In this document: in pieces, positions 1 to 64,000 of the stretch
Layout of the letters: each line of letters starts with the position of its first letter
How positions within the stretch are numbered: position 1 is the stretch's first letter
The notes under the pieces: generated by a model
Seen by the model: the letters and a program-made list of their open reading frames with translations, nothing else
Databases searched by the model: none
What the model was told of the DNA's origin: nothing
Position numbers and translations under genes: made by a program
Source: Caenimonas koreensis DSM 17982
Lineage (GTDB): Bacteria; Pseudomonadota; Gammaproteobacteria; Burkholderiales; Burkholderiaceae_C
DNA length: 64,000 nucleotides
Direction: 5' to 3'
NCBI RefSeq assembly: GCF_009646335.1
Contig: NZ_WJBU01000003.1
Coordinates: 62,001 to 126,000, forward strand

Positions 1-429
1 GATCAATGGAACGCTGTAGATCTTCGGGTCGGCCAGGTCCTGGAACTGCACGCGGTAGAAGTAGGTTTGCCCCGGTGCGAGATCGCCCACGTCCAGGTGC
101 GCGGTGAAGTCGCTCGATTCGAGCGCGGCGGGCCCGATGATGCGGCGCGCATCGCCCATGCCCTGCGTAGTGGACAAATCGACCACCATGCGCGCAGAGC
201 GATCTGCGCGACTCCAGACGACGGCGCGGTTGCCCGTCACGTCGCCGCTCATCACGCCATAGGGCATCTGGGGCCGCGCCTTGTCAGGCGTGACAAGCGC
301 GGGTGCCTGCCCTTGCGCCAGCACCGCGCGCAAGCCGCCACCCATGCCACCGCCCAGTGCGAGTCCACCTGCGCCGATCAGGCGCAGCGCAGAACGCCGC
401 GCGAATCGGGATGGCGTGTCGGAATCCAT
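1..429 (-). CDS. phoD: Alkaline phosphatase D (PhoD) family, N-terminal part, cut by window edge
   Basis: The frame reads without a stop from the ATG at 429 to base 1, giving 143 residues of a protein that continues outside the window. Residues 8-30 form a twin-arginine signal (RFARRSAL, then a Gly/Ala/Leu stretch). They are followed by PYGVMSGDVTGNRAVVWSRA, typical of the N-terminal domain of PhoD phosphatases and phosphodiesterases, secreted Tat enzymes that hydrolyse phosphate esters with Fe/Ca at the active site. The metal-binding domain lies beyond the edge. An AAGGAGG ribosome site precedes the ATG. The gene begins 22 bases after the tag stop, so the two are probably co-transcribed. Confidence 0.85.
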   Translation of the reverse strand, partial: MDSDTPSRFARRSALRLIGAGGLALGGGMGGGLRAVLAQGQAPALVTPDKARPQMPYGVMSGDVTGNRAVVWSRADRSARMVVDLSTTQGMGDARRIIGPAALESSDFTAHLDVGDLAPGQTYFYRVQFQDLADPKIYSVPLI

Positions 430-451
430 GGAGATGCCTCCTTGTTGGCAG

Positions 452-1003
452 TCAGTGTCGCCGCACGCACCCGGCGGAATGATCGTTCACGATTCCCACG
501 GCCTGCATCCATGCGTAGACGATCGTCGGGCCGACAAACTTGAAGCCGCGCCGCTTCAGCTCTTTGGAAATCGTTTCCGACAGCGGTGTCGATGCGGGCA
601 CTTTGCCGCCGTCACTCTTGATGACTTTGCCACCTGTGAATGACCAGCAGAAGTCATCAAAGCTCTCGCCGGCTCGCTCCATCTCGCAGTAGATCTGCGC
701 GCCGCGAATCGTTGCCTCGATCTTGGCGCGCGCGCGGATGATGCCGGGGTTGGCCATCAGGCGTTCGATGTCTGCTTCGCCGAAGCGCGCCACTTTCTTC
801 GGCTCAAACCCGGCGAATGCCTTGCGAAAGGCCTCGCGCTTTTTCAGCACCGTGATCCACGCGAGCCCGGCCTGGAAGCCTTCGAGCATCAGCATTTCCC
901 AGAGCATGCGCGAGTCGTGCTGCGGCACGCCCCATTCCTCGTCGTGATAGGCCTGCATCAGCGGGTCATTGCCTGCCCAGGCGCAGCGTTGGATGGTTGT
1001 CAT
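452..1003 (-). CDS. tag: DNA-3-methyladenine glycosylase I
   Basis: This is a 183-residue HhH-family glycosylase that removes 3-methyladenine from DNA in base excision repair. It has QRCAWAGNDPLMQAYHDEEW at the N-terminus, the LEGFQAGLAWITVLKKRE block with the substrate-pocket Glu and Trp, GIIRARAKI, and the C-terminal VNDHSAGC with the His/Cys zinc ligands that pair with the N-terminal Cys and His. A longer start at 1027 is possible, but the ATG at 1003 puts the zinc Cys at the family's usual position. A separate Ada/AlkA and Ogt alkylation-repair operon lies at 28.4-31.7 kb. Confidence 0.95.
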   Translation of the reverse strand: MTTIQRCAWAGNDPLMQAYHDEEWGVPQHDSRMLWEMLMLEGFQAGLAWITVLKKREAFRKAFAGFEPKKVARFGEADIERLMANPGIIRARAKIEATIRGAQIYCEMERAGESFDDFCWSFTGGKVIKSDGGKVPASTPLSETISKELKRRGFKFVGPTIVYAWMQAVGIVNDHSAGCVRRH

Positions 1004-1155
1004 GCGAGCGATTGTGACCATGATCACAGGGCAGAAGTGTCAGCTGTAACGAGACATGTTTTGTCAGTCTTCGTTCAGTTTGCCACTGAACCATCGCCGC
1101 CACAGCGATGGAGTTGGATCGCTCGACCGGTTCAATTTCATGAAGGACTCGCCCT

Positions 1156-2601
1156 ATGTCACGAACAAGCGCGCCGGCACGGCGTTGGCCCCTGAACGCT
1201 GTTGCCGCATCAGTGGCACTGATGCTGTCTGCCTGTGGCGGCGGCGAGCCGGAAGACGCCAGCAGTCCACTCGCGCAGGATGCGCGGCCCCTCGCGCAGG
1301 ACGCGCGGCCGCTTGCGCAGGAAGCACGCCCGGTCCTGGCAGCCGCGCCGTCGCCGGCGGTTGCTGCCACCACGGCGCGCATCCAGGAGCAGTCGCAGGA
1401 TCACTGCTTCGTCGTGTCGGGCTCGCCCGTTGCGGGTGCCACGATCGGTCACACGACGTGTGACCAGCCCAACGAGTTGTTCGACGTGCTTCCCGTCGCG
1501 CCCGCAAGCAGCATCGCGCGCCTGCGCCTGTCGGGGTCGTCCCTGTGTGCCGGCGTGAAAAACGCGAAGACCTCCGCCAGTACCAAGCTCGTTCTGGCGG
1601 CTTGCGGCCCGGGTGCAGAACAGCAGTTCGACTTTCGCGCCGTGGCCGGCGGGCGGGTGCAACTCGTCGCGCAGCACTCGGCGTTGTGCCTCGAAGCGCG
1701 CGGCACCACGGCGACCCAGCAGGCCTGCGACACCAGCGCCAAGCGGCTTGCGCAACTCTTCGAACTGGTCGCCGGCACACCCGCACCAACTCCCGCACCA
1801 ACTCCCGCACCAACCCCCGCGCCCACGCCTGCTCCGACACCAGCGCCGACACCTGCGCCCACGCCCGCACCCGCTGCCGCCTGGACGCCGCGCGTTGCCG
1901 ATACCTGGCAGTGGCAACTCACGGGCACGATCAACACGGGCTACGACGTGCTCGTCTACGACATCGACCTGTTCGAGGCGCCGCAGTCCACGATCAATTC
2001 GCTCAAGGCCAACGGCCGCCGTGTGGTGTGCTATTTCTCGGCGGGCAGCTCGGAGAATTTCCGGCCCGACTTTGCCCGGTTCAACGCGAGCGACATGGGC
2101 GCCAATCTGGATGGCTGGCCCGGCGAGCGCTGGCTCGACACGCGCTCGGCCAATGTGCGGGCGATCATGCAGTCGCGGCTTGACCTGGCGGTCGCCAAGG
2201 GATGCGACGGCGTCGAGCCCGACAACATGGACGGCTACCTGAACAAGCCGGGCTTTCCACTCACGTCCGTCACGCAGCTCGACTTCAACCGGTTCATTGC
2301 CCGCCAGGCGCGCGCGCGCGGCCTAGCCGTGGCGCTGAAGAACACGGTGGATCTGCTCGCCGATCTCGAGCCCGACTTCGACTTTGCCGTCAACGAGCAA
2401 TGCCACCAGTACGACGAGTGCGGCGGCTACAGCGTGTTCACGTCGAAGGGCAAGCCCGTGTTCAATGCCGAATACGCAAGCAAGTGGGTGAAGCAGCCTG
2501 CCGAACGCGCAAAGCTTTGCGCATCGAGTCGCGCGGCGAATTTGCGAACACTTGTGTTGCCGCTGGAGCTGGACGATTCCAGGCGATGGAGTTGTGACTG
2601 A
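1156..2601 (+). CDS. GH114 family lipoprotein (endo-alpha-1,4-polygalactosaminidase-like) with beta-trefoil-like domain
   Basis: This 481-residue exported lipoprotein has its lipobox LSAC at residues 24-27. Three copies of a seven-residue LAQ(D/E)ARP repeat follow (39-59). Residues about 78-205 look like a ricin-type beta-trefoil, with spaced Cys and Q/W-like positions. Then come an eight-copy TPAP linker (208-239) and a C-terminal TIM-barrel domain of the GH114/spherulin-4 type. The latter shows YDVLVYDIDLFEA, VVCYFSAGSSENFRPDF, ERWLD and GCDGVEPDNMDGY with the expected acidic residues. The family cleaves alpha-1,4-galactosaminan in exopolysaccharide. The substrate here is inferred. It stands alone between tag and the cox cluster. 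Confidence 0.8.
   Translation: MSRTSAPARRWPLNAVAASVALMLSACGGGEPEDASSPLAQDARPLAQDARPLAQEARPVLAAAPSPAVAATTARIQEQSQDHCFVVSGSPVAGATIGHTTCDQPNELFDVLPVAPASSIARLRLSGSSLCAGVKNAKTSASTKLVLAACGPGAEQQFDFRAVAGGRVQLVAQHSALCLEARGTTATQQACDTSAKRLAQLFELVAGTPAPTPAPTPAPTPAPTPAPTPAPTPAPTPAPAAAWTPRVADTWQWQLTGTINTGYDVLVYDIDLFEAPQSTINSLKANGRRVVCYFSAGSSENFRPDFARFNASDMGANLDGWPGERWLDTRSANVRAIMQSRLDLAVAKGCDGVEPDNMDGYLNKPGFPLTSVTQLDFNRFIARQARARGLAVALKNTVDLLADLEPDFDFAVNEQCHQYDECGGYSVFTSKGKPVFNAEYASKWVKQPAERAKLCASSRAANLRTLVLPLELDDSRRWSCD
1270..1332 (+). repeat. Three tandem 21-base in-frame repeats
   Basis: Three adjacent 21-base units encode LAQDARP, LAQDARP and LAQEARP just after the lipobox Cys of the GH114 lipoprotein. 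They differ mostly at third positions. Copy number is likely to vary between strains by slippage, changing the length of the membrane tether. Confidence 0.85.
1777..1872 (+). repeat. Eight tandem 12-base repeats encoding a TPAP linker
   Basis: Eight consecutive four-codon units each encode Thr-Pro-Ala-Pro, making a stiff Pro-rich linker between the beta-trefoil-like and GH114 domains. The units differ at synonymous positions. Confidence 0.9.
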
Positions 2602-2681
2602 GGACAGCGCGGCAGGCAACGCGCACTTTCGGGAACTGTTGTACAAACGTGAGTCCGGTCTAGCGTTCAAGGGCTTCCACG

Positions 2682-3473
2682 ATGTATACATTCGATTACC
2701 AGCGGCCTGCGAGCCGTGAGGCGGCGCTGGCTGCCGCGCAGGGCGACGCGCGCTTTCTCGCCGGCGGCCAGAGCCTTGTGCAGGCGATGCGCCTGCGGCT
2801 TTCTGCCACCGAGCGAATGGTTGACCTGGGCGGCATTGCCGACCTTGCAGGCATCACAGTCGACGCCCAGCAGGTGACCATCGGCGCCATGACCACCCAT
2901 GCTGCAGTGGCAGCGTCGGGCGATGTGCGCCGCGCGATCCCTGCGCTGGCCGAGCTGGCCGGCAACATCGGCGATCCGTCGGTGCGCAACATGGGCACGC
3001 TGGGCGGCTCCATCGCCAACTCTGACCCTGCTGCCTGCTACCCGTCTGCCTTGCTCGCACTCGACGCCACCGTCCACACGAACAAGCGGCAGATTGCAGC
3101 CGCGAGCTTCTTTACCGGCCTGTATGAAACAGCGCTGGACGCAGGCGAGCTCGTCGTGTCGGTGAGCTTTCCCATTCCCAAACGCGCGGCCTACATGAAG
3201 TACCGCCAGCCCGCCTCGCACTTCGCGCTGGTCGGCGTGTTCGTGAGTGAGGGGGCGGGTGGCGTGCGAGTCGCCGTTACCGGCGCGGGGCCGTTCGTGT
3301 TCCGCGCGAAGGAGCTGGAAGCCGCCCTCGGCAAACAGTTCACGCCCGATGCGCTCAACGGCATCACCATCGCTGCGGACAACCTCAACACCGACATGCA
3401 CGGCACCGCCGCGTATCGCGCGGCCATGGTCACCGTGATGGCGCAACGCGCTGTCGCAAAAGCCATCGCATAA
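2682..3473 (+). CDS. coxM: Molybdenum hydroxylase FAD-binding medium subunit (CoxM-like)
   Basis: This 263-residue flavoprotein subunit belongs to a xanthine dehydrogenase/CO dehydrogenase-family enzyme and passes electrons from the iron-sulfur subunit to FAD. It shows the two FAD signatures of the family, AGGQSL (27-32) and NIGDPSVRNMGTLGGSIANS with the TxGGxxA block near residues 100-112. The length is slightly below the usual 270-290. It opens a plus-strand run in which coxG follows after 30 bases. The RBS is weak (AAGGG about ten bases upstream). Confidence 0.9.
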   Translation: MYTFDYQRPASREAALAAAQGDARFLAGGQSLVQAMRLRLSATERMVDLGGIADLAGITVDAQQVTIGAMTTHAAVAASGDVRRAIPALAELAGNIGDPSVRNMGTLGGSIANSDPAACYPSALLALDATVHTNKRQIAAASFFTGLYETALDAGELVVSVSFPIPKRAAYMKYRQPASHFALVGVFVSEGAGGVRVAVTGAGPFVFRAKELEAALGKQFTPDALNGITIAADNLNTDMHGTAAYRAAMVTVMAQRAVAKAIA

Positions 3474-3503
3474 CAACACTCGAACCACTCAAGGCGAATC
3501 AAG

Positions 3504-4067
3504 ATGGACCTGCAAGGCGAACGCCTCATTCCCGCCAGCGTGCAACGCACCTGGGACGCACTCAACGACCCCGAGACACTGAAGGCCTGCATCCCCGGAT
3601 GCGAGTCGGTCACGCGCACCGGCGACAACACGTTTGAATCCGTGGTGGCCGTGAAGATCGGCCCCGTCAGCGCCCGCTTCAAGGGCCGGCTGGAGATGAC
3701 CAACGTCGAGGCGCCGCGCGCCTACACGATCAACTTCGACGGGCAAGGCGGGGCAGCCGGCTTCGGCAAAGGCTCTGCCGATGTGAGCCTGGCAGCAGAA
3801 GGCGACAGCACGCGCCTGACGTTTGCTGCCAAGGCGCAAGTGGGCGGCAAGATGGCGCAGATCGGCTCGCGGCTGGTGGACGCTACCGCGCAAAAACTCA
3901 CCGAGCAGTTTTTCAGCGCGTTCGAGGAACACCTGCGGCCCGCAACAGCGGGTGCCAGTGAAGCCGCGCCCGCAAGCGCTGCACCCGCCAGCGCCGGCAT
4001 ACCGGCGTGGGTCTGGATTGCAGGCGCTGCCGTGGTGCTCGCAGCCCTGTATTTCGCGATGCGCTGA
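3504..4067 (+). CDS. coxG: CoxG family protein (carbon monoxide dehydrogenase subunit G)
   Basis: This 187-residue SRPBCC-fold protein has the typical start [12 protein letters not shown] and the CIPGCESV block near residue 35, then an Ala/Pro-rich hinge and a single C-terminal transmembrane helix (about 168-185, ending YFAMR). CoxG proteins are thought to tether the hydroxylase to the inner membrane and link it to the respiratory chain. Here the gene lies between coxM and coxS, inside the structural genes, instead of in an accessory block downstream. Confidence 0.9.
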
Positions 4068-4099
4068 AGCGCTCGCCGACGAATGAGGAAACACTCCAA

Positions 4100-4588
4100 A
4101 TGACGATGCTCAAGTTGACAGTCAATGGCAAGCCGGTTGAATCCGACATCGCGCCGACAACACTCCTGGTGGACCTGCTGCGCGGCCCGCTCGCGCTCAC
4201 AGGCACCCACACCGGTTGCGACACGGCCCAATGCGGCGCATGCACCGTGCTCATCGATGGCCGCTCGGTCAAAAGCTGCAGCATCCTCGCGCTGCAGGTG
4301 CAGGGGCGCTCAGTCACCACTGTCGAAGGGCTTGCGAAGGGCGACCAGATGCATCCCCTGCAGGAGGCTTTCATGGCGTGCCACGGCCTGCAATGCGGCT
4401 TTTGCACCCCCGGCATGATGATGGCCGCTGCCGGCCTGCTGGCAACGAACCCCAAGCCGTCTGAAGCAGACATCGTGCATGCGCTGGACGGCAACATCTG
4501 CCGCTGCACCGGTTACGTGAACATCGTTGCCGCCGTGCAGCAAGCCGCTGATGTGATGGCCAACGGCGCCAAGGCAGGTGTGCAATGA
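4100..4588 (+). CDS. coxS: Molybdenum hydroxylase 2Fe-2S small subunit (CoxS-like)
   Basis: This 162-residue electron-transfer subunit has an N-terminal plant-ferredoxin-type cluster site ([17 protein letters not shown]) and a C-terminal [2Fe-2S] domain (CGFCTPGM ... [12 protein letters not shown]). All eight cluster Cys are visible. The chosen ATG gives the family-typical start [14 protein letters not shown] and a GAGGAA ribosome site lies upstream. An upstream in-frame ATG would overlap coxG and is rejected. The stop overlaps the coxL start in ATGA. Confidence 0.95.
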
Positions 4589-6930
4589 ACGCCCCCGCCC
4601 AAGCCGTGCGCTTTGGCAGCGGCAAGACCGTTCGCCGCATTGAAGACCCGGCACTTGTCACCGGTCGCGGCCAGTTCACTGACGACGTGACACTGCCGAA
4701 CCAGTCGCATGTTGCCTTCGTGCGCTCGCAATACGCGCACGCAAAAATCCTGTCAATCGACACGAGCGCTGCACTGGCCGTGCCCGGCGTTGCCGGTGTG
4801 TACAAGGGTGCTGACCTGGTTGCCGCCGGCGTCAAGCCGCTGAGCGCGCCGCTGCCTTTCCCCAGGCCTGATGGCAAGCCGGGAGCCACGGCGATGCGCC
4901 GTGTGCTCGCGCATGAACGCGTGCGTTATGTGGGCGAAGCGGTTGCCGCTGTGGTCGCCGACACGCGCGAGGCCGCTATCAACGCAGCCGAAGCCTTGAT
5001 GATCGACTACGAAGAGCTGCCCAGCGTGGTCGACGGCGTGCTCGCCATGAAGCCCGGCGCGCCCGTGCTCTGCCCGGAAGCGCCCGACAACATCGCATCA
5101 GCCATGCGCCATGGCGATGCAGCGGCGGCGAATGCGGCATTCGACAAGGCGGCCGTGCGCGTCTCGGTTGATATCGTGAACCAGCGCCTCGCGCCAACAT
5201 CGATCGAGCCGCGCGTGGTGCTGGCCTATCCCGAAGAGGGCACTGACCGTGTGGTGATCCGCCTGTCGAGCCAGATGCCGACATCCGTGCGCGACGGCGT
5301 GGGCAACGCGCTGGGCATCGGCCCGGACAAAGTCCGCGTGCTTGTCGGCGATGTGGGTGGTGGCTTCGGCATGAAGACCGGCGCTTATCCCGAGGACGTG
5401 TTCTGCGCCTTCGCAGCCCGCGCGCTGAAGCGGCCCGTGAAGTGGTGCTCACAGCGCATCGAAGAATTCCAGGCTTCCACACACGGCCGCGACGCGGTGT
5501 CGCACGCCGAGATGGCGCTGGATGCGAACGGCAAGGTGCTTGCACTGCGCGTGCGCGGCGTTGCGAACGTTGGCGCGTATGCGTCGGTCACAGGCACAGT
5601 GATCCCGCTGCTGATCGGGCCGTGGGTCACGACGAGCATCTACGACATCCAGGTGATCGACCTGCAATTCACGGCAGTGATGACGAACACGATGCCCGTG
5701 GGCGCGTATCGCGGCGCAGGCCGGCCCGAGGCGATCTACATCACCGAGCGCCTGATGGATGCGGCCGCGCGCGAGATGAAGATGGACCCGTCCGAGGTCC
5801 GCCGCCGCAACATGATCCGCCCCGAGCAGATGCCGTACAAAAATCCGATGGCGCAGGAATACGACGTCGGCGAGTTTGAAAAGATCATGGACCAGACGCT
5901 GGCGCTGGCCGACTGGAAAGGCTTCGACGCGCGCAAGGCGGAATCAACCAAGCGCGGCAAGCTGCGTGGCCGCGGCGTCTCCACCTTTCTTGAATGGACG
6001 GGCGGCAATGTGCTCACCGAGTCCGTCACCGTGAACGTGTTGCCCGACGGCTTTATCGAACTCACGTCGGCAACGCAGGCGATGGGGCAGGGCATTGCGA
6101 CCAGCTATGCGCAACTCGCCGTTGATGTGTTTGGCGTGTCGATCGACCGCATCCGCGTGAAGCAGGGCGACACTGATCGCGCCAATGGTTTCGGCAGCGC
6201 GGGTTCGCGTTCGCTCTTCACCGGTGGCTCGGCTGTGCAGGCTGCGTCCGAGAAAACAGTTGACCACGCAAAGACGCTGGCGGCCAACGCGCTCGAAGCA
6301 CCCGCTGCGGACATCGAATACAGCGCAGGCCGCTTCAGCGTGAAGGGCACTGACGTGGGCATTGGCCTGTTCGAGCTTGCAGGCAAGCAAGGCGATGCGC
6401 GCATCTCCGTGGAAGCATCGGCCAGTGCAAGCGCGCCAAGCTGGCCGAATGCCTGCCATGTGGCAGAAGTGGAAGTCGATCCGCTCACGGGCGTGGTCGA
6501 GATCGTGGCGTACGCCTCGGTCAGCGACATTGGCCGCGTGGTGAGCCCGGCCATCGTGCAAGGCCAGGTCGATGGCGGCGCGATGCAGGGCATCGGCCAG
6601 GCTCTGTGCGAGCGCGTGGTGTACGACAACGAGTCGGGCCAGCTGCTCACGGCGAGCTTCATGGACTACGCGATGCCGCGCGCTGACATCTTCCGCGCGT
6701 TCAAGACGCACTTCGACACCAGCGTGCCCTGCAAGACCAACCCGCTGGGTGTGAAGGGCGTGGGCGAGTTGGGCACGATCGGCGCGACGCCCACAGTGGT
6801 GACGGCGGTGATCGACGCCGTGGCCAGCGCAGGGCAGGGCCGCGCCGCCGAGCGGATGCAGATGCCGCTCGTGGCCGAGCAGGTGTGGCGCGCATTGCAG
6901 GGCGAATACCCGCCTGCGCCGCTGGCATGA
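4585..6930 (+). CDS. coxL: Molybdenum hydroxylase large subunit, form II CoxL (not a classical CO dehydrogenase)
   Basis: This 781-residue molybdopterin-cytosine-dinucleotide catalytic subunit has the active-site loop AYRGAGR at residues 374-380, the form II signature. True aerobic CO dehydrogenases (form I) carry AYRCSFR with a Cys that binds copper. The catalytic Glu in [12 protein letters not shown] is residue 728. The MoCo-binding block GGGFGMKTG is near residue 260 and QAMGQG near 500. The physiological substrate of form II enzymes is mostly unknown. The start overlaps coxS and the stop overlaps galE, so translation is coupled both ways. No coxD/E/F maturation genes are present. Confidence 0.93.
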
Positions 6931-7937
6931 ACGTCCTGTTGACGGGCGGTGCGGGCTACATCGGCAGCCACGCATGCATCGCGCTCGTCGAAGCGGGGCA
7001 CACGCCGGTCATTCTCGACAACTTCTCGAACAGCCAGCCCGCGGTGCTCGGGCGTTTGCAGGCGATCACGAAGCAGGCCGTGACTTGCGAACGCGGTGAT
7101 GTGCTTGACACAGAATTTGTCGAGGTTGTGCTGCGCAAACACGCCATCGGTGCCGTCGTGCATCTGGCCGGGGCGAAGGCTGTCGGTGAAAGCGTTGCCC
7201 ATCCGCTGAAGTACTACCGCAATAACGTGGCTGGCACCGTCAGCCTGATGCAGGCCATGGAGTCGGTGGGGTGCGGCGTGTTTGTCTTTTCGAGCAGCGC
7301 GACGGTCTATGGCGAGGCGGCAAGCGTGCCCATTCGTGAGGACTTTGCGCTCTCGCACACCAACCCGTACGGCCACTCGAAGCTGGTGATCGAGCAGATG
7401 CTTGCAGCGCAGGCAACGGCGAGGCCCGACTGGAGGGTTGCTGTGCTGCGCTACTTCAACCCTGTGGGTGCGCATCCGAGTGGCCTCATCGGCGAAGACC
7501 CGAAGGGCGTGCCCAACAACCTGATGCCCTACATCGCGCAGGTGGCCACGGGCCAGCGCGCCGCCTTGCAGATCTTCGGCGACGACTACCCCACGCCCGA
7601 TGGCACTGGCGTGCGCGACTACATCCACGTGAGCGACCTGGCCCAAGGGCATGTGGCGGCACTCGGCGCGCTGCTGCAGCAAGGGCGCAACCTGACCTTG
7701 AACCTCGGCACGGGCCGCGGCCACAGCGTGCTCGAAGTCGTGCGTGCTTTCGAGCAGGCAAGCGGCCGCAAGATTGCGTACACGATCGCACCGCGCCGCC
7801 CAGGCGATATCGCGCAGTGCTACGCCGACCCTTCGCTCGCACAGGCCGTGCTGGGCTGGCGCGCGAGCAGAAGTCTTGAGGAAATGTGCATTGATACCTG
7901 GCGATGGCAAAGCGGCAAGGACACAATCGCGCCATGA
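6927..7937 (+). CDS. galE: UDP-glucose 4-epimerase
   Basis: This 336-residue extended short-chain dehydrogenase/reductase interconverts UDP-glucose and UDP-galactose. It has the NAD motif GGAGYIGS (7-14), the catalytic SSSATVYG (Ser near 123) and the YGHSK couple (Tyr148, Lys152), plus the VRDYIHVSDLA and RPGDIAQCYAD signatures. The ATG lies in an ATGA overlap with the coxL stop, and its own stop overlaps the selD start in the same way. A sugar-nucleotide enzyme between a molybdenum hydroxylase and selD is an unexpected order. Confidence 0.95.
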   Translation: MNVLLTGGAGYIGSHACIALVEAGHTPVILDNFSNSQPAVLGRLQAITKQAVTCERGDVLDTEFVEVVLRKHAIGAVVHLAGAKAVGESVAHPLKYYRNNVAGTVSLMQAMESVGCGVFVFSSSATVYGEAASVPIREDFALSHTNPYGHSKLVIEQMLAAQATARPDWRVAVLRYFNPVGAHPSGLIGEDPKGVPNNLMPYIAQVATGQRAALQIFGDDYPTPDGTGVRDYIHVSDLAQGHVAALGALLQQGRNLTLNLGTGRGHSVLEVVRAFEQASGRKIAYTIAPRRPGDIAQCYADPSLAQAVLGWRASRSLEEMCIDTWRWQSGKDTIAP

Positions 7938-9004
7938 ACGCGCCACTGAACCCGGTTAACGCTGAACCTGGCCTCACATCACTCTCGCACGGAGGCGGGT
8001 GCGGCTGCAAGATTGCACCGGGTGTGCTGTCTGAAATTCTCAAAGGCACCGCGCGCATGCCGATGCCGCCCGAGCTGATGGTGGGTATCGAGACGGCCGA
8101 CGACGCAGCGGTCTACAAACTCAACGACCAGCAGGCGCTGATTGCCACCACCGATTTCTTCATGCCCATCGTCGACGACCCGTTCGACTTCGGGCGCATC
8201 GCCGCCACCAACGCGATATCGGATGTCTATGCGATGGGCGGCACGCCGATCATGGCGCTGGCGCTCGTGGGCATGCCGATCAATGTGCTCAGCACCACGA
8301 CGATCGGCCGCATTCTTGAAGGCGGCGAATCGGTGTGCCGCGCTGCAGGCATTCCAGTGGCAGGCGGGCACACGATTGACTCGGTCGAGGCCATCTACGG
8401 ACTCGTCGCGCTCGGCCTGGTGCACCCTGACCGCGTCAAGCGCAATGCCGATGCGCAAGCAGGCGACGTGCTCGTGCTCGGCAAGCCGCTGGGTGTGGGC
8501 GTGCTGTCCGCCGCGCTGAAAAAAGACAAGCTCGATGCTGCCGGCTATGCCCGCATGATCGACACCACCACACGGCTGAACACACCAGGCCCCGAACTCG
8601 CCGCGCTCGAAGGCGTGCATGCGCTCACCGATGTCACCGGGTTTGGCCTTGCGGGCCATGCGCTCGAACTGGCGCGCGGCGCGAAGCTTTCTGTGGAAAT
8701 CGACTGGAAGCTCGTGCCCTTCCTGCAAGGCGTGCGCGAGTTGGCGGGGCAGGGCTTCATCACCGGCGCGTCTGCGCGCAACTGGGCGGGTTACGGTGCG
8801 CAGGTTGACCTGCCCCTCACATTCGCCGATACAGACCAGGCGTTGCTGACTGACCCGCAGACCAGTGGTGGCCTGCTGGTGTCGTGCACCGAGCAGTCAG
8901 TCGCTGAAGTGATGGCGATCTTTCGTCGCCATGGCTTTGCAGATGCAGCCGTGGTCGGCCGCGCGATCGACGCGGCAGGGGGCTCGCGGCTGGTCGTGCG
9001 CTGA
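7934..9004 (+). CDS. selD: Selenide, water dikinase (Cys form)
   Basis: This 356-residue enzyme makes selenophosphate from selenide and ATP. Its N-terminal loop LSHGGGCGCKIAPGVL carries Cys23 and Lys26, matching catalytic Cys17 and Lys20 of the E. coli enzyme. The codon is TGC, not a selenocysteine TGA. The DDAAVYKL and TTDFFMPIVDDPFDFGRIAA metal/ATP blocks and the DPQTSGGLL motif are present. The start is coupled to galE by ATGA. No selA, selB, selC or selU is in the window, so the use of the selenophosphate is not shown. A selenium-dependent molybdenum hydroxylase is one possibility given the coxL neighbour. Confidence 0.95.
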   Translation: MNAPLNPVNAEPGLTSLSHGGGCGCKIAPGVLSEILKGTARMPMPPELMVGIETADDAAVYKLNDQQALIATTDFFMPIVDDPFDFGRIAATNAISDVYAMGGTPIMALALVGMPINVLSTTTIGRILEGGESVCRAAGIPVAGGHTIDSVEAIYGLVALGLVHPDRVKRNADAQAGDVLVLGKPLGVGVLSAALKKDKLDAAGYARMIDTTTRLNTPGPELAALEGVHALTDVTGFGLAGHALELARGAKLSVEIDWKLVPFLQGVRELAGQGFITGASARNWAGYGAQVDLPLTFADTDQALLTDPQTSGGLLVSCTEQSVAEVMAIFRRHGFADAAVVGRAIDAAGGSRLVVR

Positions 9005-9029
9005 ACGCTGCGACCTGCACGCCCCCGCG

Positions 9030-12000
9030 TTACTCGTACGACAGCCCGCTGGCCGCAAGCCCGGTGAGGTTCACAGCCAGGGCGTTCAACTCGGAGTCAG
9101 CCGCGATCATCAGCAATTGCCCGCGCGTCACGGCGCCTGATTGCAGCAGGCCCACGATGTAGTCCTTGTCAGGCTGCGTCGGGTCGTAGTGAATGTGGCC
9201 GCAGACGATGGCGACAAACTCCGCGTGGGTCACGCCACCAAACACCAGCCCCACGACTGCGTCGCACACTTCCAGCTCGCTCCAGCCGTTGTCGAACACG
9301 CGCAGTCCTGTACCTGCGTATCCCCAGTTCAACACGCCCGCGTCCCTGCCCAGGCTTGCATTCAGGATGCGAGCGGTCAGACCGGCATGGCCGTCCATGT
9401 CGAACGCAATGCCGTGGTCATAGAACTGCAGGCGCTCGATGCCATACAGCGTATCGACCATCGGCGAGTTGCCGGGTGATGTTGCCGTCATGAATCCGTC
9501 GCCCATGGCGAGCGTGTAGAAGTGCGCGGGCAGCGTCCACACGGCGGTGTCCACGCCGGCGCCGCCGTCGAGCGTGTCGTCGCCATCGTCGCCGGTGAGG
9601 CGGTCGTTGCCGTCGCCGGCTTCGAGCCAGTCGTTGCCGTTGCCGCCGCTTATGGTGTCGTTGCCCGCGAAGCTGCGAATGTGGTCCGCGTTGGCCGTGC
9701 CTGTCAGGCTGTCGTTGCCGGGCCCGCCGTCGATGGGGGGCGGCATGAAGGTACTCACCGGGTAGCTGCCGTCTTCGAACGACAGGGTTTCGATGCTGAC
9801 GAGCGTGTCGGTGCCGTCGCGGCCGGCCACGTGGTCGGTCACGGTGACGCGTTGCGTCTGCGGGTCGTACACGACGTCGTAGTGGGTGAACTTGCCGTAG
9901 AAGAATGCGGTGTCGGTGCCTGTGCCGCCGTCGAGCAGGTCGTTCTCCAGGTCGCCTGACAGCGTGTCGTCGCCTGCGCCGCCGCGCAGTGTGTCGTTGT
10001 TGGTGCCGCCAATCAGGCCGTTCCAGTTGGGCAGGTAGCTGTAGTCCCCCACCAGCAAGTCGTTGCCGTCGCCGCCTTCAAGCACGTCTGCATCACCGCC
10101 GCCGTAAATCGAGTCGTTGCCGCCGTCGCCGTGCATCGTGTCGTCGCGGGGGCCGCTGTCCAGGATGTCGTTGCCCTCACCGCCGTAGGCAATGTCGATC
10201 GCATCGGAGGAGCCGACGAACAGGTCGTCGCCGTCGTTGCCCTCCATGATGCTCAGGCCGCCGCCACCGAAGAGCGTGTCGTTGCCCGCGTCGCCCGTCG
10301 CGTGCGAGAGGTAGGCCGAGCCTGTGCCGTAGATCACGTCGTTGCCATCGCCGCCGGCCATCACCTGCGTGTGATACGCGCCGATGAGCGTGTCGTTGCC
10401 ATCGCGGCCGTAGATGTCGTTGTAGAACACCAGCTGCGCGTTGGCGTTGCTGATCGCTGCGATGAAGTCGTCATGCGCACTGCCTTCGACCCACGACACC
10501 GCCTCGACCGACTCGTAGTTGCCACCGGCGATCACCGTGGAGCCTTGCGTCAGGATCTCGCGGAAGTCGGCATGCACGCCCACAGGTGCGCCCGCAAAAC
10601 TCACGAAGAGCTTGTCCATGCCTGCGCCGCCCGACACGTCGTCGCCGTAGCCGGCAAACAGGATGTCGTCGCTCGCGCCGCCGTCGATCGCGTCGTGTTC
10701 GATGCCTGAGTCGAGTGCGGGCAGCGGGCGGTCAATGCCTGCGGGCGCCACGAGGATGAAGGTGGCGCTGCCGGTAAAGAGCTGGTCGCGGCCCCAGCCG
10801 CCGCGGATCACGTCAGCGCCCGCGCCACCGGCCAGCGAGTCGTCGCCATCACCACCGCTCACCACGTCGTTGCCGGCAAGTGCGTCGATGCTGTCGTTGA
10901 CCACGCCGCGCACGAGCCAGTCGTCGCCGGGCGTTGGTGTGCCGGGCGCCGCCAGAAATTCAGCGGGCGCGAGCGTGGCGTCGGCAAAGCGGAACTGCTC
11001 GACGCCGCTGACCCGGTCCGCGCCATCGCCACCTGAGCCAAGGTACGTCACCAGCCATGTGTCCGCGCCGGCTGCGGCGGTGGAATAGTCGAACACCGAC
11101 CCTGCAAAGAACGCGACGTCGTCGCCGGCGCCGCCCGCGAGTGTGTCGTTACCCGCGCCGCCCGTGAGCTGGTCGTTGCCGTTGCCGCCCGACAGGCTGT
11201 CGCTGCCTGCACCGCCCAGCAAAGTGTCGGCGCTCTCGCCGCCGCTGAGCGTGTCTGCTGCCGCAGTACCGGCCAGCCGGTCAGGCCCTGCAGACGGCAC
11301 GGTGCTGTTCGCCGTGAATGAGCCCGCCGCACGCGTGACATCAGCGAACTGCAGCGACTCGATGGCCGTGAGCGTGGTGATGCCCTCCCAGGCCGGCGAC
11401 GCGTTTGCGTGCACCTTGAATACTGTGCCGTCGAACACCACGGTGTAGTCGGCGAAGTGGCCTGCGAACACGGCACTGTCGATGCCCGCACCGCCATCGA
11501 GCGTGTCGTTGCCGGGCGACGCGGCCAGTGTGTCGCTGCCCTCGCCGCCCAGCAGCACATCGTTGCCGTCGCCACCATCGAGCACGTCGTTGCCGCCCAT
11601 GCCGGCCAGCATGTCGTTGCCCGGCAGGCCGGCCAGTGAGTCGTTCGCCTCGTTGCCGCGCAGCAAGTCGTCCTGCGTGGTGCCGAGCGCGCCCGCACCC
11701 ACGGCGAGTTCAGCCAGCGACACCGTCTTGTCGGAAAAGCGCAGGTATTCGATGCCCGACAACGTGTCCTGCCCGTCGCGCCCGGCGATCTTGTCTTCGA
11801 TCGTGAAGGTCCGCGTGGCGGCGTGATACACAACGCTGTAGTTCGCAGCGGTGCCCGTCATGGCGGCGGTGTCGAATCCGCCAGTGCCGAAAAGCGAGTC
11901 GTCGCCCTTGTCGCCCCACAGTGTGTCGTTGCCGCCGCCTGCGTAGAGCGTGTCGTTGCTGCTGGTCGTGAGCGCGGTGCCGGGCGACGATCCGCCGAGG

Positions 12001-12878
12001 TCGCCATGCAGTTCGTCGTCGCCGCCTTGCGCCACCAGCAAGTCGGCATCCGCGCCGCCGAACAGCGTGTCGTTGCCCGCGCCGCCATTGAGCGTGTCGT
12101 CCCATGCGCCGCCTTGCAGCACGTCGTTGCCCGCTTCGCCGAACAGGCGCTCGCGCTCGGTGTTGCCGACAAGGCTGTCGTCGCCATCACCGCCAAAGAG
12201 CTCATTGCCACGGCCGCCGAAGATCGTGTCGTTGCCTTCGTCGCCGTGCACGCCAAAGGCGTATTCGTTCAGCGAGTAGTCGATCAAGTCATTGCCCGCG
12301 CCGCCAAACGCCATGCCTGTGAATGTCGCGCCAATGATCGTGTCATTGCCGCCCAGGCCGTACATGGGCGCTATCGCGTCGTACTCATTCGAGACGGGCG
12401 CAATCAGGTCGTTGAACTCGCTGCCCTCGACCCAGCCGATGATCTCGAAATTCGCGATGACGCCACCGTCGATGGTGACGGCGTTGCCGCTCGCCATGGG
12501 CCTGAAGTCCGCCGTGACGCCGTGGGGCGCGTAGCGGTAGCTGATGTAGAGAATGTCGCCGAACAACTCGCCGCCGTCGCCGGCATCCGCGCTGTCGCCC
12601 GCGCCGGCAAACACATGGTCGTCGCTCGTGCCCGCCGAGATGATGTCGTGCTCAAGGCCTGTGTCGAAGATGGGTGGCACGGCCGCGACCAGGCCTGTGG
12701 GAAAGCCGGGCAGCGGACTCACCGGCCCCGAGAAGAGCCAGTCGCGCCCCGCGCCGCCCGTGAGCGTGTCTGCCCCCGCCTGGCCATCCAGTGAATCGTC
12801 GCCCGCGCTGCCGGCGAGGCTGTCGTTGCCCGATGTACCGTGCCTGATCTGATCGGAGTCCGTATTCACAACCGCCAT
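9030..12878 (-). CDS. Giant RTX (hemolysin-type Ca-binding repeat) secreted protein
   Basis: This 1282-residue acidic protein is built almost wholly of GGxGxDxLx nonapeptide arrays, arranged as several RTX blocks. They are interleaved with repeated beta modules ending in phrases such as DGxDTLxxIExLxFxD. There is no N-terminal signal peptide, which fits type I secretion with a C-terminal signal. The last 110 residues, from DMDGHAGLTARILN to LTGLAASGLSYE, resemble a DUF4214-like tail also found in the protease at 38896. The ATG at 12878 has a GGGAGGC ribosome site. A longer frame to 12983 would cover the divergent merR promoter and is rejected. No type I ABC exporter is in the window. Role inferred: surface or matrix adhesin. 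Confidence 0.85.
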   Translation of the reverse strand: MAVVNTDSDQIRHGTSGNDSLAGSAGDDSLDGQAGADTLTGGAGRDWLFSGPVSPLPGFPTGLVAAVPPIFDTGLEHDIISAGTSDDHVFAGAGDSADAGDGGELFGDILYISYRYAPHGVTADFRPMASGNAVTIDGGVIANFEIIGWVEGSEFNDLIAPVSNEYDAIAPMYGLGGNDTIIGATFTGMAFGGAGNDLIDYSLNEYAFGVHGDEGNDTIFGGRGNELFGGDGDDSLVGNTERERLFGEAGNDVLQGGAWDDTLNGGAGNDTLFGGADADLLVAQGGDDELHGDLGGSSPGTALTTSSNDTLYAGGGNDTLWGDKGDDSLFGTGGFDTAAMTGTAANYSVVYHAATRTFTIEDKIAGRDGQDTLSGIEYLRFSDKTVSLAELAVGAGALGTTQDDLLRGNEANDSLAGLPGNDMLAGMGGNDVLDGGDGNDVLLGGEGSDTLAASPGNDTLDGGAGIDSAVFAGHFADYTVVFDGTVFKVHANASPAWEGITTLTAIESLQFADVTRAAGSFTANSTVPSAGPDRLAGTAAADTLSGGESADTLLGGAGSDSLSGGNGNDQLTGGAGNDTLAGGAGDDVAFFAGSVFDYSTAAAGADTWLVTYLGSGGDGADRVSGVEQFRFADATLAPAEFLAAPGTPTPGDDWLVRGVVNDSIDALAGNDVVSGGDGDDSLAGGAGADVIRGGWGRDQLFTGSATFILVAPAGIDRPLPALDSGIEHDAIDGGASDDILFAGYGDDVSGGAGMDKLFVSFAGAPVGVHADFREILTQGSTVIAGGNYESVEAVSWVEGSAHDDFIAAISNANAQLVFYNDIYGRDGNDTLIGAYHTQVMAGGDGNDVIYGTGSAYLSHATGDAGNDTLFGGGGLSIMEGNDGDDLFVGSSDAIDIAYGGEGNDILDSGPRDDTMHGDGGNDSIYGGGDADVLEGGDGNDLLVGDYSYLPNWNGLIGGTNNDTLRGGAGDDTLSGDLENDLLDGGTGTDTAFFYGKFTHYDVVYDPQTQRVTVTDHVAGRDGTDTLVSIETLSFEDGSYPVSTFMPPPIDGGPGNDSLTGTANADHIRSFAGNDTISGGNGNDWLEAGDGNDRLTGDDGDDTLDGGAGVDTAVWTLPAHFYTLAMGDGFMTATSPGNSPMVDTLYGIERLQFYDHGIAFDMDGHAGLTARILNASLGRDAGVLNWGYAGTGLRVFDNGWSELEVCDAVVGLVFGGVTHAEFVAIVCGHIHYDPTQPDKDYIVGLLQSGAVTRGQLLMIAADSELNALAVNLTGLAASGLSYE

Positions 12879-12917
12879 GTATGCCTCCCGAACTGAATGT
12901 AATTCACAATCCCGGCC

Positions 12918-13922
12918 ATGCAGCACTTGAAAGTCGGTGAACTCGCGCGCTCTTCCGGCCTCACGGTTCGCACGCTGCATCACTACGACGATATCGGGTT
13001 GCTCAAACCTTCGGGCCGCTCCGACTCCGGCTACCGGCTCTATTCAGAGCAAGACGTCGCCCGGCTGCATGGCATCCAGGCGCTGCGGCATCTGGGCCTG
13101 CCATTGAGCGACATCGCGCAGTTGCTCGATGGCGATGCGGCCGCGCCGCAGACCATCCTCACGCAGCAGATCAACGCGCTGGAGCGCCAGATCGAACAAG
13201 CCAACGAGCTGCGTGGCCGCCTCGCGCTCATTCGCGACGACATCACGAGCGGCACGCCTCCGGTGATGGGCGACTGGCTCGGCGCGTTGTCGTTGATGGC
13301 GACGTACGGCAAGTATTTCAGCGCGCAGGAACTCAAGAAGATTTTTCAAGACTGGCAGAAGATCGAAGTGCAGTGGCCCGCGTTGATTGAGGAAGTGCGC
13401 CATGAGATGAAGCGCGGTACAGCGCCCGACTCGCCCGTGGCACAAACGCTGGCGCGGCGCTGGATGGCGCTGGTGCACCACTGGATGGGCGGCGACTTCG
13501 AGCTGATGCATCGCTGGGGCGAGATGTACAAAAACGAGCCTTCAGCCCACGGCCGCAAGGGCGGGCCACCCACCGAGGTGTTCGAGTTCATGCAGAAGGC
13601 CGCGGATGTGCGGCTGGCTTTTCTCAAGCGGCACTACACCATGGAAGAGCTGGGCAAGATCCGCTATGTGCCCGAAGAAGCGTGGCGAGACGTGCAGGCC
13701 AGGGCACAGGCGCTGATGCAGCAGGGCAAGCCGGCCACAGGGCGGGCCGCGCGTGCGCTCGCGGCCCACTGGTCGGGCCTGGTCGACCAGCTGGTAAGCG
13801 GCGATGCGGATATGCGCCGCAAGTTGTTCGAGTTGCAGCGCGACGAGCCGCTTGCGCGGGCAGCGTCGCCGATCTCGCCCGAAGTGCGCGCCTATTTGCT
13901 GGAGGCGCTGAAAATTTCTTGA
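12918..13922 (+). CDS. MerR family transcriptional regulator with TipAS-type effector domain
   Basis: This 334-residue regulator has a MerR winged helix-turn-helix at residues 1-72 (LKVGELARSSGLTVRTLHHYDDIGLLKPSGR), a coiled dimerisation helix to about 110, and two alpha-helical TipAS-like domains, each containing a W-rich helix and a Met/Gln-rich loop. TipAS domains bind hydrophobic drugs and activate MerR-type promoters. It is divergent from the RTX gene (39 bases apart) and 34 bases upstream of an MFS exporter it probably controls. Confidence 0.88.
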   Translation: MQHLKVGELARSSGLTVRTLHHYDDIGLLKPSGRSDSGYRLYSEQDVARLHGIQALRHLGLPLSDIAQLLDGDAAAPQTILTQQINALERQIEQANELRGRLALIRDDITSGTPPVMGDWLGALSLMATYGKYFSAQELKKIFQDWQKIEVQWPALIEEVRHEMKRGTAPDSPVAQTLARRWMALVHHWMGGDFELMHRWGEMYKNEPSAHGRKGGPPTEVFEFMQKAADVRLAFLKRHYTMEELGKIRYVPEEAWRDVQARAQALMQQGKPATGRAARALAAHWSGLVDQLVSGDADMRRKLFELQRDEPLARAASPISPEVRAYLLEALKIS

Positions 13923-13956
13923 CCCTCACGCAACGTGAGGCTGCACAGTCCGCTCC

Positions 13957-15276
13957 ATGGACAACAAAACCACAGACCGCAAGGCCCTGTTCAAGGACCG
14001 CAATTTCAAATGGCTGATCTATGGCGGCGCCATCTCGCTGCTGGGTGACCAGTTCACCCTGATCGCGCTGCCCTGGCTCGTGCTGAAGATGACGGGCGAC
14101 ACGCTTGCGCTGGGCGCCGTGCTGGCGCTCATCGCCGTGCCGCGCGCGCTGTTCATCCTGGTGGGCGGCGCCATCGTTGACCGCTACTCGCCCAAGAGCG
14201 TGCTGATGCTCACCAAGCATGTGAGCACGGTGCTGCTCGGTTTGCTTGCTGCAGGCGTTGTCACGGGCGTGTTGACGCTGCCGATGATTTATGTGCTGGC
14301 GCTGGGGATCGGCGTGGCGAGCGCCTTCAGCATTCCCTCGGGCACGTCGATCATGCCGCGCGTGATGCAGCCCGAGCAGTTGCCGGCTGCCAACAGCGTG
14401 ATGATGGGCATGCGCCAGTTGAGCATGTTCATCGGCCCGCTGGCGGCAGGCTTGATGGTCGCGCTGGGTGGTGATGTGAAGCAGGGCGATGTGTCAGGCG
14501 CGCACGGGCTCGCACTGGCATTTGCATTCGACGCGCTGAGCTTCGCGCTGTCGGCCTGGACGCTGTCGAAGGTGCAGCTGCGCCCTATCGCCGCCGCGCC
14601 CGGTACAGCCGCTATGCAGGGCGCACCTGCTGCACAGAAGGCACCCGCCATGCCGGTGTGGATGTCGATCAAGCAGGGGCTGCAGCATGTGGGCAGCGAC
14701 ACGCAGCTGCTCACGCTCTACCTGTACTGGACGGCTGTCGCCATCCTCGTGCTAGGCCCGCTGCAAATCGCGCTTCCCGTCCTGGCGAGCAGCCATCCGG
14801 AGCTGGGTGCGTCCGCACTCGGCATCATGGCCGGCTCGCACGGCGCGGGCACGCTGATCGGCATGATTGCCTCGGGCATGAACCCGAACCTGCGGCTGCG
14901 CAGCCTGGGCGCGACGATGATCCTGTTCGACGTGGTCATCGGCCTGCTGTTCATGCCGATGGGCCTGATCCAGGCCACATGGCAAGGCGCTGTGCTGATG
15001 CTGGTGATCGGCACGCTCGGCGGGTCCATGCAGGTGTCGGTGTTCACGTGGCTGCAGCGCCGCGTGCCGCTGCAGATGCTGGGCCGCTCGATGGCGCTCT
15101 TCATGTTCATCTTCATGGGGCTCGTGCCGATTGCATCGGCCGTCACGGGCTGGGTGCTCAAAGTCGTGACGCTGACTCAGCTGTTTGCCGGCTGCGGCGG
15201 ATTGCTGGTGGTGGTGGCGTTGCTTGCGGCTGTCGTGTCGCCGCTGCGAAGGGTGGGCATGACGGCCGCCGCGTGA
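13957..15276 (+). CDS. MFS transporter, probable drug efflux
   Basis: This 439-residue permease has about 12 hydrophobic segments and the MFS-3-like N-terminus FKDRNFKWLIYGGAISLLGDQFTLIALPWLV. The loop between helices 2 and 3 contains VGGAIVDRYSPK. A long cytoplasmic loop (about 205-235, Ala/Pro-rich) separates the halves. It follows the TipAS/MerR regulator on the same strand and is its likely target, making a drug-inducible efflux unit. Substrate unknown. Confidence 0.88.
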   Translation: MDNKTTDRKALFKDRNFKWLIYGGAISLLGDQFTLIALPWLVLKMTGDTLALGAVLALIAVPRALFILVGGAIVDRYSPKSVLMLTKHVSTVLLGLLAAGVVTGVLTLPMIYVLALGIGVASAFSIPSGTSIMPRVMQPEQLPAANSVMMGMRQLSMFIGPLAAGLMVALGGDVKQGDVSGAHGLALAFAFDALSFALSAWTLSKVQLRPIAAAPGTAAMQGAPAAQKAPAMPVWMSIKQGLQHVGSDTQLLTLYLYWTAVAILVLGPLQIALPVLASSHPELGASALGIMAGSHGAGTLIGMIASGMNPNLRLRSLGATMILFDVVIGLLFMPMGLIQATWQGAVLMLVIGTLGGSMQVSVFTWLQRRVPLQMLGRSMALFMFIFMGLVPIASAVTGWVLKVVTLTQLFAGCGGLLVVVALLAAVVSPLRRVGMTAAA

Positions 15277-15280
15277 GGCT

Positions 15281-15838
15281 TCAGCCGTCGATCCGCAGCC
15301 ACGGCCAGCGCTGCTGGTAAGAGCGGGCCTTCGCGAGGAACAGCTCGCGATGGTCCGTCAGCGGGTTGGGTGACAGCACACCGTCATAGAGGATGTCCAG
15401 GCCATACGGCGCGTAGGTGTCAAAGTCCGCACCGTGAGGCCGCACACCGACGCAGGTGGAAAGCACCAGGTAGCGGTCGATGCCGTCGCATGAGTTTTTC
15501 AGCTGCGGATAGTCAAAGCCGAAGTACTCCGGATACCAGAGGTGCACACGCGCCTGGTTCTTGGCTTCGACTACAACGCCCAGGTCGCGCAGCACACCGT
15601 TAACGTGCGACTGCACACGCATCTCGGCTTGCTCGGACAGATCGGCGGCATCGAAGTAGAAGAGGTCGTAGTCCTTGATCTGTGCCTGCGGCGCTGCGCC
15701 AGCGTGCAGGTTCCACACCGTCTGGAACAGGCAGCCTGCTACCAGCCAGCCGTCAGGCAGCGCGAGCTGCTCCCAGCGATCGAGGATCGCGCGGTTGACG
15801 GGGTTCGTGCGGACGTCAGCGATGAAGCGTTGTTGCAC
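15281..15838 (-). CDS. Nucleotidyltransferase family protein (NTP_transf_6/DUF925-like)
   Basis: This 185-residue protein has WLVAGCLFQTVWN followed by IKDYDLFYFDAADLS (about 31-70), the G-x-x-x-Q-x-x-W and D-x-D pattern of this uncharacterised nucleotidyltransferase-like family. The C-terminal half (YGLDILYDGVLSPNP ... YQQRWPWL) is also family-typical. The biochemical activity is not established. The gene converges on the MFS gene with 4 bases between the stops. Confidence 0.8.
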   Translation of the reverse strand: MQQRFIADVRTNPVNRAILDRWEQLALPDGWLVAGCLFQTVWNLHAGAAPQAQIKDYDLFYFDAADLSEQAEMRVQSHVNGVLRDLGVVVEAKNQARVHLWYPEYFGFDYPQLKNSCDGIDRYLVLSTCVGVRPHGADFDTYAPYGLDILYDGVLSPNPLTDHRELFLAKARSYQQRWPWLRIDG

Positions 15839-15855
15839 AACGATGGCTGGCTGCG

Positions 15856-16686
15856 TCAGGGCTTGTCGCCGCGCTCGTCGTGCCTGCGCTCGTTGCGGCC
15901 TTCACCGCGTCCGCGCGGCTGCTGGTGTTGCTGTTGTTGCTGCTGATGCACCTGTGGCTGCTGGCCTTGTTGCTGCAAGGGCTGCGGCTGCTGGTACTGC
16001 GGCTGCATGCCACCGCGATGCTGCGGTTGCACGCCAATCTGCGGCACCTGCTGCACGCCGGGGCCGGGTGGCTGCGGCGAATGCAGGCCAGGCTGGCCAC
16101 CGTTGGGGCGGTTGGGCGCAATCTGGATCGGCTGCGCGGGCTGCGTGAAATTGTGCTGCTGCGGCTGGCCGCGATGGGGCACAAAGCCCTGGTTGTGCTC
16201 GCGATTGTTGAAGCGGCCCGCGCGATGGTCGCGGTCATAGTCACGCTCGCGGCCGTGGTACCAGTAACGCGGCGGCGGCCTGTGATACCAGCGGTCGCGG
16301 TCCGAATAGAACGGGCGCTCGCGGTAGTAGCTGCGCCAGTAGTCGTCGAAGAAGAATCCCGTCAGGCCGATGCCCACAATCGTGGCAACGCCGGCAAAGG
16401 GCACGTAGCGGTTCTGGTAGTAGTAACGCAGGTTGGATGAATGAATCCAGCCGCGGTCGATGCCGAACCCCACGTCGCACCAGCTGTAGCCTTCCAGGCA
16501 TCCGTACACATCGATTTCCATGCGGGGCGCCAGCACGGCAACGATGGGATACACGCCATCCGGGCCGGCATGCACGTTCACACGATAGGGCGCCGTGACG
16601 GCGAGCGACTGTGCCGACGACGCCAGCGGAAACACGGCCGCCGCAGCGACGGCAAGGCCCGCGAGTATGGTTTTCAGGATGTTCAT
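15856..16686 (-). CDS. Envelope protein with bacterial SH3-like domain and Gln/Pro-rich tail
   Basis: This 276-residue protein begins with a signal peptide (NILKTILAG ... ASSAQS). Residues about 27-85 form a bacterial SH3 domain (YRVNVHAGPDGVYPIV ... GCLEGYSWCDV ... RGWIHSSNL), usually a peptidoglycan-binding module. It is followed by a short hydrophobic stretch (about 93-108) and an Arg/Tyr/Trp-rich segment. The last 130 residues are very rich in Gln, Pro and His and probably disordered. Two ATGs are adjacent. The second (16686) has the better distance to GGAG. Function unknown, probably cell-envelope. Confidence 0.75.
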   Translation of the reverse strand: MNILKTILAGLAVAAAAVFPLASSAQSLAVTAPYRVNVHAGPDGVYPIVAVLAPRMEIDVYGCLEGYSWCDVGFGIDRGWIHSSNLRYYYQNRYVPFAGVATIVGIGLTGFFFDDYWRSYYRERPFYSDRDRWYHRPPPRYWYHGRERDYDRDHRAGRFNNREHNQGFVPHRGQPQQHNFTQPAQPIQIAPNRPNGGQPGLHSPQPPGPGVQQVPQIGVQPQHRGGMQPQYQQPQPLQQQGQQPQVHQQQQQQHQQPRGRGEGRNERRHDERGDKP

Positions 16687-16743
16687 CATGTGCTCCAGCT
16701 TGTCGTGCACCATCGTACCTCTGGCACGCACGCGCGCGAAAGC

Positions 16744-17970
16744 TCAGCGGAACGAATCGCGGCGGGCCAGCGCAGGAAAAAGCTTCCACCACAACGCGAC
16801 CACGGCCAGCGTGCCGCAACCGCCCAGCAACACCGAGCCCACTGGCCCGAGCAGCGCTGCCGTCGCGCCCGATTCAAATTCGCCGAGCTGGTTGCTCGCG
16901 CCGATGAAAACGGAGTTCACGGCGCCCACGCGCCCACGCATGTCGTCAGGCGTGTCAAGCTGCACGAGCGTCTGGCGCACCACAACGCTCACCGTATCGA
17001 ACGAGCCGGAGATCGCCAGCGCCGCGAGCGACAGATAAAAATTCGTCGAGATACCGAAGGCGAGCATGCAAACGCCATACGCGGCAACTGATAGCAGCAG
17101 CGTGCGGCCGATGCGACGCGTGATCGGAAAGTGCGCGAGCAGCACCGACATGCAAAGCGCGCCCACAGCAGGCGCAGAGCGCAGCACACCCAGGCCGGCA
17201 GGCCCGACCTGCAGGATGTCCTTGGCGTAGATCGGCAGCAGTGCCACTGCGCCGCCGAACAGCACGGCCATCAGGTCGAGCGACACGGCGCCCAGCAACT
17301 GTTTGCGTGTCCACACGAAGCGCAGGCCGGCAAACATCGAGTCGAGCGTCATCGAGTGGCCTGCCGTGCGATGGTCGTACTGCACCTGCGATACGAGCAC
17401 CAGCGAGACAAGCAGGCAGAGCAGCGCGACGGCATAGACCGAAACGGGGCTGACCGCAAAGACAAGCCCGGCCAGCGCCGGCCCGCCGATCACCGCCACC
17501 TGGAAGCCAGCCGAACTCAGCGCCATCGCGCGCGGCAGCATCGCCGGCGGCACCAGGCTGGGCACCAGCGACTGGTTGGCCGGCATCTGGAACGTGCGCG
17601 CCGCGCCGAGCATCACTGACACACCCAGCAGCAACTCGCGCGAGACAAAGCCCTTGTACGTCGCAGCCAGCAGCACGACAGCGTTGATGAGCTGCAGCGC
17701 TGTTGCGAAGGCACTGACGCGTGCGCGGTGATACCGGTCGGCCACATGCCCGGCGAAGAAGGTGAGCAGCACGACCGGCGCAAACTGGTAAAGCCCGACC
17801 AGCCCCAAGTCCCAGGCGCTGCCCGTCAGGTCGTACATCTGCCAGGCGGTGGCCACCATCACCATCTGGCCTGCTGCGCCGCCGAAGATGCGCGAGACCC
17901 ACAGGCGGATGAAATGCCGGTACGCGAAGAAGTCGGAAATGCTTTCGCGGCTGGCGGCGGGCGCTGTCAT
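16744..17970 (-). CDS. MFS transporter (EntS-like)
   Basis: This 408-residue permease has about 12 membrane segments and the MFS_3/EntS-type N-terminus YRHFIRLWVSRIFGGAAGQM. Motif A is GHVADRYHRARV and the mid-protein block VPPAMLPRAMAL is typical. The ATG at 17970 gives a family-length protein. An extension to 18156 would run through the divergent receptor promoter. It is divergent from a TonB-dependent receptor at 18113, so it could export a metallophore or drug. That link is inference from position only. Confidence 0.85.
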   Translation of the reverse strand: MTAPAASRESISDFFAYRHFIRLWVSRIFGGAAGQMVMVATAWQMYDLTGSAWDLGLVGLYQFAPVVLLTFFAGHVADRYHRARVSAFATALQLINAVVLLAATYKGFVSRELLLGVSVMLGAARTFQMPANQSLVPSLVPPAMLPRAMALSSAGFQVAVIGGPALAGLVFAVSPVSVYAVALLCLLVSLVLVSQVQYDHRTAGHSMTLDSMFAGLRFVWTRKQLLGAVSLDLMAVLFGGAVALLPIYAKDILQVGPAGLGVLRSAPAVGALCMSVLLAHFPITRRIGRTLLLSVAAYGVCMLAFGISTNFYLSLAALAISGSFDTVSVVVRQTLVQLDTPDDMRGRVGAVNSVFIGASNQLGEFESGATAALLGPVGSVLLGGCGTLAVVALWWKLFPALARRDSFR

Positions 17971-18065
17971 GGAGTGAGGCCGATCATATCGGCGGGTGAA
18001 CTTGCCGCGCACCGGTGAATCCATACGCGTGAATCCAATTCGGCTCGCCGCACGTACACACTGGC

Positions 18066-18092
18066 GTATGAAATAATTTGAAAAGTTCACAC
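18066..18092. promoter_or_regulatory. Candidate regulator-binding dyad upstream of the TonB-dependent receptor
   Basis: GTATGA (18066-18071) and TCACAC (18087-18092) form an imperfect dyad spaced by 15 bases, 20 bases ahead of the receptor start. E. coli NikR binds GTATGA-N16-TCATAC, and a nikR gene lies 3.7 kb downstream. One half-site mismatch and a one-base shorter spacer keep this tentative. Confidence 0.3.
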
Positions 18093-18112
18093 CGCCCCGT
18101 CTGGAACACCTG

Positions 18113-20173
18113 ATGAAGCCACTTTTGTCCCCCAGCGCCATCGCTGCCGCCGCCATGGCAGTCTGCGGCCCGTACGCAGCCTTTGCGCAGCAGGCGCCCT
18201 CTACGCTGGCGCCCGTGCAAGTGCAGGGCCACTATGAAAATTCCGTCGGCAGCTCGGATGCGGCCAGCCAGGGCAGCGTCAACGCCGCGCTGATTGCCAG
18301 CCGGCCCACCGAGCGCACGGGCGAGATCCTCGAATTCGTGCCCGGCCTCATCGTCAGCCAGCACAGCGGCGACGGCAAAGCCAACCAGTACTACCTGCGC
18401 GGCTTCAACCTCGACCACGGCACCGACTTCGCCACGTTTGTGGATGGCATGCCCGTGAACATGCGCTCGCACGCGCACGGCCAGGGCTACACGGACCTGA
18501 ACTTCCTCATTCCCGAATTCGTCTCGCGCATCGACTACAAAAAAGGGCCGTACTACGCTGATGAAGGCGACTTCGCCTCTGCCGGTGCAGCGCGCCTCGT
18601 GCTCGTCAACAAGCTGCCTGCAGGCATTGCGTCGGTCACCGCTGGTGGCCATCAATTTATCCGCACGCTTGTGGCGAATTCCATGCCGGTGGGCAGCGGG
18701 CAATTGCTCTGGGCGCTCGACGTGGCCCACAACAACGGGCCGTGGCTCAACCCGGAGAAGATGCGCAAGCTCAACGGCATGCTTCGCTACAGCCAGGGCA
18801 CGAGCGACGACGGCTTCAACGTCACGGCCATGGGTTACAGCGCCCGCTGGAACGCCACCGACCAGATCCCCGTGCGCGCCGTGAATGCCGGCGTGCTCGA
18901 CCGCTTCGGCGCGGTGGACGCCTCTGATGGCGGCAGCAGCTCGCGCTACAGCGTGTCTGCCGCCCTGCGCAAGCGCAACGACTGGGGCCTGTTTGAAGCG
19001 AATGCATTTGCCATCCGCTCCGGCCTCGACCTGTTCAGCAACTTCACCTTCTTCCTGGACGACCCGGTCAATGGCGACCAGTTCCACCAAAAAGAGCGGC
19101 GCACTGTTTATGGCGCCAATGCGAGCCAGACGTGGAACATGAAGCTCGGCCCGCTCGACTCGGCGAACAAGCTGGGTGTGCAAACGCGCTTCGACAGGCT
19201 AGCCCCCGTCGGCCTGTACCTCACGACTGCACGCGTGCCCTTCGCCACAGTGCGGCAGGACCAGGTCAGGGAAAACAGTGCGGGCGTTTTCTTCGAGAAC
19301 ACGACGCAGTGGCTTGCGAAGCTGCGCACCGTGGCCGGCGCCCGCTGGGACCGCTACACGTTCAACATCAACAGCAACATCGCTGCGAACTCGGGAAGCA
19401 CGTCGGCCACGATCGCGTCACCCAAACTGTCGTTCATCGTCGGGCCGTGGGCCAGGACGGAGTATTTCGCCAACTGGGGCGAAGGCTTTCACAGCAACGA
19501 TGCGCGCGGCACCACGCAGACCATCACGCCGAAAGACCTGCTGCCGACCACGCCGGTCACGCCGCTCGTGAAGACGCGCGGCAGCGAGATTGGCATGCGC
19601 ACGGAAATCATCCCTGGCTTGCAGAGTTCGCTCGCGCTGTGGCGTTTGCGAATCGCATCCGAACTTGTGTTTGTGGGTGATGCGGGTGATACGTCAGCAA
19701 GCCGGCCAAGCAAGCGACACGGCATCGAGTGGAACAACCACTATGTTGCGGGCAACGGTTTGCTGTTCGATGCCGACTTTGCGGTGTCACGCTCGCGCTA
19801 TTCGCAGGATGACCCGGCCGGCAATTTCATACCGGGCTCGATCGAAAAAGTCGCGTCACTGGGCGCGACGGTGACCGACTACGGCCCGTGGTCTGGCAGC
19901 GTACAGCTGCGCTACTTCGGCCCGCGCCCGCTGATTGAAGACAACACGGTGCGATCAGCCAGCACGGTGCTCACGAACCTGCGCATCGGCTACAAGGTGA
20001 ACGCGAAGACGCGTGTGGCAATGGACGTGTTCAATGTGTTCAACCGCAAAGCCAGCGATATCGACTACCTGTATGACTCGCAGCTGCGCGGCGAAGCCGC
20101 TCCCGTGAGCGACAGGCACTTCCATCCGGTGGAGCCGCGTACGGTGCGCGTTTCGTTGACGCACAGTTTTTGA
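18113..20173 (+). CDS. TonB-dependent outer-membrane receptor, substrate unknown
   Basis: This 686-residue receptor has a signal peptide (cleavage near FAQQA, about residue 26), a TonB-box-like LAPVQVQG stretch (38-45), a plug domain (about 60-170, FVPGLIVSQHSGDGKANQYYLRGFNLDHGTDFATFVDG) and a 22-strand barrel ending with the canonical C-terminal Phe (VSLTHSF). The plug includes a His-bearing segment MRSHAHGQGYTD. Substrates of this class include metal chelates. Divergence from an MFS exporter, proximity of nikR and the dyad in its leader make nickel or a metallophore a reasonable guess, not a conclusion. Confidence 0.85.
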   Translation: MKPLLSPSAIAAAAMAVCGPYAAFAQQAPSTLAPVQVQGHYENSVGSSDAASQGSVNAALIASRPTERTGEILEFVPGLIVSQHSGDGKANQYYLRGFNLDHGTDFATFVDGMPVNMRSHAHGQGYTDLNFLIPEFVSRIDYKKGPYYADEGDFASAGAARLVLVNKLPAGIASVTAGGHQFIRTLVANSMPVGSGQLLWALDVAHNNGPWLNPEKMRKLNGMLRYSQGTSDDGFNVTAMGYSARWNATDQIPVRAVNAGVLDRFGAVDASDGGSSSRYSVSAALRKRNDWGLFEANAFAIRSGLDLFSNFTFFLDDPVNGDQFHQKERRTVYGANASQTWNMKLGPLDSANKLGVQTRFDRLAPVGLYLTTARVPFATVRQDQVRENSAGVFFENTTQWLAKLRTVAGARWDRYTFNINSNIAANSGSTSATIASPKLSFIVGPWARTEYFANWGEGFHSNDARGTTQTITPKDLLPTTPVTPLVKTRGSEIGMRTEIIPGLQSSLALWRLRIASELVFVGDAGDTSASRPSKRHGIEWNNHYVAGNGLLFDADFAVSRSRYSQDDPAGNFIPGSIEKVASLGATVTDYGPWSGSVQLRYFGPRPLIEDNTVRSASTVLTNLRIGYKVNAKTRVAMDVFNVFNRKASDIDYLYDSQLRGEAAPVSDRHFHPVEPRTVRVSLTHSF

Positions 20174-20219
20174 TTGGCCTTTACTTCATTGTTCTTGAGC
20201 CTGAAGCGTGTTGGAGTCA

Positions 20220-20246
20220 TTGACAACAGTGATCTTCTGTTGTCAA
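20220..20246. promoter_or_regulatory. Perfect 10-base palindrome at the start of the toxin-antitoxin operon
   Basis: TTGACAACAG (20220-20229) and CTGTTGTCAA (20237-20246) are exact inverted repeats with a 7-base spacer, ending one base before the first ATG of the toxin gene. A strong TTGACA -35-like hexamer is part of the left arm. This is the expected place for autorepression by the antitoxin or the complex. No T-tract follows, so it is not a terminator. Confidence 0.75.
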
Positions 20247-20247
20247 A

Positions 20248-20553
20248 ATGTCCAACATGAAGGCTGTTCCGCTCGTTCGACGTCGATTGGTTCTGACTCT
20301 CAAAGCCTTCGTGGAGATCGCCATTTGGCGAGTGCCCGCACCGGTTCCGCCATCGGAACACCCCTTCAAATATCGTCTCGCCTATGTTGTTGGTGGCGAG
20401 TGTGTGCTGCGATACGACAACGAACGAGGCAAAGGCGATCACCGGCACTTCGGCGGTCGGGAGACTGACTACGCATTCTCAACGCCGGAACAGCTGATGC
20501 TTGACTTCAACGCTGACATCACGAGGTGGAATCATGAACACGGTCATTCTTGA
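20248..20553 (+). CDS. tumE: TumE-like (DUF6516) toxin of a type II toxin-antitoxin system
   Basis: This 101-residue protein carries the family hallmark block YDNERGKGDHRHFGG (about 56-70), preceded by VEIAIWRVPAPVPPSEHPFKYRLAYVV and followed by YAFSTPEQLMLDFNADI. That is the DUF6516/TumE layout, whose His/Asp/Arg cluster is presumed catalytic. The first ATG (20248) sits directly against the palindrome. An internal ATG three codons later (20257) is an alternative start. It overlaps the downstream antitoxin gene by 20 bases. Confidence 0.82.
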   Translation: MSNMKAVPLVRRRLVLTLKAFVEIAIWRVPAPVPPSEHPFKYRLAYVVGGECVLRYDNERGKGDHRHFGGRETDYAFSTPEQLMLDFNADITRWNHEHGHS

Positions 20554-20881
20554 GGTTCGCACCCTGGCGGACACGCTTTTAGACGCAACACGGGCGATGA
20601 AGTCCGGGCGCGCTGAGCGTGAGGCTCGCATTGGCTTTGCTACCCCCGAGTTGTTGTGGCAGGTCCTGACGGCAAAGCGTTGGGAATTGCTCAAAGCCAT
20701 GTGCGGGGCGGGTGCCATGCCAATCCGCGAGGCGGCCCGACGCGTTGGTCGAGATGTGAAGGCCGTGCATTCAGATGTAGTGGCCTTGCTGGACGCAGGC
20801 GTCCTTGTACGTGCCGCTGAGGGAGGCGTTGTATTTCCTTTCGATTCCGTCAAAGTCGAGTTCATGCTCGAAGCGGCCTAG
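20534..20881 (+). CDS. tumA: TumA-like (HVO_A0114 family) HTH antitoxin
   Basis: This 115-residue protein has a winged helix-turn-helix at about 40-100 (ELLWQVLTAKRWELLKAM ... MPIREAARRVGRDVKAVHSDVVALLDAGVLV) and a C-terminal strand PFDSVKVEF typical of HVO_A0114-family DNA-binding antitoxins. The ATG at 20534 lies inside the toxin frame and has AGGTGG upstream, so the pair is translationally coupled. It is the likely ligand of the palindrome at 20220-20246. Downstream, a GNAT-like gene converges 15 bases away. Confidence 0.82.
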   Translation: MNTVILEVRTLADTLLDATRAMKSGRAEREARIGFATPELLWQVLTAKRWELLKAMCGAGAMPIREAARRVGRDVKAVHSDVVALLDAGVLVRAAEGGVVFPFDSVKVEFMLEAA

Positions 20882-20896
20882 CCTTCAGGTTTCGCT

Positions 20897-21760
20897 TCAA
20901 CCTTGTTGCGACTTGACATACAACTCGCGCCGATACACCGCCGAGAATCCCAGTTCACCCCATCGCCGGTACGCCTCGCTGTCGCGCGTGGCGGACGGCA
21001 CTTCAATGTCACTGACGAACGCGCGCGCCCCACGGGCTGCCGCGCAAGCAAGCAGCGTGGCGACGACGCTCTGGTCGTCTTCAAAGCAAGGGGCCATGAC
21101 GCCTGGTATCGGCGCGTCGATGCCCAGCCATGCCCAGCCTTCGTCATCGCAATAGAGGCTGCGTGCCATCACGATTTTGCCGCCCGCCGCGCCGCCCTCG
21201 CGCCGGATGGCGTGCGTCCAGCCTCGACGGCCGACCAGCGCATTCAGCCAGCCGCCAATCACCTCAGGCATGCCGTAACAGTGGACGATGAAATCACTCC
21301 ACTGCTGCGCGCTGGCTGGCGTGACGAGCTCGCAGCCGTGCGCGTGCGGTGCCCACTTGTCGGCGGCTGCGCCTTGCAATACGACGCGATCCCACGCGCC
21401 GTCAGGCGCATAGCCACGCGCGACAAGCTGGTCGCGCAGATCGGCTGGTTGGCTGTAGTCGTTGACCAGCACCCAATGCCGCCCGCCGCCGCCCTGTGAA
21501 TAGAACGCGTCGATCGCCTCGAATGCCCGGCTATCGACGGCCGCAGGGCAGCCCAGCGTCAGCACCATGTTGAAGTGGCTAAACGGAATGTGGCTGCGAA
21601 CCATCACAAGGTCTCGCTCGCAATAAGTGGCCAGCCCAAGTGCTGCCGATACAGGCGCTGGTGCGCCTGCAAAGTCATCGAGCCAGTTGGCGGCGTCTAT
21701 GCGTTCGGCGCGCACGGCAAGCGGGTAGCCGGACAGCAGGGGCAGGTTGGATGAGGTCAT
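20897..21760 (-). CDS. GNAT-fold acetyltransferase-like protein
   Basis: This 287-residue protein has the layout of a GNAT: N-terminal strands with HFNMVLTLG, a central acidic region, and MARSLYCDDEGWAWLGIDAPIPGVMAP followed by LACAAARGARAFVSDIEVPS and YRRWGELGFSAVYRRELYV at the C-terminus. The canonical Q/RxxGxG/A acetyl-CoA loop is degenerate (PIPGVMAPC). Substrate unknown. The start at 21760 gives MTSSNLPLLSGYPLAVRAE. A longer frame to 22012 overlaps nikR and is not supported. Confidence 0.65.
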   Translation of the reverse strand: MTSSNLPLLSGYPLAVRAERIDAANWLDDFAGAPAPVSAALGLATYCERDLVMVRSHIPFSHFNMVLTLGCPAAVDSRAFEAIDAFYSQGGGGRHWVLVNDYSQPADLRDQLVARGYAPDGAWDRVVLQGAAADKWAPHAHGCELVTPASAQQWSDFIVHCYGMPEVIGGWLNALVGRRGWTHAIRREGGAAGGKIVMARSLYCDDEGWAWLGIDAPIPGVMAPCFEDDQSVVATLLACAAARGARAFVSDIEVPSATRDSEAYRRWGELGFSAVYRRELYVKSQQG

Positions 21761-21825
21761 GTTCGAAAACCATCGTGAGTTCCCTCGCCTTACGTGCCAA
21801 ACCGCCGGCTGGATGCAACGGCGCT

Positions 21826-22296
21826 TCAGCTCGAAGGCGTGAAGTGTTTGTGCTTGGCGCCCGGGCCGTGCGGGTGCCTGTGCCCGCGCCCTTCGCTGGC
21901 CAGCGGAATGTAGTGCACGCGGCCGTGGTGCACGCCGCGCAGTGCCACCAGCTGCTCGCCGCAGGCGCGCACGGCCTTCGTCGGGCCGCGCAGCACGACG
22001 GTTTCCAGGCAATGGTCGTGATCAAGGTGTACATGCTGGCTGGTGACCACCAGGTCGTGATGCTCGTGCTGCACGGACAGCAGCTTTTCCATCACGGTGT
22101 GATCGTGGTGGTCGTACACGTAGGTCGCAATCGCGCTGCACTGGCTCGTGGCCAGCTCGTCGACATCTTTGCGGTCCAGCCGTTCGCGGATCAGGTCGCG
22201 AACGGCCTCCGAGCGGTTGTCGTAGCCGCTGTGGGCAATGAGCCCGTCGAACTGCTGCGCGAGTTTGTCGTCCAGCGAGATGGTGAAGCGCTGCAT
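21826..22296 (-). CDS. nikR: Nickel-responsive transcriptional regulator NikR
   Basis: This 156-residue repressor has an N-terminal ribbon-helix-helix (MQRFTISLDDKLAQQFDGLI ... NRSEAVRDLIRERL) and an ACT-like nickel domain. The high-affinity nickel ligands align as His77, His88, His90 and Cys96 (E. coli His76, His87, His89, Cys95). The C-terminus has an extra His-rich tail (GRGHRHPHGPGAKHKH), longer than in E. coli. It follows prlC by five bases and is probably co-transcribed with it. No nickel permease or hydrogenase gene is in the window. Confidence 0.95.
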   Translation of the reverse strand: MQRFTISLDDKLAQQFDGLIAHSGYDNRSEAVRDLIRERLDRKDVDELATSQCSAIATYVYDHHDHTVMEKLLSVQHEHHDLVVTSQHVHLDHDHCLETVVLRGPTKAVRACGEQLVALRGVHHGRVHYIPLASEGRGHRHPHGPGAKHKHFTPSS

Positions 22297-22301
22297 CGCC
22301 T

Positions 22302-24347
22302 TCAGGCCGGTTCGGCCAGCCCCTTTTTCTCGAACAGCGGATCGAGCACCGGCGGCCGGCCGCGGAACGCCTCGAATGCCTGGCCGGGCTCGACGCTGTT
22401 GCCCGATGAATAGATGCAGCGTTTGAGCCGCTGCGCGACGTCGGGTGCGAAGGGGTCGCCGGCTTCCTTGAATGCGCCATACGCATCCGCATCGAGCACT
22501 TCAGCCCAGAGGTACACGTAGTAGCCTGCAGCGTAGCTGTCGCCTGAGAAGAGGTGCTGGAAGTGCACCATGCGATGCATGATGCCCGTCGCGTCGGGCA
22601 GGCCACGCTCGCGCAGAACCTGCGCTTCGAATGCAGGCCAGTCTTTGATGCTGGCAGGGTCGGGGTGGCTGTGCGCAGCCATGTCAACGATGGCGCTCGC
22701 GGTGTAGCGAACGGTCTCGTAGCCCTGGCCGAAGCGCCTGGCCTTCTGCAGCCGTTCGATCAGTTCATCTGGAATGGGCTGCCCCGTCTCGACGTGGCGG
22801 GCGTGCCGCCGCAGGACATCCGGCTCCGACATCCAGTGTTCGAACAGCTGCGACGGCAGTTCGACAAAGTCGCGCAGCACTGCCGTGCCCGAGAGCTGGT
22901 GATAGGTCACGTCAGACAGCAAGCCGTGCAGGCCGTGGCCGAACTCATGGAACAGCGTGCGCACATCGTCGAAGCTGAGCAGCGTCGGGCTGCCCTTGGC
23001 GAAGTTGTTGTTGTTCACGATGATGGGCAACGCCGTGCCGCCGTTGCGCGCCTGCTTGCGGTAGCTGCTCATCCACGCGCCGCTGCGCTTGGTGGGGCGG
23101 GCAAAGTTGTCGTGCAGGAAGAGCCCGACCTGCGCGCCCTGGGCGTCCTGCACTTCGTAGGCCTTCACATCGGGGTGGTAGAGCCGCAGGTCCGGCCGGG
23201 GCGTGAAGCGGATGCCGAACAGGCGCGTCGCGCAGTCGAACGCGGCAGCCACCATGGCGTCCAGCGCGAAGTACGGCTTGACCTCCGCGTCATCGATCGC
23301 GTACTGCTGCACTCGCACCTTCTCTGCCCAGTAGCGCCAGTCCCACGCTTCGATCGGGCCTTGCCCGCCCAGCGCGTCTTGCGTGGCGACGAGCTGCGCG
23401 CGTTCGCGCTCGACCACTGGCTTGGCGCGGCTCCACACGTCGTTCAACAGGCGGTTGACGGCAGCGGGCTCGCGCGCCATGCGGTCCACCAGCGCGTAGT
23501 CGGCATAGGTGGCGCAGCCGTGCAGCTTTGCCTGTTCGTGGCGCAACGCCAGAATTTCAGCGACGAGCGCCCGGTTGTCGTGCTCGCCTGCATGCTCGCC
23601 GCGCGAGGTCCATGCGCGCCACGCTTCTTCGCGCAAGTCACGCCGCTCCGAGAAGGTCAGGAACGGCATGATCGACGAGCGCGCCAGCGTGATGGCATAG
23701 GGGCCATCGACCTTGCGTTCGACTGCTGCGTTGCTTGCGGCGTCTCGCACGAACGCGGGAAGCCCCGCCAGGTCAGCTTCATCGCGTAGCACGAGGCTCC
23801 AGCTTGCTTCGTCGTGCAGCACGTTCTGGCCGAACGCCGTTGTCAGCTCGGCCAGGCGCTGCGTCACTTCGGTGTAGCGCTGCTTGGCCTGCCCGCGCAG
23901 CAATGCGCCCGCGCGAACGAAGCGCAGGTGCAGGCGTTCAAGCAGGCGCGCCTGCTCTGGCGTGAGGCCGAGCTGATGGCGCTTTTCGTGCAGGGCTAGC
24001 ACGCGCATGAATAAAGTTTCATGCATGAACACGGCGCTTTCATGCGCGGCCAGCGGCACGGCCATGCGCCGCTGAACCGCTTGCAGGTCGGGCGATGTTT
24101 CCGAGGCGCACAGGTTGTAGAACAGCAGGTCGATGCGCAACAAGGAGCGCCCCGCGCGATCGAACGCGGCGATGGTGTTGTCGAAAGTCGGCTCCTGCGC
24201 ATTCGTGGCGATCGCGTCAAGTTCGGCGCGGTGTTCGCGCATCGCGGCGTCGAAGGCGGCTTCGAAATGGGCGGGCAGCACCTGGTCGAATGGGGGCAAC
24301 CCGAAGGGTGTGGTCCAGGGTGCGAGGAGCGGGTTGGCATCGGTCAT
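22302..24347 (-). CDS. prlC: Oligopeptidase A (M3 family zinc metallopeptidase)
   Basis: This 681-residue cytoplasmic peptidase degrades short peptides, including cleaved signal peptides. The zinc motif HEFGH begins at residue 467 in TLFHEFGHGLHGLLSDVTYHQLSGT, with the third ligand Glu downstream in DFVELPSQLFEHW. Length and the N-terminus NPLLAPWTTPFGLPPFDQV match the PrlC branch, not Dcp. It stops five bases before nikR. Confidence 0.93.
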   Translation of the reverse strand: MTDANPLLAPWTTPFGLPPFDQVLPAHFEAAFDAAMREHRAELDAIATNAQEPTFDNTIAAFDRAGRSLLRIDLLFYNLCASETSPDLQAVQRRMAVPLAAHESAVFMHETLFMRVLALHEKRHQLGLTPEQARLLERLHLRFVRAGALLRGQAKQRYTEVTQRLAELTTAFGQNVLHDEASWSLVLRDEADLAGLPAFVRDAASNAAVERKVDGPYAITLARSSIMPFLTFSERRDLREEAWRAWTSRGEHAGEHDNRALVAEILALRHEQAKLHGCATYADYALVDRMAREPAAVNRLLNDVWSRAKPVVERERAQLVATQDALGGQGPIEAWDWRYWAEKVRVQQYAIDDAEVKPYFALDAMVAAAFDCATRLFGIRFTPRPDLRLYHPDVKAYEVQDAQGAQVGLFLHDNFARPTKRSGAWMSSYRKQARNGGTALPIIVNNNNFAKGSPTLLSFDDVRTLFHEFGHGLHGLLSDVTYHQLSGTAVLRDFVELPSQLFEHWMSEPDVLRRHARHVETGQPIPDELIERLQKARRFGQGYETVRYTASAIVDMAAHSHPDPASIKDWPAFEAQVLRERGLPDATGIMHRMVHFQHLFSGDSYAAGYYVYLWAEVLDADAYGAFKEAGDPFAPDVAQRLKRCIYSSGNSVEPGQAFEAFRGRPPVLDPLFEKKGLAEPA

Positions 24348-24453
24348 CGGTTCATTCTAAGGAGCGGCCACGCAGGGTGCCTGCTCAGGCTGTCTGGCTT
24401 GTCCTACACCGAAACAAAATCGCGCCGCCTAGCATTTGGCCATGGGGACAAAA

Positions 24454-24702
24454 ATGCATGATCTGCAAGAGGAAATCGCTCGCGCAGAGGCGGACTACCA
24501 GCGATATCGCAATGCATACCTGGAAGTGGCTCGCACCGAACCTGGTCATGAAGTGGCGCTCGCGATGATCGGCGCCGACATGGATCGTGTCCACGCGCAG
24601 CTGCAACGGTTGATCGGTTTGCCGCACTTGCCATTTACCCATGAGTCCAGCGCCGTCTTGCGCCGCGAGGTGGTGCGCCTGGCGCATGAACAGGAGGAAT
24701 GA
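24454..24702 (+). CDS. Small hypothetical protein, helical
   Basis: This 82-residue charged protein (MHDLQEEIARAEADYQRYRN) is mostly predicted helix, with no membrane segment or known motif. The ATG at 24454 follows GGGG by six bases. Earlier starts at 24442 (ATG) or 24436 (TTG) lack such a site. It stops two bases before the next small gene, which has a perfect AGGAGG inside this gene's last codons. Function unknown. Confidence 0.6.
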   Translation: MHDLQEEIARAEADYQRYRNAYLEVARTEPGHEVALAMIGADMDRVHAQLQRLIGLPHLPFTHESSAVLRREVVRLAHEQEE

Positions 24703-24704
24703 AG

Positions 24705-24857
24705 ATGGCAACTCACCCGGTTGACCCGACCGCCCCCGGCTCTGGCAATCAAGAGGCTGAGCCCAACACATCGCAGTTGCCTGTCGAGCCCGAGTTCGGC
24801 AAGCAGCTGCCACCGCCGGAGCCTGAAAACGCTGGTGTCAAACCGCCTGCGATATGA
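24705..24857 (+). CDS. Small proline-rich protein (50 residues)
   Basis: Reads MATHPVDPTAPGSGNQEAEP and continues Pro/Glu-rich to ENAGVKPPAI, with no hydrophobic segment, so it is likely disordered. The strong AGGAGG seven bases upstream of the ATG and the two-base gap from the preceding gene are the reasons to accept so short a frame. No family recognised. Confidence 0.6.
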   Translation: MATHPVDPTAPGSGNQEAEPNTSQLPVEPEFGKQLPPPEPENAGVKPPAI

Positions 24858-24870
24858 CAATGTGGCGGTG

Positions 24871-25047
24871 ATGTCTCGACCGACAGCAGCGCCACTCCCG
24901 GGTGCGCCCCTGCCCACGGCGCCGCACCCGCCTGCGCCTGCGCCGCCCACGCCGCCCGACCCCGAGCCCCTGCGCCCGCCGGGTGATCCCGAAAAAGGTC
25001 ACGTGCCGGCGCCCGAGCCCGGCAAGCCGGATCACCCCGCGGCTTGA
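24871..25047 (+). CDS. Small proline-rich protein (58 residues)
   Basis: Starts MSRPTAAPLPGAPLPTAPH. Nearly half of its residues are Pro, and the end (PEPGKPDHPAA) resembles the Pro/Glu style of the preceding 50-residue protein. There is no good ribosome site. A GTG one codon upstream is an alternative. It could be the third gene of a small operon or non-coding GC-rich DNA. It abuts the convergent MmcB-like gene with no gap. Confidence 0.4.
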   Translation: MSRPTAAPLPGAPLPTAPHPPAPAPPTPPDPEPLRPPGDPEKGHVPAPEPGKPDHPAA

Positions 25048-25836
25048 TCAGCGCGCGTCTTCGCTGCTTTCACCGCCCGCCGCATCACCGAGCATGGCCT
25101 GCGCGTCTTCGTCGAGCCCTGCCACCGGCGTTGCCTTCGCGAGCGACATCCAGACACCGAAAGGCAGCCCGTTGCGAAGACGCCTGGGGGCCGCTCGCGC
25201 GACCACCAGCCGTTCACCTTCGACCACCATCACGCCGCATTCGGCGGGCACCTCTTCGGGCCTGGCGATGCAGCGGCCCTTTGCGTCATTGCCCAGCACA
25301 TACCAGCACTCGCCCAGGTCGAGGTAAGAGGCTCGTTTGGACTCGTTCTTCAGGTCGCCGAGCAGGTCGGCGCGGCGCACTTTCACTTCATGAACGATCG
25401 GCTCGACGTAGTTCGCAACCGAGGTATTGCGTATCGAAAAGACATCGGGCCTGGCGATGCACCAGCGCAGCGGCTTCGCCTCGTCATCGTGCGGCACTTG
25501 TGCGCGCAGGCTCAGGCCGCGCCAGGTGATGCGGCCCGCGCGCGTCATGGCTTGCGCCACGCGCTCGACCAATGCTTCATGCGCAGAAAACGCGGCGCGG
25601 TTGTTCACCAGGGTTGCCGCGAGCAGCTTCACGCCCAGGTCTGTCACGCGTAACGACTCGTGTCCGGTGGGCGCGTGCACCCGGTGCACCATGCCCGCAG
25701 CCAGCAGTTCGATTTCGAGTGGGTCCTGCGTGGGCCAGCCCGCCGAGCGATAGATCTCGCGCAGGCGCCGCGCGTGCGCTTTTCCCAGCGAGACGGGCAT
25801 GGTCTCGGTCATGGGCTGGGGCGAGAGCGGGCTCAT
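25048..25836 (-). CDS. PD-(D/E)XK nuclease-fold protein, MmcB-like, with N-terminal winged helix
   Basis: This protein of about 262 residues has an N-terminal part (about 10-120) that reads as winged-helix (LEIELLAAGMVHRVHAPTGHESLRVTDLGVKLLA). The C-terminal part shows ARPDVFSI, then IVHEVKVRRADLLGDLKNES and CWYVL ... EEVPAECGVMVVEGERLVV. The order D, E-x-K and the RADxLGD phrase resemble the MmcB DNA-repair family of the PD-(D/E)XK superfamily. DNA binding or cutting is inferred. Starts at 25836 or 25812 are both plausible, neither with a strong ribosome site. Confidence 0.55.
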   Translation of the reverse strand: MSPLSPQPMTETMPVSLGKAHARRLREIYRSAGWPTQDPLEIELLAAGMVHRVHAPTGHESLRVTDLGVKLLAATLVNNRAAFSAHEALVERVAQAMTRAGRITWRGLSLRAQVPHDDEAKPLRWCIARPDVFSIRNTSVANYVEPIVHEVKVRRADLLGDLKNESKRASYLDLGECWYVLGNDAKGRCIARPEEVPAECGVMVVEGERLVVARAAPRRLRNGLPFGVWMSLAKATPVAGLDEDAQAMLGDAAGGESSEDAR

Positions 25837-25967
25837 GGTCACGGCAGCGGGAGCGATCCAGTTTAGCGTGGCCGGACGCAAATGGACATCGCCGCAAGGC
25901 GTGGTCTGACGAGCTGTTGGGCGGTCAACTGATTCTGCGCAAAGGTGCAATCCACACAATCACCCAC

Positions 25968-26276
25968 ATGCTTGCAAACGCCATCTACGCCATTACCGCC
26001 CTGCAATATGCAGGTCCGCATATCGTCGGTGCCATGATGGGCCTGATGGATACCGTCGATCACGAGTGGGACTTGCCTCCGGCGCCGGCCCGGCTCAACG
26101 ACGTTGTCGACAAACTCGTCGAGGGCGACCGCGTCATCAGCGTTTTCGCCGACGAAAGCGGCTGGCTCGCGTGCGGGCCGGAAGTCAAGGTCGACGTGCT
26201 GGCCGACAGCAGCGAGACGCTCGCGCTGGCCGAAGACCAGCCCGGCCGAAGCCTGCGCGACTTGCCGACTTACTGA
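25968..26276 (+). CDS. Small hypothetical protein
   Basis: This 102-residue protein begins with a hydrophobic stretch (MLANAIYAITALQYAGPHIVGAMMGLMD). The acidic remainder contains VVDKLVEGDRVISVFADESGWLACGPEVKVDVL, a beta-rich segment. No family is recognised. The frame is open upstream to 25572, but that part lies antisense to the MmcB-like gene, so the ATG at 25968 is preferred despite a weak ribosome site. Confidence 0.45.
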   Translation: MLANAIYAITALQYAGPHIVGAMMGLMDTVDHEWDLPPAPARLNDVVDKLVEGDRVISVFADESGWLACGPEVKVDVLADSSETLALAEDQPGRSLRDLPTY

Positions 26277-26289
26277 GCGAGCGGCGCCG

Positions 26290-26691
26290 CTACGAACGCG
26301 TTTTCGGCTTTTTCGCCTTTGCTGCGGCTGTAGATGCATTGAAGGCGATGGCGGCCCGGACGAGGGCTTTGAAGGCCGTTGCGTCCACTGTTTCGCCTTC
26401 GCCGATATCGATGGCGCGCCGCATGTTGCCGTCGAGGCTCGAATTGAAGAGCCCGGACGGGTCCTTGATGAAAGCGCCCTTGGCAAAAGTCAGCTTCACT
26501 TTGCCTTTGTACGACTCACCTGTGCAGATGATGCCGTCGTGCGACCAGACGGGCGTGCCCTTCCATTTCCATTCTTCGACAACCGCAGGGTCGGCCTGCT
26601 GGATGAGCTTGCGCATTCGCGCCAGTGTGTTGCTGCGCCAGTCGCCCAGGCTGGCAATTTTCTCGTCGATGAGTTCGGATGCAGTTGGCAT
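26290..26691 (-). CDS. DUF1801 domain protein
   Basis: This 133-residue protein has the DUF1801 pattern: ASLGDWRSNTLARMRKLIQQ, EEWKWKGTPVWSHDGIICTGESYKGKVKLTFAKGA and a Lys-rich tail. The family is small and cytoplasmic with no proven activity. GGAG lies seven bases before the ATG. It follows the tandem GNAT gene by 29 bases on the same strand and is probably co-transcribed. Confidence 0.8.
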   Translation of the reverse strand: MPTASELIDEKIASLGDWRSNTLARMRKLIQQADPAVVEEWKWKGTPVWSHDGIICTGESYKGKVKLTFAKGAFIKDPSGLFNSSLDGNMRRAIDIGEGETVDATAFKALVRAAIAFNASTAAAKAKKPKTRS

Positions 26692-26720
26692 GTCGGTCTC
26701 CGGGTGGCTTCCAGCGATTT

Positions 26721-27680
26721 TCAGGCAGCGACGTGCGCGACCCAGTGCACCACTGTCTCGCCTTGTTCGTCGATGCGGATGCCAGTATCGGCAAATCCGC
26801 AGCCACGTACCACGCTTGCGGATGCTGTGTTGTCGGGCGCGACTTGCGCAAGCACGGCCGTCGCTCCCGCCGCGCCAGCGAGTTGGAGCAGGCATGAGAC
26901 GGCGTAGCCTGCAGCGCCCTGGCGCCGGCAGGCAGGCGCGACGCCATAGCCAATCTCGACGCGTCCGTTGTGCGGCTCGCCCTTGAAGCTGCACGAGCCG
27001 GCGACGAGCTGGTCGGAATTTCGCACGATGAGGAACACCTGTGACCAGAAGGCGGCCTCGCCTTTTGAAAGCCGCAGCATGGCGCGCTCGCCCACGCGCG
27101 CCGGGGGCAGTGCATCCACCGCGACGGCTTGTGTGAGGCCAGCAGGAACGCGCGAAGCCGCTATGTCGGCGACTTGCCCAGGTGTCAGGCGCAGCAGCGA
27201 ATAGCTGGATCGACCTGTTGCCGCATCGTTGCGCCTCGCCATCTGGGCCAGGATGATCTTGTCGGAGTACGGCGTCAGTTCGGTCACGCGATAGCCGCGG
27301 CGCTCGTAGAACTGGACGTTGCCGGGCACCAGCGTATTGGTCGTCAACTCGAAGCGCGCCACGTGCGGATGCGCTCGTTCAACGGCGTCGAGGAGCAGCC
27401 CGCCTATGCCTTTTCCCTGATACGAAAGATCGACGCTGACGCCGCGGATCGTGCACACGTTCCCATCGAGAAGGCCACGAGCGGAGCCCACGATTTGCGC
27501 GCCGTCGCGCGCGGTCAACACGGTCTGTGTGCTGATGTGATGGGCGATCGCGTCGACGTGTTCTGCCAGCGGCGGGATTTGCATGTTCTCGCTCAGGCGT
27601 CCTTCCTGTTGGAAGGCTCGCATCTGGATGGCGTGAATGACAGCTGCATCTGCGGCAGTGGCGGGCGCAATGGTGTACAT
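26721..27680 (-). CDS. Tandem GNAT-domain acetyltransferase
   Basis: This 319-residue protein has two GNAT domains. The first (1-145) has the acetyl-CoA loop GVSVDLSYQGKGIGGLLLDAVE and the ending NVQFYERRGYRVTEL. The second (about 160-319) has IGYGVAPACRRQGAAGYAVSC and NTASASVVRGCGFADTG. Both loops keep the Q/RxxGxG/A pattern, so both may be active. Substrates unknown. The start lies next to the MITE-bearing spacer, which must hold its promoter. Confidence 0.85.
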   Translation of the reverse strand: MYTIAPATAADAAVIHAIQMRAFQQEGRLSENMQIPPLAEHVDAIAHHISTQTVLTARDGAQIVGSARGLLDGNVCTIRGVSVDLSYQGKGIGGLLLDAVERAHPHVARFELTTNTLVPGNVQFYERRGYRVTELTPYSDKIILAQMARRNDAATGRSSYSLLRLTPGQVADIAASRVPAGLTQAVAVDALPPARVGERAMLRLSKGEAAFWSQVFLIVRNSDQLVAGSCSFKGEPHNGRVEIGYGVAPACRRQGAAGYAVSCLLQLAGAAGATAVLAQVAPDNTASASVVRGCGFADTGIRIDEQGETVVHWVAHVAA

Positions 27681-27730
27681 CGGTTTTTCGTTTGGCTTTG
27701 CCGGATTTTGGAGGGTTCTTGTTCAGGGCG

Positions 27731-27977
27731 CTCGCGGCAGGCGGACTCTGGCGCGGCCTCCTGCTGTGACGGTTTGCGCTAGTCGCGCAAACTCCGCTTT
27801 GAAATTTTCCTTCGGACCGGTGCGAAAAAAACTCCCTGCGAGTTTGCAAGCAAACTCTCCGGTCAAACAGCTTTTCGCAAGTCAGTGCACGAGTCGCGCT
27901 AAAGCGCGATCCGGCCCGAAGAAAAATTTCAAAGCCGCTCACAAAAGTCGGCCGCGCCAGAGTCCGCCTACCGCGAG
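27731..27977. mobile_element. MITE-like palindromic element, copy A
   Basis: This 247-base element has terminal inverted repeats of 28 bases at 27731-27758 and 27950-27977, with a single mismatch (start CTCGCGGCAGGCGGACTCTG). The interior holds nested hairpins, among them GAGTTTGC/GCAAACTC around 27840-27857 and TCGCGCTAAAGCGCGA at 27894-27909. It has no coding capacity. Copy B at 28142-28385 matches this copy's reverse complement over most of the length, including the central GCAAACTCTCCGGTCAAACA. Confidence 0.8.
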
Positions 27978-28141
27978 ACAACGGCTCTGCTTGATCGACG
28001 AGATACCGACCGCTCCGTCTCTCCTCAGCCAGCGCGCGGACGGGTTGGCCGCAAATACCGTCCAGCTCGACCGTACTGTCCGTCATTCCAGGCAATGCGA
28101 AGCGAGCCGAGACTTAGAGTCAAACACCCCCAGTTGGTTAA

Positions 28142-28385
28142 CTCGCGGCAGGTGGACTCTGGTGGGGCTGATTTCTTTTGTGGCTTCAAGAATTGGCTCG
28201 AAGCCGGATCGCGCTTTAGCGCGACACGTCATCTGACTCGCAAAAGCTGTTTGACCGGAGAGTTTGCTTGCAAACTCGCAGGGAGTTCTTTTGCGCCGGC
28301 TTCGAGCCAATTCTTGAAGCGACGTTTGCGCGACAAGCGCAAACCACAAAAGCATGAGGCCCCGCCAGAGTCCACCTGACGCGAG
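28142..28385. mobile_element. MITE-like palindromic element, copy B (inverted relative to copy A)
   Basis: This 244-base element has ends CTCGCGGCAGGTGGACTCTG and its near-exact reverse complement at 28366-28385. Internal arms TTCAAGAATTGGCTCGAAGC (28186-28205) and its inverse (28300-28319) make a long second stem. The shared core with copy A runs antiparallel. The two copies together form an inverted pair about 650 bases across that could extrude as a cruciform. Confidence 0.8.
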
Positions 28386-28402
28386 CGCCCCGAACAAACA
28401 AC

Positions 28403-28771
28403 TCAGCGCAGCTTCGCCGCCAGCAACTTCGCAGCCATATCGAAGCACAACATGTACACCACGCCACAGGCGCCACCCAGCAGGAAATTTTGCGTCTTGT
28501 CCGGGAACTGCACCACCCAGACAACGCAAAGAAGCGCGGGCATCGCATAGGCAATCGGGCTCGCCAGCTTCAGTTTGTCGACAAGCGCCATGCCCGGCGT
28601 GATCCACAGCACGGCCAGCATCGGAATGGCAAGCAGGCCGGACAGCCATACAAGGTCTTGCGAGCCGACAAACAGGGCCGCTCCCACCAGGCACGCATAC
28701 ACCGCGCCCGCAGCGCACCAGTCAACGATGCGTGAACGGCTGTTCAATGAATCATCTGCAGGCTTGTCCAT
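28403..28771 (-). CDS. Small inner-membrane protein
   Basis: This 122-residue protein has four hydrophobic segments (about 18-36, 40-60, 70-88 and 94-112) and a short charged N-terminus (MDKPADDSLNSRSR). No family is recognised. It begins seven bases after the DMT transporter stop, so it is the last gene of the alkylation-repair operon. Its stop lies 17 bases from MITE copy B. Confidence 0.6.
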   Translation of the reverse strand: MDKPADDSLNSRSRIVDWCAAGAVYACLVGAALFVGSQDLVWLSGLLAIPMLAVLWITPGMALVDKLKLASPIAYAMPALLCVVWVVQFPDKTQNFLLGGACGVVYMLCFDMAAKLLAAKLR

Positions 28772-28778
28772 GAACCCG

Positions 28779-29678
28779 TTATAGCTGCTTGCCACGCCAC
28801 CGCGCCATCGTGATCAACCCTGCCGACAACGCCGTGCCGCAGATGATTACCGCGGCGCAAACCAGCATCCAGGCCGTGACGCTTTCATGCAGGAACAAGA
28901 CGCCATACAACACGGCAAACACCGGCACGAGGAAGGTGACGCTCACGGCACGGGCCGGCCCGGCCCGCTCGATGATTCGAAAGTACAGCACGTACGCAAT
29001 GCCGGTACACACCACGCCGAGCGCCACCGTCGCCAACCATGCATGTATCCCCGGTGTCTTCGCGGGCCAGTAGAGCAGGGCGGGCAGCGCGAGCGCGGCT
29101 GTCGATCCCATCTGGCTGCCAGCGGCGGTGACCAGCGCGGGCAATCCAGTGAGATAGCGCTTGGCCGCATTGGCCGCGATACCGTAGCAAAGCGTTCCCA
29201 CCAGGCAGGCCATGACAGCAAGGCCCGGCGCCAGGCCCGACGCATCAGGCTTGAACGACGCCTCGTCCCAGGCGAGCATCGCCACACCCACGAAGCCGAT
29301 GACCAGCCCTGCGATGCGGGCGGCCGTTGGCCTGTCTTTCAGCCACACCCACGCCACGAGCGCGCCAAAGAGCGGCACCGTCGCATTGAGGATGGCCGAA
29401 AGGCCCGTGGTGATGGACAGCAGCGCATACGCGAAGCAGACGAAGGGAATGCCCGAGTTGATCACGCCGACGATGAAAATCTTCTTCCAGTGCGCGCGCA
29501 GCAGCGAGCCGTGCCCGCGCAGGACCACCAGCGGCAGCAGGAAAGCCGTGGCAACGGTGACACGCAGGAACGCCACGGCAATCGCGCCGAACTCCACGAC
29601 GCCCCAGCGCATGAACAGGAACGACGCGCCCCAGATGGCGGCCAGCAGGATGAAGTCAGTGACCCACGGCTGCTTCAA
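28779..29678 (-). CDS. DMT superfamily (EamA) transporter
   Basis: This 299-residue permease has ten membrane helices in two EamA repeats (AAIWGASFLFMRWG near the N-terminus, GVVCTGIAYVLYFRIIERAGPARAVSVTFLVPVFAVLYG in repeat two). No ATG lies close to the start of homology. A TTG at 29678 overlaps the ogt stop as TTGA and has GGAAGG upstream, so translation is coupled to ogt. Metabolite or drug export is the usual role. The substrate is unknown. Confidence 0.85.
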   Translation of the reverse strand: MKQPWVTDFILLAAIWGASFLFMRWGVVEFGAIAVAFLRVTVATAFLLPLVVLRGHGSLLRAHWKKIFIVGVINSGIPFVCFAYALLSITTGLSAILNATVPLFGALVAWVWLKDRPTAARIAGLVIGFVGVAMLAWDEASFKPDASGLAPGLAVMACLVGTLCYGIAANAAKRYLTGLPALVTAAGSQMGSTAALALPALLYWPAKTPGIHAWLATVALGVVCTGIAYVLYFRIIERAGPARAVSVTFLVPVFAVLYGVLFLHESVTAWMLVCAAVIICGTALSAGLITMARWRGKQL

Positions 29679-30169
29679 GCCGCACCTTCCAGCCGCAGCA
29701 GCGCACTCTTGCGCTCCAGCCCGCCCGCATAGCCCGTGAGCGAGCCATCGGCGCCGAGCACGCGATGGCAGGGCACGACGATGCTCACCGGGTTGCGGCC
29801 CACCGCTGCGCCAACGGCACGCACGGCGGCCGGCTTGCCTATCGCTTCGCTGAGCGATCCGTAGCTGGTTGTGCCGCCTGGCGCAATCGCCAGCAGCGCG
29901 CGCCACACCGACTGCTGGAAGGGCGTGCCGGCTTGCAGGTCGAGCGGCAGGTCAAAGTGCGTTCGGCTGCCGCTGAAGTAGCCGGCAAGTTGTTCCATCG
30001 CGCGTTGGAGCAAGGGGTGACCGGCATCGACGGGCCAGGCGGAAACGTCAGGCATGTGCCGCTGGCCCTCGAACCAGATGCCGGCAATGCCCTTGTCAGT
30101 CGCTGCAACGATCATGGGGCCGAGCGGGCTTGCGTAGTGCGCCTGCACGATGGTGTTGTTGAATTTCAT
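29675..30169 (-). CDS. ogt: Methylated-DNA--protein-cysteine S-methyltransferase
   Basis: This 164-residue suicide enzyme takes O6-methyl groups from guanine. The acceptor Cys134 sits in VVPCHRVLG, with the helix-turn-helix RALLAIAPGGTTSYGSLSEAIG before it and GYAGGLERKSALL after it. It lies 30 bases downstream of the Ada/AlkA fusion on the same strand, so the operon repairs several methyl lesions. Confidence 0.95.
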   Translation of the reverse strand: MKFNNTIVQAHYASPLGPMIVAATDKGIAGIWFEGQRHMPDVSAWPVDAGHPLLQRAMEQLAGYFSGSRTHFDLPLDLQAGTPFQQSVWRALLAIAPGGTTSYGSLSEAIGKPAAVRAVGAAVGRNPVSIVVPCHRVLGADGSLTGYAGGLERKSALLRLEGAA

Positions 30170-30199
30170 GGGAATGGCTCTCCTTGTTGGCCGGGCCGC

Positions 30200-31669
30200 T
30201 TACAGCTGCGCCCATGCGCGGATCACGGCGTAGCTGCGCCACGGCTTCCAGTCCTGCGAGGCGGCCTCGGCAGCTCTGGCGCGATTAGGTGCATCGAGCA
30301 CGCCCAGCGCCTTGTGCAGCGCGATGTCGCCTGCGGGAAATGCATCGGGCCAGCGCAGGGCGCGCATCGCGATGTACTGCGCTGTCCAGTCGCCAATGCC
30401 AGGCAGCGCCTTCAATGCTTCTATCGTCGTGGTCACGTCGGCGCCGCCATGCAACTGCAACTTCCGGCTCGCAACCGCCTTCGCAATCGACACGATCGCA
30501 GCTTGCCGCTGCCGCACGATGCCGAGTTGGCCCAGCGCATCGCCCGATGCCTTGGCAAGAACCGCGGGCTCGGGAAACAGGCGCTGCAATGGCGCAATGG
30601 GTGTGTCGATCGGCTCGCCGAAGGTGTCGACCAGCCGCTGCGCCAGCGTGCGTGCTGCCGCCACCGTGATCTGCTGGCCGAGCACCGCCCGCACCGCCAG
30701 CTCGTAGCCGCTCATGGTGCCCGGCACGCGAAGGCCGTCGCCATCGGGAAAGCGTGCGTGCAGCAATGCATTGATGGCTTGCGGATCGGCGTCGAGGTCG
30801 AGCATGGCCCGCACGCGGTGGATCACGATGGGCAATACCTGCCGCAGCGAGTCGCTCACGCGCAGGACGACCTGGCACCGCGGCTCGTCGAACTGCGCCG
30901 TGAGCCATCCGGTATACCGTTCGCCGCCGGACTCAACCGCCAGCGTGCGAGACACGGTCTTGTCGGTCGGCGAAATCAGCTCGACGTGCGTCATCGCGCG
31001 CTTGTGCAGGAAGGCCAGCATCGCGTCCACGTCATAGGGCGGGCGATAACCCAGGCGTATTGCAATGCCGCTCGCCGGCTGGCCGGCGCCTTCGCGGCGC
31101 AGCTGTGTCGGGTTCAGGCCATAGTGTTCGACAAACGCCGCATTGAAGCGGCGCAGGCTCGAAAAGCCGCTGATGAGCGCGACCTGCGTCATGGGCAAGC
31201 CGGTGTCTGCGAGCAGTTGCTTGGCGGTGAGCAAACGGCGCGTTTGCAGGTATTGCACAGGTGAAACGCCAAACTGCATTTCAAAGATGCGGCGTACATG
31301 CCGGTCGCTCACGCCCATCTTCACGGCCAGCTCGCCTGCGCTGGGCGTGCCGTCGCCCCACGCTTCGGGGTCGTCGAGCAGGCGCGCGGCCTGGTGCGCG
31401 AGGATGTAACTCGCATCCTGGATCGACCAGGTGACCGAGTGCGGTGCGAGCTCGGGGCGGCATCGCAGGCACGGGCGAAACCCTGCGCTTTCAGCCTGCG
31501 CCGCATGCGGAAAGAAGCGGCAGTTCTCGCGCTTGGGCAGCCGCACCCGGCACACCGGGCGGCAATAGATGCCGGTCGAAGTCACGCCTGTGAAAAACCG
31601 CCCGTCAAAGCGCGCGTCGTGCGTCTTCATCGCGAGGTAGCAGGCGTCGTCTTGCAGGGCGGTGTCCAT
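30200..31669 (-). CDS. alkA: Fusion of Ada-type methylphosphotriester sensor, AraC HTH and AlkA glycosylase
   Basis: This 489-residue fusion has three parts. Residues 1-80 are the Ada zinc domain, with Cys36, Cys40, Cys67 and Cys70 aligning with E. coli Ada Cys38/42/69/72 (CRPVC and CLRC), so Cys36 is the methyl acceptor. About 85-190 is an AraC-type HTH (VSDRHVRRIFEMQFGVSPVQYLQTRRLLTAKQLL). About 200-489 is AlkA, with the HhH motif LKALPGIGDWTAQYIAMRAL and the following catalytic Asp region AFPAGDIALHKALG. Sensing, activation and 3-methyladenine excision are thus in one chain. It probably autoregulates the operon and may use the divergent spacer at 31670-31752. Confidence 0.93.
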   Translation of the reverse strand: MDTALQDDACYLAMKTHDARFDGRFFTGVTSTGIYCRPVCRVRLPKRENCRFFPHAAQAESAGFRPCLRCRPELAPHSVTWSIQDASYILAHQAARLLDDPEAWGDGTPSAGELAVKMGVSDRHVRRIFEMQFGVSPVQYLQTRRLLTAKQLLADTGLPMTQVALISGFSSLRRFNAAFVEHYGLNPTQLRREGAGQPASGIAIRLGYRPPYDVDAMLAFLHKRAMTHVELISPTDKTVSRTLAVESGGERYTGWLTAQFDEPRCQVVLRVSDSLRQVLPIVIHRVRAMLDLDADPQAINALLHARFPDGDGLRVPGTMSGYELAVRAVLGQQITVAAARTLAQRLVDTFGEPIDTPIAPLQRLFPEPAVLAKASGDALGQLGIVRQRQAAIVSIAKAVASRKLQLHGGADVTTTIEALKALPGIGDWTAQYIAMRALRWPDAFPAGDIALHKALGVLDAPNRARAAEAASQDWKPWRSYAVIRAWAQL

Positions 31670-31752
31670 GGAAGAGATGATACGCAGCGCTGACGTGAAG
31701 ACTCGCCGTTTTCGGACATGTCCCTTTGCGCTGCCACGCCTACAATTTGCCG

Positions 31753-33138
31753 ATGCACCTCGACCCCTCGATCTTCAAAGCCTACGACATACGTGGCATC
31801 GTTCCTTCCACACTCAATGACAACATAGCGCATGCCCTGGGCCGCGCCTTCGGCGCGATGGCGCTCAAGGAGGGCGAGACAACCGTGGCCGTTGGCCGCG
31901 ATGGCCGGCTCAGTGGCCCCTTGTTGTGTGCAGCGCTCGTGCGCGGCCTCATCGAGTCGGGCATTGACGTGATCGACATCGGCGCGGTGACGACCCCCAT
32001 GGTGTACTTCGCTGCCAACACGCTGTGCACCAGCGGCATCCAGGTCACGGGCAGCCACAACCCGCGCGACTACAACGGCTTCAAGATGGTGCTGGCAGGC
32101 CGCGCGATCTACGGCGAAGAAATCCAGCAGCTGCGCCGCCTGATCGAGGCGCGCCGCTTCGAGCCGGCAGCGCGCACGGGCACCATCCGCAATGTCAACC
32201 TGCTCGCGCCGTATCGTGATCGGATCCTGCAGGACGTTTTGCTCGCGCGCCCGATGAAGATCGTGGTCGATTGTGGCAACGGCATTGCAGGTGCGTCGGC
32301 GCCTGCGATCTTCCGTGCGCTGGGCTGCGAAGTGATCGAGCTGTTCAGCGAAGTCGATGGCAACTTCCCCAACCACCACCCCGACCCGAGTAAGCCCGAG
32401 AACCTGAAGGACTTGATCGCGGCCATTGCCGGGCACGGCGCGGAACTGGGACTGGCGTTCGATGGTGATGGGGACCGGCTCGGCATCATCACGCGCGGCG
32501 GTAACAATATTTACCCGGATCGCCAGATGATGCTGTTCGCGCGCGATGTGCTGTCGCGCGTGCCCGGCGGCACGATCATCTTCGACGTGAAGTGCACGCA
32601 GCGCCTGGCGCCCGCCATCCGCGAAGCAGGCGGCGTGCCCCTCATGTACAAGACAGGTCACTCCCTGATCAAGGCGAAGATGAAAGAGGTGAACTCGCCC
32701 CTGGGCGGCGAGATGAGCGGCCACATCTTCTTCAAGGAGCGCTGGTTCGGCTTTGACGATGGCACCTATGCCGGCGCACGCATGCTCGAAATCCTGTCGC
32801 GCACGGATGACCCGAGCGCGCTGCTCGACGCATTGCCCACGAGCTTTTCCACACCCGAGCTGAACATCAAGTGCGCTGAAGGAGAGCCGCACGCTCTGGT
32901 GGAGCAGCTGATTGCGATGGCGAGGTTCGAGTCGCCCGCGCAGATTTCCACCATCGACGGTGTGCGAGTCGACTGGCCCGATGGCTTCGGGCTGATACGC
33001 GCCTCGAACACGACGCCCGTCCTCGTCCTGCGGTTCGAGGGGCATACGGCGCAGGCCCTGCACCGCATCGAGAGCGACATGCTTGCGCTGCTGCGCCGCG
33101 TGAAGCCCGATGCAAAGATCGAGGCGGCTGCGCATTGA
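31753..33138 (+). CDS. manB: Phosphomannomutase/phosphoglucomutase
   Basis: This 461-residue alpha-D-phosphohexomutase has the phosphoserine loop TGSHNPRDYNG (Ser101), the magnesium loop DGDGDR (237-242), the sugar loop GGEMSGH and the C-terminal phosphate-binding RASNTTP. It supplies mannose- or glucose-1-phosphate for surface polysaccharide and LPS. The chosen ATG gives the family start MHLDPSIFKAYDIRG. Its stop overlaps the waaC start. Confidence 0.92.
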   Translation: MHLDPSIFKAYDIRGIVPSTLNDNIAHALGRAFGAMALKEGETTVAVGRDGRLSGPLLCAALVRGLIESGIDVIDIGAVTTPMVYFAANTLCTSGIQVTGSHNPRDYNGFKMVLAGRAIYGEEIQQLRRLIEARRFEPAARTGTIRNVNLLAPYRDRILQDVLLARPMKIVVDCGNGIAGASAPAIFRALGCEVIELFSEVDGNFPNHHPDPSKPENLKDLIAAIAGHGAELGLAFDGDGDRLGIITRGGNNIYPDRQMMLFARDVLSRVPGGTIIFDVKCTQRLAPAIREAGGVPLMYKTGHSLIKAKMKEVNSPLGGEMSGHIFFKERWFGFDDGTYAGARMLEILSRTDDPSALLDALPTSFSTPELNIKCAEGEPHALVEQLIAMARFESPAQISTIDGVRVDWPDGFGLIRASNTTPVLVLRFEGHTAQALHRIESDMLALLRRVKPDAKIEAAAH

Positions 33139-34163
33139 AGATCCTCATCGTCAAACTGTCTTCGCTCGGTGACGTGGTGCATGCCATGCCCGCCGTGCAG
33201 GACATGCTGGCGAGCGTGCCGGGCGCGCGGGTGGATTGGGTGGTCGAGGGCAGTTTTGCCGCGCTGGTCAGGCGTTGCCAGGGTGTGCACCGCGTGATCG
33301 AGTGCGACATCCGGCGGTGGCGCAAGTCGCCCCTGTCGGCGCAAACGCGCAGCGAGTGGCGCGCGTTTCGCCAGGCGCTGCGCGAGCAGGCGTATGACGC
33401 GGTGATCGACGTGCAGGGGCTGACCAAGTCGGCGCTGGTCGCACGCACGGCGAGACTGGCGGCCGCTGGAAAGCGCTTTGCGCTTGCGAACCAGACCGAA
33501 GGCTCCAGCTATGAAGCGCCCACGCGCTGGGTGGCTGATGTGGCGATTCATATCGAGCCGCATGTGCATGCAGTGGAACGCTCGCGCGAGCTGTGCGCGC
33601 GCGCACTGGGCTATGCCGTGCCGCCTGCGGTCACATTCGGCCTGCAGGCACAAGCCGCGCCACAAGCCACAGCACAGGCCACAGCACAGGCCACGCAGGG
33701 CAGGCCTTGCGTAGCCTTCGTGCATGGCACGTCGCGCGATGACAAGCTCTGGCCCGAAGCGCTGTGGGTGAAGCTCGGCCAGCGCCTGATGGGTGAGGGT
33801 TTCTCCATCGGCCTGCCGCACGGCAGCGACGCGGAACTGGCACGCAGCGAGCGCATTGCATCCGCCCTGGGGCAAGGCGGGCCTCAAGGTGAGAGTGAGG
33901 GTGCCCGAGTCTGGCCGCGCATGGACCTTGGCGCGCTCACTGACCGGCTTGCAGCCTGCGCAGGCGTGATCGGCGTCGACAGCGGCCTGAGCCATATTGC
34001 CGTCGCACTCGATTTGCCGCATGTGCAGATCTATAACTTCGACACAGCGTGGCGCACAGGGCCACCGGCTTCGCACGCGAAGCAGCGCAGCGTCTTTGCG
34101 CAGCCTGCTCCCTCGATCGATGCTGTGTGGCAAGCCTGGACGCAAGTGCGCGCCGCACGATGA
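33135..34163 (+). CDS. waaC: Lipopolysaccharide heptosyltransferase I
   Basis: This 342-residue GT9 enzyme adds the first heptose to KDO of the LPS core. It has KILIVKLSSLGDVVHAMPAV at the N-terminus, DVQGLTKSALVA, and the donor-binding FVHGTSRDDKLWP and GVIGVDSGLSHIAVAL blocks. The start is TTG, overlapping the manB stop as TTGA. An Ala/Gln/Thr repeat (about 172-190) from a short tandem DNA repeat lies in the interdomain linker. Confidence 0.92.
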   Translation: MKILIVKLSSLGDVVHAMPAVQDMLASVPGARVDWVVEGSFAALVRRCQGVHRVIECDIRRWRKSPLSAQTRSEWRAFRQALREQAYDAVIDVQGLTKSALVARTARLAAAGKRFALANQTEGSSYEAPTRWVADVAIHIEPHVHAVERSRELCARALGYAVPPAVTFGLQAQAAPQATAQATAQATQGRPCVAFVHGTSRDDKLWPEALWVKLGQRLMGEGFSIGLPHGSDAELARSERIASALGQGGPQGESEGARVWPRMDLGALTDRLAACAGVIGVDSGLSHIAVALDLPHVQIYNFDTAWRTGPPASHAKQRSVFAQPAPSIDAVWQAWTQVRAAR

Positions 34164-35437
34164 CGCGCTCGCTCGTCCTGTCGGCCTACTCTGCGCTCGC
34201 CGTGGCCGTGCAGCCGTTTTTGCGCAGCAAGCTGCGCCGCCGCGGCCGTGTGGAGCCAGGTTACCTGCAGCACATGGGTGAGCGCTTCGGGGCGTATGAG
34301 CAGCCGGCGCAAGCTGGCGCGTTGTGGATTCACGCGGTGTCGCTGGGTGAAACGCGCGCGGCAGGCATCCTCATCGAGCATCTGCGAAGCCTGCAGCCTG
34401 ACATTCGCATCCTGCTCACGCACGGCACCGCGACAGGCCGTGCCGAAGGCGAGCGCTGGGTTCGCGCAGGCGACGCGCAGGCGTGGCTGCCATGGGACAC
34501 GCCACAGGCTGTGCGGCGCTTTTTCAATCACTTCAAGCCGAGCGCCGGTGTGCTGATGGAGACCGAGGTGTGGCCCAACCTCGTTGCTGCAGCCAGGGAT
34601 GCGGGCGTTGCGCTTGCGCTCGCCAATGCAAGGCTGAGCGCCAAATCACTCGCGGGCACGCTGCGCCTGTCGAGCCTCTCGCGCCCCGCCTATGCCGCGC
34701 TGGCTGCCGTGTGGGCCCAGACCGATGCCGATGCCAAGCGGCTGGCGCAGGCTGGCGCCACCGTCAAAGGCGTTTTCGGCAACCTGAAGTTCGACGCCAC
34801 GCCCGATGCGTCTTTGCTGCAGCGCGGCCGCCTGTGGCGCGAAATGACAGCGCGCCCCGTGGTGATGTTCGCGAGTTCGCGCGAAGGCGAAGAGGCAGAG
34901 TTGATTCGAGTGCTGCAGGCGCATCCGCAGTGGGTGAAGGGTGCGCAGGCCGTGCAGTGGCTCATCGTGCCGCGCCATCCGCAGCGCTTCGATGAAGTCG
35001 CCTCGCTGATCGGGCAGGCCGGCTTGACGATGTCGCGCCGCAGCGCGTGGGCATCGCAGCCCGCTGTGGCCGATGTGTGGCTGGGCGATTCGCTGGGCGA
35101 GATGGCCTTTTATTTCGGCATGTCACGCTGCGCGCTGCTGGGCGGCAGCTTCGAGAAGCTCGGCGGCCAGAATTTGATCGAAGCGGCGGCCTGCGGCTGC
35201 CCGGTGGTCATGGGGCCGCACACATTCAACTTCACCGAAGCCGCGCAGCTGTCGCAGCAGGCAGGCGCGGCATTTCGCGTTGCGTCGCTGCAGGAGGGCA
35301 TGGGTGAGGCTGTGCGCCTCGTGTCTGATGTGCCTGCCCAACAGCGATCAGCCAGCGCGGCGCTTGCCTTCGCCGCCGCCAACCAGGGCGCCGCGTTGAA
35401 GACGGCGCAGGCCGTGCTGGCGCTCATGCGTCGCTAG
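34160..35437 (+). CDS. waaA: 3-deoxy-D-manno-octulosonic acid (KDO) transferase
   Basis: This 425-residue inner-membrane GT30 enzyme adds KDO to lipid IVA. It has an N-terminal hydrophobic anchor, GALWIHAVSLGETRAA, LLTHGTATGR, METEVWPNL, ASSREGEEAELIRV and LGGSFEKLGGQNLIEAAACGCPV. The ATG overlaps the waaC stop (ATGA). An IS5-type MITE begins about 150 bases downstream, with nothing recognised in the spacer. Confidence 0.95.
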   Translation: MTRSLVLSAYSALAVAVQPFLRSKLRRRGRVEPGYLQHMGERFGAYEQPAQAGALWIHAVSLGETRAAGILIEHLRSLQPDIRILLTHGTATGRAEGERWVRAGDAQAWLPWDTPQAVRRFFNHFKPSAGVLMETEVWPNLVAAARDAGVALALANARLSAKSLAGTLRLSSLSRPAYAALAAVWAQTDADAKRLAQAGATVKGVFGNLKFDATPDASLLQRGRLWREMTARPVVMFASSREGEEAELIRVLQAHPQWVKGAQAVQWLIVPRHPQRFDEVASLIGQAGLTMSRRSAWASQPAVADVWLGDSLGEMAFYFGMSRCALLGGSFEKLGGQNLIEAAACGCPVVMGPHTFNFTEAAQLSQQAGAAFRVASLQEGMGEAVRLVSDVPAQQRSASAALAFAAANQGAALKTAQAVLALMRR

Positions 35438-35589
35438 CCAGCGAGCCTTTCGTGACCCTTTGGAGAGCCTCGTGCGTTCGCTTCGCGCATTGCAGCGCGC
35501 GCGAACACATTTCACATCTTCGTCACCAAATGCCCTGCTTTGGCGCGTGACTTTATCGGCCCCGTACGGCAGAGTTCAGCGTAGTGGAA

Positions 35590-35860
35590 CTAGGGCCTGT
35601 TAACACTATTCATGACTGCGCGTTGCCACCAAAAGGGTTCAGCCGCTAGGCGCGAAACACGGACAGGGGTCAACCCCGTTCGTGTTTCGCAACAACGCGG
35701 ATGGACCCTTTTGGTGACAACCCGGAGGGAACGTGGCCACAGCCGCGCCACTCCGCGTTGCGCTCCTAGGCAAGGCACAAGCCTTGCCGTCGTCCCGCGC
35801 CTTGATTGGCGCGGCTTTGGCCGCGTTCGCGCAGCCATGAATAGTGTTAACAGGCCCTAG
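35590..35860. mobile_element. IS5-type MITE with perfect 25-base ends, including CTAG target duplication
   Basis: Both ends are exact inverted copies over 25 bases (35590-35614 and 35836-35860). The outer four bases CTAG are palindromic and fit the YTAR target duplication of IS5-group elements, leaving 22-base terminal repeats starting GGGCCTGTTAACAC. The interior has several long hairpins, such as CGAAACACGG/CCGTTCGTGTTTCG and CCAAAAGGG/CCCTTTTGG, and no transposase. Its right end is 13 bases from the DUF1800 start codon, so it replaces the natural leader of that operon. Confidence 0.88.
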
Positions 35861-35873
35861 CCGAGGGATTCGC

Positions 35874-37550
35874 ATGAGGGAACGGTCTTATTCGCTGGCC
35901 GCGCCGGCACTGGCTGCCGCGCTGGTTGCGGGCGTGCTGGCGGGCTGCGGCGCAGGCGCATCGGCGCCGCCCGCGGCATCCACGGCGCTGCCGTCTCCGT
36001 CGAGCGGGCAGGTCAACAACACGCCGGCTGCCTCTGGCATGACGCGCTTTGCCGCGGCCCGTGTGGCCGACCAGGTGAGCTTTGGCGCGACGCCTGCGCT
36101 GGTCGATGCACTGGCACAGCAAGGCTTGAACGCATGGATCACGGCGCAGATGGCGCTGCCCGTCACGCAGATGAATCCGCCGGCCTACGTGCGGGACTAC
36201 GACACCAACAACCAGCAGCAAGCCAGCGCCGCCTACAACTGGCCGGCCAACGATCTGCTTGACAAGGCGCTGGCCGGCAACGACCAGCTGCGACAGCGCG
36301 TGACGTGGTCGCTGTTGCAGTTCATTCCCGTGAACGGCAAGGTCAACCCGTATGCGATGGTGCAGTACTACAACCTGCTGCAACGCAACGCCTTCGGCAA
36401 CTACGGCACCTTCATTCGCGAACTGACGATCAACCCGGCAATGGCCGTGTTCCTCGACAACGCCTCCAACCGCCCCACGTCCGACCAGTGCCCGAGCTGC
36501 GCGCCGAACGAGAACTACGCGCGCGAGCTGATGCAGCTGTTCACGCTGGGTGTCGTGCAGCTCAATGCCGACGGCAGCGTCAAGCGCAATGCGCAGAACA
36601 AGCCGATCGAAACCTATTCGCAGGAAGACGTCGAGCAGCTCGCGGGTGCGCTCACGGGCTGGCGTTTTGCGCCCAGCGCCACACCACTGCCATCGACCGA
36701 TTGGAGTAACGCTGCGGTGCCGATGGTGCCGGAGGACTGGGCGCCGCTGCATGACCGCAAAGCCAAGACGATTCTGGGGACGCCATTTGCTGCCAACCGC
36801 AGCGCGCCGCAAGACCTCGATGCGGTGGTCACGCTCTTGATGGCGCATCCGAACATCGGCCCGTTCGTCAGCCAGCGGCTGATCCAGAACCTGGTCACCA
36901 GCAACCCGACGCCCGCCTACGTGGGCCGTGTTGCCGCTGTCTTTCGCAACAACGGCTCGGGTGTGGCTGGCGACATGAAGGCGGTGATCCGCGCGATCCT
37001 CACCGATGTGGAGGCGCGGCGCGGCGATGTGCCGGGCGCTGACACCACGCGCTTTGGCAAGTTCCGCGAGCCGATGCTCTGGTACACGGGCATGCTTCGC
37101 GGCCTGGGCTGCACGAAGAACCTTGTGTCGCCGCAATGGGGGCCGCTGGCAGCAAACAGCCAGCGGCCATTCAATGCAGCAAGTGTCTTCGGCTTCTACC
37201 TGCCGACCGACCGCGCGCCGGGCAGCAACCTGCTGGCGCCGGAGCAAAAAATCGTCAACGCGGCGGAGTTCACTAGCCGGCTTGGCAGCATCGGCTGGAA
37301 CATTGCCGATGGTGCGGCCAACGGCGCGGGCTGCCAGACCGATGCGCTCGGCCAGGCGTACAGCCAGTCGCCACGCGCGCTCATCGACGAGATCAACACG
37401 CGATGGTTCCGCGGTGCGATGCCGCCCACGCTGCGCACGAACTTGCAGCTGCTCGCGACCACGCAGCAATTCGGCAACGACGCCAACCAGGCAGCACTGG
37501 TGCTCACGCAATACGCGCTGACCACGCCTTTTTACGGGATCATGAAATGA
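35874..37550 (+). CDS. DUF1800 domain lipoprotein
   Basis: This 558-residue exported protein has a lipobox LAGC at about residues 22-25. After an Ala/Pro/Ser linker the DUF1800 domain begins with RFAARVADQVSFGATPALVDAL and includes ENYARELMQLFTLGV, EDVEQLAGALTGWRF and the C-terminal block RPFNAASVFGFYLPT. DUF1800 proteins are almost always paired with a DUF1501 protein and are of unknown biochemical function. The MITE ends just upstream. GAGGG serves as ribosome site. The stop overlaps the DUF1501 start. Confidence 0.88.
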   Translation: MRERSYSLAAPALAAALVAGVLAGCGAGASAPPAASTALPSPSSGQVNNTPAASGMTRFAAARVADQVSFGATPALVDALAQQGLNAWITAQMALPVTQMNPPAYVRDYDTNNQQQASAAYNWPANDLLDKALAGNDQLRQRVTWSLLQFIPVNGKVNPYAMVQYYNLLQRNAFGNYGTFIRELTINPAMAVFLDNASNRPTSDQCPSCAPNENYARELMQLFTLGVVQLNADGSVKRNAQNKPIETYSQEDVEQLAGALTGWRFAPSATPLPSTDWSNAAVPMVPEDWAPLHDRKAKTILGTPFAANRSAPQDLDAVVTLLMAHPNIGPFVSQRLIQNLVTSNPTPAYVGRVAAVFRNNGSGVAGDMKAVIRAILTDVEARRGDVPGADTTRFGKFREPMLWYTGMLRGLGCTKNLVSPQWGPLAANSQRPFNAASVFGFYLPTDRAPGSNLLAPEQKIVNAAEFTSRLGSIGWNIADGAANGAGCQTDALGQAYSQSPRALIDEINTRWFRGAMPPTLRTNLQLLATTQQFGNDANQAALVLTQYALTTPFYGIMK

Positions 37551-38899
37551 AGCGCCGCGACTTCCTCAAATTCGGCACGAGCGCGCCCTTGCTCGCGGGT
37601 GCGTCGACGGCGGGCTTGCTCGGCGCGCTGGGCTCTGCGACCTACGCTGCCAACACCGACTACAAGGCGCTCGTCTGCGTCTTCCTCATGGGCGGCAACG
37701 ACGGCAACAACGTGATCGTGCCGACCGACGGCGCCTACAACGACTACAGCGCGGGCCGGCTCGACCTGGCGCTGCCCAAGAACAGCCTCGTCGCGTTGAA
37801 TGGATCGAGCGCAGGCCACACGCTGGGCGTGCATCCATCGCTGTCGCCGCTGGCGGCGCTCTACAACCAGCAGCGGCTGGCGTTCATCGCCAATGCCGGC
37901 CCGCTGGTCGAGCCGCTGACCGCCGCGCAGATGAAGGCGCATTCGCGCACCACGCCGCCGTTCCTGCTGTCGCACAGCGACCAGGTCGCCATCCAGCAAG
38001 GCTGGGGCTTTGATGAAGATGCCAGCGGCTGGGCAGGCCGTTCGCTCGAACTGCTGCCTGCCAATTTGCAAAACGAACTGCGCGCCGTGACGATGGATGA
38101 CCATCGCACACTCGTCATGGGCAAGCAGTCGCCCGTGTCGTTCATGAACGCCTACGGCTCGCGTTACTGGGGCCAGGCCGATCTGGCGCAGCCGCAGCAG
38201 GGCTGGACGCAGACGGTCAATCGCATGTCGCAATGGCAGTTCGCCAACGAGTACGAGGCCGAGTATTCGCGCACGTTCGGCGGCGCGGTGCGTGACTCGA
38301 CGCTCATCACCAACGCGCTGCTGCAGGCTTCACCGCCCGCAGGCAATTTTGCGGACAACGACCTGGGCGTGCGCCTGCGCACGCTTGCGTCGGCGCTGCC
38401 TGTTTTCAAGTCGATGGGCTACAAGCGGCAGGTGTTCCTGGTGTCATGGGGCTCGTTCGACACGCACACGGGCCAGCGCGGCTCGGCTGCGAGCACGCAG
38501 GATTCGCAGCTCGCGCAGCTGGCATCGGCGTTGTCGGCATTCGATCAATCGAACGTGGCCGCGGGTGTGGGAGGCGATGTGACGACGCTGGTCATGTCGG
38601 ACTTCGGCCGCACGCTCAAGCCGGCGTCGGGCGGCGGCAGCGACCATTCGTGGGGCAACAACTGGCTGGTGATGGGCGGGCCTGTGAAGGGTGGCCAGGT
38701 TTATGGCCAGTTTCCTTCGCTGGTGCTCGGCGGCGTGGACGACTTTGACAGTGCTGGCGAAGGGCGCTGGGTGCCCACCACGTCAAGCGACCAGGTCGGC
38801 TCCACGGTGATGCAGTGGATGGGGCTGCCGCCGTCGTCCGTGCTCGATGTGTTCCCGAACCTCGCCAATTTCCCGCAGCAGAAGCTGGGCTTCCTATGA
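37547..38899 (+). CDS. DUF1501 domain protein, Tat-exported
   Basis: This 450-residue protein has an N-terminal twin-arginine signal (MKRRDFLKFGTSAPLLAG). The domain resembles alkaline phosphatase/sulfatase-fold proteins, with VCVFLMGGNDGNNVIVP near residue 42, LGVHPSLSPLAALY, and the C-terminal metal-site-like block VMSDFGRTLKPASGGGSDHSWGNNWLVMGG. Function unknown. Partners are DUF1800 upstream and, unusually, a serralysin-like protease downstream, both joined by ATGA-type overlaps. Confidence 0.88.
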   Translation: MKRRDFLKFGTSAPLLAGASTAGLLGALGSATYAANTDYKALVCVFLMGGNDGNNVIVPTDGAYNDYSAGRLDLALPKNSLVALNGSSAGHTLGVHPSLSPLAALYNQQRLAFIANAGPLVEPLTAAQMKAHSRTTPPFLLSHSDQVAIQQGWGFDEDASGWAGRSLELLPANLQNELRAVTMDDHRTLVMGKQSPVSFMNAYGSRYWGQADLAQPQQGWTQTVNRMSQWQFANEYEAEYSRTFGGAVRDSTLITNALLQASPPAGNFADNDLGVRLRTLASALPVFKSMGYKRQVFLVSWGSFDTHTGQRGSAASTQDSQLAQLASALSAFDQSNVAAGVGGDVTTLVMSDFGRTLKPASGGGSDHSWGNNWLVMGGPVKGGQVYGQFPSLVLGGVDDFDSAGEGRWVPTTSSDQVGSTVMQWMGLPPSSVLDVFPNLANFPQQKLGFL

Positions 38900-40947
38900 G
38901 CGACGTCCACGGGTCGGCCGGGGCCGACAACTACATCCAGGGCGAGGCCGAGAAGGACGAGTGGCTGAATTACTTCGGCGAGCAGGGCGACGACGTCATC
39001 AAGATGTGGCAGGGCCAGGCCATTGGCGGGCCGGGCAATGACCGCATCGAGCAACTCGCCAGCACCGACTGGTGGCGCGAGCTGGCGGTGGCCTACTGGG
39101 ACGCACCTGCGGGTGTCGTGGTGGACCTGCAGGCCGGCTGGGCGCAGGACGGCTGGGGCACGGTCGATACGCTCATCGGCGTGGACAGCGCCTACAGCGG
39201 CTGGAACGACGACGCGCTCTACGGCAGCGCCACCGACAACCACTTCTCCAGCGGCAGCGGCAACGACACGATCGATGGGCGCGGCGGCATCGACTACGTG
39301 GTGCTGCCCTGGCTTCACAGTGACGGCCCCGGCACCATCGACGAATTCAATATCGACGTGTCGGTGGACGGGCGTCACGCGACGATCACCTCTGCGTTCG
39401 ACACGCACCTGCATCTCGAACTGACGGATGTGGAACGCATCGCCGTCAACTGGGACGCGCCGTATCTCGACATTGCGTCTTTCATCGACCCGAACGACAT
39501 GGCCGACCAGGGCCTGACCGCAGCGGCTTCGCAGCGCTGGAATGCGAATGCAGCGATGGGCACGGCGACGACGGTGTCTTTCAGCTTCGTTCAATCGGCG
39601 CCATTGACCGGGCCGGGCGCCACGGGCTTTCGAGCATTCACGACCGCCGAGCGTGACCATGTGCGCGAAATTCTTGCCAGCGTGAGCGCCGTCACGAACC
39701 TCTCGTTCGTCGAAGTCGCCGACACCGGTGCGGGCGGGCAGATGCGGTTCGGCGTGAGCCAGCAGGCCGCGACGAAGGGCGTGTCGTACGCGCCCTCGGC
39801 ATCGCCGGCCAACGCCACGGCGGGCGACGTGTGGATGGACGTGGAGTCGATGGTCTCGCTGGCTGCGGGCTCCGAAGGCATGCAGGCACTGCTGCATGAA
39901 ATCGGGCACGCGCTGGGCCTGCGGCACCCGCGCAATGTGGATGCGGGCGATGCGTGGTCCGTGCAGTGGCGCGAGACCGATGACGTGAGCAGCCTCACGG
40001 TGATGACATCGACCCAGTCGAGCGACGGCCTGTTCCGCGCCGACTGGGGGCCGCTCGATGTTGCCGCGCTGCGCTACTTGTACGGCACCAAAGCGATCAA
40101 CGCTACGAGCAACACCTACGTGGTTGGCGGTGCGGATGCGCAAGCCGAACGCACGATCGTCGATGACGGCGGCACGGACACGCTCGATGCGTCGTCATCG
40201 GCTGTGGGCGTGGTGCTCGACCTGACGCCCGGCCATCGCAGCAGCGTTGGCTTGAGTGCGCAAGCGCAAGTGGCCGTGGACAACCTCGGCATTGCGCTGG
40301 GCACGATGATCGAGTCGGCCATCGGATCAAGCCAGGACGACGTGCTCGTCGGCAACGCCGGCAACAACACGCTCACCGGCGGCCTTGGCAATGACGACAT
40401 CAATGGCGGCGACGGGCGCGACACGGCGGCTTTCGCGGGTGCGCGCGCGGACTACGCGCTGAGTGAGTCGTTCGGCTATCGCTATGTGACGGCGAACGAT
40501 GGCACTTCCGGCTTCGATGTGTTGTCGAGCATCGAGCGACTCAAGTTCTCGGATGTGAGCATTGCGTATGACGTGGATGGCGGCAACGCAGGTCTCGCCG
40601 TGAAGCTGCTGGGCATCCTGTTGCCGGCCATCGCTGCCAACACGTACTACCGGGGCGTCGTGCTGTCTTACCTGGATGGCGGCGGTTCGGTCAACACGCT
40701 GATCGATCTGGGCCTGGACCTGGTGCTCGGGCCGAACGCCTCAAACCAGCAAGTCGTCACGTTGCTCTACACGAACCTCGTTGGCTTTGCGCCCGATGCG
40801 GGTTCACTCGCGCTGTATTCCGGAATGATCGACAGCCACGCGCTGACCAAGGAGCAGCTCACTTTGTTGGCGGCCGATGTGTCTCTCAATCTCGATCACA
40901 TTGGTTATGCGGGGATTGTTGAGAGCGGGCTGGTGTACGAGGTTTGA
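38896..40947 (+). CDS. Serralysin-like (M10) RTX metalloprotease
   Basis: This 683-residue protein has the metzincin zinc motif HEIGHALGLRH starting at residue 334, and the Met-turn region follows (LTVMTSTQSS). Upstream parts show GxGNDxIDG-like repeats. Residues about 480-530 carry Ca-binding RTX repeats (GNAGNNTLTGGLGNDDING). The last 110 residues match the tail module of the RTX protein at 9030 (DVDGGNAGLAVKLLG ... SGLVYEV). No signal peptide is present, as expected for type I secretion. Its ATG overlaps the DUF1501 stop. Confidence 0.87.
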   Translation: MSDVHGSAGADNYIQGEAEKDEWLNYFGEQGDDVIKMWQGQAIGGPGNDRIEQLASTDWWRELAVAYWDAPAGVVVDLQAGWAQDGWGTVDTLIGVDSAYSGWNDDALYGSATDNHFSSGSGNDTIDGRGGIDYVVLPWLHSDGPGTIDEFNIDVSVDGRHATITSAFDTHLHLELTDVERIAVNWDAPYLDIASFIDPNDMADQGLTAAASQRWNANAAMGTATTVSFSFVQSAPLTGPGATGFRAFTTAERDHVREILASVSAVTNLSFVEVADTGAGGQMRFGVSQQAATKGVSYAPSASPANATAGDVWMDVESMVSLAAGSEGMQALLHEIGHALGLRHPRNVDAGDAWSVQWRETDDVSSLTVMTSTQSSDGLFRADWGPLDVAALRYLYGTKAINATSNTYVVGGADAQAERTIVDDGGTDTLDASSSAVGVVLDLTPGHRSSVGLSAQAQVAVDNLGIALGTMIESAIGSSQDDVLVGNAGNNTLTGGLGNDDINGGDGRDTAAFAGARADYALSESFGYRYVTANDGTSGFDVLSSIERLKFSDVSIAYDVDGGNAGLAVKLLGILLPAIAANTYYRGVVLSYLDGGGSVNTLIDLGLDLVLGPNASNQQVVTLLYTNLVGFAPDAGSLALYSGMIDSHALTKEQLTLLAADVSLNLDHIGYAGIVESGLVYEV

Positions 40948-41098
40948 GGCGCTTGCTGTTTTTGCGTTTGGGCTGTGAACGTGTTGGGGTGGGCTGCGAT
41001 CGATGGGCGGCGGAATGACACGGAGTGAATCGGCCACCGGACGTCCGTGGCCCACCCCGAACGAACGAACGAACGGGCAAGCGAACAGCAGCGCGAGA

Positions 41099-42430
41099 TT
41101 ACTTCGCAGTCACCAACGCATTCAACCGCGCCAGATCATCCGGCGTGAGCGTACCGTTGGCCTGCTTGAGCTTGAGCTGGCCGACCAGCACGTTGTAGCG
41201 CGCCTGTGCGAGATCGCGCTTGGTCTGGAAGAGCTGGCTCTGTGCGTTGAGCACATCGATGTTGATCCGCACGCCCACCTGGTAGCCCAGGCGGTTGGCT
41301 TCGAGGGCGCTTTGGCTCGACGCCTCGGCGGCTTCCAGCGCCTTCACCTGGCCCTGGCCCGACACGACACCGAAGTACGCCGTGCGCGTGGCCTGCGCCA
41401 CGTTGCGGCGCGTGCTCTCAAGATCGGCCTGCGCCTTTTCTTCCAGCGACAAGGTTTCGCGAATGCGGTTTTGCGTGGAAAAGCCGGCGAAGAGCGGCAG
41501 GTTGAACGCGAGGCCGATGGTGCCGGTGTTCGAACGCGTCGATGCCGGCACGCTGGAGTTGCCACTGGGGTTGCGCGTGACGTTGTAGCTGGCCGTCAGG
41601 TCGAGCGTCGGCTTGTGGCCGGCCTTGGCCTTTTCGGTTTCGAGCTGCGCGATCTCGACGGCGGACTTCGCCTGCAGGATCGACGGGCTGTACTCCTCGC
41701 CTTGCTGCACCCACACATTCACGTCGGGCGGCACCGGGCCGGGAATATTCAGCGGCACCAGCAAAGGCGCGGGCTGCACATCGGGCTTGCCGACAAGCGA
41801 GTCGAGCGCGAGGCGTTTGACGCGCAAGTCGTTCTCGGCCTGGATTTCCTGCGCGATGACGAGGTCGTACCGCGCCTGCGCTTCCCGTGTGTCGGTGATC
41901 GTCGAGGTGCCCACCTCAAAGTTGCGCTTGGCCGACGACAGCTGCTCGGCAACGGCGGCTTTTTGCGCACGCACGAAAGTCAGGGTGTCCTGCGCCGCGA
42001 GCACGTCGAAGTACGACTGGCTCACGCGAATGATCAGGTCCTGGCTGGCGGCATTGAGCTGCGCCTGTGCGAGCTCGACCTGGCGCTTGGCCTGCTCCCA
42101 TGTTGCGAAGTTCGCGGGACGGTAGAGCGGCTGAGACGCGCTGATCGTCGCGTTCTGCGTGGTGATGGGGCGGTCGACCGCCGGCAAGGTGTTCTCGAAC
42201 TGCGAGCGCGACAGGCCGGCAGAGGCGTTGGCTGTCGGCAGCACGGCAGCACGCGCCTGCTCTGAGCGGTACAGGTTGGCGTCGTACTGCGCCTTGGACG
42301 ATTGCCAGGACGCGTCGTAGGTACGCGCCATTTCGTAGAGCTGCTGCAGGTTCTCGGCGCTGGCGGGCAGCGCGAACGCCGCAGCCAGCGCGAAGGGCAG
42401 CAGCTTCAAATTCGGGCGCATCGATCTCAT
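41099..42430 (-). CDS. tolC: TolC-family outer-membrane efflux protein
   Basis: This 443-residue channel protein has a signal peptide (LLPFALAAAFALPASA) and the two OEP repeats: ENLQQLYEMARTYDASWQSSKAQYDA, SQSYFDVLAAQDTL, and TIGLAFNLPLFAGFSTQNRI with YQVGVRINIDVLNAQSQLFQTKRDLAQARYN. The ATG at 42430 follows AAGGA. It is the last gene of the minus-strand operon with the RND pump and could serve both that pump and type I secretion of the RTX proteins. Confidence 0.93.
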   Translation of the reverse strand: MRSMRPNLKLLPFALAAAFALPASAENLQQLYEMARTYDASWQSSKAQYDANLYRSEQARAAVLPTANASAGLSRSQFENTLPAVDRPITTQNATISASQPLYRPANFATWEQAKRQVELAQAQLNAASQDLIIRVSQSYFDVLAAQDTLTFVRAQKAAVAEQLSSAKRNFEVGTSTITDTREAQARYDLVIAQEIQAENDLRVKRLALDSLVGKPDVQPAPLLVPLNIPGPVPPDVNVWVQQGEEYSPSILQAKSAVEIAQLETEKAKAGHKPTLDLTASYNVTRNPSGNSSVPASTRSNTGTIGLAFNLPLFAGFSTQNRIRETLSLEEKAQADLESTRRNVAQATRTAYFGVVSGQGQVKALEAAEASSQSALEANRLGYQVGVRINIDVLNAQSQLFQTKRDLAQARYNVLVGQLKLKQANGTLTPDDLARLNALVTAK

Positions 42431-42489
42431 GGTCCGTCCTTCTCTCATGGGTCTGTTTGTTCTGGATGGGGTGTCAGCAGCGAGTGGCA

Positions 42490-42825
42490 TCAGTAGCGGG
42501 GAACACCGGCGTCAACCTGTTGCGACCAGGCGTCGATACCGCCAGCGATGTTCGCGACCCGGTCAAAACCGTTGCCGGCCAGGAACATCGCGACGCGCTG
42601 GCTGCGCGCGCCGTGGTGGCACATCACGGCGATGGGGGCGTCGGCATTGAGCTCGGCCAGCCGCGCGGGCACTTCCATCATCGGGATGACGCGCAACTCG
42701 AACCCATCAGCGGTGATCGACGCCGCGCGCAGCTCGCCCGGCTCGCGCACGTCAAGCACGGTGGCGGTGCCGCCCTGTGACTGGAACCAGGCAGCAAGAT
42801 CGGCGGGGCGGACTTGGTCGATCAT
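42490..42825 (-). CDS. Single-domain rhodanese
   Basis: This 111-residue rhodanese has the active-site Cys in CHHGARS, preceded by VLDVREPGELRAASI and followed by NIAGGIDAWSQQVD. Such proteins handle persulfide sulfur. The pcm-rhodanese-tolC order is common in Burkholderiales. Here it starts 13 bases after pcm. Confidence 0.92.
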   Translation of the reverse strand: MIDQVRPADLAAWFQSQGGTATVLDVREPGELRAASITADGFELRVIPMMEVPARLAELNADAPIAVMCHHGARSQRVAMFLAGNGFDRVANIAGGIDAWSQQVDAGVPRY

Positions 42826-42838
42826 CGTTCGGCGTCAA

Positions 42839-43528
42839 TCAGAATGAAAAGCGCGACGGTTCGGGAAAGTGCGCCAGGCGCGGCGCCACGGTGTCCCAGG
42901 GCTGCGTCGTGGTGTAGGTGGATTCGCTCTCGCGCGTGATGAACGTGGCGCGCATCATGGGTTCGCTGCCGACGATGGCCGCAAGCCGGCCGCCGAGCTT
43001 GAGCTGCGCGAGCAGGTTGTGGGGCACCTCAGCCACGGAGCCGCTCAGCACGATCACGTCGAAGGCGCCTTCGCTCGCAAGGCCCTGCGAGCCATCGGCT
43101 TGTCGCACCTGCGCATTCGTGATGCCTGCGTTTTCCAGGTTGGCGCGAGCCAGGGCGACCAGGTCGGGGTTGATCTCCATCGAGATCACGCGCTGCGCAC
43201 GCGCGGCCAGCAGCGCGGCCATGTAGCCTGAACCGGTGCCTACTTCAAGCACCTTGTCGGTCCGTTTGACATGCAGGTCCTGCAGGATGCGCGCTTCCAC
43301 CTTCGGCTCCAGCATGCACCAGCCCGACTGCATGGCTTCGTCGCCCGAGCCGAGCAGCGGGATCTGCATGTCGACAAACGCGAGCGCCTTGTGCGCAGCA
43401 GGAACGAAGTCTTCGCGGTGCAGCGTGCCGAGCAGGCTGAGGATGTCGAGATCGAGCACATCCCAGGGGCGGATCTGCTGCTCGATCATGTTGAAGCGTG
43501 CGTGTTCGAGGTTGGCGGGAGCGGTCAT
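42839..43528 (-). CDS. pcm: Protein-L-isoaspartate O-methyltransferase family
   Basis: This 229-residue SAM-dependent methyltransferase repairs isoaspartyl residues. The SAM site is KVLEVGTGSGYMAALLA, with MIEQQIRPWDVLD and REDFVP at the N-terminus. The first motif lacks the usual VPR SxFVP Cys/His substrate loop seen in classical Pcm, as in many beta-proteobacterial relatives. It begins 21 bases after the RND permease stop. Confidence 0.88.
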   Translation of the reverse strand: MTAPANLEHARFNMIEQQIRPWDVLDLDILSLLGTLHREDFVPAAHKALAFVDMQIPLLGSGDEAMQSGWCMLEPKVEARILQDLHVKRTDKVLEVGTGSGYMAALLAARAQRVISMEINPDLVALARANLENAGITNAQVRQADGSQGLASEGAFDVIVLSGSVAEVPHNLLAQLKLGGRLAAIVGSEPMMRATFITRESESTYTTTQPWDTVAPRLAHFPEPSRFSF

Positions 43529-43549
43529 GTGGTTTTCCAGCAAGGCGGT

Positions 43550-46500
43550 TCAGGACAAACTATCAATTTTAGAGGCGGGCACTGGCTGTGCACCCGAGCC
43601 GCCCGACGGTTCATTCGACACCGGCGTGCCCTGGCGCGTGAATTTGCGCCGCGCCCATTGGGCGAGGTCATCGAGGTAGCAATACACCACAGGCACCACG
43701 ACGAGTGTGAGCAGCGACGAGGTGATCACACCGCCGATCACGGCCTGGCCCATGGGCGCGCGCTGCTCGGAGCCTTCTGTCAACGCAAAGGCCAGCGGCA
43801 CCATGCCGAAGATCATCGCCAGCGTCGTCATCAGAATCGGGCGCAGGCGCACGCGTGCGGCGTGCAGCAGTGCTTCGCTGCGCTCCATGCCCTCTTCACG
43901 CATGCGGATGGCGAAGTCGACCAGCAAAATCGCGTTCTTGGTCACCAGCCCCATCAGCATCACCACGCCGATGATCGAGAACATCGACAGCGTCGAGCGG
44001 AACAGCAGCAGGGCCAGCACCACACCAATGAGCGTGAGTGGCAGTGCCGTCATCAGCGCGAGCGGCTGCAGGAAGCTCTTGAACTGGCTGGCCAGAATCA
44101 TGTAGATGAAGATGATCGCCATCGCAAGCGACGACACGGCGTAGCCGAACGACTCCGCCATGTTCTTGGTGGAGCCGCTGAACTGGTAGCGGTAGCCGGG
44201 CGGGAAGCTGATGGTGTCGAGCTGCTTGCGAATGTCGTCAGACACCTCGCCGGCAGAGCGGTTGAACACGTTGCCGTTGATGGCGACTTCGCGCGTGAGG
44301 TCACGCCGGTTGATCTGGTTGGGGCCGGTCGTCTGCGTCACGGTGGCCACCTGGTTCAGCCGCACGATGCGCGGTGAGCCATCGGCATTGGTGCCAGTGG
44401 CGAACGGCAGCCGTTCGAGGTCTTCCGGCGCATTGCGTGCGTCAGGCGACAGGCGCACGTTCACGTCGTACGTTTCGTCGTCGGGCGCGCGCCAGTTGCC
44501 AACCGTCTGGCCGGCGACCAGCGTGCGCAGCGGCCCGGCGATCTGCGCGACGGACAAGCCGAGGTCAGACGCCGCATCGCGCTTGACGGCGATGTCGATC
44601 ACGGGCTTGTTCGGCTTCACGCTCGAATCAATATCGACCAGCCCCGGCACATTGCGAATCTTCTCGGTGACCAGCTTCGACAGGCGTTCCAGCTCCTTCA
44701 AGTCCGCACCTTGCAGCGAGAACTCGACCTGCTTGTTGCCGCCCACCGAGTCGAGCAGGCCCACGTGCGTGACGGTGATGCCGGGAACCTGTTTGAGCCT
44801 GTCGCGCAATACGGCGGACATCTGGTCCACGCTGCGCGTGCGCTCCTTGCGATCGACCAGCCGCACGTAGATCGACGAATACATCTTGCCGAGCGTGTTG
44901 CCGGTGTTGATGGTGGCGAGCGTGTATTTCACTTCCGGGAATTCGCGGATGATTCCCTCAACCTGCTTCGCCTTGGCTTCGGTCACTTCGATCGACGAGT
45001 CCATCGGCGTGTAGAAGTTGAGCGAGGTCTCCGAGAAGTCGGCCTTTGGCACGAACTCGGTGCCCAGCAGCGGCACCATCACGATGCTCACCACAAAGAT
45101 CACGACGGCCATCAACACCGTCACCAGCTTGTGGCCGAGCGACCAGCGCAGGATCGACTGGTAGCCGTCGCCCATTGAATTGGTGGCGTCTTCAAACCAG
45201 CCGGTCACGCGGCCGATGGTCTTGTCATAGAAGCTCTTTTTCGCGTGCGGCTTGCCATGCGACTCGATGGCGGGGTCATGCCAGATCGACGAGAGCATCG
45301 GGTCGAGCGTGAAGCTCACGAACATCGAGATGAGCACGGCCGCCACGATGGTGATGCCGAACTCATGGAAGAACTTGCCGATGATGCCGCCCATGAAGCC
45401 GATGGGCAGGAACACGGCCACGATCGAGAACGTGGTGGCCAGCACGGCCAGGCCGATTTCCTGCGTGCCGTCGAGCGACGCCTGGTAGGGCGACTTGCCC
45501 ATCATCACGTGGCGCACGATGTTCTCGCGCACGACGATGGCGTCGTCGATCAGCAGGCCCACGCACAGCGACAGCGCCATCAGCGTGATCATGTTCACCG
45601 TGAAGCCGAAGACGTTCATGAACAGGAATGTGCCGATGATCGAGATGGGCAGCGTCAGCCCCGTGATCACCGTCGAGCGCCATGAATTGAGGAACAGGAA
45701 CACGATCAGGATCGTGAGCAGTGCGCCTTCAATCAGCGTGCGGCGCACGTTCTCGACAGCGACGCGAATCGCGCGCGAGCCATCAGTCACCGGCTCCAGC
45801 CGCACACCCGGCGGCAACTGCGCCTTCATCTCGTCGAGCGTCTTCTTCAGGCCATCGACGACCTGGATGGTGTTTTCATCCTGCGACTTCTGCACCGACA
45901 GCAGCAGCGTGCGTGTGCCGCTGTAAAGGGCCAGGCTGTCGACTTCCTGTGCGCCGTCGGAAATGCGCGCCACCTGGTCAACGCGAACCGGGGAGCCGCC
46001 CCCACCGGCTTGACCGGTGGCTGCTGGTTTGCGGGTGACGATGATCTTGCCGAAGTCTTCCGGCCGCTGCATGCGTGCGTCGATCTGCACCACGCGCTCC
46101 TGCGCGAGCGAGCGGATCGAGCCGACGGGCAAGTCCTGGTTCTCGTTGCGCACGGCAGCGACGACCTGGTCAGCCGTGATGCCGAAGGCTTCCATCGCCG
46201 CCGGGTTGAGGTACATGTTGATCTCGCGCTTGGTGCCACCCACAAGCGACACGGAGCCCACGCCGCGCACGTTCTCCAGCCGCTTCTTGAGCACCTGGTC
46301 GGCCCAGTTGGTGAGCTCCACGGCGGAGAGCTTGTTTGCGTCGGGCAGCACGGCCACCGACCAGATCGGGCGGCTGGCGGGGTCAAAGCGCAGCACGCGC
46401 GGCTCTTTGACTTCAGTGCGGAAGGTCGGGCGGATGCTGGCGACCTTCTCGCGCACATCTTCAGCGGCTTTGCGGCCATCGATGTGCAGCTGGAATTCGA

Positions 46501-46777
46501 TGATGACGAGCGACACGCCCTCGTAGCTGCGCGAGGTCAGTGCGTTGATGCCGGCGATCGAGTTGACGCCTTCTTCAATCTTCTTGGTGACTTCACTCTC
46601 GACGATCTCGGGCGCCGCGCCGGGATACTCCGCCTGCACGACCACGACGGGGAAGTCGATGTTCGGGAACTGGTCGACATTGAGCCGCTGCAGCGAGAAC
46701 AGGCCCAGCACCACGATGGCGAGCATGATCATCGTCGCGAAGACGGGGTTTTTCAGGCTGACGCGGGTGAACCACAT
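43550..46777 (-). CDS. RND multidrug efflux permease (HAE1 family)
   Basis: This 1075-residue inner-membrane proton antiporter has the usual two halves of six helices and two periplasmic loops. The proton-relay aspartates are Asp411 and Asp412 in [16 protein letters not shown]. The first helix ([35 protein letters not shown]) is typical, and [16 protein letters not shown] is in helix 10. It pairs with the adaptor gene 36 bases upstream and with tolC in the same operon. Confidence 0.95.
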
Positions 46778-46813
46778 GTTTGGGTTGGCGTTGGGCGTTA
46801 GGCGTTGAGCGCG

Positions 46814-48025
46814 TTACGGGCTCGGCGACTTGCTCGGGGCGTTCGTATTTGCATTGCTCCCTCCCCCTCCGGGGGAGGGTTGGGGTGGGGGCATGCCGGC
46901 CCCGGTAAATTTCACTGCCGTTCCTTCGCGCAGCGGCCCCAGGTTGCCCTTGATCACGACGCTTCCCGCGGCAACGCCTGTGACAGCGACCATTGTGTCG
47001 TTGCCTGACTCGCCGCGCGCGCCCATCTGCACGGTCTTGTGAACCACCTTGTCGCCCTCGACGACTTGCACATACGGCGAAGGCTTGTCGGTTCTCACCG
47101 ATGTGAGCGGCACAGCCAGCGCAGACACGCGCTTGGTGCCCAGCGTGCCCTGGGCGAACAGGCCGTGGCGCAGTCCGGTCGGGTCCACGATGTTCAGGTA
47201 GGCCAGCACGCTGCGGCTGCCTGCCTGCGCGCTCGGGTTGATGCGTGCGACCTTGGCGACGATGGGCCGGTTGCTGCCTTCGACGTTCAGAGTGGCTTCC
47301 TGACCCACACGTACATCGACGGAGTCGGCAGCGCTGAGCGTCGCTTCGAATTCCAGGCGCGAGAGATCGACGATCTCCACCACCTTCGCCTCCACGGCGA
47401 CGCGCTCGCCGGGCTGCGCGAGCCTCTGTGCGACCACGCCCGAGATGGGCGCGCGCAGCGTTGTGTCGTCCAGCGCCTTGCGCGCCATGTCAACAGATGC
47501 GAGCGCCGCCTGGTGATTTGCTTGAGCCGCGTTGAAGTTGTTCAGCGATGTGTCAAGCGCTGTCTTGGAAATAAAGCCCTGGTCAACCAGCGCCTTGTTG
47601 TTGTCCCACTGCCGCTGCGCGATATCGATCTGCGCCTTCGCGGCGTCGGCCTGCTGCTGCGCCTGCTTGACGCGGGCGAGCGAGTCGGCTGGATCGACGC
47701 GCGCAATGACCTCGCCGGCCTTCACGACATCGCCTTCGCGCACCTTCAGGCCCTGCAGCTCACCGGCCACGCGGGCCTTGACCACGGCAGAGTCCACCGC
47801 GCGGATCGATCCCGACACGGGCAGGCCCTGCGCGATCTCGATCACGCCGGCCTTCACCACATCGGATGGCGCCAGTTCAATGACGGTCTGCACCTTGGCG
47901 GCGCTGGCTTGTGCAACCGCCTCTTGCTGCGCCTTGCGCGCAGACAGGGCGCGCATCACGCCAAAGCCGATGAGCAGCACGACGGCTGCCAGGATGATCC
48001 ATTTCAGGGAGCGTTTGAATGTCAT
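46814..48025 (-). CDS. RND efflux periplasmic adaptor subunit
   Basis: This 403-residue membrane-fusion protein has an N-terminal signal anchor (LKWIILAAVVLLIGFGVM), a lipoyl/barrel-sandwich hybrid (VVKARVAGELQGLKVREGDVVKAGEVIARVD), an alpha-hairpin (about 110-180) and beta-barrel (APISGVVAQRLAQPGERV). The last 25 residues (GMPPPQPSPGGGGSNAN and on) are encoded by a GC-rich palindromic repeat and look like a read-through extension. The start overlaps the tetR stop. Confidence 0.93.
   Translation of the reverse strand: MTFKRSLKWIILAAVVLLIGFGVMRALSARKAQQEAVAQASAAKVQTVIELAPSDVVKAGVIEIAQGLPVSGSIRAVDSAVVKARVAGELQGLKVREGDVVKAGEVIARVDPADSLARVKQAQQQADAAKAQIDIAQRQWDNNKALVDQGFISKTALDTSLNNFNAAQANHQAALASVDMARKALDDTTLRAPISGVVAQRLAQPGERVAVEAKVVEIVDLSRLEFEATLSAADSVDVRVGQEATLNVEGSNRPIVAKVARINPSAQAGSRSVLAYLNIVDPTGLRHGLFAQGTLGTKRVSALAVPLTSVRTDKPSPYVQVVEGDKVVHKTVQMGARGESGNDTMVAVTGVAAGSVVIKGNLGPLREGTAVKFTGAGMPPPQPSPGGGGSNANTNAPSKSPSP
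46859..46879. repeat. REP-like GC palindrome inside the adaptor 3' end
   Basis: CCCTCCCCC (46859-46867) and GGGGGAGGG (46871-46879) are exact inverted repeats, embedded in a longer GGTTGGGGTGGGGGC context (to 46892). This sequence type is familiar as an intergenic repeat of GC-rich proteobacteria. Here it is translated as the Pro/Gly-rich C-terminus of the adaptor. Confidence 0.6.
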
Positions 48026-48759
48026 GACTTGCGCGATCCGGTCGATTTTTTCGGCGTGTCGGCGCGCACCAGCAGGCCGTTGATCAGCAGGTCGGCCTGC
48101 GAGGCAATATAGCGTTCGGGGTCCAGCGGAAAGTCTTTCGGCGCGCAGGCGCCGAGCGAGTGCTTCATCATGATCAGGAACACCATCGGTGCCGTGAGGC
48201 CGAAGATGGCGTAGTCCATGTCTGCCACCTGGAACTCGCCGCGGTCCACACCGCGCTGCAGGATGCGGCGCATCAGGTCGTTGCCGGGCTTGATGACTTC
48301 ATCGTGATAGAAGGCCGCGATGTCGGGGAAGTTGCGCGCCTCGCTGATGATCAGCTTGGTGATGCCCGAGGCGCGCGTCGCGCCCACGCGGTCCCACCAG
48401 GTCTTCATGCAAAAACGCACCAGGTCGGCCGTGCTGCCTTCGAAGGCGGTGAACTCGTCGTTCCATTCGCGAAAGCGGCCCGAAATGTTCTCGCGCACCA
48501 CGGCTTTGAAGAGCTCTTCCTTGCTCGGGAAGTAGAGAAAAAGCGTGCCTTTGGAGACGCCGGCGCGTGCGGCCACTTCTTCAGCGCGGGTAGCGGCAAA
48601 GCCTTTTTCAACGAAGAGATCGAGGGCGGCTTCCAGCAGCTCACCGGGGCGTGCTTCCTTGCGGCGCTCGCGCTTGCCGGTTGCATCGTGGTGGGCGCCG
48701 CCGTGGAGCTCGGCAGCGGGCGTGCTGCCGCGGATGAGTTTGGTGAAAGTGGAGGACAT
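48022..48759 (-). CDS. TetR/AcrR family repressor of the RND operon
   Basis: This 245-residue regulator has its TetR helix-turn-helix at about 32-80 (LLEAALDLFVEKGFAATRAEEVAARAGVSKGTLFLYFPSKEELF). The ligand domain is of the AcrR/TetR_C type (ARNFPDIAAFYHDEVIKPG). The ATG at 48759 is chosen because the longer frame to 48810 would run through the operator-like dyad. Its stop overlaps the adaptor start as ATGA, so it is the first gene of the operon it controls. Confidence 0.92.
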   Translation of the reverse strand: MSSTFTKLIRGSTPAAELHGGAHHDATGKRERRKEARPGELLEAALDLFVEKGFAATRAEEVAARAGVSKGTLFLYFPSKEELFKAVVRENISGRFREWNDEFTAFEGSTADLVRFCMKTWWDRVGATRASGITKLIISEARNFPDIAAFYHDEVIKPGNDLMRRILQRGVDRGEFQVADMDYAIFGLTAPMVFLIMMKHSLGACAPKDFPLDPERYIASQADLLINGLLVRADTPKKSTGSRKS

Positions 48760-48760
48760 T

Positions 48761-48784
48761 GCTACTGACTGACTGGTTAGTAAT
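48761..48784. promoter_or_regulatory. Probable TetR operator of the efflux operon
   Basis: GCTACTGAC (48761-48769) and GTTAGTAAT (48776-48784) form an imperfect dyad (6 of 9 paired) with a 6-base centre, directly before the tetR ATG. The ACTAAC/GTTAGT half-site style is common for AcrR-type repressors of RND pumps. Confidence 0.55.
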
Positions 48785-48920
48785 GTACCCTCCGGGCACC
48801 CCAGAGTCAATGCGCGTGCGACGAACCGCCCGATGAGCCGACGAAATGCAAATGGCGCGGGTTGAAATGTTTTGGCCCCGCGATGCGACTACATTCCTCA
48901 CAGCAAAAGGACATATCAAT

Positions 48921-49460
48921 ATGAGCGATGCGCAAACCATAGCCCTGGGCGGCGGCTGCTTCTGGTGCACCGAGGCGGTGTACGTCAAAGTCAAAGGCAT
49001 CACGGATGTGGAGTCGGGCTACTCGAACGGCCAGACAACGCGGCCTTCTTACGAGCAGGTATGCACGGGCCGCACGGGCTCGGCCGAAGTGGTGAAGCTC
49101 ACGTACGACCCCGCGCAGATCAGCACGCGCCAGATCCTGGAGATCTTCTTCGTCGTGCACGATGCGACGCAGTTGAACCGCCAGGGCAACGACACCGGCA
49201 CCCAATACCGCAGCGGCATCTACTACACGACGCCTGAGCAAAAGGCCGAAGCCGAAGCGATCATTGCCCAGCTCACTGCCGACAAGGTGTATTCAAGCCC
49301 CATCGTCACGGAAATCAAGCCGCTGGAGCATTACTTCGCCGCCGAGGAATACCACCAGGACTACTTCGAGAAGAACCCCTTCCAGGGTTACTGCGTGGCA
49401 GTGGCTGCGCCCAAAGTCGCGAAATTCCGCAAGACGTTTGCGGACTTGGTGAAGGCTTGA
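48921..49460 (+). CDS. msrA: Peptide-methionine (S)-S-oxide reductase
   Basis: This 179-residue enzyme repairs oxidised methionine. The catalytic Cys13 is in GGGCFWCTEAVY, with GYSNG and EYHQDYFEKNP further on. The ATG at 48921 follows AAAAGGA and matches the usual length. It is seven bases ahead of the ABC ATPase start. Confidence 0.95.
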   Translation: MSDAQTIALGGGCFWCTEAVYVKVKGITDVESGYSNGQTTRPSYEQVCTGRTGSAEVVKLTYDPAQISTRQILEIFFVVHDATQLNRQGNDTGTQYRSGIYYTTPEQKAEAEAIIAQLTADKVYSSPIVTEIKPLEHYFAAEEYHQDYFEKNPFQGYCVAVAAPKVAKFRKTFADLVKA

Positions 49461-49467
49461 CCGAGTC

Positions 49468-50139
49468 GTGATCCGTACGCGCGGCCTGCGCTACGACTAT
49501 GGCGCCCACAGCGCCAGCAACAACGACGGCGGTGGGCCGTCGTTGTCGTTTCCCAACCTCGATGCGCCGCAGGGCGCGACGGTGCTGCTGCGCGGCGTGT
49601 CGGGCGCGGGCAAGTCCACCTGGCTCGCGCTTGCGGCAGGGCTGTTGACGGCAACTGCCGGTGAAGTGGTGGTGGCGGGTCAACCGCTCGCTGCTTTGTC
49701 GCGGCCCCAGCGCGACGCATGGCGTGGCCGGCACATCGGCTTCCTGCCGCAGAAGCTGCACCTGAGCGACTCGCTCGACGTCACGGGCAATCTGGCGCTG
49801 GCCTTCTTTGCGGCGGGTATGCCGCACGACCAGCCAGCCATCAACAAGGCACTTGCGAGCCTTGGCGTGGCGCACCTCGCGCATCGCAGGCCGTCGCAGC
49901 TCTCGGGCGGGCAGGCGCAGCGCGTAGCGCTGGCACGCGCCACGCTGATGCAGCCCCGCGTGATCCTGGCCGATGAGCCGACAGCCGCCCTCGACGACGA
50001 CGCAGCCGCCGTGGCGCTCGCGCTGCTGCAAGACTGCGCGCGGCAATGCAACGCGACGCTCGTCATTGCCACGCATGACCAGCGGCTGCATGCTGCGATG
50101 CCGGACGCGATCGCGTATCGCCTCGAGGTGGCTGCGTGA
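49468..50139 (+). CDS. ABC transporter ATP-binding protein (MacB/LolD type)
   Basis: This 223-residue ATPase starts at GTG. It has Walker A GVSGAGKST (43-51), Q-loop FLPQKLHL, signature LSGGQAQRVALARA, Walker B VILADEPTAALDD and the His switch THDQR. A Gly/Asn-rich insert (HSASNNDGGG) lies after the first strand. It pairs with the FtsX-type permease whose GTG start overlaps its stop. Similar ATPase-permease-DUF3299 sets are zinc-regulated in Pseudomonas. Confidence 0.92.
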   Translation: MIRTRGLRYDYGAHSASNNDGGGPSLSFPNLDAPQGATVLLRGVSGAGKSTWLALAAGLLTATAGEVVVAGQPLAALSRPQRDAWRGRHIGFLPQKLHLSDSLDVTGNLALAFFAAGMPHDQPAINKALASLGVAHLAHRRPSQLSGGQAQRVALARATLMQPRVILADEPTAALDDDAAAVALALLQDCARQCNATLVIATHDQRLHAAMPDAIAYRLEVAA

Positions 50140-51335
50140 AAACGGCTGCACTTGCGTTTCGCTACCTGTGGTCGCGCCCGCTCACGGCGCTGCTCAACCT
50201 GCTGTTGCTCACGTTGGGCCTGGCCTCCATCACGTTCGTGTTGCTCACGAGCGAGCAGGTGGATCGCTCGTTCCAGCGCGACCTGGCGGGCATCGACCTG
50301 GTGGTGGGCGCGAAGGGAAGCCCTCTGCAGTTGATCCTGGCCGGTGTGTTCCACATCGACGTGCCTCCGGGCAACATCGCGCTCGATGAAGTGCGCAAGC
50401 TGGAGAAGAATCCGCTGGTCGCGCAGGTGATTCCACTCAGCCTGGGCGACGCATTTCGCGGCTACCGCATCGTGGGCACGACGCCTGACTATTTGCGTCA
50501 CTACGCAATGAAGCTGGCTCGCGGCACTGAATGGGCCAAGCCGATGGAAGTCGTGCTGGGTGCGCAAGCGGCTGCCGCGACGGGCATGGACGTGGGCGCG
50601 GCTTTCAAAGGCAGCCACGGCCTGGCAGGCGGGCAGGACCATGACGATTCCACCTACCGCGTGTCAGGCGTGCTGTCGCCTTGCGGCTGCGTGGTGGACC
50701 GGCTGGTGGTCACAGCGACCGAATCGGTGTGGGAAGTGCATGAGACAAAGCACGGCGCGATGCAGGCGCCGGGCAAAGACCACGACGCTGATCGTGAAGT
50801 GACCATCGCCCTCGTGAAATACCGCAGCCCCATGGCGGCAGTGAGCTTGCCGCGCCTGGTCAACAGCACCACGCGCATGCAAGCTGCATCGCCGGCCATT
50901 GAAGTGACGCGGCTGCTGCGCCTGCTGGGCGTCGGCTCTGAAGTGCTGCGTGGCGTAGGTGCCGTGCTGTTGCTCACTGCGGCGCTGAGCGTCTTCATCG
51001 CGTTGTGGGGTGCCGTGCGCGAGCGCCGCGCCGACCTCGCGATGCTGCGCATGCTGGGCGCGACGCCCGGTAAAGTGGCTGCGCTGCTGTTGTGTGAAGC
51101 GTGGTGGCTGGCGTTGATGGCGTCGGTGCTCGGTCTTGCTGCGGGCCACCTGCTGACGGCGGGCGCGGGCTATTTGCTCGCGCAGCAGAATTCGCTGCCG
51201 GTCACGGGTGCTGACTGGTTGCCCGCCGAATGGTGGATTCCTGTTGCCGCGCTGTTCGTCGCGACCCTCGCTGCGCTCGTGCCGGCAGCTGTGGCGTATC
51301 GCGTCGACGTTGCGCGGCTTCTCAACGCCCGTTGA
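50136..51335 (+). CDS. ABC transporter permease (FtsX/MacB type)
   Basis: This 399-residue membrane protein has one N-terminal helix, a large periplasmic domain (about 45-270) and three C-terminal helices (about 265-395, VLLLTAALSVFIALWGAVRERRADLAMLRMLGATP). The periplasmic domain holds His/Asp-rich stretches (GGQDHDDSTYR, KDHDADRE) and a CGC motif that might bind metal. The GTG start overlaps the ATPase stop. MacB-type systems move substrates by mechanotransmission, not classical import. Confidence 0.9.
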   Translation: MKTAALAFRYLWSRPLTALLNLLLLTLGLASITFVLLTSEQVDRSFQRDLAGIDLVVGAKGSPLQLILAGVFHIDVPPGNIALDEVRKLEKNPLVAQVIPLSLGDAFRGYRIVGTTPDYLRHYAMKLARGTEWAKPMEVVLGAQAAAATGMDVGAAFKGSHGLAGGQDHDDSTYRVSGVLSPCGCVVDRLVVTATESVWEVHETKHGAMQAPGKDHDADREVTIALVKYRSPMAAVSLPRLVNSTTRMQAASPAIEVTRLLRLLGVGSEVLRGVGAVLLLTAALSVFIALWGAVRERRADLAMLRMLGATPGKVAALLLCEAWWLALMASVLGLAAGHLLTAGAGYLLAQQNSLPVTGADWLPAEWWIPVAALFVATLAALVPAAVAYRVDVARLLNAR

Positions 51336-51367
51336 ACAGGCGGCGTGAACCGATGCAGAATGCAGCC

Positions 51368-51862
51368 ATGAAACGCGCATTCGTCCTGTTCGCTGCCTTG
51401 TGCTTTGCAGCCGCTGCCATCTCGCAGCCGGCAGCGCCGTTGCCGATGGGAACAGGCCCCGGCATCCATGACCCGAACAGCCCGTTTGCGCCGCTGCCCG
51501 CGCGCGCTGATGTCGTGCCCTGGTCAGTGCTCACAGCCGTGAAGACACGCGCCGAGAAGAACAGGCTGCTGCCCGCGTTCGACAAGCCGCTGCAGGCGCT
51601 CAACCAGAAGACGCAGCGCGTGCAGGGCTTCATGATGCCGCTCGAGCCCGGCGAGAAGCAGACGCACTTCCTGCTCACCTCCGTGCCCAGCACCTGCTCG
51701 TTCTGCACGCCGGGCGGGCCGGAGAGCATGGTTGAAGTCAAGACGAAAACACCCGTGAAGTACACGCTGGAACCCGTCACCGTCGAAGGCAGGTTTGCGC
51801 TGCTCGACGACGACCCGTATGGCCTGTACTACCGCATCACCGATGCCGTGGGCGTGAAGTAA
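51368..51862 (+). CDS. DUF3299 periplasmic protein
   Basis: This 164-residue exported protein has a signal peptide (MKRAFVLFAALCFAAAAISQ). The mature part has VQGFMMPLEPGEKQTHFLL and VPSTCSFCTPGGPESMVEV, the Cys-x-x-Cys core of DUF3299. The family accompanies MacB-like ABC transporters in Zur-regulated zinc clusters. A metallochaperone role is inferred. It starts 32 bases after the permease. Confidence 0.82.
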   Translation: MKRAFVLFAALCFAAAAISQPAAPLPMGTGPGIHDPNSPFAPLPARADVVPWSVLTAVKTRAEKNRLLPAFDKPLQALNQKTQRVQGFMMPLEPGEKQTHFLLTSVPSTCSFCTPGGPESMVEVKTKTPVKYTLEPVTVEGRFALLDDDPYGLYYRITDAVGVK

Positions 51863-51866
51863 GCCG

Positions 51867-52241
51867 ATGCTCATTCGCAAGCGGTTGCTCTGGTTCGTGC
51901 TGTTTGCGCTGCTCGCAGCGCAAACGCTCGGGCTGGCGCACCGGGTTGCGCACGGTGTTGTACAAGATGGTTTCATCGGCGATGCGGCTGCTGCCAGCTT
52001 GTCCAGGGCCACAGCGCAGCCGCATGGCGGCAACTGGTCTGATGCCTTGCGCGCGGGCCACGGTGACGACGTCACCTGCCACGTGTTCGACCAGGTCAGC
52101 CAGGGCGGGTGCGCATTGGCATTGCCTGCGCTGCTGCCTGCAGTCGTCTATCCCGAAGCCCTGATCGCCCGCGCGACAGGCGAGGCGCTCGCCCGCTGGG
52201 CGGCGCAATTCGAAGCACGCGGGCCTCCTTCCTTGCGTTGA
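51867..52241 (+). CDS. Small exported or membrane protein with His/Cys cluster
   Basis: This 124-residue protein has a hydrophobic N-terminal segment (LLWFVLFALLAAQTLGLAHR). A His/Asp/Cys region follows (RAGHGDDVTCHVFDQVSQGGC), then a second weakly hydrophobic stretch (ALALPALLPAVVY). It resembles DUF2946-like proteins found beside metal receptors. Placed four bases after the DUF3299 gene and before a ZnuD-like receptor, it may bind zinc or copper. Confidence 0.6.
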   Translation: MLIRKRLLWFVLFALLAAQTLGLAHRVAHGVVQDGFIGDAAAASLSRATAQPHGGNWSDALRAGHGDDVTCHVFDQVSQGGCALALPALLPAVVYPEALIARATGEALARWAAQFEARGPPSLR

Positions 52242-52317
52242 TCTCCACGCCTTGCGCACGCGCACCCGTCCAGGGTGCTGCTGCGTCGTCGTTTCGATTC
52301 AACGAAGGTTTTTTCCT

Positions 52318-54369
52318 GTGTCATTACACGCTTCCAGCCGCACCGCATCGTTCACTGCGTGTGCCGCATTGCTTTCATTCGCAGCGCCCTTATCGGCGCA
52401 AGTCTCTGCGCAAGTCTCGACGCAAGTTCCAGCGCAAGCTTCAACGCCAACGCTTGCGCCTGTCACTGTCACCGGCAATCCACTCGGCTCCAGCACCGCT
52501 GTGGCGCCAGCGGACCAGCTCTCCGGCACGGGCCTGGTGCTGCGCTCGCAATCCACGCTGGGTGAAACACTGTCTGGCACGCCCGGCGTGAGCAGCACTT
52601 ACTTCGGGCCGAACGCGAGCCGGCCCGTGATTCGCGGGCAGGACGGCGACCGCATTCGCATCCTCGCGAATAGCGGCGCTTCCATCGACGCCTCGGGTGT
52701 GAGCTACGACCATGCCGTCGCGCTCGACCCCATCGCTGTCGAGCGCATTGAAGTGCTGCGCGGGCCCGGTGCGCTGTTGTATGGCGGCAGCGCTGTTGGT
52801 GGCGTGGTCAACGTCATCGACAACCGCATTCCGCGCGAAGCGGTCACGGGCATCACGGGCCGCGCGGACATTGGTTTGAGCACGGCCAGCCGCGAGCGCG
52901 GCGGCGCGGCGCTGGTCGAGACGGGCAGCGACCGCTATGCACTGCACGTCGACATGTTCGACCGGCGCACGAGCGATGTGGCGGTGCCCGCCTTGCTTGC
53001 GTGCACCAAGCCTGGATCACCGTCGCTCGCCCGGCGCATATGCAACTCAGCGAGCTACGTGCGCGGCGGCGCGGTGGGTGGCTCGCTGCTGTTTGCCAAT
53101 GGCTACATCGGCGCATCGGCCACGACGTATCGCAACGACTACGGCACGGTGGCCGAAGACGAAGTGACGATCGGCATGAAGTCGAACCGCTATGCGCTTG
53201 AAGGCGAGTGGCGCAACCCGGTGGCGCTCGTCAAAAGCGTGAAGGCGCAATTCAGCCGCAGTGACTACTCGCATACGGAGTTCGAAGGCGCCACGCCGGG
53301 CACGCAGTTCCGCAACAGTGGCGGCGACTACCGCGTTGAGGTCAAGCACGCGAAGCTCGGGCCGCTGGAAGGCGTGGTCGGCTTGCAGGGTGAGCGCACG
53401 CGATTCGCGGCGGACGGCACGGAAGCATTCGCACCCTACAGCCGCACGCGCAGCGACGCGCTGTTTGTCTACGAAGAGTGGGCAGCGGGGTGGGGCAAGT
53501 CCACGTTCGGCGCGCGGGCCGAATCGGTTCGCGTGGAGTCGCTGGGCAACCCGCTGGTGGCGCGCTTCGTGCCCGCGGCCCGCAGCTTTGCACCACTGAG
53601 CGCGGCGGCTGGCCTGGCTGTGAATGTCGCGCCGCAATGGCAGGCCACGGCGAACCTCGCTTTCAGCGAACGCGCCCCCAAAGACTACGAACTGTTCGCC
53701 GACGGCCCGCACGTTGCCACTGGCGCGTACGAAGTGGGTAACGCAGCTTTGGGCAAGGAGCGTTCGGTCAACCTTGATGTGGGCGTGCAATGGAAGCGTG
53801 ATCACGACACCTTCCACCTGAGCGCATTCGAGAGCCGCTTTGCGAATTTCGTGTCGCTGCAAGCTAGCGGCACGCGCGTTGTTGGCGCGGACACATTGCC
53901 CGAGTTCACCTACACGCCGGTGCGCGCGCGCTTTCGTGGGTTCGAAGCTTCGGGCAATGTGCGCCTGCTGCAATCGCCGGCAACGCTGGACCTGGAACTG
54001 CGGGCCGACAGCGTTCGCGCGATCAACCTCGATACGAACGAGCCGCTGCCGCGCATCGCACCGTGGCGCGCCGGCGCGACGCTGGCCTGGGCACGCGGCG
54101 ACTGGGGCGTGCGCGTGGGCTTCGATCACTTCGCTACGCAGTCGCGCGTGCCCACGGGTGACTTGCCGACCAGCGCCTACACGCTGTGGACAACGTCTGT
54201 TACCTGGAAGATGCAGCGCGACAACTGGAATGCGCTTTGGTACGCGCGCATCGACAACGCGGCCAACACGCTTGCCTACAGCGCGACGTCGATCCTCACG
54301 CAGACGGCGCCGGGCAAGTCGCCGCTGCCGGGGCGCAACCTGAAGGTGGGTGTGCAGCTGAACTTCTAG
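52318..54369 (+). CDS. znuD: TonB-dependent receptor, ZnuD-like (zinc)
   Basis: This 683-residue receptor begins at GTG (GAAGG nine bases upstream). Its signal peptide is followed by a four-unit repeat (AQVSAQVSTQVPAQAS) and the TonB box region TLAPVTVTG. The plug includes RPVIRGQDGDRIRIL and GPGALLYGGSAVGGVVNVIDNRIP. The barrel carries the ZnuD-family block FSERAPKDYELFADGPHVATGAYEVGN and a Cys pair (CTKPGSPSLARRIC) in an early extracellular loop, and ends with Phe. It closes the MacB-like/DUF3299 cluster, supporting zinc uptake. Confidence 0.82.
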   Translation: MSLHASSRTASFTACAALLSFAAPLSAQVSAQVSTQVPAQASTPTLAPVTVTGNPLGSSTAVAPADQLSGTGLVLRSQSTLGETLSGTPGVSSTYFGPNASRPVIRGQDGDRIRILANSGASIDASGVSYDHAVALDPIAVERIEVLRGPGALLYGGSAVGGVVNVIDNRIPREAVTGITGRADIGLSTASRERGGAALVETGSDRYALHVDMFDRRTSDVAVPALLACTKPGSPSLARRICNSASYVRGGAVGGSLLFANGYIGASATTYRNDYGTVAEDEVTIGMKSNRYALEGEWRNPVALVKSVKAQFSRSDYSHTEFEGATPGTQFRNSGGDYRVEVKHAKLGPLEGVVGLQGERTRFAADGTEAFAPYSRTRSDALFVYEEWAAGWGKSTFGARAESVRVESLGNPLVARFVPAARSFAPLSAAAGLAVNVAPQWQATANLAFSERAPKDYELFADGPHVATGAYEVGNAALGKERSVNLDVGVQWKRDHDTFHLSAFESRFANFVSLQASGTRVVGADTLPEFTYTPVRARFRGFEASGNVRLLQSPATLDLELRADSVRAINLDTNEPLPRIAPWRAGATLAWARGDWGVRVGFDHFATQSRVPTGDLPTSAYTLWTTSVTWKMQRDNWNALWYARIDNAANTLAYSATSILTQTAPGKSPLPGRNLKVGVQLNF

Positions 54370-54542
54370 CTGAGCTTCTAAGTACGCATTCTTAAGCGGG
54401 ATGGTCGGCCTTTGGCGGTCTTGATGTAGCCACAGCGAATACAGTTGCGCGGCCCCGGAAGACCTCGGGAGTGCATGCGAACCATTGAAATTCCGTCGCT
54501 CATTGCTGTTTGCGGGCAATCATGGGTAGTGACGCACATTGA

Positions 54543-55196
54543 CTAAGCGGATCCGGGAGCCGGGCGCGCGCAACGCGCCACGAAGTTGCCGACGATCGCC
54601 GCGTCAGGAAACGCCTTCTTTAGCAGAATCGAGCACGCGACGAAGTGCGCACCAGTGGTCAGCACATCGTCGAAGAGGTAGATGTACTTTGGTGGATTCA
54701 CGGGCACTGAGGACAATGAGAGCGTCTTGATCAACTCATCAATCTTTGGTCTCTTTTTTGTCGCGTGACTGGTTGGAGCTGAGCCAGCACTGACGATCGC
54801 TTCACGCACGTCCAGCGCCACGCCCGTCGACGCCCCGATCTTCAGCAGGACTTGCGTCATTCGATCGTCGAAAAGCGGATCGGGACGTGCTCTAGATGGG
54901 GGCACAGGCACAAGCATGCATTGGTGCGCGAGCGCAGACCATTTCCAGAACCCAGCGAATGCAGTACTGATTCGCTCGATCGCATCGCGCTTGCGTTGCC
55001 AGTCCGGATCCTGCTGCTTAAATGCAGGCGCTTTAAAGTCGGCGACAAGCCGATTTGTCTCCGAGAAGTTCCACGTCAAGCCTTTGGTGAATTCCCAAGG
55101 CGTGTACTCGCCCCAGAAGTAGCACTTGTGCTCCGGGCGGAGATAGAAATGCTGATGGCGCTCGACGCCTCCGATCAACTGTAGGCGCTGGCGCAT
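54543..55196 (-). CDS. ComF-like phosphoribosyltransferase domain protein
   Basis: This 217-residue protein has the type I PRTase PRPP loop YIYLFDDVLTTG at 171-182, and the segment MLVPVPPSRARPDPLFDDRM (94-113) matches the ComF layout. The N-terminal 90 residues lack the ComF zinc finger and instead carry HFYLRPEHKCYFWGEYTP, family unknown. The start overlaps the dprA-like stop (TGATG), so the two are coupled. Base composition is lower in GC than upstream genes. With DprA it recalls natural competence, but the divergent helicase operon suggests a defence role (inference). Confidence 0.8.
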   Translation of the reverse strand: MRQRLQLIGGVERHQHFYLRPEHKCYFWGEYTPWEFTKGLTWNFSETNRLVADFKAPAFKQQDPDWQRKRDAIERISTAFAGFWKWSALAHQCMLVPVPPSRARPDPLFDDRMTQVLLKIGASTGVALDVREAIVSAGSAPTSHATKKRPKIDELIKTLSLSSVPVNPPKYIYLFDDVLTTGAHFVACSILLKKAFPDAAIVGNFVARCARPAPGSA

Positions 55197-56083
55197 CAGG
55201 CGAACGCCTCTAGAATTTGCGAGAAGTCGGCGACGCGCGTAGCTCCGAGCCTCTCAAGTTCGGCCGGCCAGGCGAGGCCCGGCTTGTGGAAATTGCTCTC
55301 TAGGATGAAGAGCCTGCGCCCCTGGTCAAGAGCGGCACGGGCCTGCGTTAGCGTTCCCGAAGTTTCGCCCGCCTCCACGATAACCGTTGCCTGCGTGAGC
55401 GCCGACATAGTCTTGTTCCGCTCAGGAAAGAAAAGACGATTCCTCCGATAGTCTTGGCGCTTGTACCGCAGCACTGGGACCTGGCTTACGACTAGGTACT
55501 TGTTTGCCAATGCCTCCTGAAGCGCTGCGTTCTCGCGAGGGTAGCTCTCTGAGATCGGCGTTCCGATGACGGCAAACGTGCGACCGCCGAACTCCATTGC
55601 CGCTGTGTGGGCGATCGTGTCCACCCCGCGTGCCAAACCCGAAACTATGGTGAAGCCAGAGGCGACGAGCTGCCGGACGAGCTTGCGCGTGCGATCCCTT
55701 CCTTCTGGCGATACTTCTCGCGTGCCAACGACGGAGATTCGGCGCGGTGATTCGGCCAAGTCCCAAGACCCTCTGAAGTACAAGCCGCCGATGGGCTCCT
55801 TTGCATCGCGCAGACATGCTGGGTAGGTCCAGGCGCCATACAACCGGACCCCAAAGTTCGCAACGCCCCGACGCTCGAATTCGGCAATGACCTCCGCCCA
55901 GGTTTCGCGAGCCTTGTCCTGTGGGACGAGCTCTGACGGAAGCCACGCTCCTTCGCGACCTAGAAGCGCTGCCATCCGGCGCACTGACATCCCCGGCTGC
56001 ATCCAAAGGTATTCGTATGCCCCCATTTCATTGGCGGCATCGACTGCTTTCTCAGCCAGGAATTCAGCGTGCGTCTCAGTCAC
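55196..56083 (-). CDS. DprA/Smf-like SLOG-domain protein
   Basis: This 295-residue protein has a Rossmann-like DprA domain with RISVVGTREVSPEGR (115-129), VSGLARGVDTIAHTAAM (147-163), GTPISESYPRENAALQ and NRLFFPERNKTMSALTQATVIVEAGETSGTLTQA. DprA loads RecA on incoming ssDNA, but SLOG proteins also occur in immune systems as nucleotide or DNA sensors. The C-terminal winged helix of many DprA proteins is absent and the N-terminal 80 residues are not a normal SAM domain. It is divergent from the 944-residue gene. Confidence 0.85.
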   Translation of the reverse strand: MTETHAEFLAEKAVDAANEMGAYEYLWMQPGMSVRRMAALLGREGAWLPSELVPQDKARETWAEVIAEFERRGVANFGVRLYGAWTYPACLRDAKEPIGGLYFRGSWDLAESPRRISVVGTREVSPEGRDRTRKLVRQLVASGFTIVSGLARGVDTIAHTAAMEFGGRTFAVIGTPISESYPRENAALQEALANKYLVVSQVPVLRYKRQDYRRNRLFFPERNKTMSALTQATVIVEAGETSGTLTQARAALDQGRRLFILESNFHKPGLAWPAELERLGATRVADFSQILEAFA

Positions 56084-56116
56084 GATTTTTCACCTTAACG
56101 GCATAGTAACGACCCC

Positions 56117-56144
56117 AAACGCCAAATCTGATTTGGACGCGTTT
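56117..56144. promoter_or_regulatory. Palindrome in the divergent promoter region of the putative defence island
   Basis: CCAAATC (56122-56128) and GATTTGG (56130-56136) are exact inverted repeats about one central base. AAACGC (56117-56122) and GCGTTT (56139-56144) extend the symmetry with a small bulge. The 210-base gap between the two operons also holds TTGACA at 56175-56180. It is a likely shared operator or protein-binding site. Confidence 0.55.
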
Positions 56145-56292
56145 AGGTGTGATAGGTGGGGTGGGCAATTCACGTTGACAACCGCAGATATAGAGCACCA
56201 CATTACAGCGAGGGGTGCAAGGGGGGATATATGCCGATTTCAGTCAAAGGCGCAAATTGGCCGCGATCAAATAGAGCTTCGGAGGGGGCTCT

Positions 56293-59127
56293 GTGAGCTC
56301 CTACCTTTTGGAAGTTGAGGAGGGTCTTCGCACTCACTTCGATTGGCTTAAGAGGGAAAAGAGCGCCCTTAAGTCGCCGGTCTTCGCGATCGAGCATCCA
56401 CTATCGAAAGAGGAGCTCGCAAAGCTCCGTGCGGAGTTAGCGAGCAGCTTGCGGCTCGCCGGCGAAATGTCGTCGAAGTACAAGTTATGTTGGATCGTTC
56501 ACAGTGCTGAGCACGGCTACGATTTTGCTGGCCTTGAGTTCTGGGAATCGTTTGCCAAAATGACGCCGAACTGGTCGGTGTATGGCAACAAGTATGTTCT
56601 TCGCTCTTGGTATCGAGAGTTCGCAAAGGCCCACGGCGGGATCCAGCCGCAAGGTGACTGGGGCAAGCACTACACCTTCATTGCTTGGCCGATCGCTAAT
56701 GCCTTGGCGCCGCTGGACCTTCAGGTCCATCTGGCGCGTACTCTGTTCAATGCCAGATACTTCTTACGCGAAACCCAAGAGGCACCGGCAGAGATGATTG
56801 GACGCTTCATTTCTCCCTATGCCGAAAACCCGAGCTCGCGTTTTCAATTTTTCCTTGAACAAAGCAGCATCGTCGGCTACCTCGTTCGAGGCCTGCTGGA
56901 GGGGATCGACAAGGAAACTGTCATTTACAGGCCGACGCTTCAGCGCATCACCAATGATCTCAACGGCCGGGCCAACGCTAGAGAATGGTTGCGCGACGCT
57001 CGTCGCCAGTACAGCAGAACAATCTTCTATTACGGCCGGCAGAACGAGTACAGGTTAAGCAACGGCGACGACGGAGGGGTCGACGAAGGTGGCGCTGACC
57101 CTATCGCCCAACTTCGCCGCAGCGGCGTGCTGCTCAAGCCCAGGATAGTGCTGACCCGCCGCGAGGATGATTCGTGGGTTCCTGTTTTGCGCATTCCAGG
57201 CTTTCAACCACTTGTAGACATTCGGCAGGAGTTTCGAGCGCATCTGCTTCGTTCAAAATTTGTCGTTCCCGCTCATGGCGACCAGTTGTTTTTGGGCGCC
57301 ACGCTCCTGACGGGAGCGCCGCTGTCGCGTACGCTGCGCAGCTGGCCAGCGGAACGGGAGTGCGTCCTGCGATTCAACACGCGGGAGTCCTACTTCGACC
57401 AGATCGTCAGTGCCGAATGCCAGATGGATCCCTCCAATATCTGGCTATTCCAAGACCGTCGAGACGGCGGAGCCACATTGATTACCGGCGGTCAAGTTCG
57501 CGCCGGGGCGAGCTACATCGTTGTTGCTCGTAACGCAGATGCAATCAACGCGCTGGGCAAACCGACCACGCTGAAGTGCGACGGCGCTCATGCGGTCGCA
57601 CTCGATTTGCCGAATCCACTTGGCAGCGACTTAAGTCACCGGCTGGAGCGTGCTGGGCTGTCCATCGCGAGGCGCTTGCGGCTGCAGCCTGTCGGACTGC
57701 GCCCGCGTCAATGGACCGAGGATGGGTTCGGCGAGTGGCTGTCCTCTGAAACCCCCACTCTAGTCGTATACCGGGATTTCGAGTTCGACGCTCTAACGAT
57801 CGAGTTCGTCGGGTTGCAACCAGAAGAGATCAAGTGCGGTCCAGGTACAGAGCCCGCATTCATGCAGTTGCGCAACTTACCAATCGGCCGGCACCATCTC
57901 CAGATCAAGGCCACGAAACTGACTGGCAATCTCGGCGCCTATCGAGCTGAGGTCGCTAGTGCAAGCCTGCACGTCTATATCAGGCCCCCAACTTCTTGGG
58001 CACCAGGCAAGCTCGCGCTTTCTGCTCTGGTCGTCTCAACGGATCCTCCCATCCCCACATTGGACGATTTGTTCAATCACTCGTTAGACCTCCAGGTCGC
58101 GGGCGACAGCTCCAGATCACTGACGATCTCCCTGAGAGCCATCGACGAGAACGGTGCTGCCAAACTTACAGACATCGCGAAGAACCTGCGATCACCGCTG
58201 GACTCCTCTGTATGGCACAGCGCGCTGCAATCGTTTCTGGACGGCTTGGAAAGTGAGTTGCCGTACTTCACCGCCACTTCCACAGGTTTGGTGATTGCCG
58301 CGGAGGACGTTGGCGAGCAGCGAGTTGCGTTGGAGATTCCCGCCAAGCCACTTCGCTGGGCATACTCGCATCAAGGCACGGCGCAGAAAGTACTCCTGCT
58401 GAACGACGGCGTCGAGGAGGCGGAGATCGAAGCGGCGTTCTACCCTTTCGCGCGGCCCAACCAGCAGGAGAGACTCGATGTCTCTGCCCTTTCCGGCGGA
58501 ATTGACGTTGGGGGCAAGCACGGCCTCTACCAAGTCCGCGGGGCAGGAATAGAGATCGCAATTGTGGTCGGGTCAGCTGCGACGCGGGGACATGGATTGG
58601 AGTTCCTGCAGGCAGGCGCAGACTCCGAAGCTCTGGTCAAACTCAACATTCGACAACTTATCGCTCTTCGCACACTCTGGTGTAGCGCCCGCGCCGTGAA
58701 CAAACTAGGGCGATATAAGCGCAACTCCCTGTGTGGCCTGCTGCACCGGGCGGTACTTGCCAAGACGTGCACCGAATATTGGTGTCGTGAAGAACAGGCA
58801 CTGACAAGCAACTCCACGGAGTTGGATTGGTCGCGTTTGGAGGAAGGAGTCCATCCACGGTCCTTTGCGATCTGCCTGACGAACGCTTGGAAGCGAGATC
58901 GACCTCATACTAGGTCGGAGCTGGCGGACGTCTTTTCGGAGATCGCACACTCATTCAAGTTGGCGAGCTACAAGGAGGCGCGTGCCGTCTGGGCATTGGC
59001 CACTGAATCGGCTCCCTCGGAACACTCGACAACGAATGTTCCCATCGGGGCCGGTCTGGAGACGCTGATGAAAGGTGCGCGATTAATGTGGCGCTCTCAA
59101 GAGCTGGGCCGCAGGAGGGATCTGTGA
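56293..59127 (+). CDS. Large uncharacterised protein of the putative defence operon
   Basis: This 944-residue protein begins at GTG with GGAGGGGG ahead of it. No motif of a known enzyme was recognised. Residues 1-250 are helical and Trp-rich (WIVHSAEHGYDFAGLEFWES ... GDWGKHYTFIAWPIANALAP). About 270-600 reads as beta-rich, with LRIPGFQPLVDIRQEF and GGQVRAGASYIVVARN. The C-terminal part (about 750-944) is again helical, with several Cys. No membrane segment or ATP motif is visible. The stop overlaps the next GTG. Large partners of DUF1998-type helicases in defence loci have this size and position; homology is not claimed. Confidence 0.75.
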   Translation: MSSYLLEVEEGLRTHFDWLKREKSALKSPVFAIEHPLSKEELAKLRAELASSLRLAGEMSSKYKLCWIVHSAEHGYDFAGLEFWESFAKMTPNWSVYGNKYVLRSWYREFAKAHGGIQPQGDWGKHYTFIAWPIANALAPLDLQVHLARTLFNARYFLRETQEAPAEMIGRFISPYAENPSSRFQFFLEQSSIVGYLVRGLLEGIDKETVIYRPTLQRITNDLNGRANAREWLRDARRQYSRTIFYYGRQNEYRLSNGDDGGVDEGGADPIAQLRRSGVLLKPRIVLTRREDDSWVPVLRIPGFQPLVDIRQEFRAHLLRSKFVVPAHGDQLFLGATLLTGAPLSRTLRSWPAERECVLRFNTRESYFDQIVSAECQMDPSNIWLFQDRRDGGATLITGGQVRAGASYIVVARNADAINALGKPTTLKCDGAHAVALDLPNPLGSDLSHRLERAGLSIARRLRLQPVGLRPRQWTEDGFGEWLSSETPTLVVYRDFEFDALTIEFVGLQPEEIKCGPGTEPAFMQLRNLPIGRHHLQIKATKLTGNLGAYRAEVASASLHVYIRPPTSWAPGKLALSALVVSTDPPIPTLDDLFNHSLDLQVAGDSSRSLTISLRAIDENGAAKLTDIAKNLRSPLDSSVWHSALQSFLDGLESELPYFTATSTGLVIAAEDVGEQRVALEIPAKPLRWAYSHQGTAQKVLLLNDGVEEAEIEAAFYPFARPNQQERLDVSALSGGIDVGGKHGLYQVRGAGIEIAIVVGSAATRGHGLEFLQAGADSEALVKLNIRQLIALRTLWCSARAVNKLGRYKRNSLCGLLHRAVLAKTCTEYWCREEQALTSNSTELDWSRLEEGVHPRSFAICLTNAWKRDRPHTRSELADVFSEIAHSFKLASYKEARAVWALATESAPSEHSTTNVPIGAGLETLMKGARLMWRSQELGRRRDL

Positions 59128-60197
59128 GCAAGCCTGAATTGGTATCAGTAACCCCACCTAAAGTCCTCCAGCAGATTCACGCGGACCTATCACTGCCAGA
59201 CACCGGCGACCCCCAGACTTTGGTCGCCGAAGTGATGCGGCGCATTGCCGGCACGATGTGTCCGTGCCCTCCGGGCGCGCTACGTCGCGCGACGGTAAGC
59301 GCACTCGCGCCCCTCTCGCTCCTCGACGCACTTGAAGACCAAGTGGATGACACGTTTGAAGACTTAGTTGGAACGGGCGATCTGATTGAGCTGACCCGGG
59401 TACTCGTCGAAGGCGGTGAAAACCAACCGTCGTGGATGTTCTGCAGCCCGCCGAGCTTTGTCAGACGAAGCAGCGGGCGCATCTATATCATCGGTGTGGC
59501 TCCTGATGACGCGGTCTTCCTGCCTTCGGAGTTGCGCAAGACGATGCTCCGATCCGGAGCACTCAGATACTTCGACGATCCAGAAGGTGCGTGCGCAAAG
59601 GAGTTGCGGGGGATCGGTCTCCGTGAGTTGCTCCCAGAAGCTTGGCTGGTGCAACGGCGCCCTGTTTCGGCTGAGGCGGTCGTGACGCAGCATCTCCACC
59701 TCCTGGAAAAGAACGGAGTTCCTGGAGCGCTCGACAAGGCTGTGATACTCGGCGGCCCAAATGCAGGCAAGAGTTACCGAGATCGGTGGATGTCTCCGAC
59801 AAATGAGAGCGGTCATTTCATCGTGCGCGTTCCCCAACTCTATGGTGAGCCGCTGTGGTATCTGTCGAAATTGGATTTAGGAGTCGTCCAGCGCTCCTTG
59901 CTAATGCCTGCTCAAGAAGCAAAGGAGCGATCGAGTGACGCCGCCTGGCGTTTGCAACTCGCTCTTGACGCCGCTGCTGGTCAACCGAACGCATACAAGC
60001 TGGCAGAGATCGATGGTGGATACCTGATGGTCTTCAGCTTCCCACTGCCCCTAGAGGCCAGGAGGCGACTGACCATCGTCGGCTCACGTCGGGCCCAGCC
60101 TGGCTCGGGTACGACGCGGTTCTGGATTCCAAAAAATGAATTGGCGGAGGAGCAGCGGTTCTTGCGCGATTCCTACTGGCTGTTTGCCAAGGACTGA
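59124..60197 (+). CDS. Uncharacterised 357-residue protein of the putative defence operon
   Basis: Begins at GTG, overlapping the previous stop (GTGA), with GCAGGAGGG upstream. Residues about 45-95 could form a winged helix (RATVSALAPLSLLDALEDQVDDTFEDLVGTGDLIELTRV). The rest contains RIYIIGVAPDDAVFLPSELR and LLPEAWLVQRRP, with no known motif. An apparent P-loop-like GGPNAGKSYRDRW at about 220 lacks the hydrophobic strand context to be convincing. The helicase ATG follows the stop by one base. Confidence 0.7.
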   Translation: MSKPELVSVTPPKVLQQIHADLSLPDTGDPQTLVAEVMRRIAGTMCPCPPGALRRATVSALAPLSLLDALEDQVDDTFEDLVGTGDLIELTRVLVEGGENQPSWMFCSPPSFVRRSSGRIYIIGVAPDDAVFLPSELRKTMLRSGALRYFDDPEGACAKELRGIGLRELLPEAWLVQRRPVSAEAVVTQHLHLLEKNGVPGALDKAVILGGPNAGKSYRDRWMSPTNESGHFIVRVPQLYGEPLWYLSKLDLGVVQRSLLMPAQEAKERSSDAAWRLQLALDAAAGQPNAYKLAEIDGGYLMVFSFPLPLEARRRLTIVGSRRAQPGSGTTRFWIPKNELAEEQRFLRDSYWLFAKD

Positions 60198-60198
60198 T

Positions 60199-63100
60199 AT
60201 GAATCTAACGATGGGCCAAGTGGCTGACCAGCTCAAAGAGGCGCTGATCGAATACATCGAGGCGACTTACCACATTGCTGAGCCTGCGATCCTAGATCAA
60301 CGAAGGCAGTTGCTTGAGCAACTTGGGGTCGTGCACCAAGCGCCTTACCTCGAATCCACACCGCGATACCAGACCGGTGAAAAGTTTCGGCAGATCAAAG
60401 GACTCCACGCAGCAGCGCTAAAGGCTTTCGAGACGCTATCTAAGCCCAATGCCAAGGGTCGCACCTTGCTCTACGACCCGCCGTACACGCACCAAAGCCA
60501 AGCGATTCGAGAGACTCTCGTGAACGGCAAAAATCTACTGATTACCACCGGGACTGGCTCCGGCAAGACAGAGTCGTTCCTGATGCCAGTGTTGGGCAAG
60601 TTCGCGCACGAGGCATCGCAGAAGCCGGACGTTTTCGCGGGGCAACCAGGGGTCAGGGCCATGATCCTGTACCCGATGAATGCCTTGGTCAATGACCAGC
60701 TCGGCCGGCTTCGTGCCATCTTCGGCGACCCGAGGTTGGTGGATCAATTTATGACACTGGCCGGCAGGCCACCCCGTTTTGCAAGGTACACGAGCCGCAC
60801 CCCGTACGCGGGCGTTCGTCGCAAGAGCAAGGACCAGGAGCGGCTGCGCCCCATTGGTAAGTTCTATGTCGACGCGCTTGAACGCGCGAAGGAAGACACG
60901 GAGGACGGGGAGACGGCGCGCAAGCTAATTGAAGAACTCTCCTCCCGTGGAAAGTGGCCAGCCAAGCCGGACCTAGAGCGATGGTATTTGGGCCCGAACG
61001 GTAGGTTCTGGCAGAACAAGAACGGTGAATTCATCCGAGCCGTGACCCTCCCTGGGGATTCCGAGTTGATTACTCGGCACGAGGTGCAAGCCGCAGCGCC
61101 AGATCTTTTGGTGACCAACTACTCGATGTTGGAGTACATGCTGATGCGCCCGATCGAGCGAAGCATCTTTGACCAGACGCGCGAGTGGCTAGTTCGCTCT
61201 CCGCAAGAGCGGTTCCTTCTGATACTGGACGAGGCGCACCTCTACCGCGGCGCCGGCGGAGCTGAGGTGGGCCTACTTATCCGCAGATTGCGAGATCGCC
61301 TGAACATCCCAGCAGACCGTCTGCAGGTGATCTGCGCAACCGCCAGCTTCAAAGACGCGGATTCCGGCAAAACTTTCGCCGGGCAACTGACCGGCACTGA
61401 TCCCGCGTCCTTCATTTCAGTCCAAGGTGATTTGCGCCTTTGGGAGGGGCAGGGGGTTGGCACGATCACAGACGCTGAGCTTTTCGCTAGTGTGGACATG
61501 GAGGCCTTTTACAGTGAGAACCCTGCCAGTCGACTCACCGCTATCCGGCCCATCCTGGGCCTGAGGCGGCGCGAACCGGTAGAGGGCGAGGATCCAGAGC
61601 GCACCCTATATTCCGCGTTGAAGGACTACGCGCCCCTTGCGCTCCTGGTGAACTCCACAATGAAGCAGGCCTTGGCAGTGAATGGCCTTGGCAGCCTGAT
61701 TTTTCCTGGCGCTGAGAAGAGCCTTGCCGATCGCGCGGTCACCACGCTTGCGTCGCTCGCCTCCGCTGCTCGGACCGATCCCAACGAACCGAGCCTGCTT
61801 CCCTGCCGAGTGCACACGTTCTTCCGCGGCCTCAGAGGCCTGTGGGCGTGCATGGACCCCAACTGCACATCAATCCCTGAGTCCCAACGCGGTGGGAGCA
61901 TCGGCAAGTTGTACGCACAACCTCGCGATCTTTGCGAATGCAATGCGCGAGTACTGTCGTACTTCACGTGCCGCGTTTGTGGCTCGTCATACGCGCGTGG
62001 CTATACGGCCGATCCGGAGCGGCCCGATACGGTCTGGCCTGAGCAGGGGTCGGAGCTTCGGGTCGCAGGCGATGAAATTGCCGAACTCCATGAGCTGGAT
62101 CTCCTATTGGTACCTCCGCGGGAAATGAGCGGCGTCGAACCGACCACATTCGATCTTACGACGGGCCAGCTAAATCCAGCACTCGAATCGGTTCGCGAAC
62201 GACTAGTGTTCCTGGCGCGTGAGCGAACTGACTCGGACGGAGGAGACGATGAGGATGAGGACGGTCCTTACATCGCCTCAAAGGGAACTTTCGGGCGATG
62301 TGCGATGTGCGAGCGAGGCTCGAATCAAGGTCGCTCGCCAGTGCAAGACCATGAAACCAAGGGCGACCAGCCGTTCCAGGTATTGGTGAATAAGCAGATC
62401 CAAGTCCAGCCGCCAGCTCCACAACACGCGACTAAGTTCGCGCCACTGCGTGGTCGCAAGGTCCTTGCTTTCTCCGACTCGCGCCAGGTGGCGGCGCGAC
62501 TTGCCCCATATTTGCAGATGTTTTCCGCTCGGGATTCATTGCGACCTCTCATTGTGCGAGGCTGGCGTCGCCTCTCTCAAATTTCGAACTTCCAGCTACA
62601 GCTCAGAGATGTTTACGCAGCCGTGCTGCTTTCGGCGCACGAGCTCGACGTGCGGTTGCGGCCAGAATTGCGGGACACGGAAAGCTTTAGCTCCTACGGG
62701 ATGGTTGGGGAGCAGGTTGAGCAAGGCGTATTGGACTCAGACTCTGAACTGAAGGCGCTGTGCGTTGAGCTGCGCTCGTCAGACATTCCTCCTCGAGCGC
62801 TCTTGATCGATCTGATCTCGACCATGCGTGACCGTTCTCTTGGCCTGGAACCTTTGGCGCTGGCCAGCATCGTCGAGCGCACAGACAAGGCCAAACCAGT
62901 TCTTGAGTTACCTCACGTTCCCGGCGTTACTGAAACAGACGAAGACAAGATTCAACTCGCACGAGCGTGGCTTCGCGAATGGAGCCGGGCGGGCTTCAAC
63001 CTCCCGGGATTCATGGACATAACTTGGTTTGAGGCTGCCAGCGACAAGAAGATAAAGGTCACAACACTCACAGGAAAGTTCCAGAAGTTCTTGCGCAGGC

Positions 63101-64000
63101 TTCCAAATGCGGGAGCCAAGAAGATCGTGAAGGAAAAGTGGCTGCCGGCACTCTTGAGGATATTCGCTGAGGATCAGGGTGGACGTTGGCGTTTGAACGG
63201 CAACCACCTCGCTCTGACACTCGGAGGTCAATGGGTGCGCTGCGAGGATTGCAAGTCTGTTCATCGTCCGGTACGCCTCCTGCACGTGTGCTTGGACTGC
63301 GGGCGGGATTCTGTGAAGCCGTTGGACCCTGACAACGATCAAGTCTTTGCGAAGCGCAAAGGTTTCTATCGCCGCGGTGTATTGGTGGCACTCACTGAAA
63401 AGCCGGAAGCTCCGGTGTCCTTAGTTGCAGCCGAGCACACCGCGCAGCTCAATTCCGCAGAGCACGACGATGTCTTTTCCAAGGCAGAAGAAAATGAGCT
63501 CCTATTTCAGGACATTCAGGTGCCTATCCCCGATCGCAGGCAGGCACCCAGCGCGATCGACGTTCTCTCAAGTACGACCACCATGGAGGTGGGCATTGAC
63601 ATTGGTCAGTTGCCTGCGGTCGCACTTCGCAACATGCCTCCCAGCCGTGCAAATTACCAGCAGCGTGCTGGTCGGGCGGGCCGTCGTGCCAACGCGATTG
63701 CCACGGTGGTAGCCTTCGGCGGATCAGATACACACGACGAGCACTTCTTCGACAAACCGGCAGAAATGATTGCTGGCGACGTGGTCGACCCGACTCTGAC
63801 GATGAACAACCCGGACATCGCGAAACGACATGTCCGAGCATTTCTGCTGCAGCGGTACCACCAAGACAAAATTCCTGAAGTGCCCGCGAATGCGAACGGG
63901 GATCTGTACTCTGTCCTTGGAAAAGTTGGTGACTTCAAAAGCAACACCGGGATCATCAACCGGGCCGACTTTGAAGGTTGGCTTCGTGAACATGAAACTG
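60199..64000 (+). CDS. Large DEAH-box superfamily 2 helicase with Cys-rich insertions, 3' end outside window
   Basis: At least 1267 residues, cut by the window edge. Motif I is TTGTGSGKTES (116-126) after the Q-like PPYTHQSQAIRETL. Motif Ia is ILYPMNALVNDQLGRLR, motif II DEAH at 344-347 and motif III ATAS. Motif V is TTTMEVGIDIG near 1128 and motif VI QRAGRAGRR (1155-1163). The very long gap between the two RecA halves holds several Cys pairs (CMDPNC, CECNARVLSYFTCRVC, CAMC, CEDC, CLDC), probable zinc ribbons. This layout is typical of DUF1998-associated helicases of DISARM and Druantia. The DUF1998 itself would lie beyond the edge. Confidence 0.88.
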   Translation, partial: MNLTMGQVADQLKEALIEYIEATYHIAEPAILDQRRQLLEQLGVVHQAPYLESTPRYQTGEKFRQIKGLHAAALKAFETLSKPNAKGRTLLYDPPYTHQSQAIRETLVNGKNLLITTGTGSGKTESFLMPVLGKFAHEASQKPDVFAGQPGVRAMILYPMNALVNDQLGRLRAIFGDPRLVDQFMTLAGRPPRFARYTSRTPYAGVRRKSKDQERLRPIGKFYVDALERAKEDTEDGETARKLIEELSSRGKWPAKPDLERWYLGPNGRFWQNKNGEFIRAVTLPGDSELITRHEVQAAAPDLLVTNYSMLEYMLMRPIERSIFDQTREWLVRSPQERFLLILDEAHLYRGAGGAEVGLLIRRLRDRLNIPADRLQVICATASFKDADSGKTFAGQLTGTDPASFISVQGDLRLWEGQGVGTITDAELFASVDMEAFYSENPASRLTAIRPILGLRRREPVEGEDPERTLYSALKDYAPLALLVNSTMKQALAVNGLGSLIFPGAEKSLADRAVTTLASLASAARTDPNEPSLLPCRVHTFFRGLRGLWACMDPNCTSIPESQRGGSIGKLYAQPRDLCECNARVLSYFTCRVCGSSYARGYTADPERPDTVWPEQGSELRVAGDEIAELHELDLLLVPPREMSGVEPTTFDLTTGQLNPALESVRERLVFLARERTDSDGGDDEDEDGPYIASKGTFGRCAMCERGSNQGRSPVQDHETKGDQPFQVLVNKQIQVQPPAPQHATKFAPLRGRKVLAFSDSRQVAARLAPYLQMFSARDSLRPLIVRGWRRLSQISNFQLQLRDVYAAVLLSAHELDVRLRPELRDTESFSSYGMVGEQVEQGVLDSDSELKALCVELRSSDIPPRALLIDLISTMRDRSLGLEPLALASIVERTDKAKPVLELPHVPGVTETDEDKIQLARAWLREWSRAGFNLPGFMDITWFEAASDKKIKVTTLTGKFQKFLRRLPNAGAKKIVKEKWLPALLRIFAEDQGGRWRLNGNHLALTLGGQWVRCEDCKSVHRPVRLLHVCLDCGRDSVKPLDPDNDQVFAKRKGFYRRGVLVALTEKPEAPVSLVAAEHTAQLNSAEHDDVFSKAEENELLFQDIQVPIPDRRQAPSAIDVLSSTTTMEVGIDIGQLPAVALRNMPPSRANYQQRAGRAGRRANAIATVVAFGGSDTHDEHFFDKPAEMIAGDVVDPTLTMNNPDIAKRHVRAFLLQRYHQDKIPEVPANANGDLYSVLGKVGDFKSNTGIINRADFEGWLREHET

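What the first reader, a model, noticed from the sequence alone, without database searches (positions are those of the whole stretch)
54543..64000. Possible undescribed defence system: DprA/PRTase pair divergent from a giant helicase operon
Five genes form two back-to-back, internally overlapping operons in DNA of lower GC than the rest of the window. One strand codes a DprA-like SLOG protein and a ComF-like phosphoribosyltransferase. The other codes a 944-residue unknown, a 357-residue unknown and a very large DEAH helicase with zinc-ribbon-like insertions. Giant helicases of this type are the core of DISARM and Druantia, but I know of no named system with a DprA-PRTase pair as partners. A system that couples ssDNA or nucleotide sensing to a translocating helicase is a fair hypothesis.
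Basis: partly seen in the sequence, partly recalled or inferred. Interest (0 to 1): 0.85.

Follow-up and report, generated by a model that had tools for sequence, protein, structure and literature searches.

The report
Unmodelled Druantia variant next to ShosTA
The locus holds two known kinds of anti-phage defence side by side, a ShosTA toxin-antitoxin pair and a Druantia helicase system, and the Druantia part carries a large protein of unknown function in place of two of its usual parts.

Summary
The five genes are real and placed as described, but they are not one undescribed system. The DprA/PRTase pair is ShosA/ShosT (PADLOC E 1e-89 and 4e-41). The other operon is Druantia: the 357-aa protein is DruD (5e-81) and the helicase full-length DruE type 1 (E 0). 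A DruA gene (7e-84) lies just past the window. Of 80 loci with relatives of the 944-aa gene (80 kept of 109 found), 0 show ShosTA in the DNA fetched; of 9 other ShosTA stretches, 0 show Druantia. The two are neighbours in a 12.9-kb stretch whose genes are absent from nine same-genus stretches at that site.
The 944-aa protein, 'X', is uncatalogued: 0 of 26 members match PADLOC. Yet X-DruD-DruE with DruA recurs in eight phyla without recognisable DruB or DruC. Canonical type I fails as a label; this is a Druantia variant (A-X-D-E). X evolves faster than DruE but in step with it, has remote kin beside DISARM genes, and its N-terminus gives a suggestive, unproven match to DruH, the proposed sensor of Druantia III. 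Most likely X is the sensing or specificity subunit.

The parts
54543..55196 (-). ShosT, phosphoribosyltransferase toxin of ShosTA (217 aa)
   Evidence: PADLOC ShosT E 3.8e-41; PRPP-type motif LFDDVLTTG at residue 174 (motif recalled)
55196..56083 (-). ShosA, DprA-like antitoxin of ShosTA (295 aa)
   Evidence: PADLOC ShosA E 1.1e-89; Pfam PF02481 E 7.9e-54
56084..56292 (.). 209-bp divergent gap between the ShosTA and Druantia operons, presumably with both promoters (not tested)
56293..59127 (+). X, 944-aa protein, with DruB and DruC absent; proposed sensor/specificity subunit; about residues 1-270 are the more conserved N-terminal region
   Evidence: no match at E up to 0.1 in PADLOC, Pfam or NCBIfam; 80 species loci kept; DruD directly downstream in 74 of 80; conservation by region
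59124..60197 (+). DruD (357 aa)
   Evidence: PADLOC DruD1 E 4.8e-81; GTG at 59124 overlapping the X stop
60199..64000 (+). DruE type 1, SF2 (YprA-family) helicase, 1851 aa; continues past the window to 65754. DruA (65915-67099, minus strand) follows outside the window
   Evidence: PADLOC DruE1 1896 bits, model positions 3-1769 of 1776; Pfam DEAD, Helicase_C and MZB; L002:12137-17755 and DruA L002:17916-19100

Best explanation
A defence island with two independent modules. (1) ShosTA: the ShosT phosphoribosyltransferase toxin is held in check by the DprA-like ShosA. (2) A Druantia variant with four genes, DruA, X, DruD and DruE, without the DruB and DruC of canonical type I. Shown here: gene content, recurrence of the module, no recognisable DruB/DruC and no ShosTA in the DNA fetched around it elsewhere, fast but DruE-coupled evolution of X. 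Inferred: X is the infection-sensing or specificity subunit. On a phage signal it licenses DruE, which loads on 3' single-stranded DNA of replication intermediates and unwinds or blocks phage DNA. DruD bridges the two, and DruA (DUF4338) supplies a further DNA-related activity that I cannot define.
For: PADLOC assignments. X-DruD in 74 of 80 X loci and DruE in 71 of 80. Of the 6 without DruD, 3 are cut by the end of the DNA; of the 9 without DruE, 6 are cut. The other three (L015, L042, L073) have a shortened or split X. DruA in 72 of 80; DruB, DruC or ShosTA in 0 of 80, by profiles at E up to 1e-6 (the DruB and DruC profiles rest on two and one sequence). X-linked DruE form one branch of 75 rows, 74 with X. 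X is less conserved than DruE in 2701 of 2701 pairs (median 28% vs 53%); the two identity matrices correlate at r 0.97 (0 of 1000 permutations reach it). DruH is likewise more divergent than DruE in Druantia III (PMC13192584 section 13). X vs DruH: hhalign scores 32.9-38.6 in eight local comparisons, at the N-termini; for one of them (32.9) 200 column shuffles reach at most 24.0; of nine region pairings only N-N stands out. The DruE role is taken from Druantia III. ShosTA role: PMC12593503 passage.
Against: No structure: the prediction tool was off. hhalign probability for X vs DruH is only 1.3-44% depending on input and cut, the global mode scores 19.3, and an unrelated control pair (DruD vs full-length X) reaches 29.8. 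DruD is also divergent (34%), so fast evolution does not single out X. Bell et al. predict an inactivated nuclease in type I DruE (passage), so the effector step may lie in another protein. Of three DruE1 genomes other than the own one found without using X, only one carries X (G732); G045 has DruB-like and DruG-like neighbours, and G740 has DruD-DruE with no X in the 3.1 kb to the contig end.
Confidence: 0.75

Rival explanations
1. The five genes form one new composite system in which the DprA/PRTase pair senses ssDNA or nucleotides for the helicase.
For: Back-to-back arrangement with a 209-bp gap; both pieces lie in one stretch absent from same-genus relatives.
Against: 0 of 80 X loci show ShosTA; 0 of 9 ShosTA stretches outside the window show Druantia, both within the DNA fetched; ShosTA is described as a system of its own (passage).
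Confidence: 0.03
2. X is only a diverged DruB-DruC fusion, so the locus is ordinary Druantia type I.
For: DruA lies upstream of X in 39 of 80 loci, as it lies upstream of DruB in L013; PADLOC DruA1, DruD1 and DruE1 models all fit.
Against: 0 of 26 X members match any PADLOC model at E up to 1; hhalign vs a two-row DruB profile 0.3%; X is shorter than DruB plus DruC of L013 (944 vs 1183 aa). DruC was tested only by PADLOC models and by a profile from one sequence.
Confidence: 0.12
3. X is an effector (for example a nuclease activated by DruE) rather than a sensor.
For: Type I DruE is predicted to carry an inactivated nuclease domain (PMC12458937 passage), so some other subunit may cut; DruH of type III is reported to have both sensor features and nuclease activity.
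Against: No significant Pfam match for 26 of 26 members (best E 0.09); residues 811-900 are the least conserved part (19%), unlike a catalytic domain, though this leaves the N-terminal half open.
Confidence: 0.2
4. ShosTA and the Druantia variant are separate but act together in this host, both answering stressed replication DNA.
For: Adjacent and divergent; [quoted passage not shown] a passage says ShosTA may respond to protein-DNA replication intermediates.
Against: Adjacency seen only in the window among the loci examined.
Confidence: 0.12

Closest known systems
Druantia type I (DruABCDE)
   Same: DruA, DruD and DruE by PADLOC type 1 models; DruE falls on the same side of the tree as the P. 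putida type I one, away from type III
   Different: No DruB or DruC match; one ~950-aa protein X instead; DruA at the far end on the other strand in the window
Druantia type III (DruH-DruE)
   Same: One large fast-evolving partner protein with DruE; suggestive N-terminal profile match of X to DruH
   Different: X members match no DruH3 model; DruE fits the type 1 model best; DruA and DruD present
Druantia type IV (DruE-DruF-DruL; PMC8565338 passages)
   Same: DruE plus a hypothetical protein without domain annotation
   Different: No DruF match among the six proteins; X matches no PADLOC model
ARMADA (PMC12458937 section 5)
   Same: YprA-family giant helicase of the Druantia side of the tree
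   Different: No BrxHII-like helicase and no PglX-like methyltransferase recognised among the six island genes
X-like genes beside DISARM (L009; L010 by annotation)
   Same: Remote X relative, aligned over 752 columns as part of a four-row profile, beside DrmA and DrmB
   Different: Different main helicase (DrmA/DrmB) and a SNF2 helicase after X-like
ShosTA
   Same: Both proteins, adjacent with the toxin gene downstream of the antitoxin gene, as in most of the plasmid pairs seen
   Different: Nothing noted; ordinary member

Membership tests
Druantia type I | DruA (DUF4338) | tested here: met
   PADLOC DruA1 E 6.6e-84; Pfam PF14236 E 7.3e-67; lies just outside the window
Druantia type I | DruB | tested here: not met
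   No DruB1 match for any of the six island proteins or for 26 of 26 X members
Druantia type I | DruC | tested here: not met
   No DruC1 match
Druantia type I | DruD | tested here: met
   PADLOC DruD1 E 4.8e-81
Druantia type I | DruE type 1 helicase with intact motifs | tested here: met
   1896 bits, nearly the whole model; motifs
Druantia type III | DruH | tested here: not met
   No DruH3 match for the six proteins or in 26 X members; hhalign suggestive only
Druantia type II | DruM, DruF, DruG | tested here: not met
Druantia type IV | DruL and DruF | tested here: inconclusive
   No match in PADLOC, but I saw no DruL or DruF model at work, so their presence in the library is unverified
[quoted passage not shown]
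   Six genes recognised between the TonB receptor and pdxH, none of these kinds
ShosTA | ShosA and ShosT as an adjacent pair | tested here: met
ShosTA | Toxin activity of ShosT neutralised by ShosA | not testable with these tools
   needs an experiment
Druantia (any type) | Protection against phage | not testable with these tools
   needs an experiment

The most novel reading that the evidence does not exclude
X, the X-like proteins beside DISARM, and DruH share one ancient N-terminal domain: a plug-in infection-sensor family that giant YprA-type helicase systems (Druantia and DISARM) exchange among themselves. The locus would then be one member of a hidden Druantia type, spread over many phyla and defined by X.
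Probability: 0.3. Interest if true: 0.7.

Novelty: new variant of a known kind. Interest (0 to 1): 0.5.

Why it matters
How Druantia recognises phage is known in part for type III only, as far as the papers that I saw go. If X is the sensor of a Druantia variant found in eight phyla, and has kin in DISARM-like loci, it offers a directly testable link between helicase defence systems that are now filed apart. It also shows a regular component for which I found no PADLOC model, so such loci may be scored as incomplete type I (inference).

Tried and rejected
Single five-gene system: rejected on co-occurrence. DruB/DruC homology of X: nothing found. PHROGs: no match for two X proteins, one weak match (E 0.003) for the X-like protein of L009. 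Pfam for X: nothing significant (best Big_13, E 0.09, in 1 of 26). PDB: X profile best E 0.64, with phage tip protein J at 0.7 and 1.0, not meaningful; DruD best E 0.43; DruE matches two solved helicases, 9tu7 (E 2e-68) and 9wae (3e-64), named only as helicases, which I take for DruE of other types without having checked, and 6znp. X in 399 genomes of the order: only the own genome. Mobile-element ends: no tRNA in L002, no clear flanking repeat. Viral-contig searches for DruH and DruC relatives: none; for X: 4 loci; for X-like: 1. Literature: Druantia + ShosTA gave 6 papers, seen as a listing only; Druantia + DprA + phosphoribosyltransferase gave 0. In searches (20 of 39 and 20 of 97 papers listed for 14 and 115) and in the texts opened I met nothing that I could recognise as X. 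The library lacks most subscription papers; Doron et al. 2018 was not read (its gene list comes from PMC7251935 passages); figures and supplements of the YprA paper were not seen.
Full report
OBSERVATION. The window is contig C34:62001-126000 of a 4.6-Mb genome. I read on past 64000. The helicase ends at 65754. A minus-strand gene at 65915-67099 follows, then a gene at 67290-67937 that I read as pdxH. The island lies between that gene and a TonB receptor (stop 54369); both names are by eye from the sequence. Island GC is 58.3%, against 64.9% for window 1-54369.

IDENTITY. PADLOC: ShosT 3.8e-41; ShosA 1.1e-89; no match for the 944-aa protein; DruD1 4.8e-81; DruE1 E 0, 1896 bits over nearly the whole model; DruA1 6.6e-84 for the gene beyond the window. 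Pfam agrees for DprA, DEAD, Helicase_C, MZB and DruA. NCBIfam gives only sub-threshold ComF and DprA matches for the pair and nothing for the 944-aa protein. Motifs expected of DruE, ShosT and ShosA are present (motifs recalled).

THE 944-aa PROTEIN (X). In 399 genomes of the same order only the own one has it. In plasmids 9 records match, 5 of them over at least 80% of X; I opened 5 of the 9. The Nitrosococcus watsonii plasmid shows DruA-X-DruD-DruE as a plain operon. A Sinorhizobium medicae plasmid has X and DruD, a DruE interrupted by an IS3 transposase gene, and no DruA that I found. A scan of one genome per species found 109 relatives, of which the best 80 were kept, with stretches of 3.0 to 22.8 kb. 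By profile search, DruD is directly downstream in 74 of 80 and DruE in 71 of 80. Of the six without DruD, three are cut by the contig end; of the nine without DruE, six are cut. The remaining three (L015, L042, L073) have a shortened or split X. DruA is found in 72 of 80 (39 upstream, 33 downstream), not in 8. DruB, DruC and ShosTA are found in 0 of 80. The 80 loci fall in eight phyla: Pseudomonadota 35, Actinomycetota 29, Acidobacteriota 11, and one each of five others. The nearest full locus is in Variovorax sp. MHTC-1 (L016; DruE 61% identical; X 37%), with the same convergent DruA as in the window.

TREE. DruE from 82 loci: all 74 X-linked DruE plus one other (G740, no X detected) form one branch with local support 100. 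Two hybrid loci branch next to it (96), then the two loci with DruB-type genes; type III is the outgroup. Caveats: FastTree only, long-branch warnings, and most rows were found through X, so the sampling favours this picture. Searched without X, DruE1 hits at the thresholds set were 2 of 399 genomes in the order (own and G045) and 3 of 398 in the phylum (own, G732, G740). Of the three besides the own genome, G732 is DruA-X-DruD-DruE, G045 has DruB-like (E 3e-6, N-terminus only) and DruG-like neighbours, and G740 has DruD-DruE with no X in the 3.1 kb left on its contig.

WHAT X MAY DO. Of 26 X members, 0 match any PADLOC model at E up to 1, and none has a significant Pfam match. Over 74 loci X is less conserved than DruE in 2701 of 2701 pairs (medians 28.4% and 52.5%; DruD 33.7%). 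Residues 1-180 are the most conserved (40-46%), 811-900 the least (19%). X and DruE identities go together (r 0.97, 0 of 1000 permutations as high), so they travel as partners. For Druantia III, DruH is likewise reported as more divergent than DruE and as the likely phage sensor, while DruE loads on 3' ssDNA (PMC13192584, sections 5, 9, 13, 16 and 19 read; abstract and outline of PMC13316683). hhalign of X against DruH first gave 1.3% probability. With more DruH sequences, eight local comparisons gave 4-44%, scores 32.9-38.6, P 0.0002-0.01; a global one scored 19.3. Controls: for one pair (score 32.9) 200 column shuffles gave mean 14.6, maximum 24.0; reversed profiles at most 17.5; five unrelated families at most 22.7 against DruH, but one of them (DruD) 29.8 against full-length X. 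Of nine pairings of the N, middle and C parts only N with N stands out (35.8, the rest at most 20.8). This is suggestive, not proof: the X-DruH scores exceed the best unrelated pair by 3 to 9 units.

REMOTE KIN. X-like proteins from four plasmid loci match X over 752 columns (hhalign probability 100%). They lie beside DISARM DrmA and DrmB on a Rhizobium plasmid (PADLOC) and beside similarly annotated genes on an Azospirillum plasmid. They also lie in a hybrid locus on Paracoccus and Leisingera plasmids that holds DruA, DruE, a NERD helicase, a weak DruD relative, a SNF2 helicase and X-like (PADLOC for some of these genes).

ShosTA IS SEPARATE. ShosT at E 2.4e-40 or better occurs in 3 of 398 phylum genomes (own included). 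The other 49 of the 52 genomes with a hit score no better than 3e-16 and look like housekeeping ComF, which is inference. ShosA relatives were found in 15 plasmid records; I opened 7 of 15. With the two genome loci that makes 9 stretches of 13.8 to 24.9 kb, and none holds X, DruA, DruD or DruE by profile. By my profiles ShosT was missing in L137 and L145 and weak in L139, and ShosA weak in L137, although PADLOC's ShosT model scores the L137 genome strongly. A review passage gives ShosT as a phosphoribosyltransferase and pyrophosphatase, countered by DNA-binding ShosA (PMC12593503); a passage of PMC10732053 names ShosTA among systems activated by phage single-strand-binding protein.

ISLAND. 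The pdxH-like gene is found in 12 of 13 genomes of the genus, own included. In nine same-genus stretches around it (2.7 to 11.1 kb), 0 of 9 hold any island gene by tblastn. The TonB receptor was found in 4 of 9: it ends 1.0 kb from pdxH in L170, 0.7 kb in L175, 4.5 kb in L172 and about 9 kb in L174 (receptor end only), against 12.9 kb here. The site looks like a variable spot into which the island was placed. I found no tRNA or flanking repeat that would mark how, and no integrase among the six genes.

PRIOR KNOWLEDGE. Type I is defined as DruA-E (PMC7251935 passages). PADLOC's authors added type IV, DruE-DruF-DruL (PMC8565338 passages). The YprA-helicase paper (PMC12458937; outline, passages and sections 5, 7 and 26) places DruE near ARMADA and reports an inactivated nuclease domain in type I DruE. 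The passages of PMC11090510 that I saw mention Druantia type III. In the text that I read I could not recognise X. PADLOC's DruD1 models fit the X-linked Nitrosococcus DruD strongly (490 bits), so such loci were probably already within reach of the catalogue through DruA, DruD and DruE, without X (inference).

VERDICT. Two known kinds of system, side by side by chance or by selection for defence islands. The Druantia part is a new variant because of X. Gene identities are near certain; the sensor role of X is my best guess at about 45%.

Noticed in passing
L014:6523-24712 (Paracoccus versutus pTAV4) and L097:7207-27009 (Leisingera plasmid): Shared hybrid locus: MzaB-like ATPase, long DruA, DruE, NERD/UvrD-type helicase and a weak DruD relative on one strand, facing SNF2 helicase and X-like on the other. 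Looks like a Druantia/DISARM composite.
   Followed up: partly
L009:2820-17876 and L010:1242-14844 (Rhizobium and Azospirillum plasmids): In L009, DISARM-type DrmA and DrmB with NERD and UvrD helicases diverge from an X-like gene that is followed by a SNF2 helicase; L010 shows a similar left part and the X-like gene by annotation.
   Followed up: partly
   Followed up: partly
   Followed up: no
L070:5024-19516: Two X genes upstream of one DruD, and DruE in two open frames.
   Followed up: no
L141:11944-15736 and L143:11944-18221: A second DprA-like gene (in L141 also a second phosphoribosyltransferase) lies close to ShosTA, facing it.
   Followed up: no
window 54369-64000 and same-genus L170, L172, L174, L175: The interval between the TonB receptor and pdxH varies from 0.7 to 12.9 kb in the genus: looks like an insertion hotspot.
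   Followed up: partly
window 19000-22000 and 26000-29000: Two dips in GC (about 60-63%); ORFs at 20897-22012, 25048-25959, 26066-26986 and 28083-28718 have no Pfam match at E up to 0.001 (some may not be genes).
   Followed up: partly
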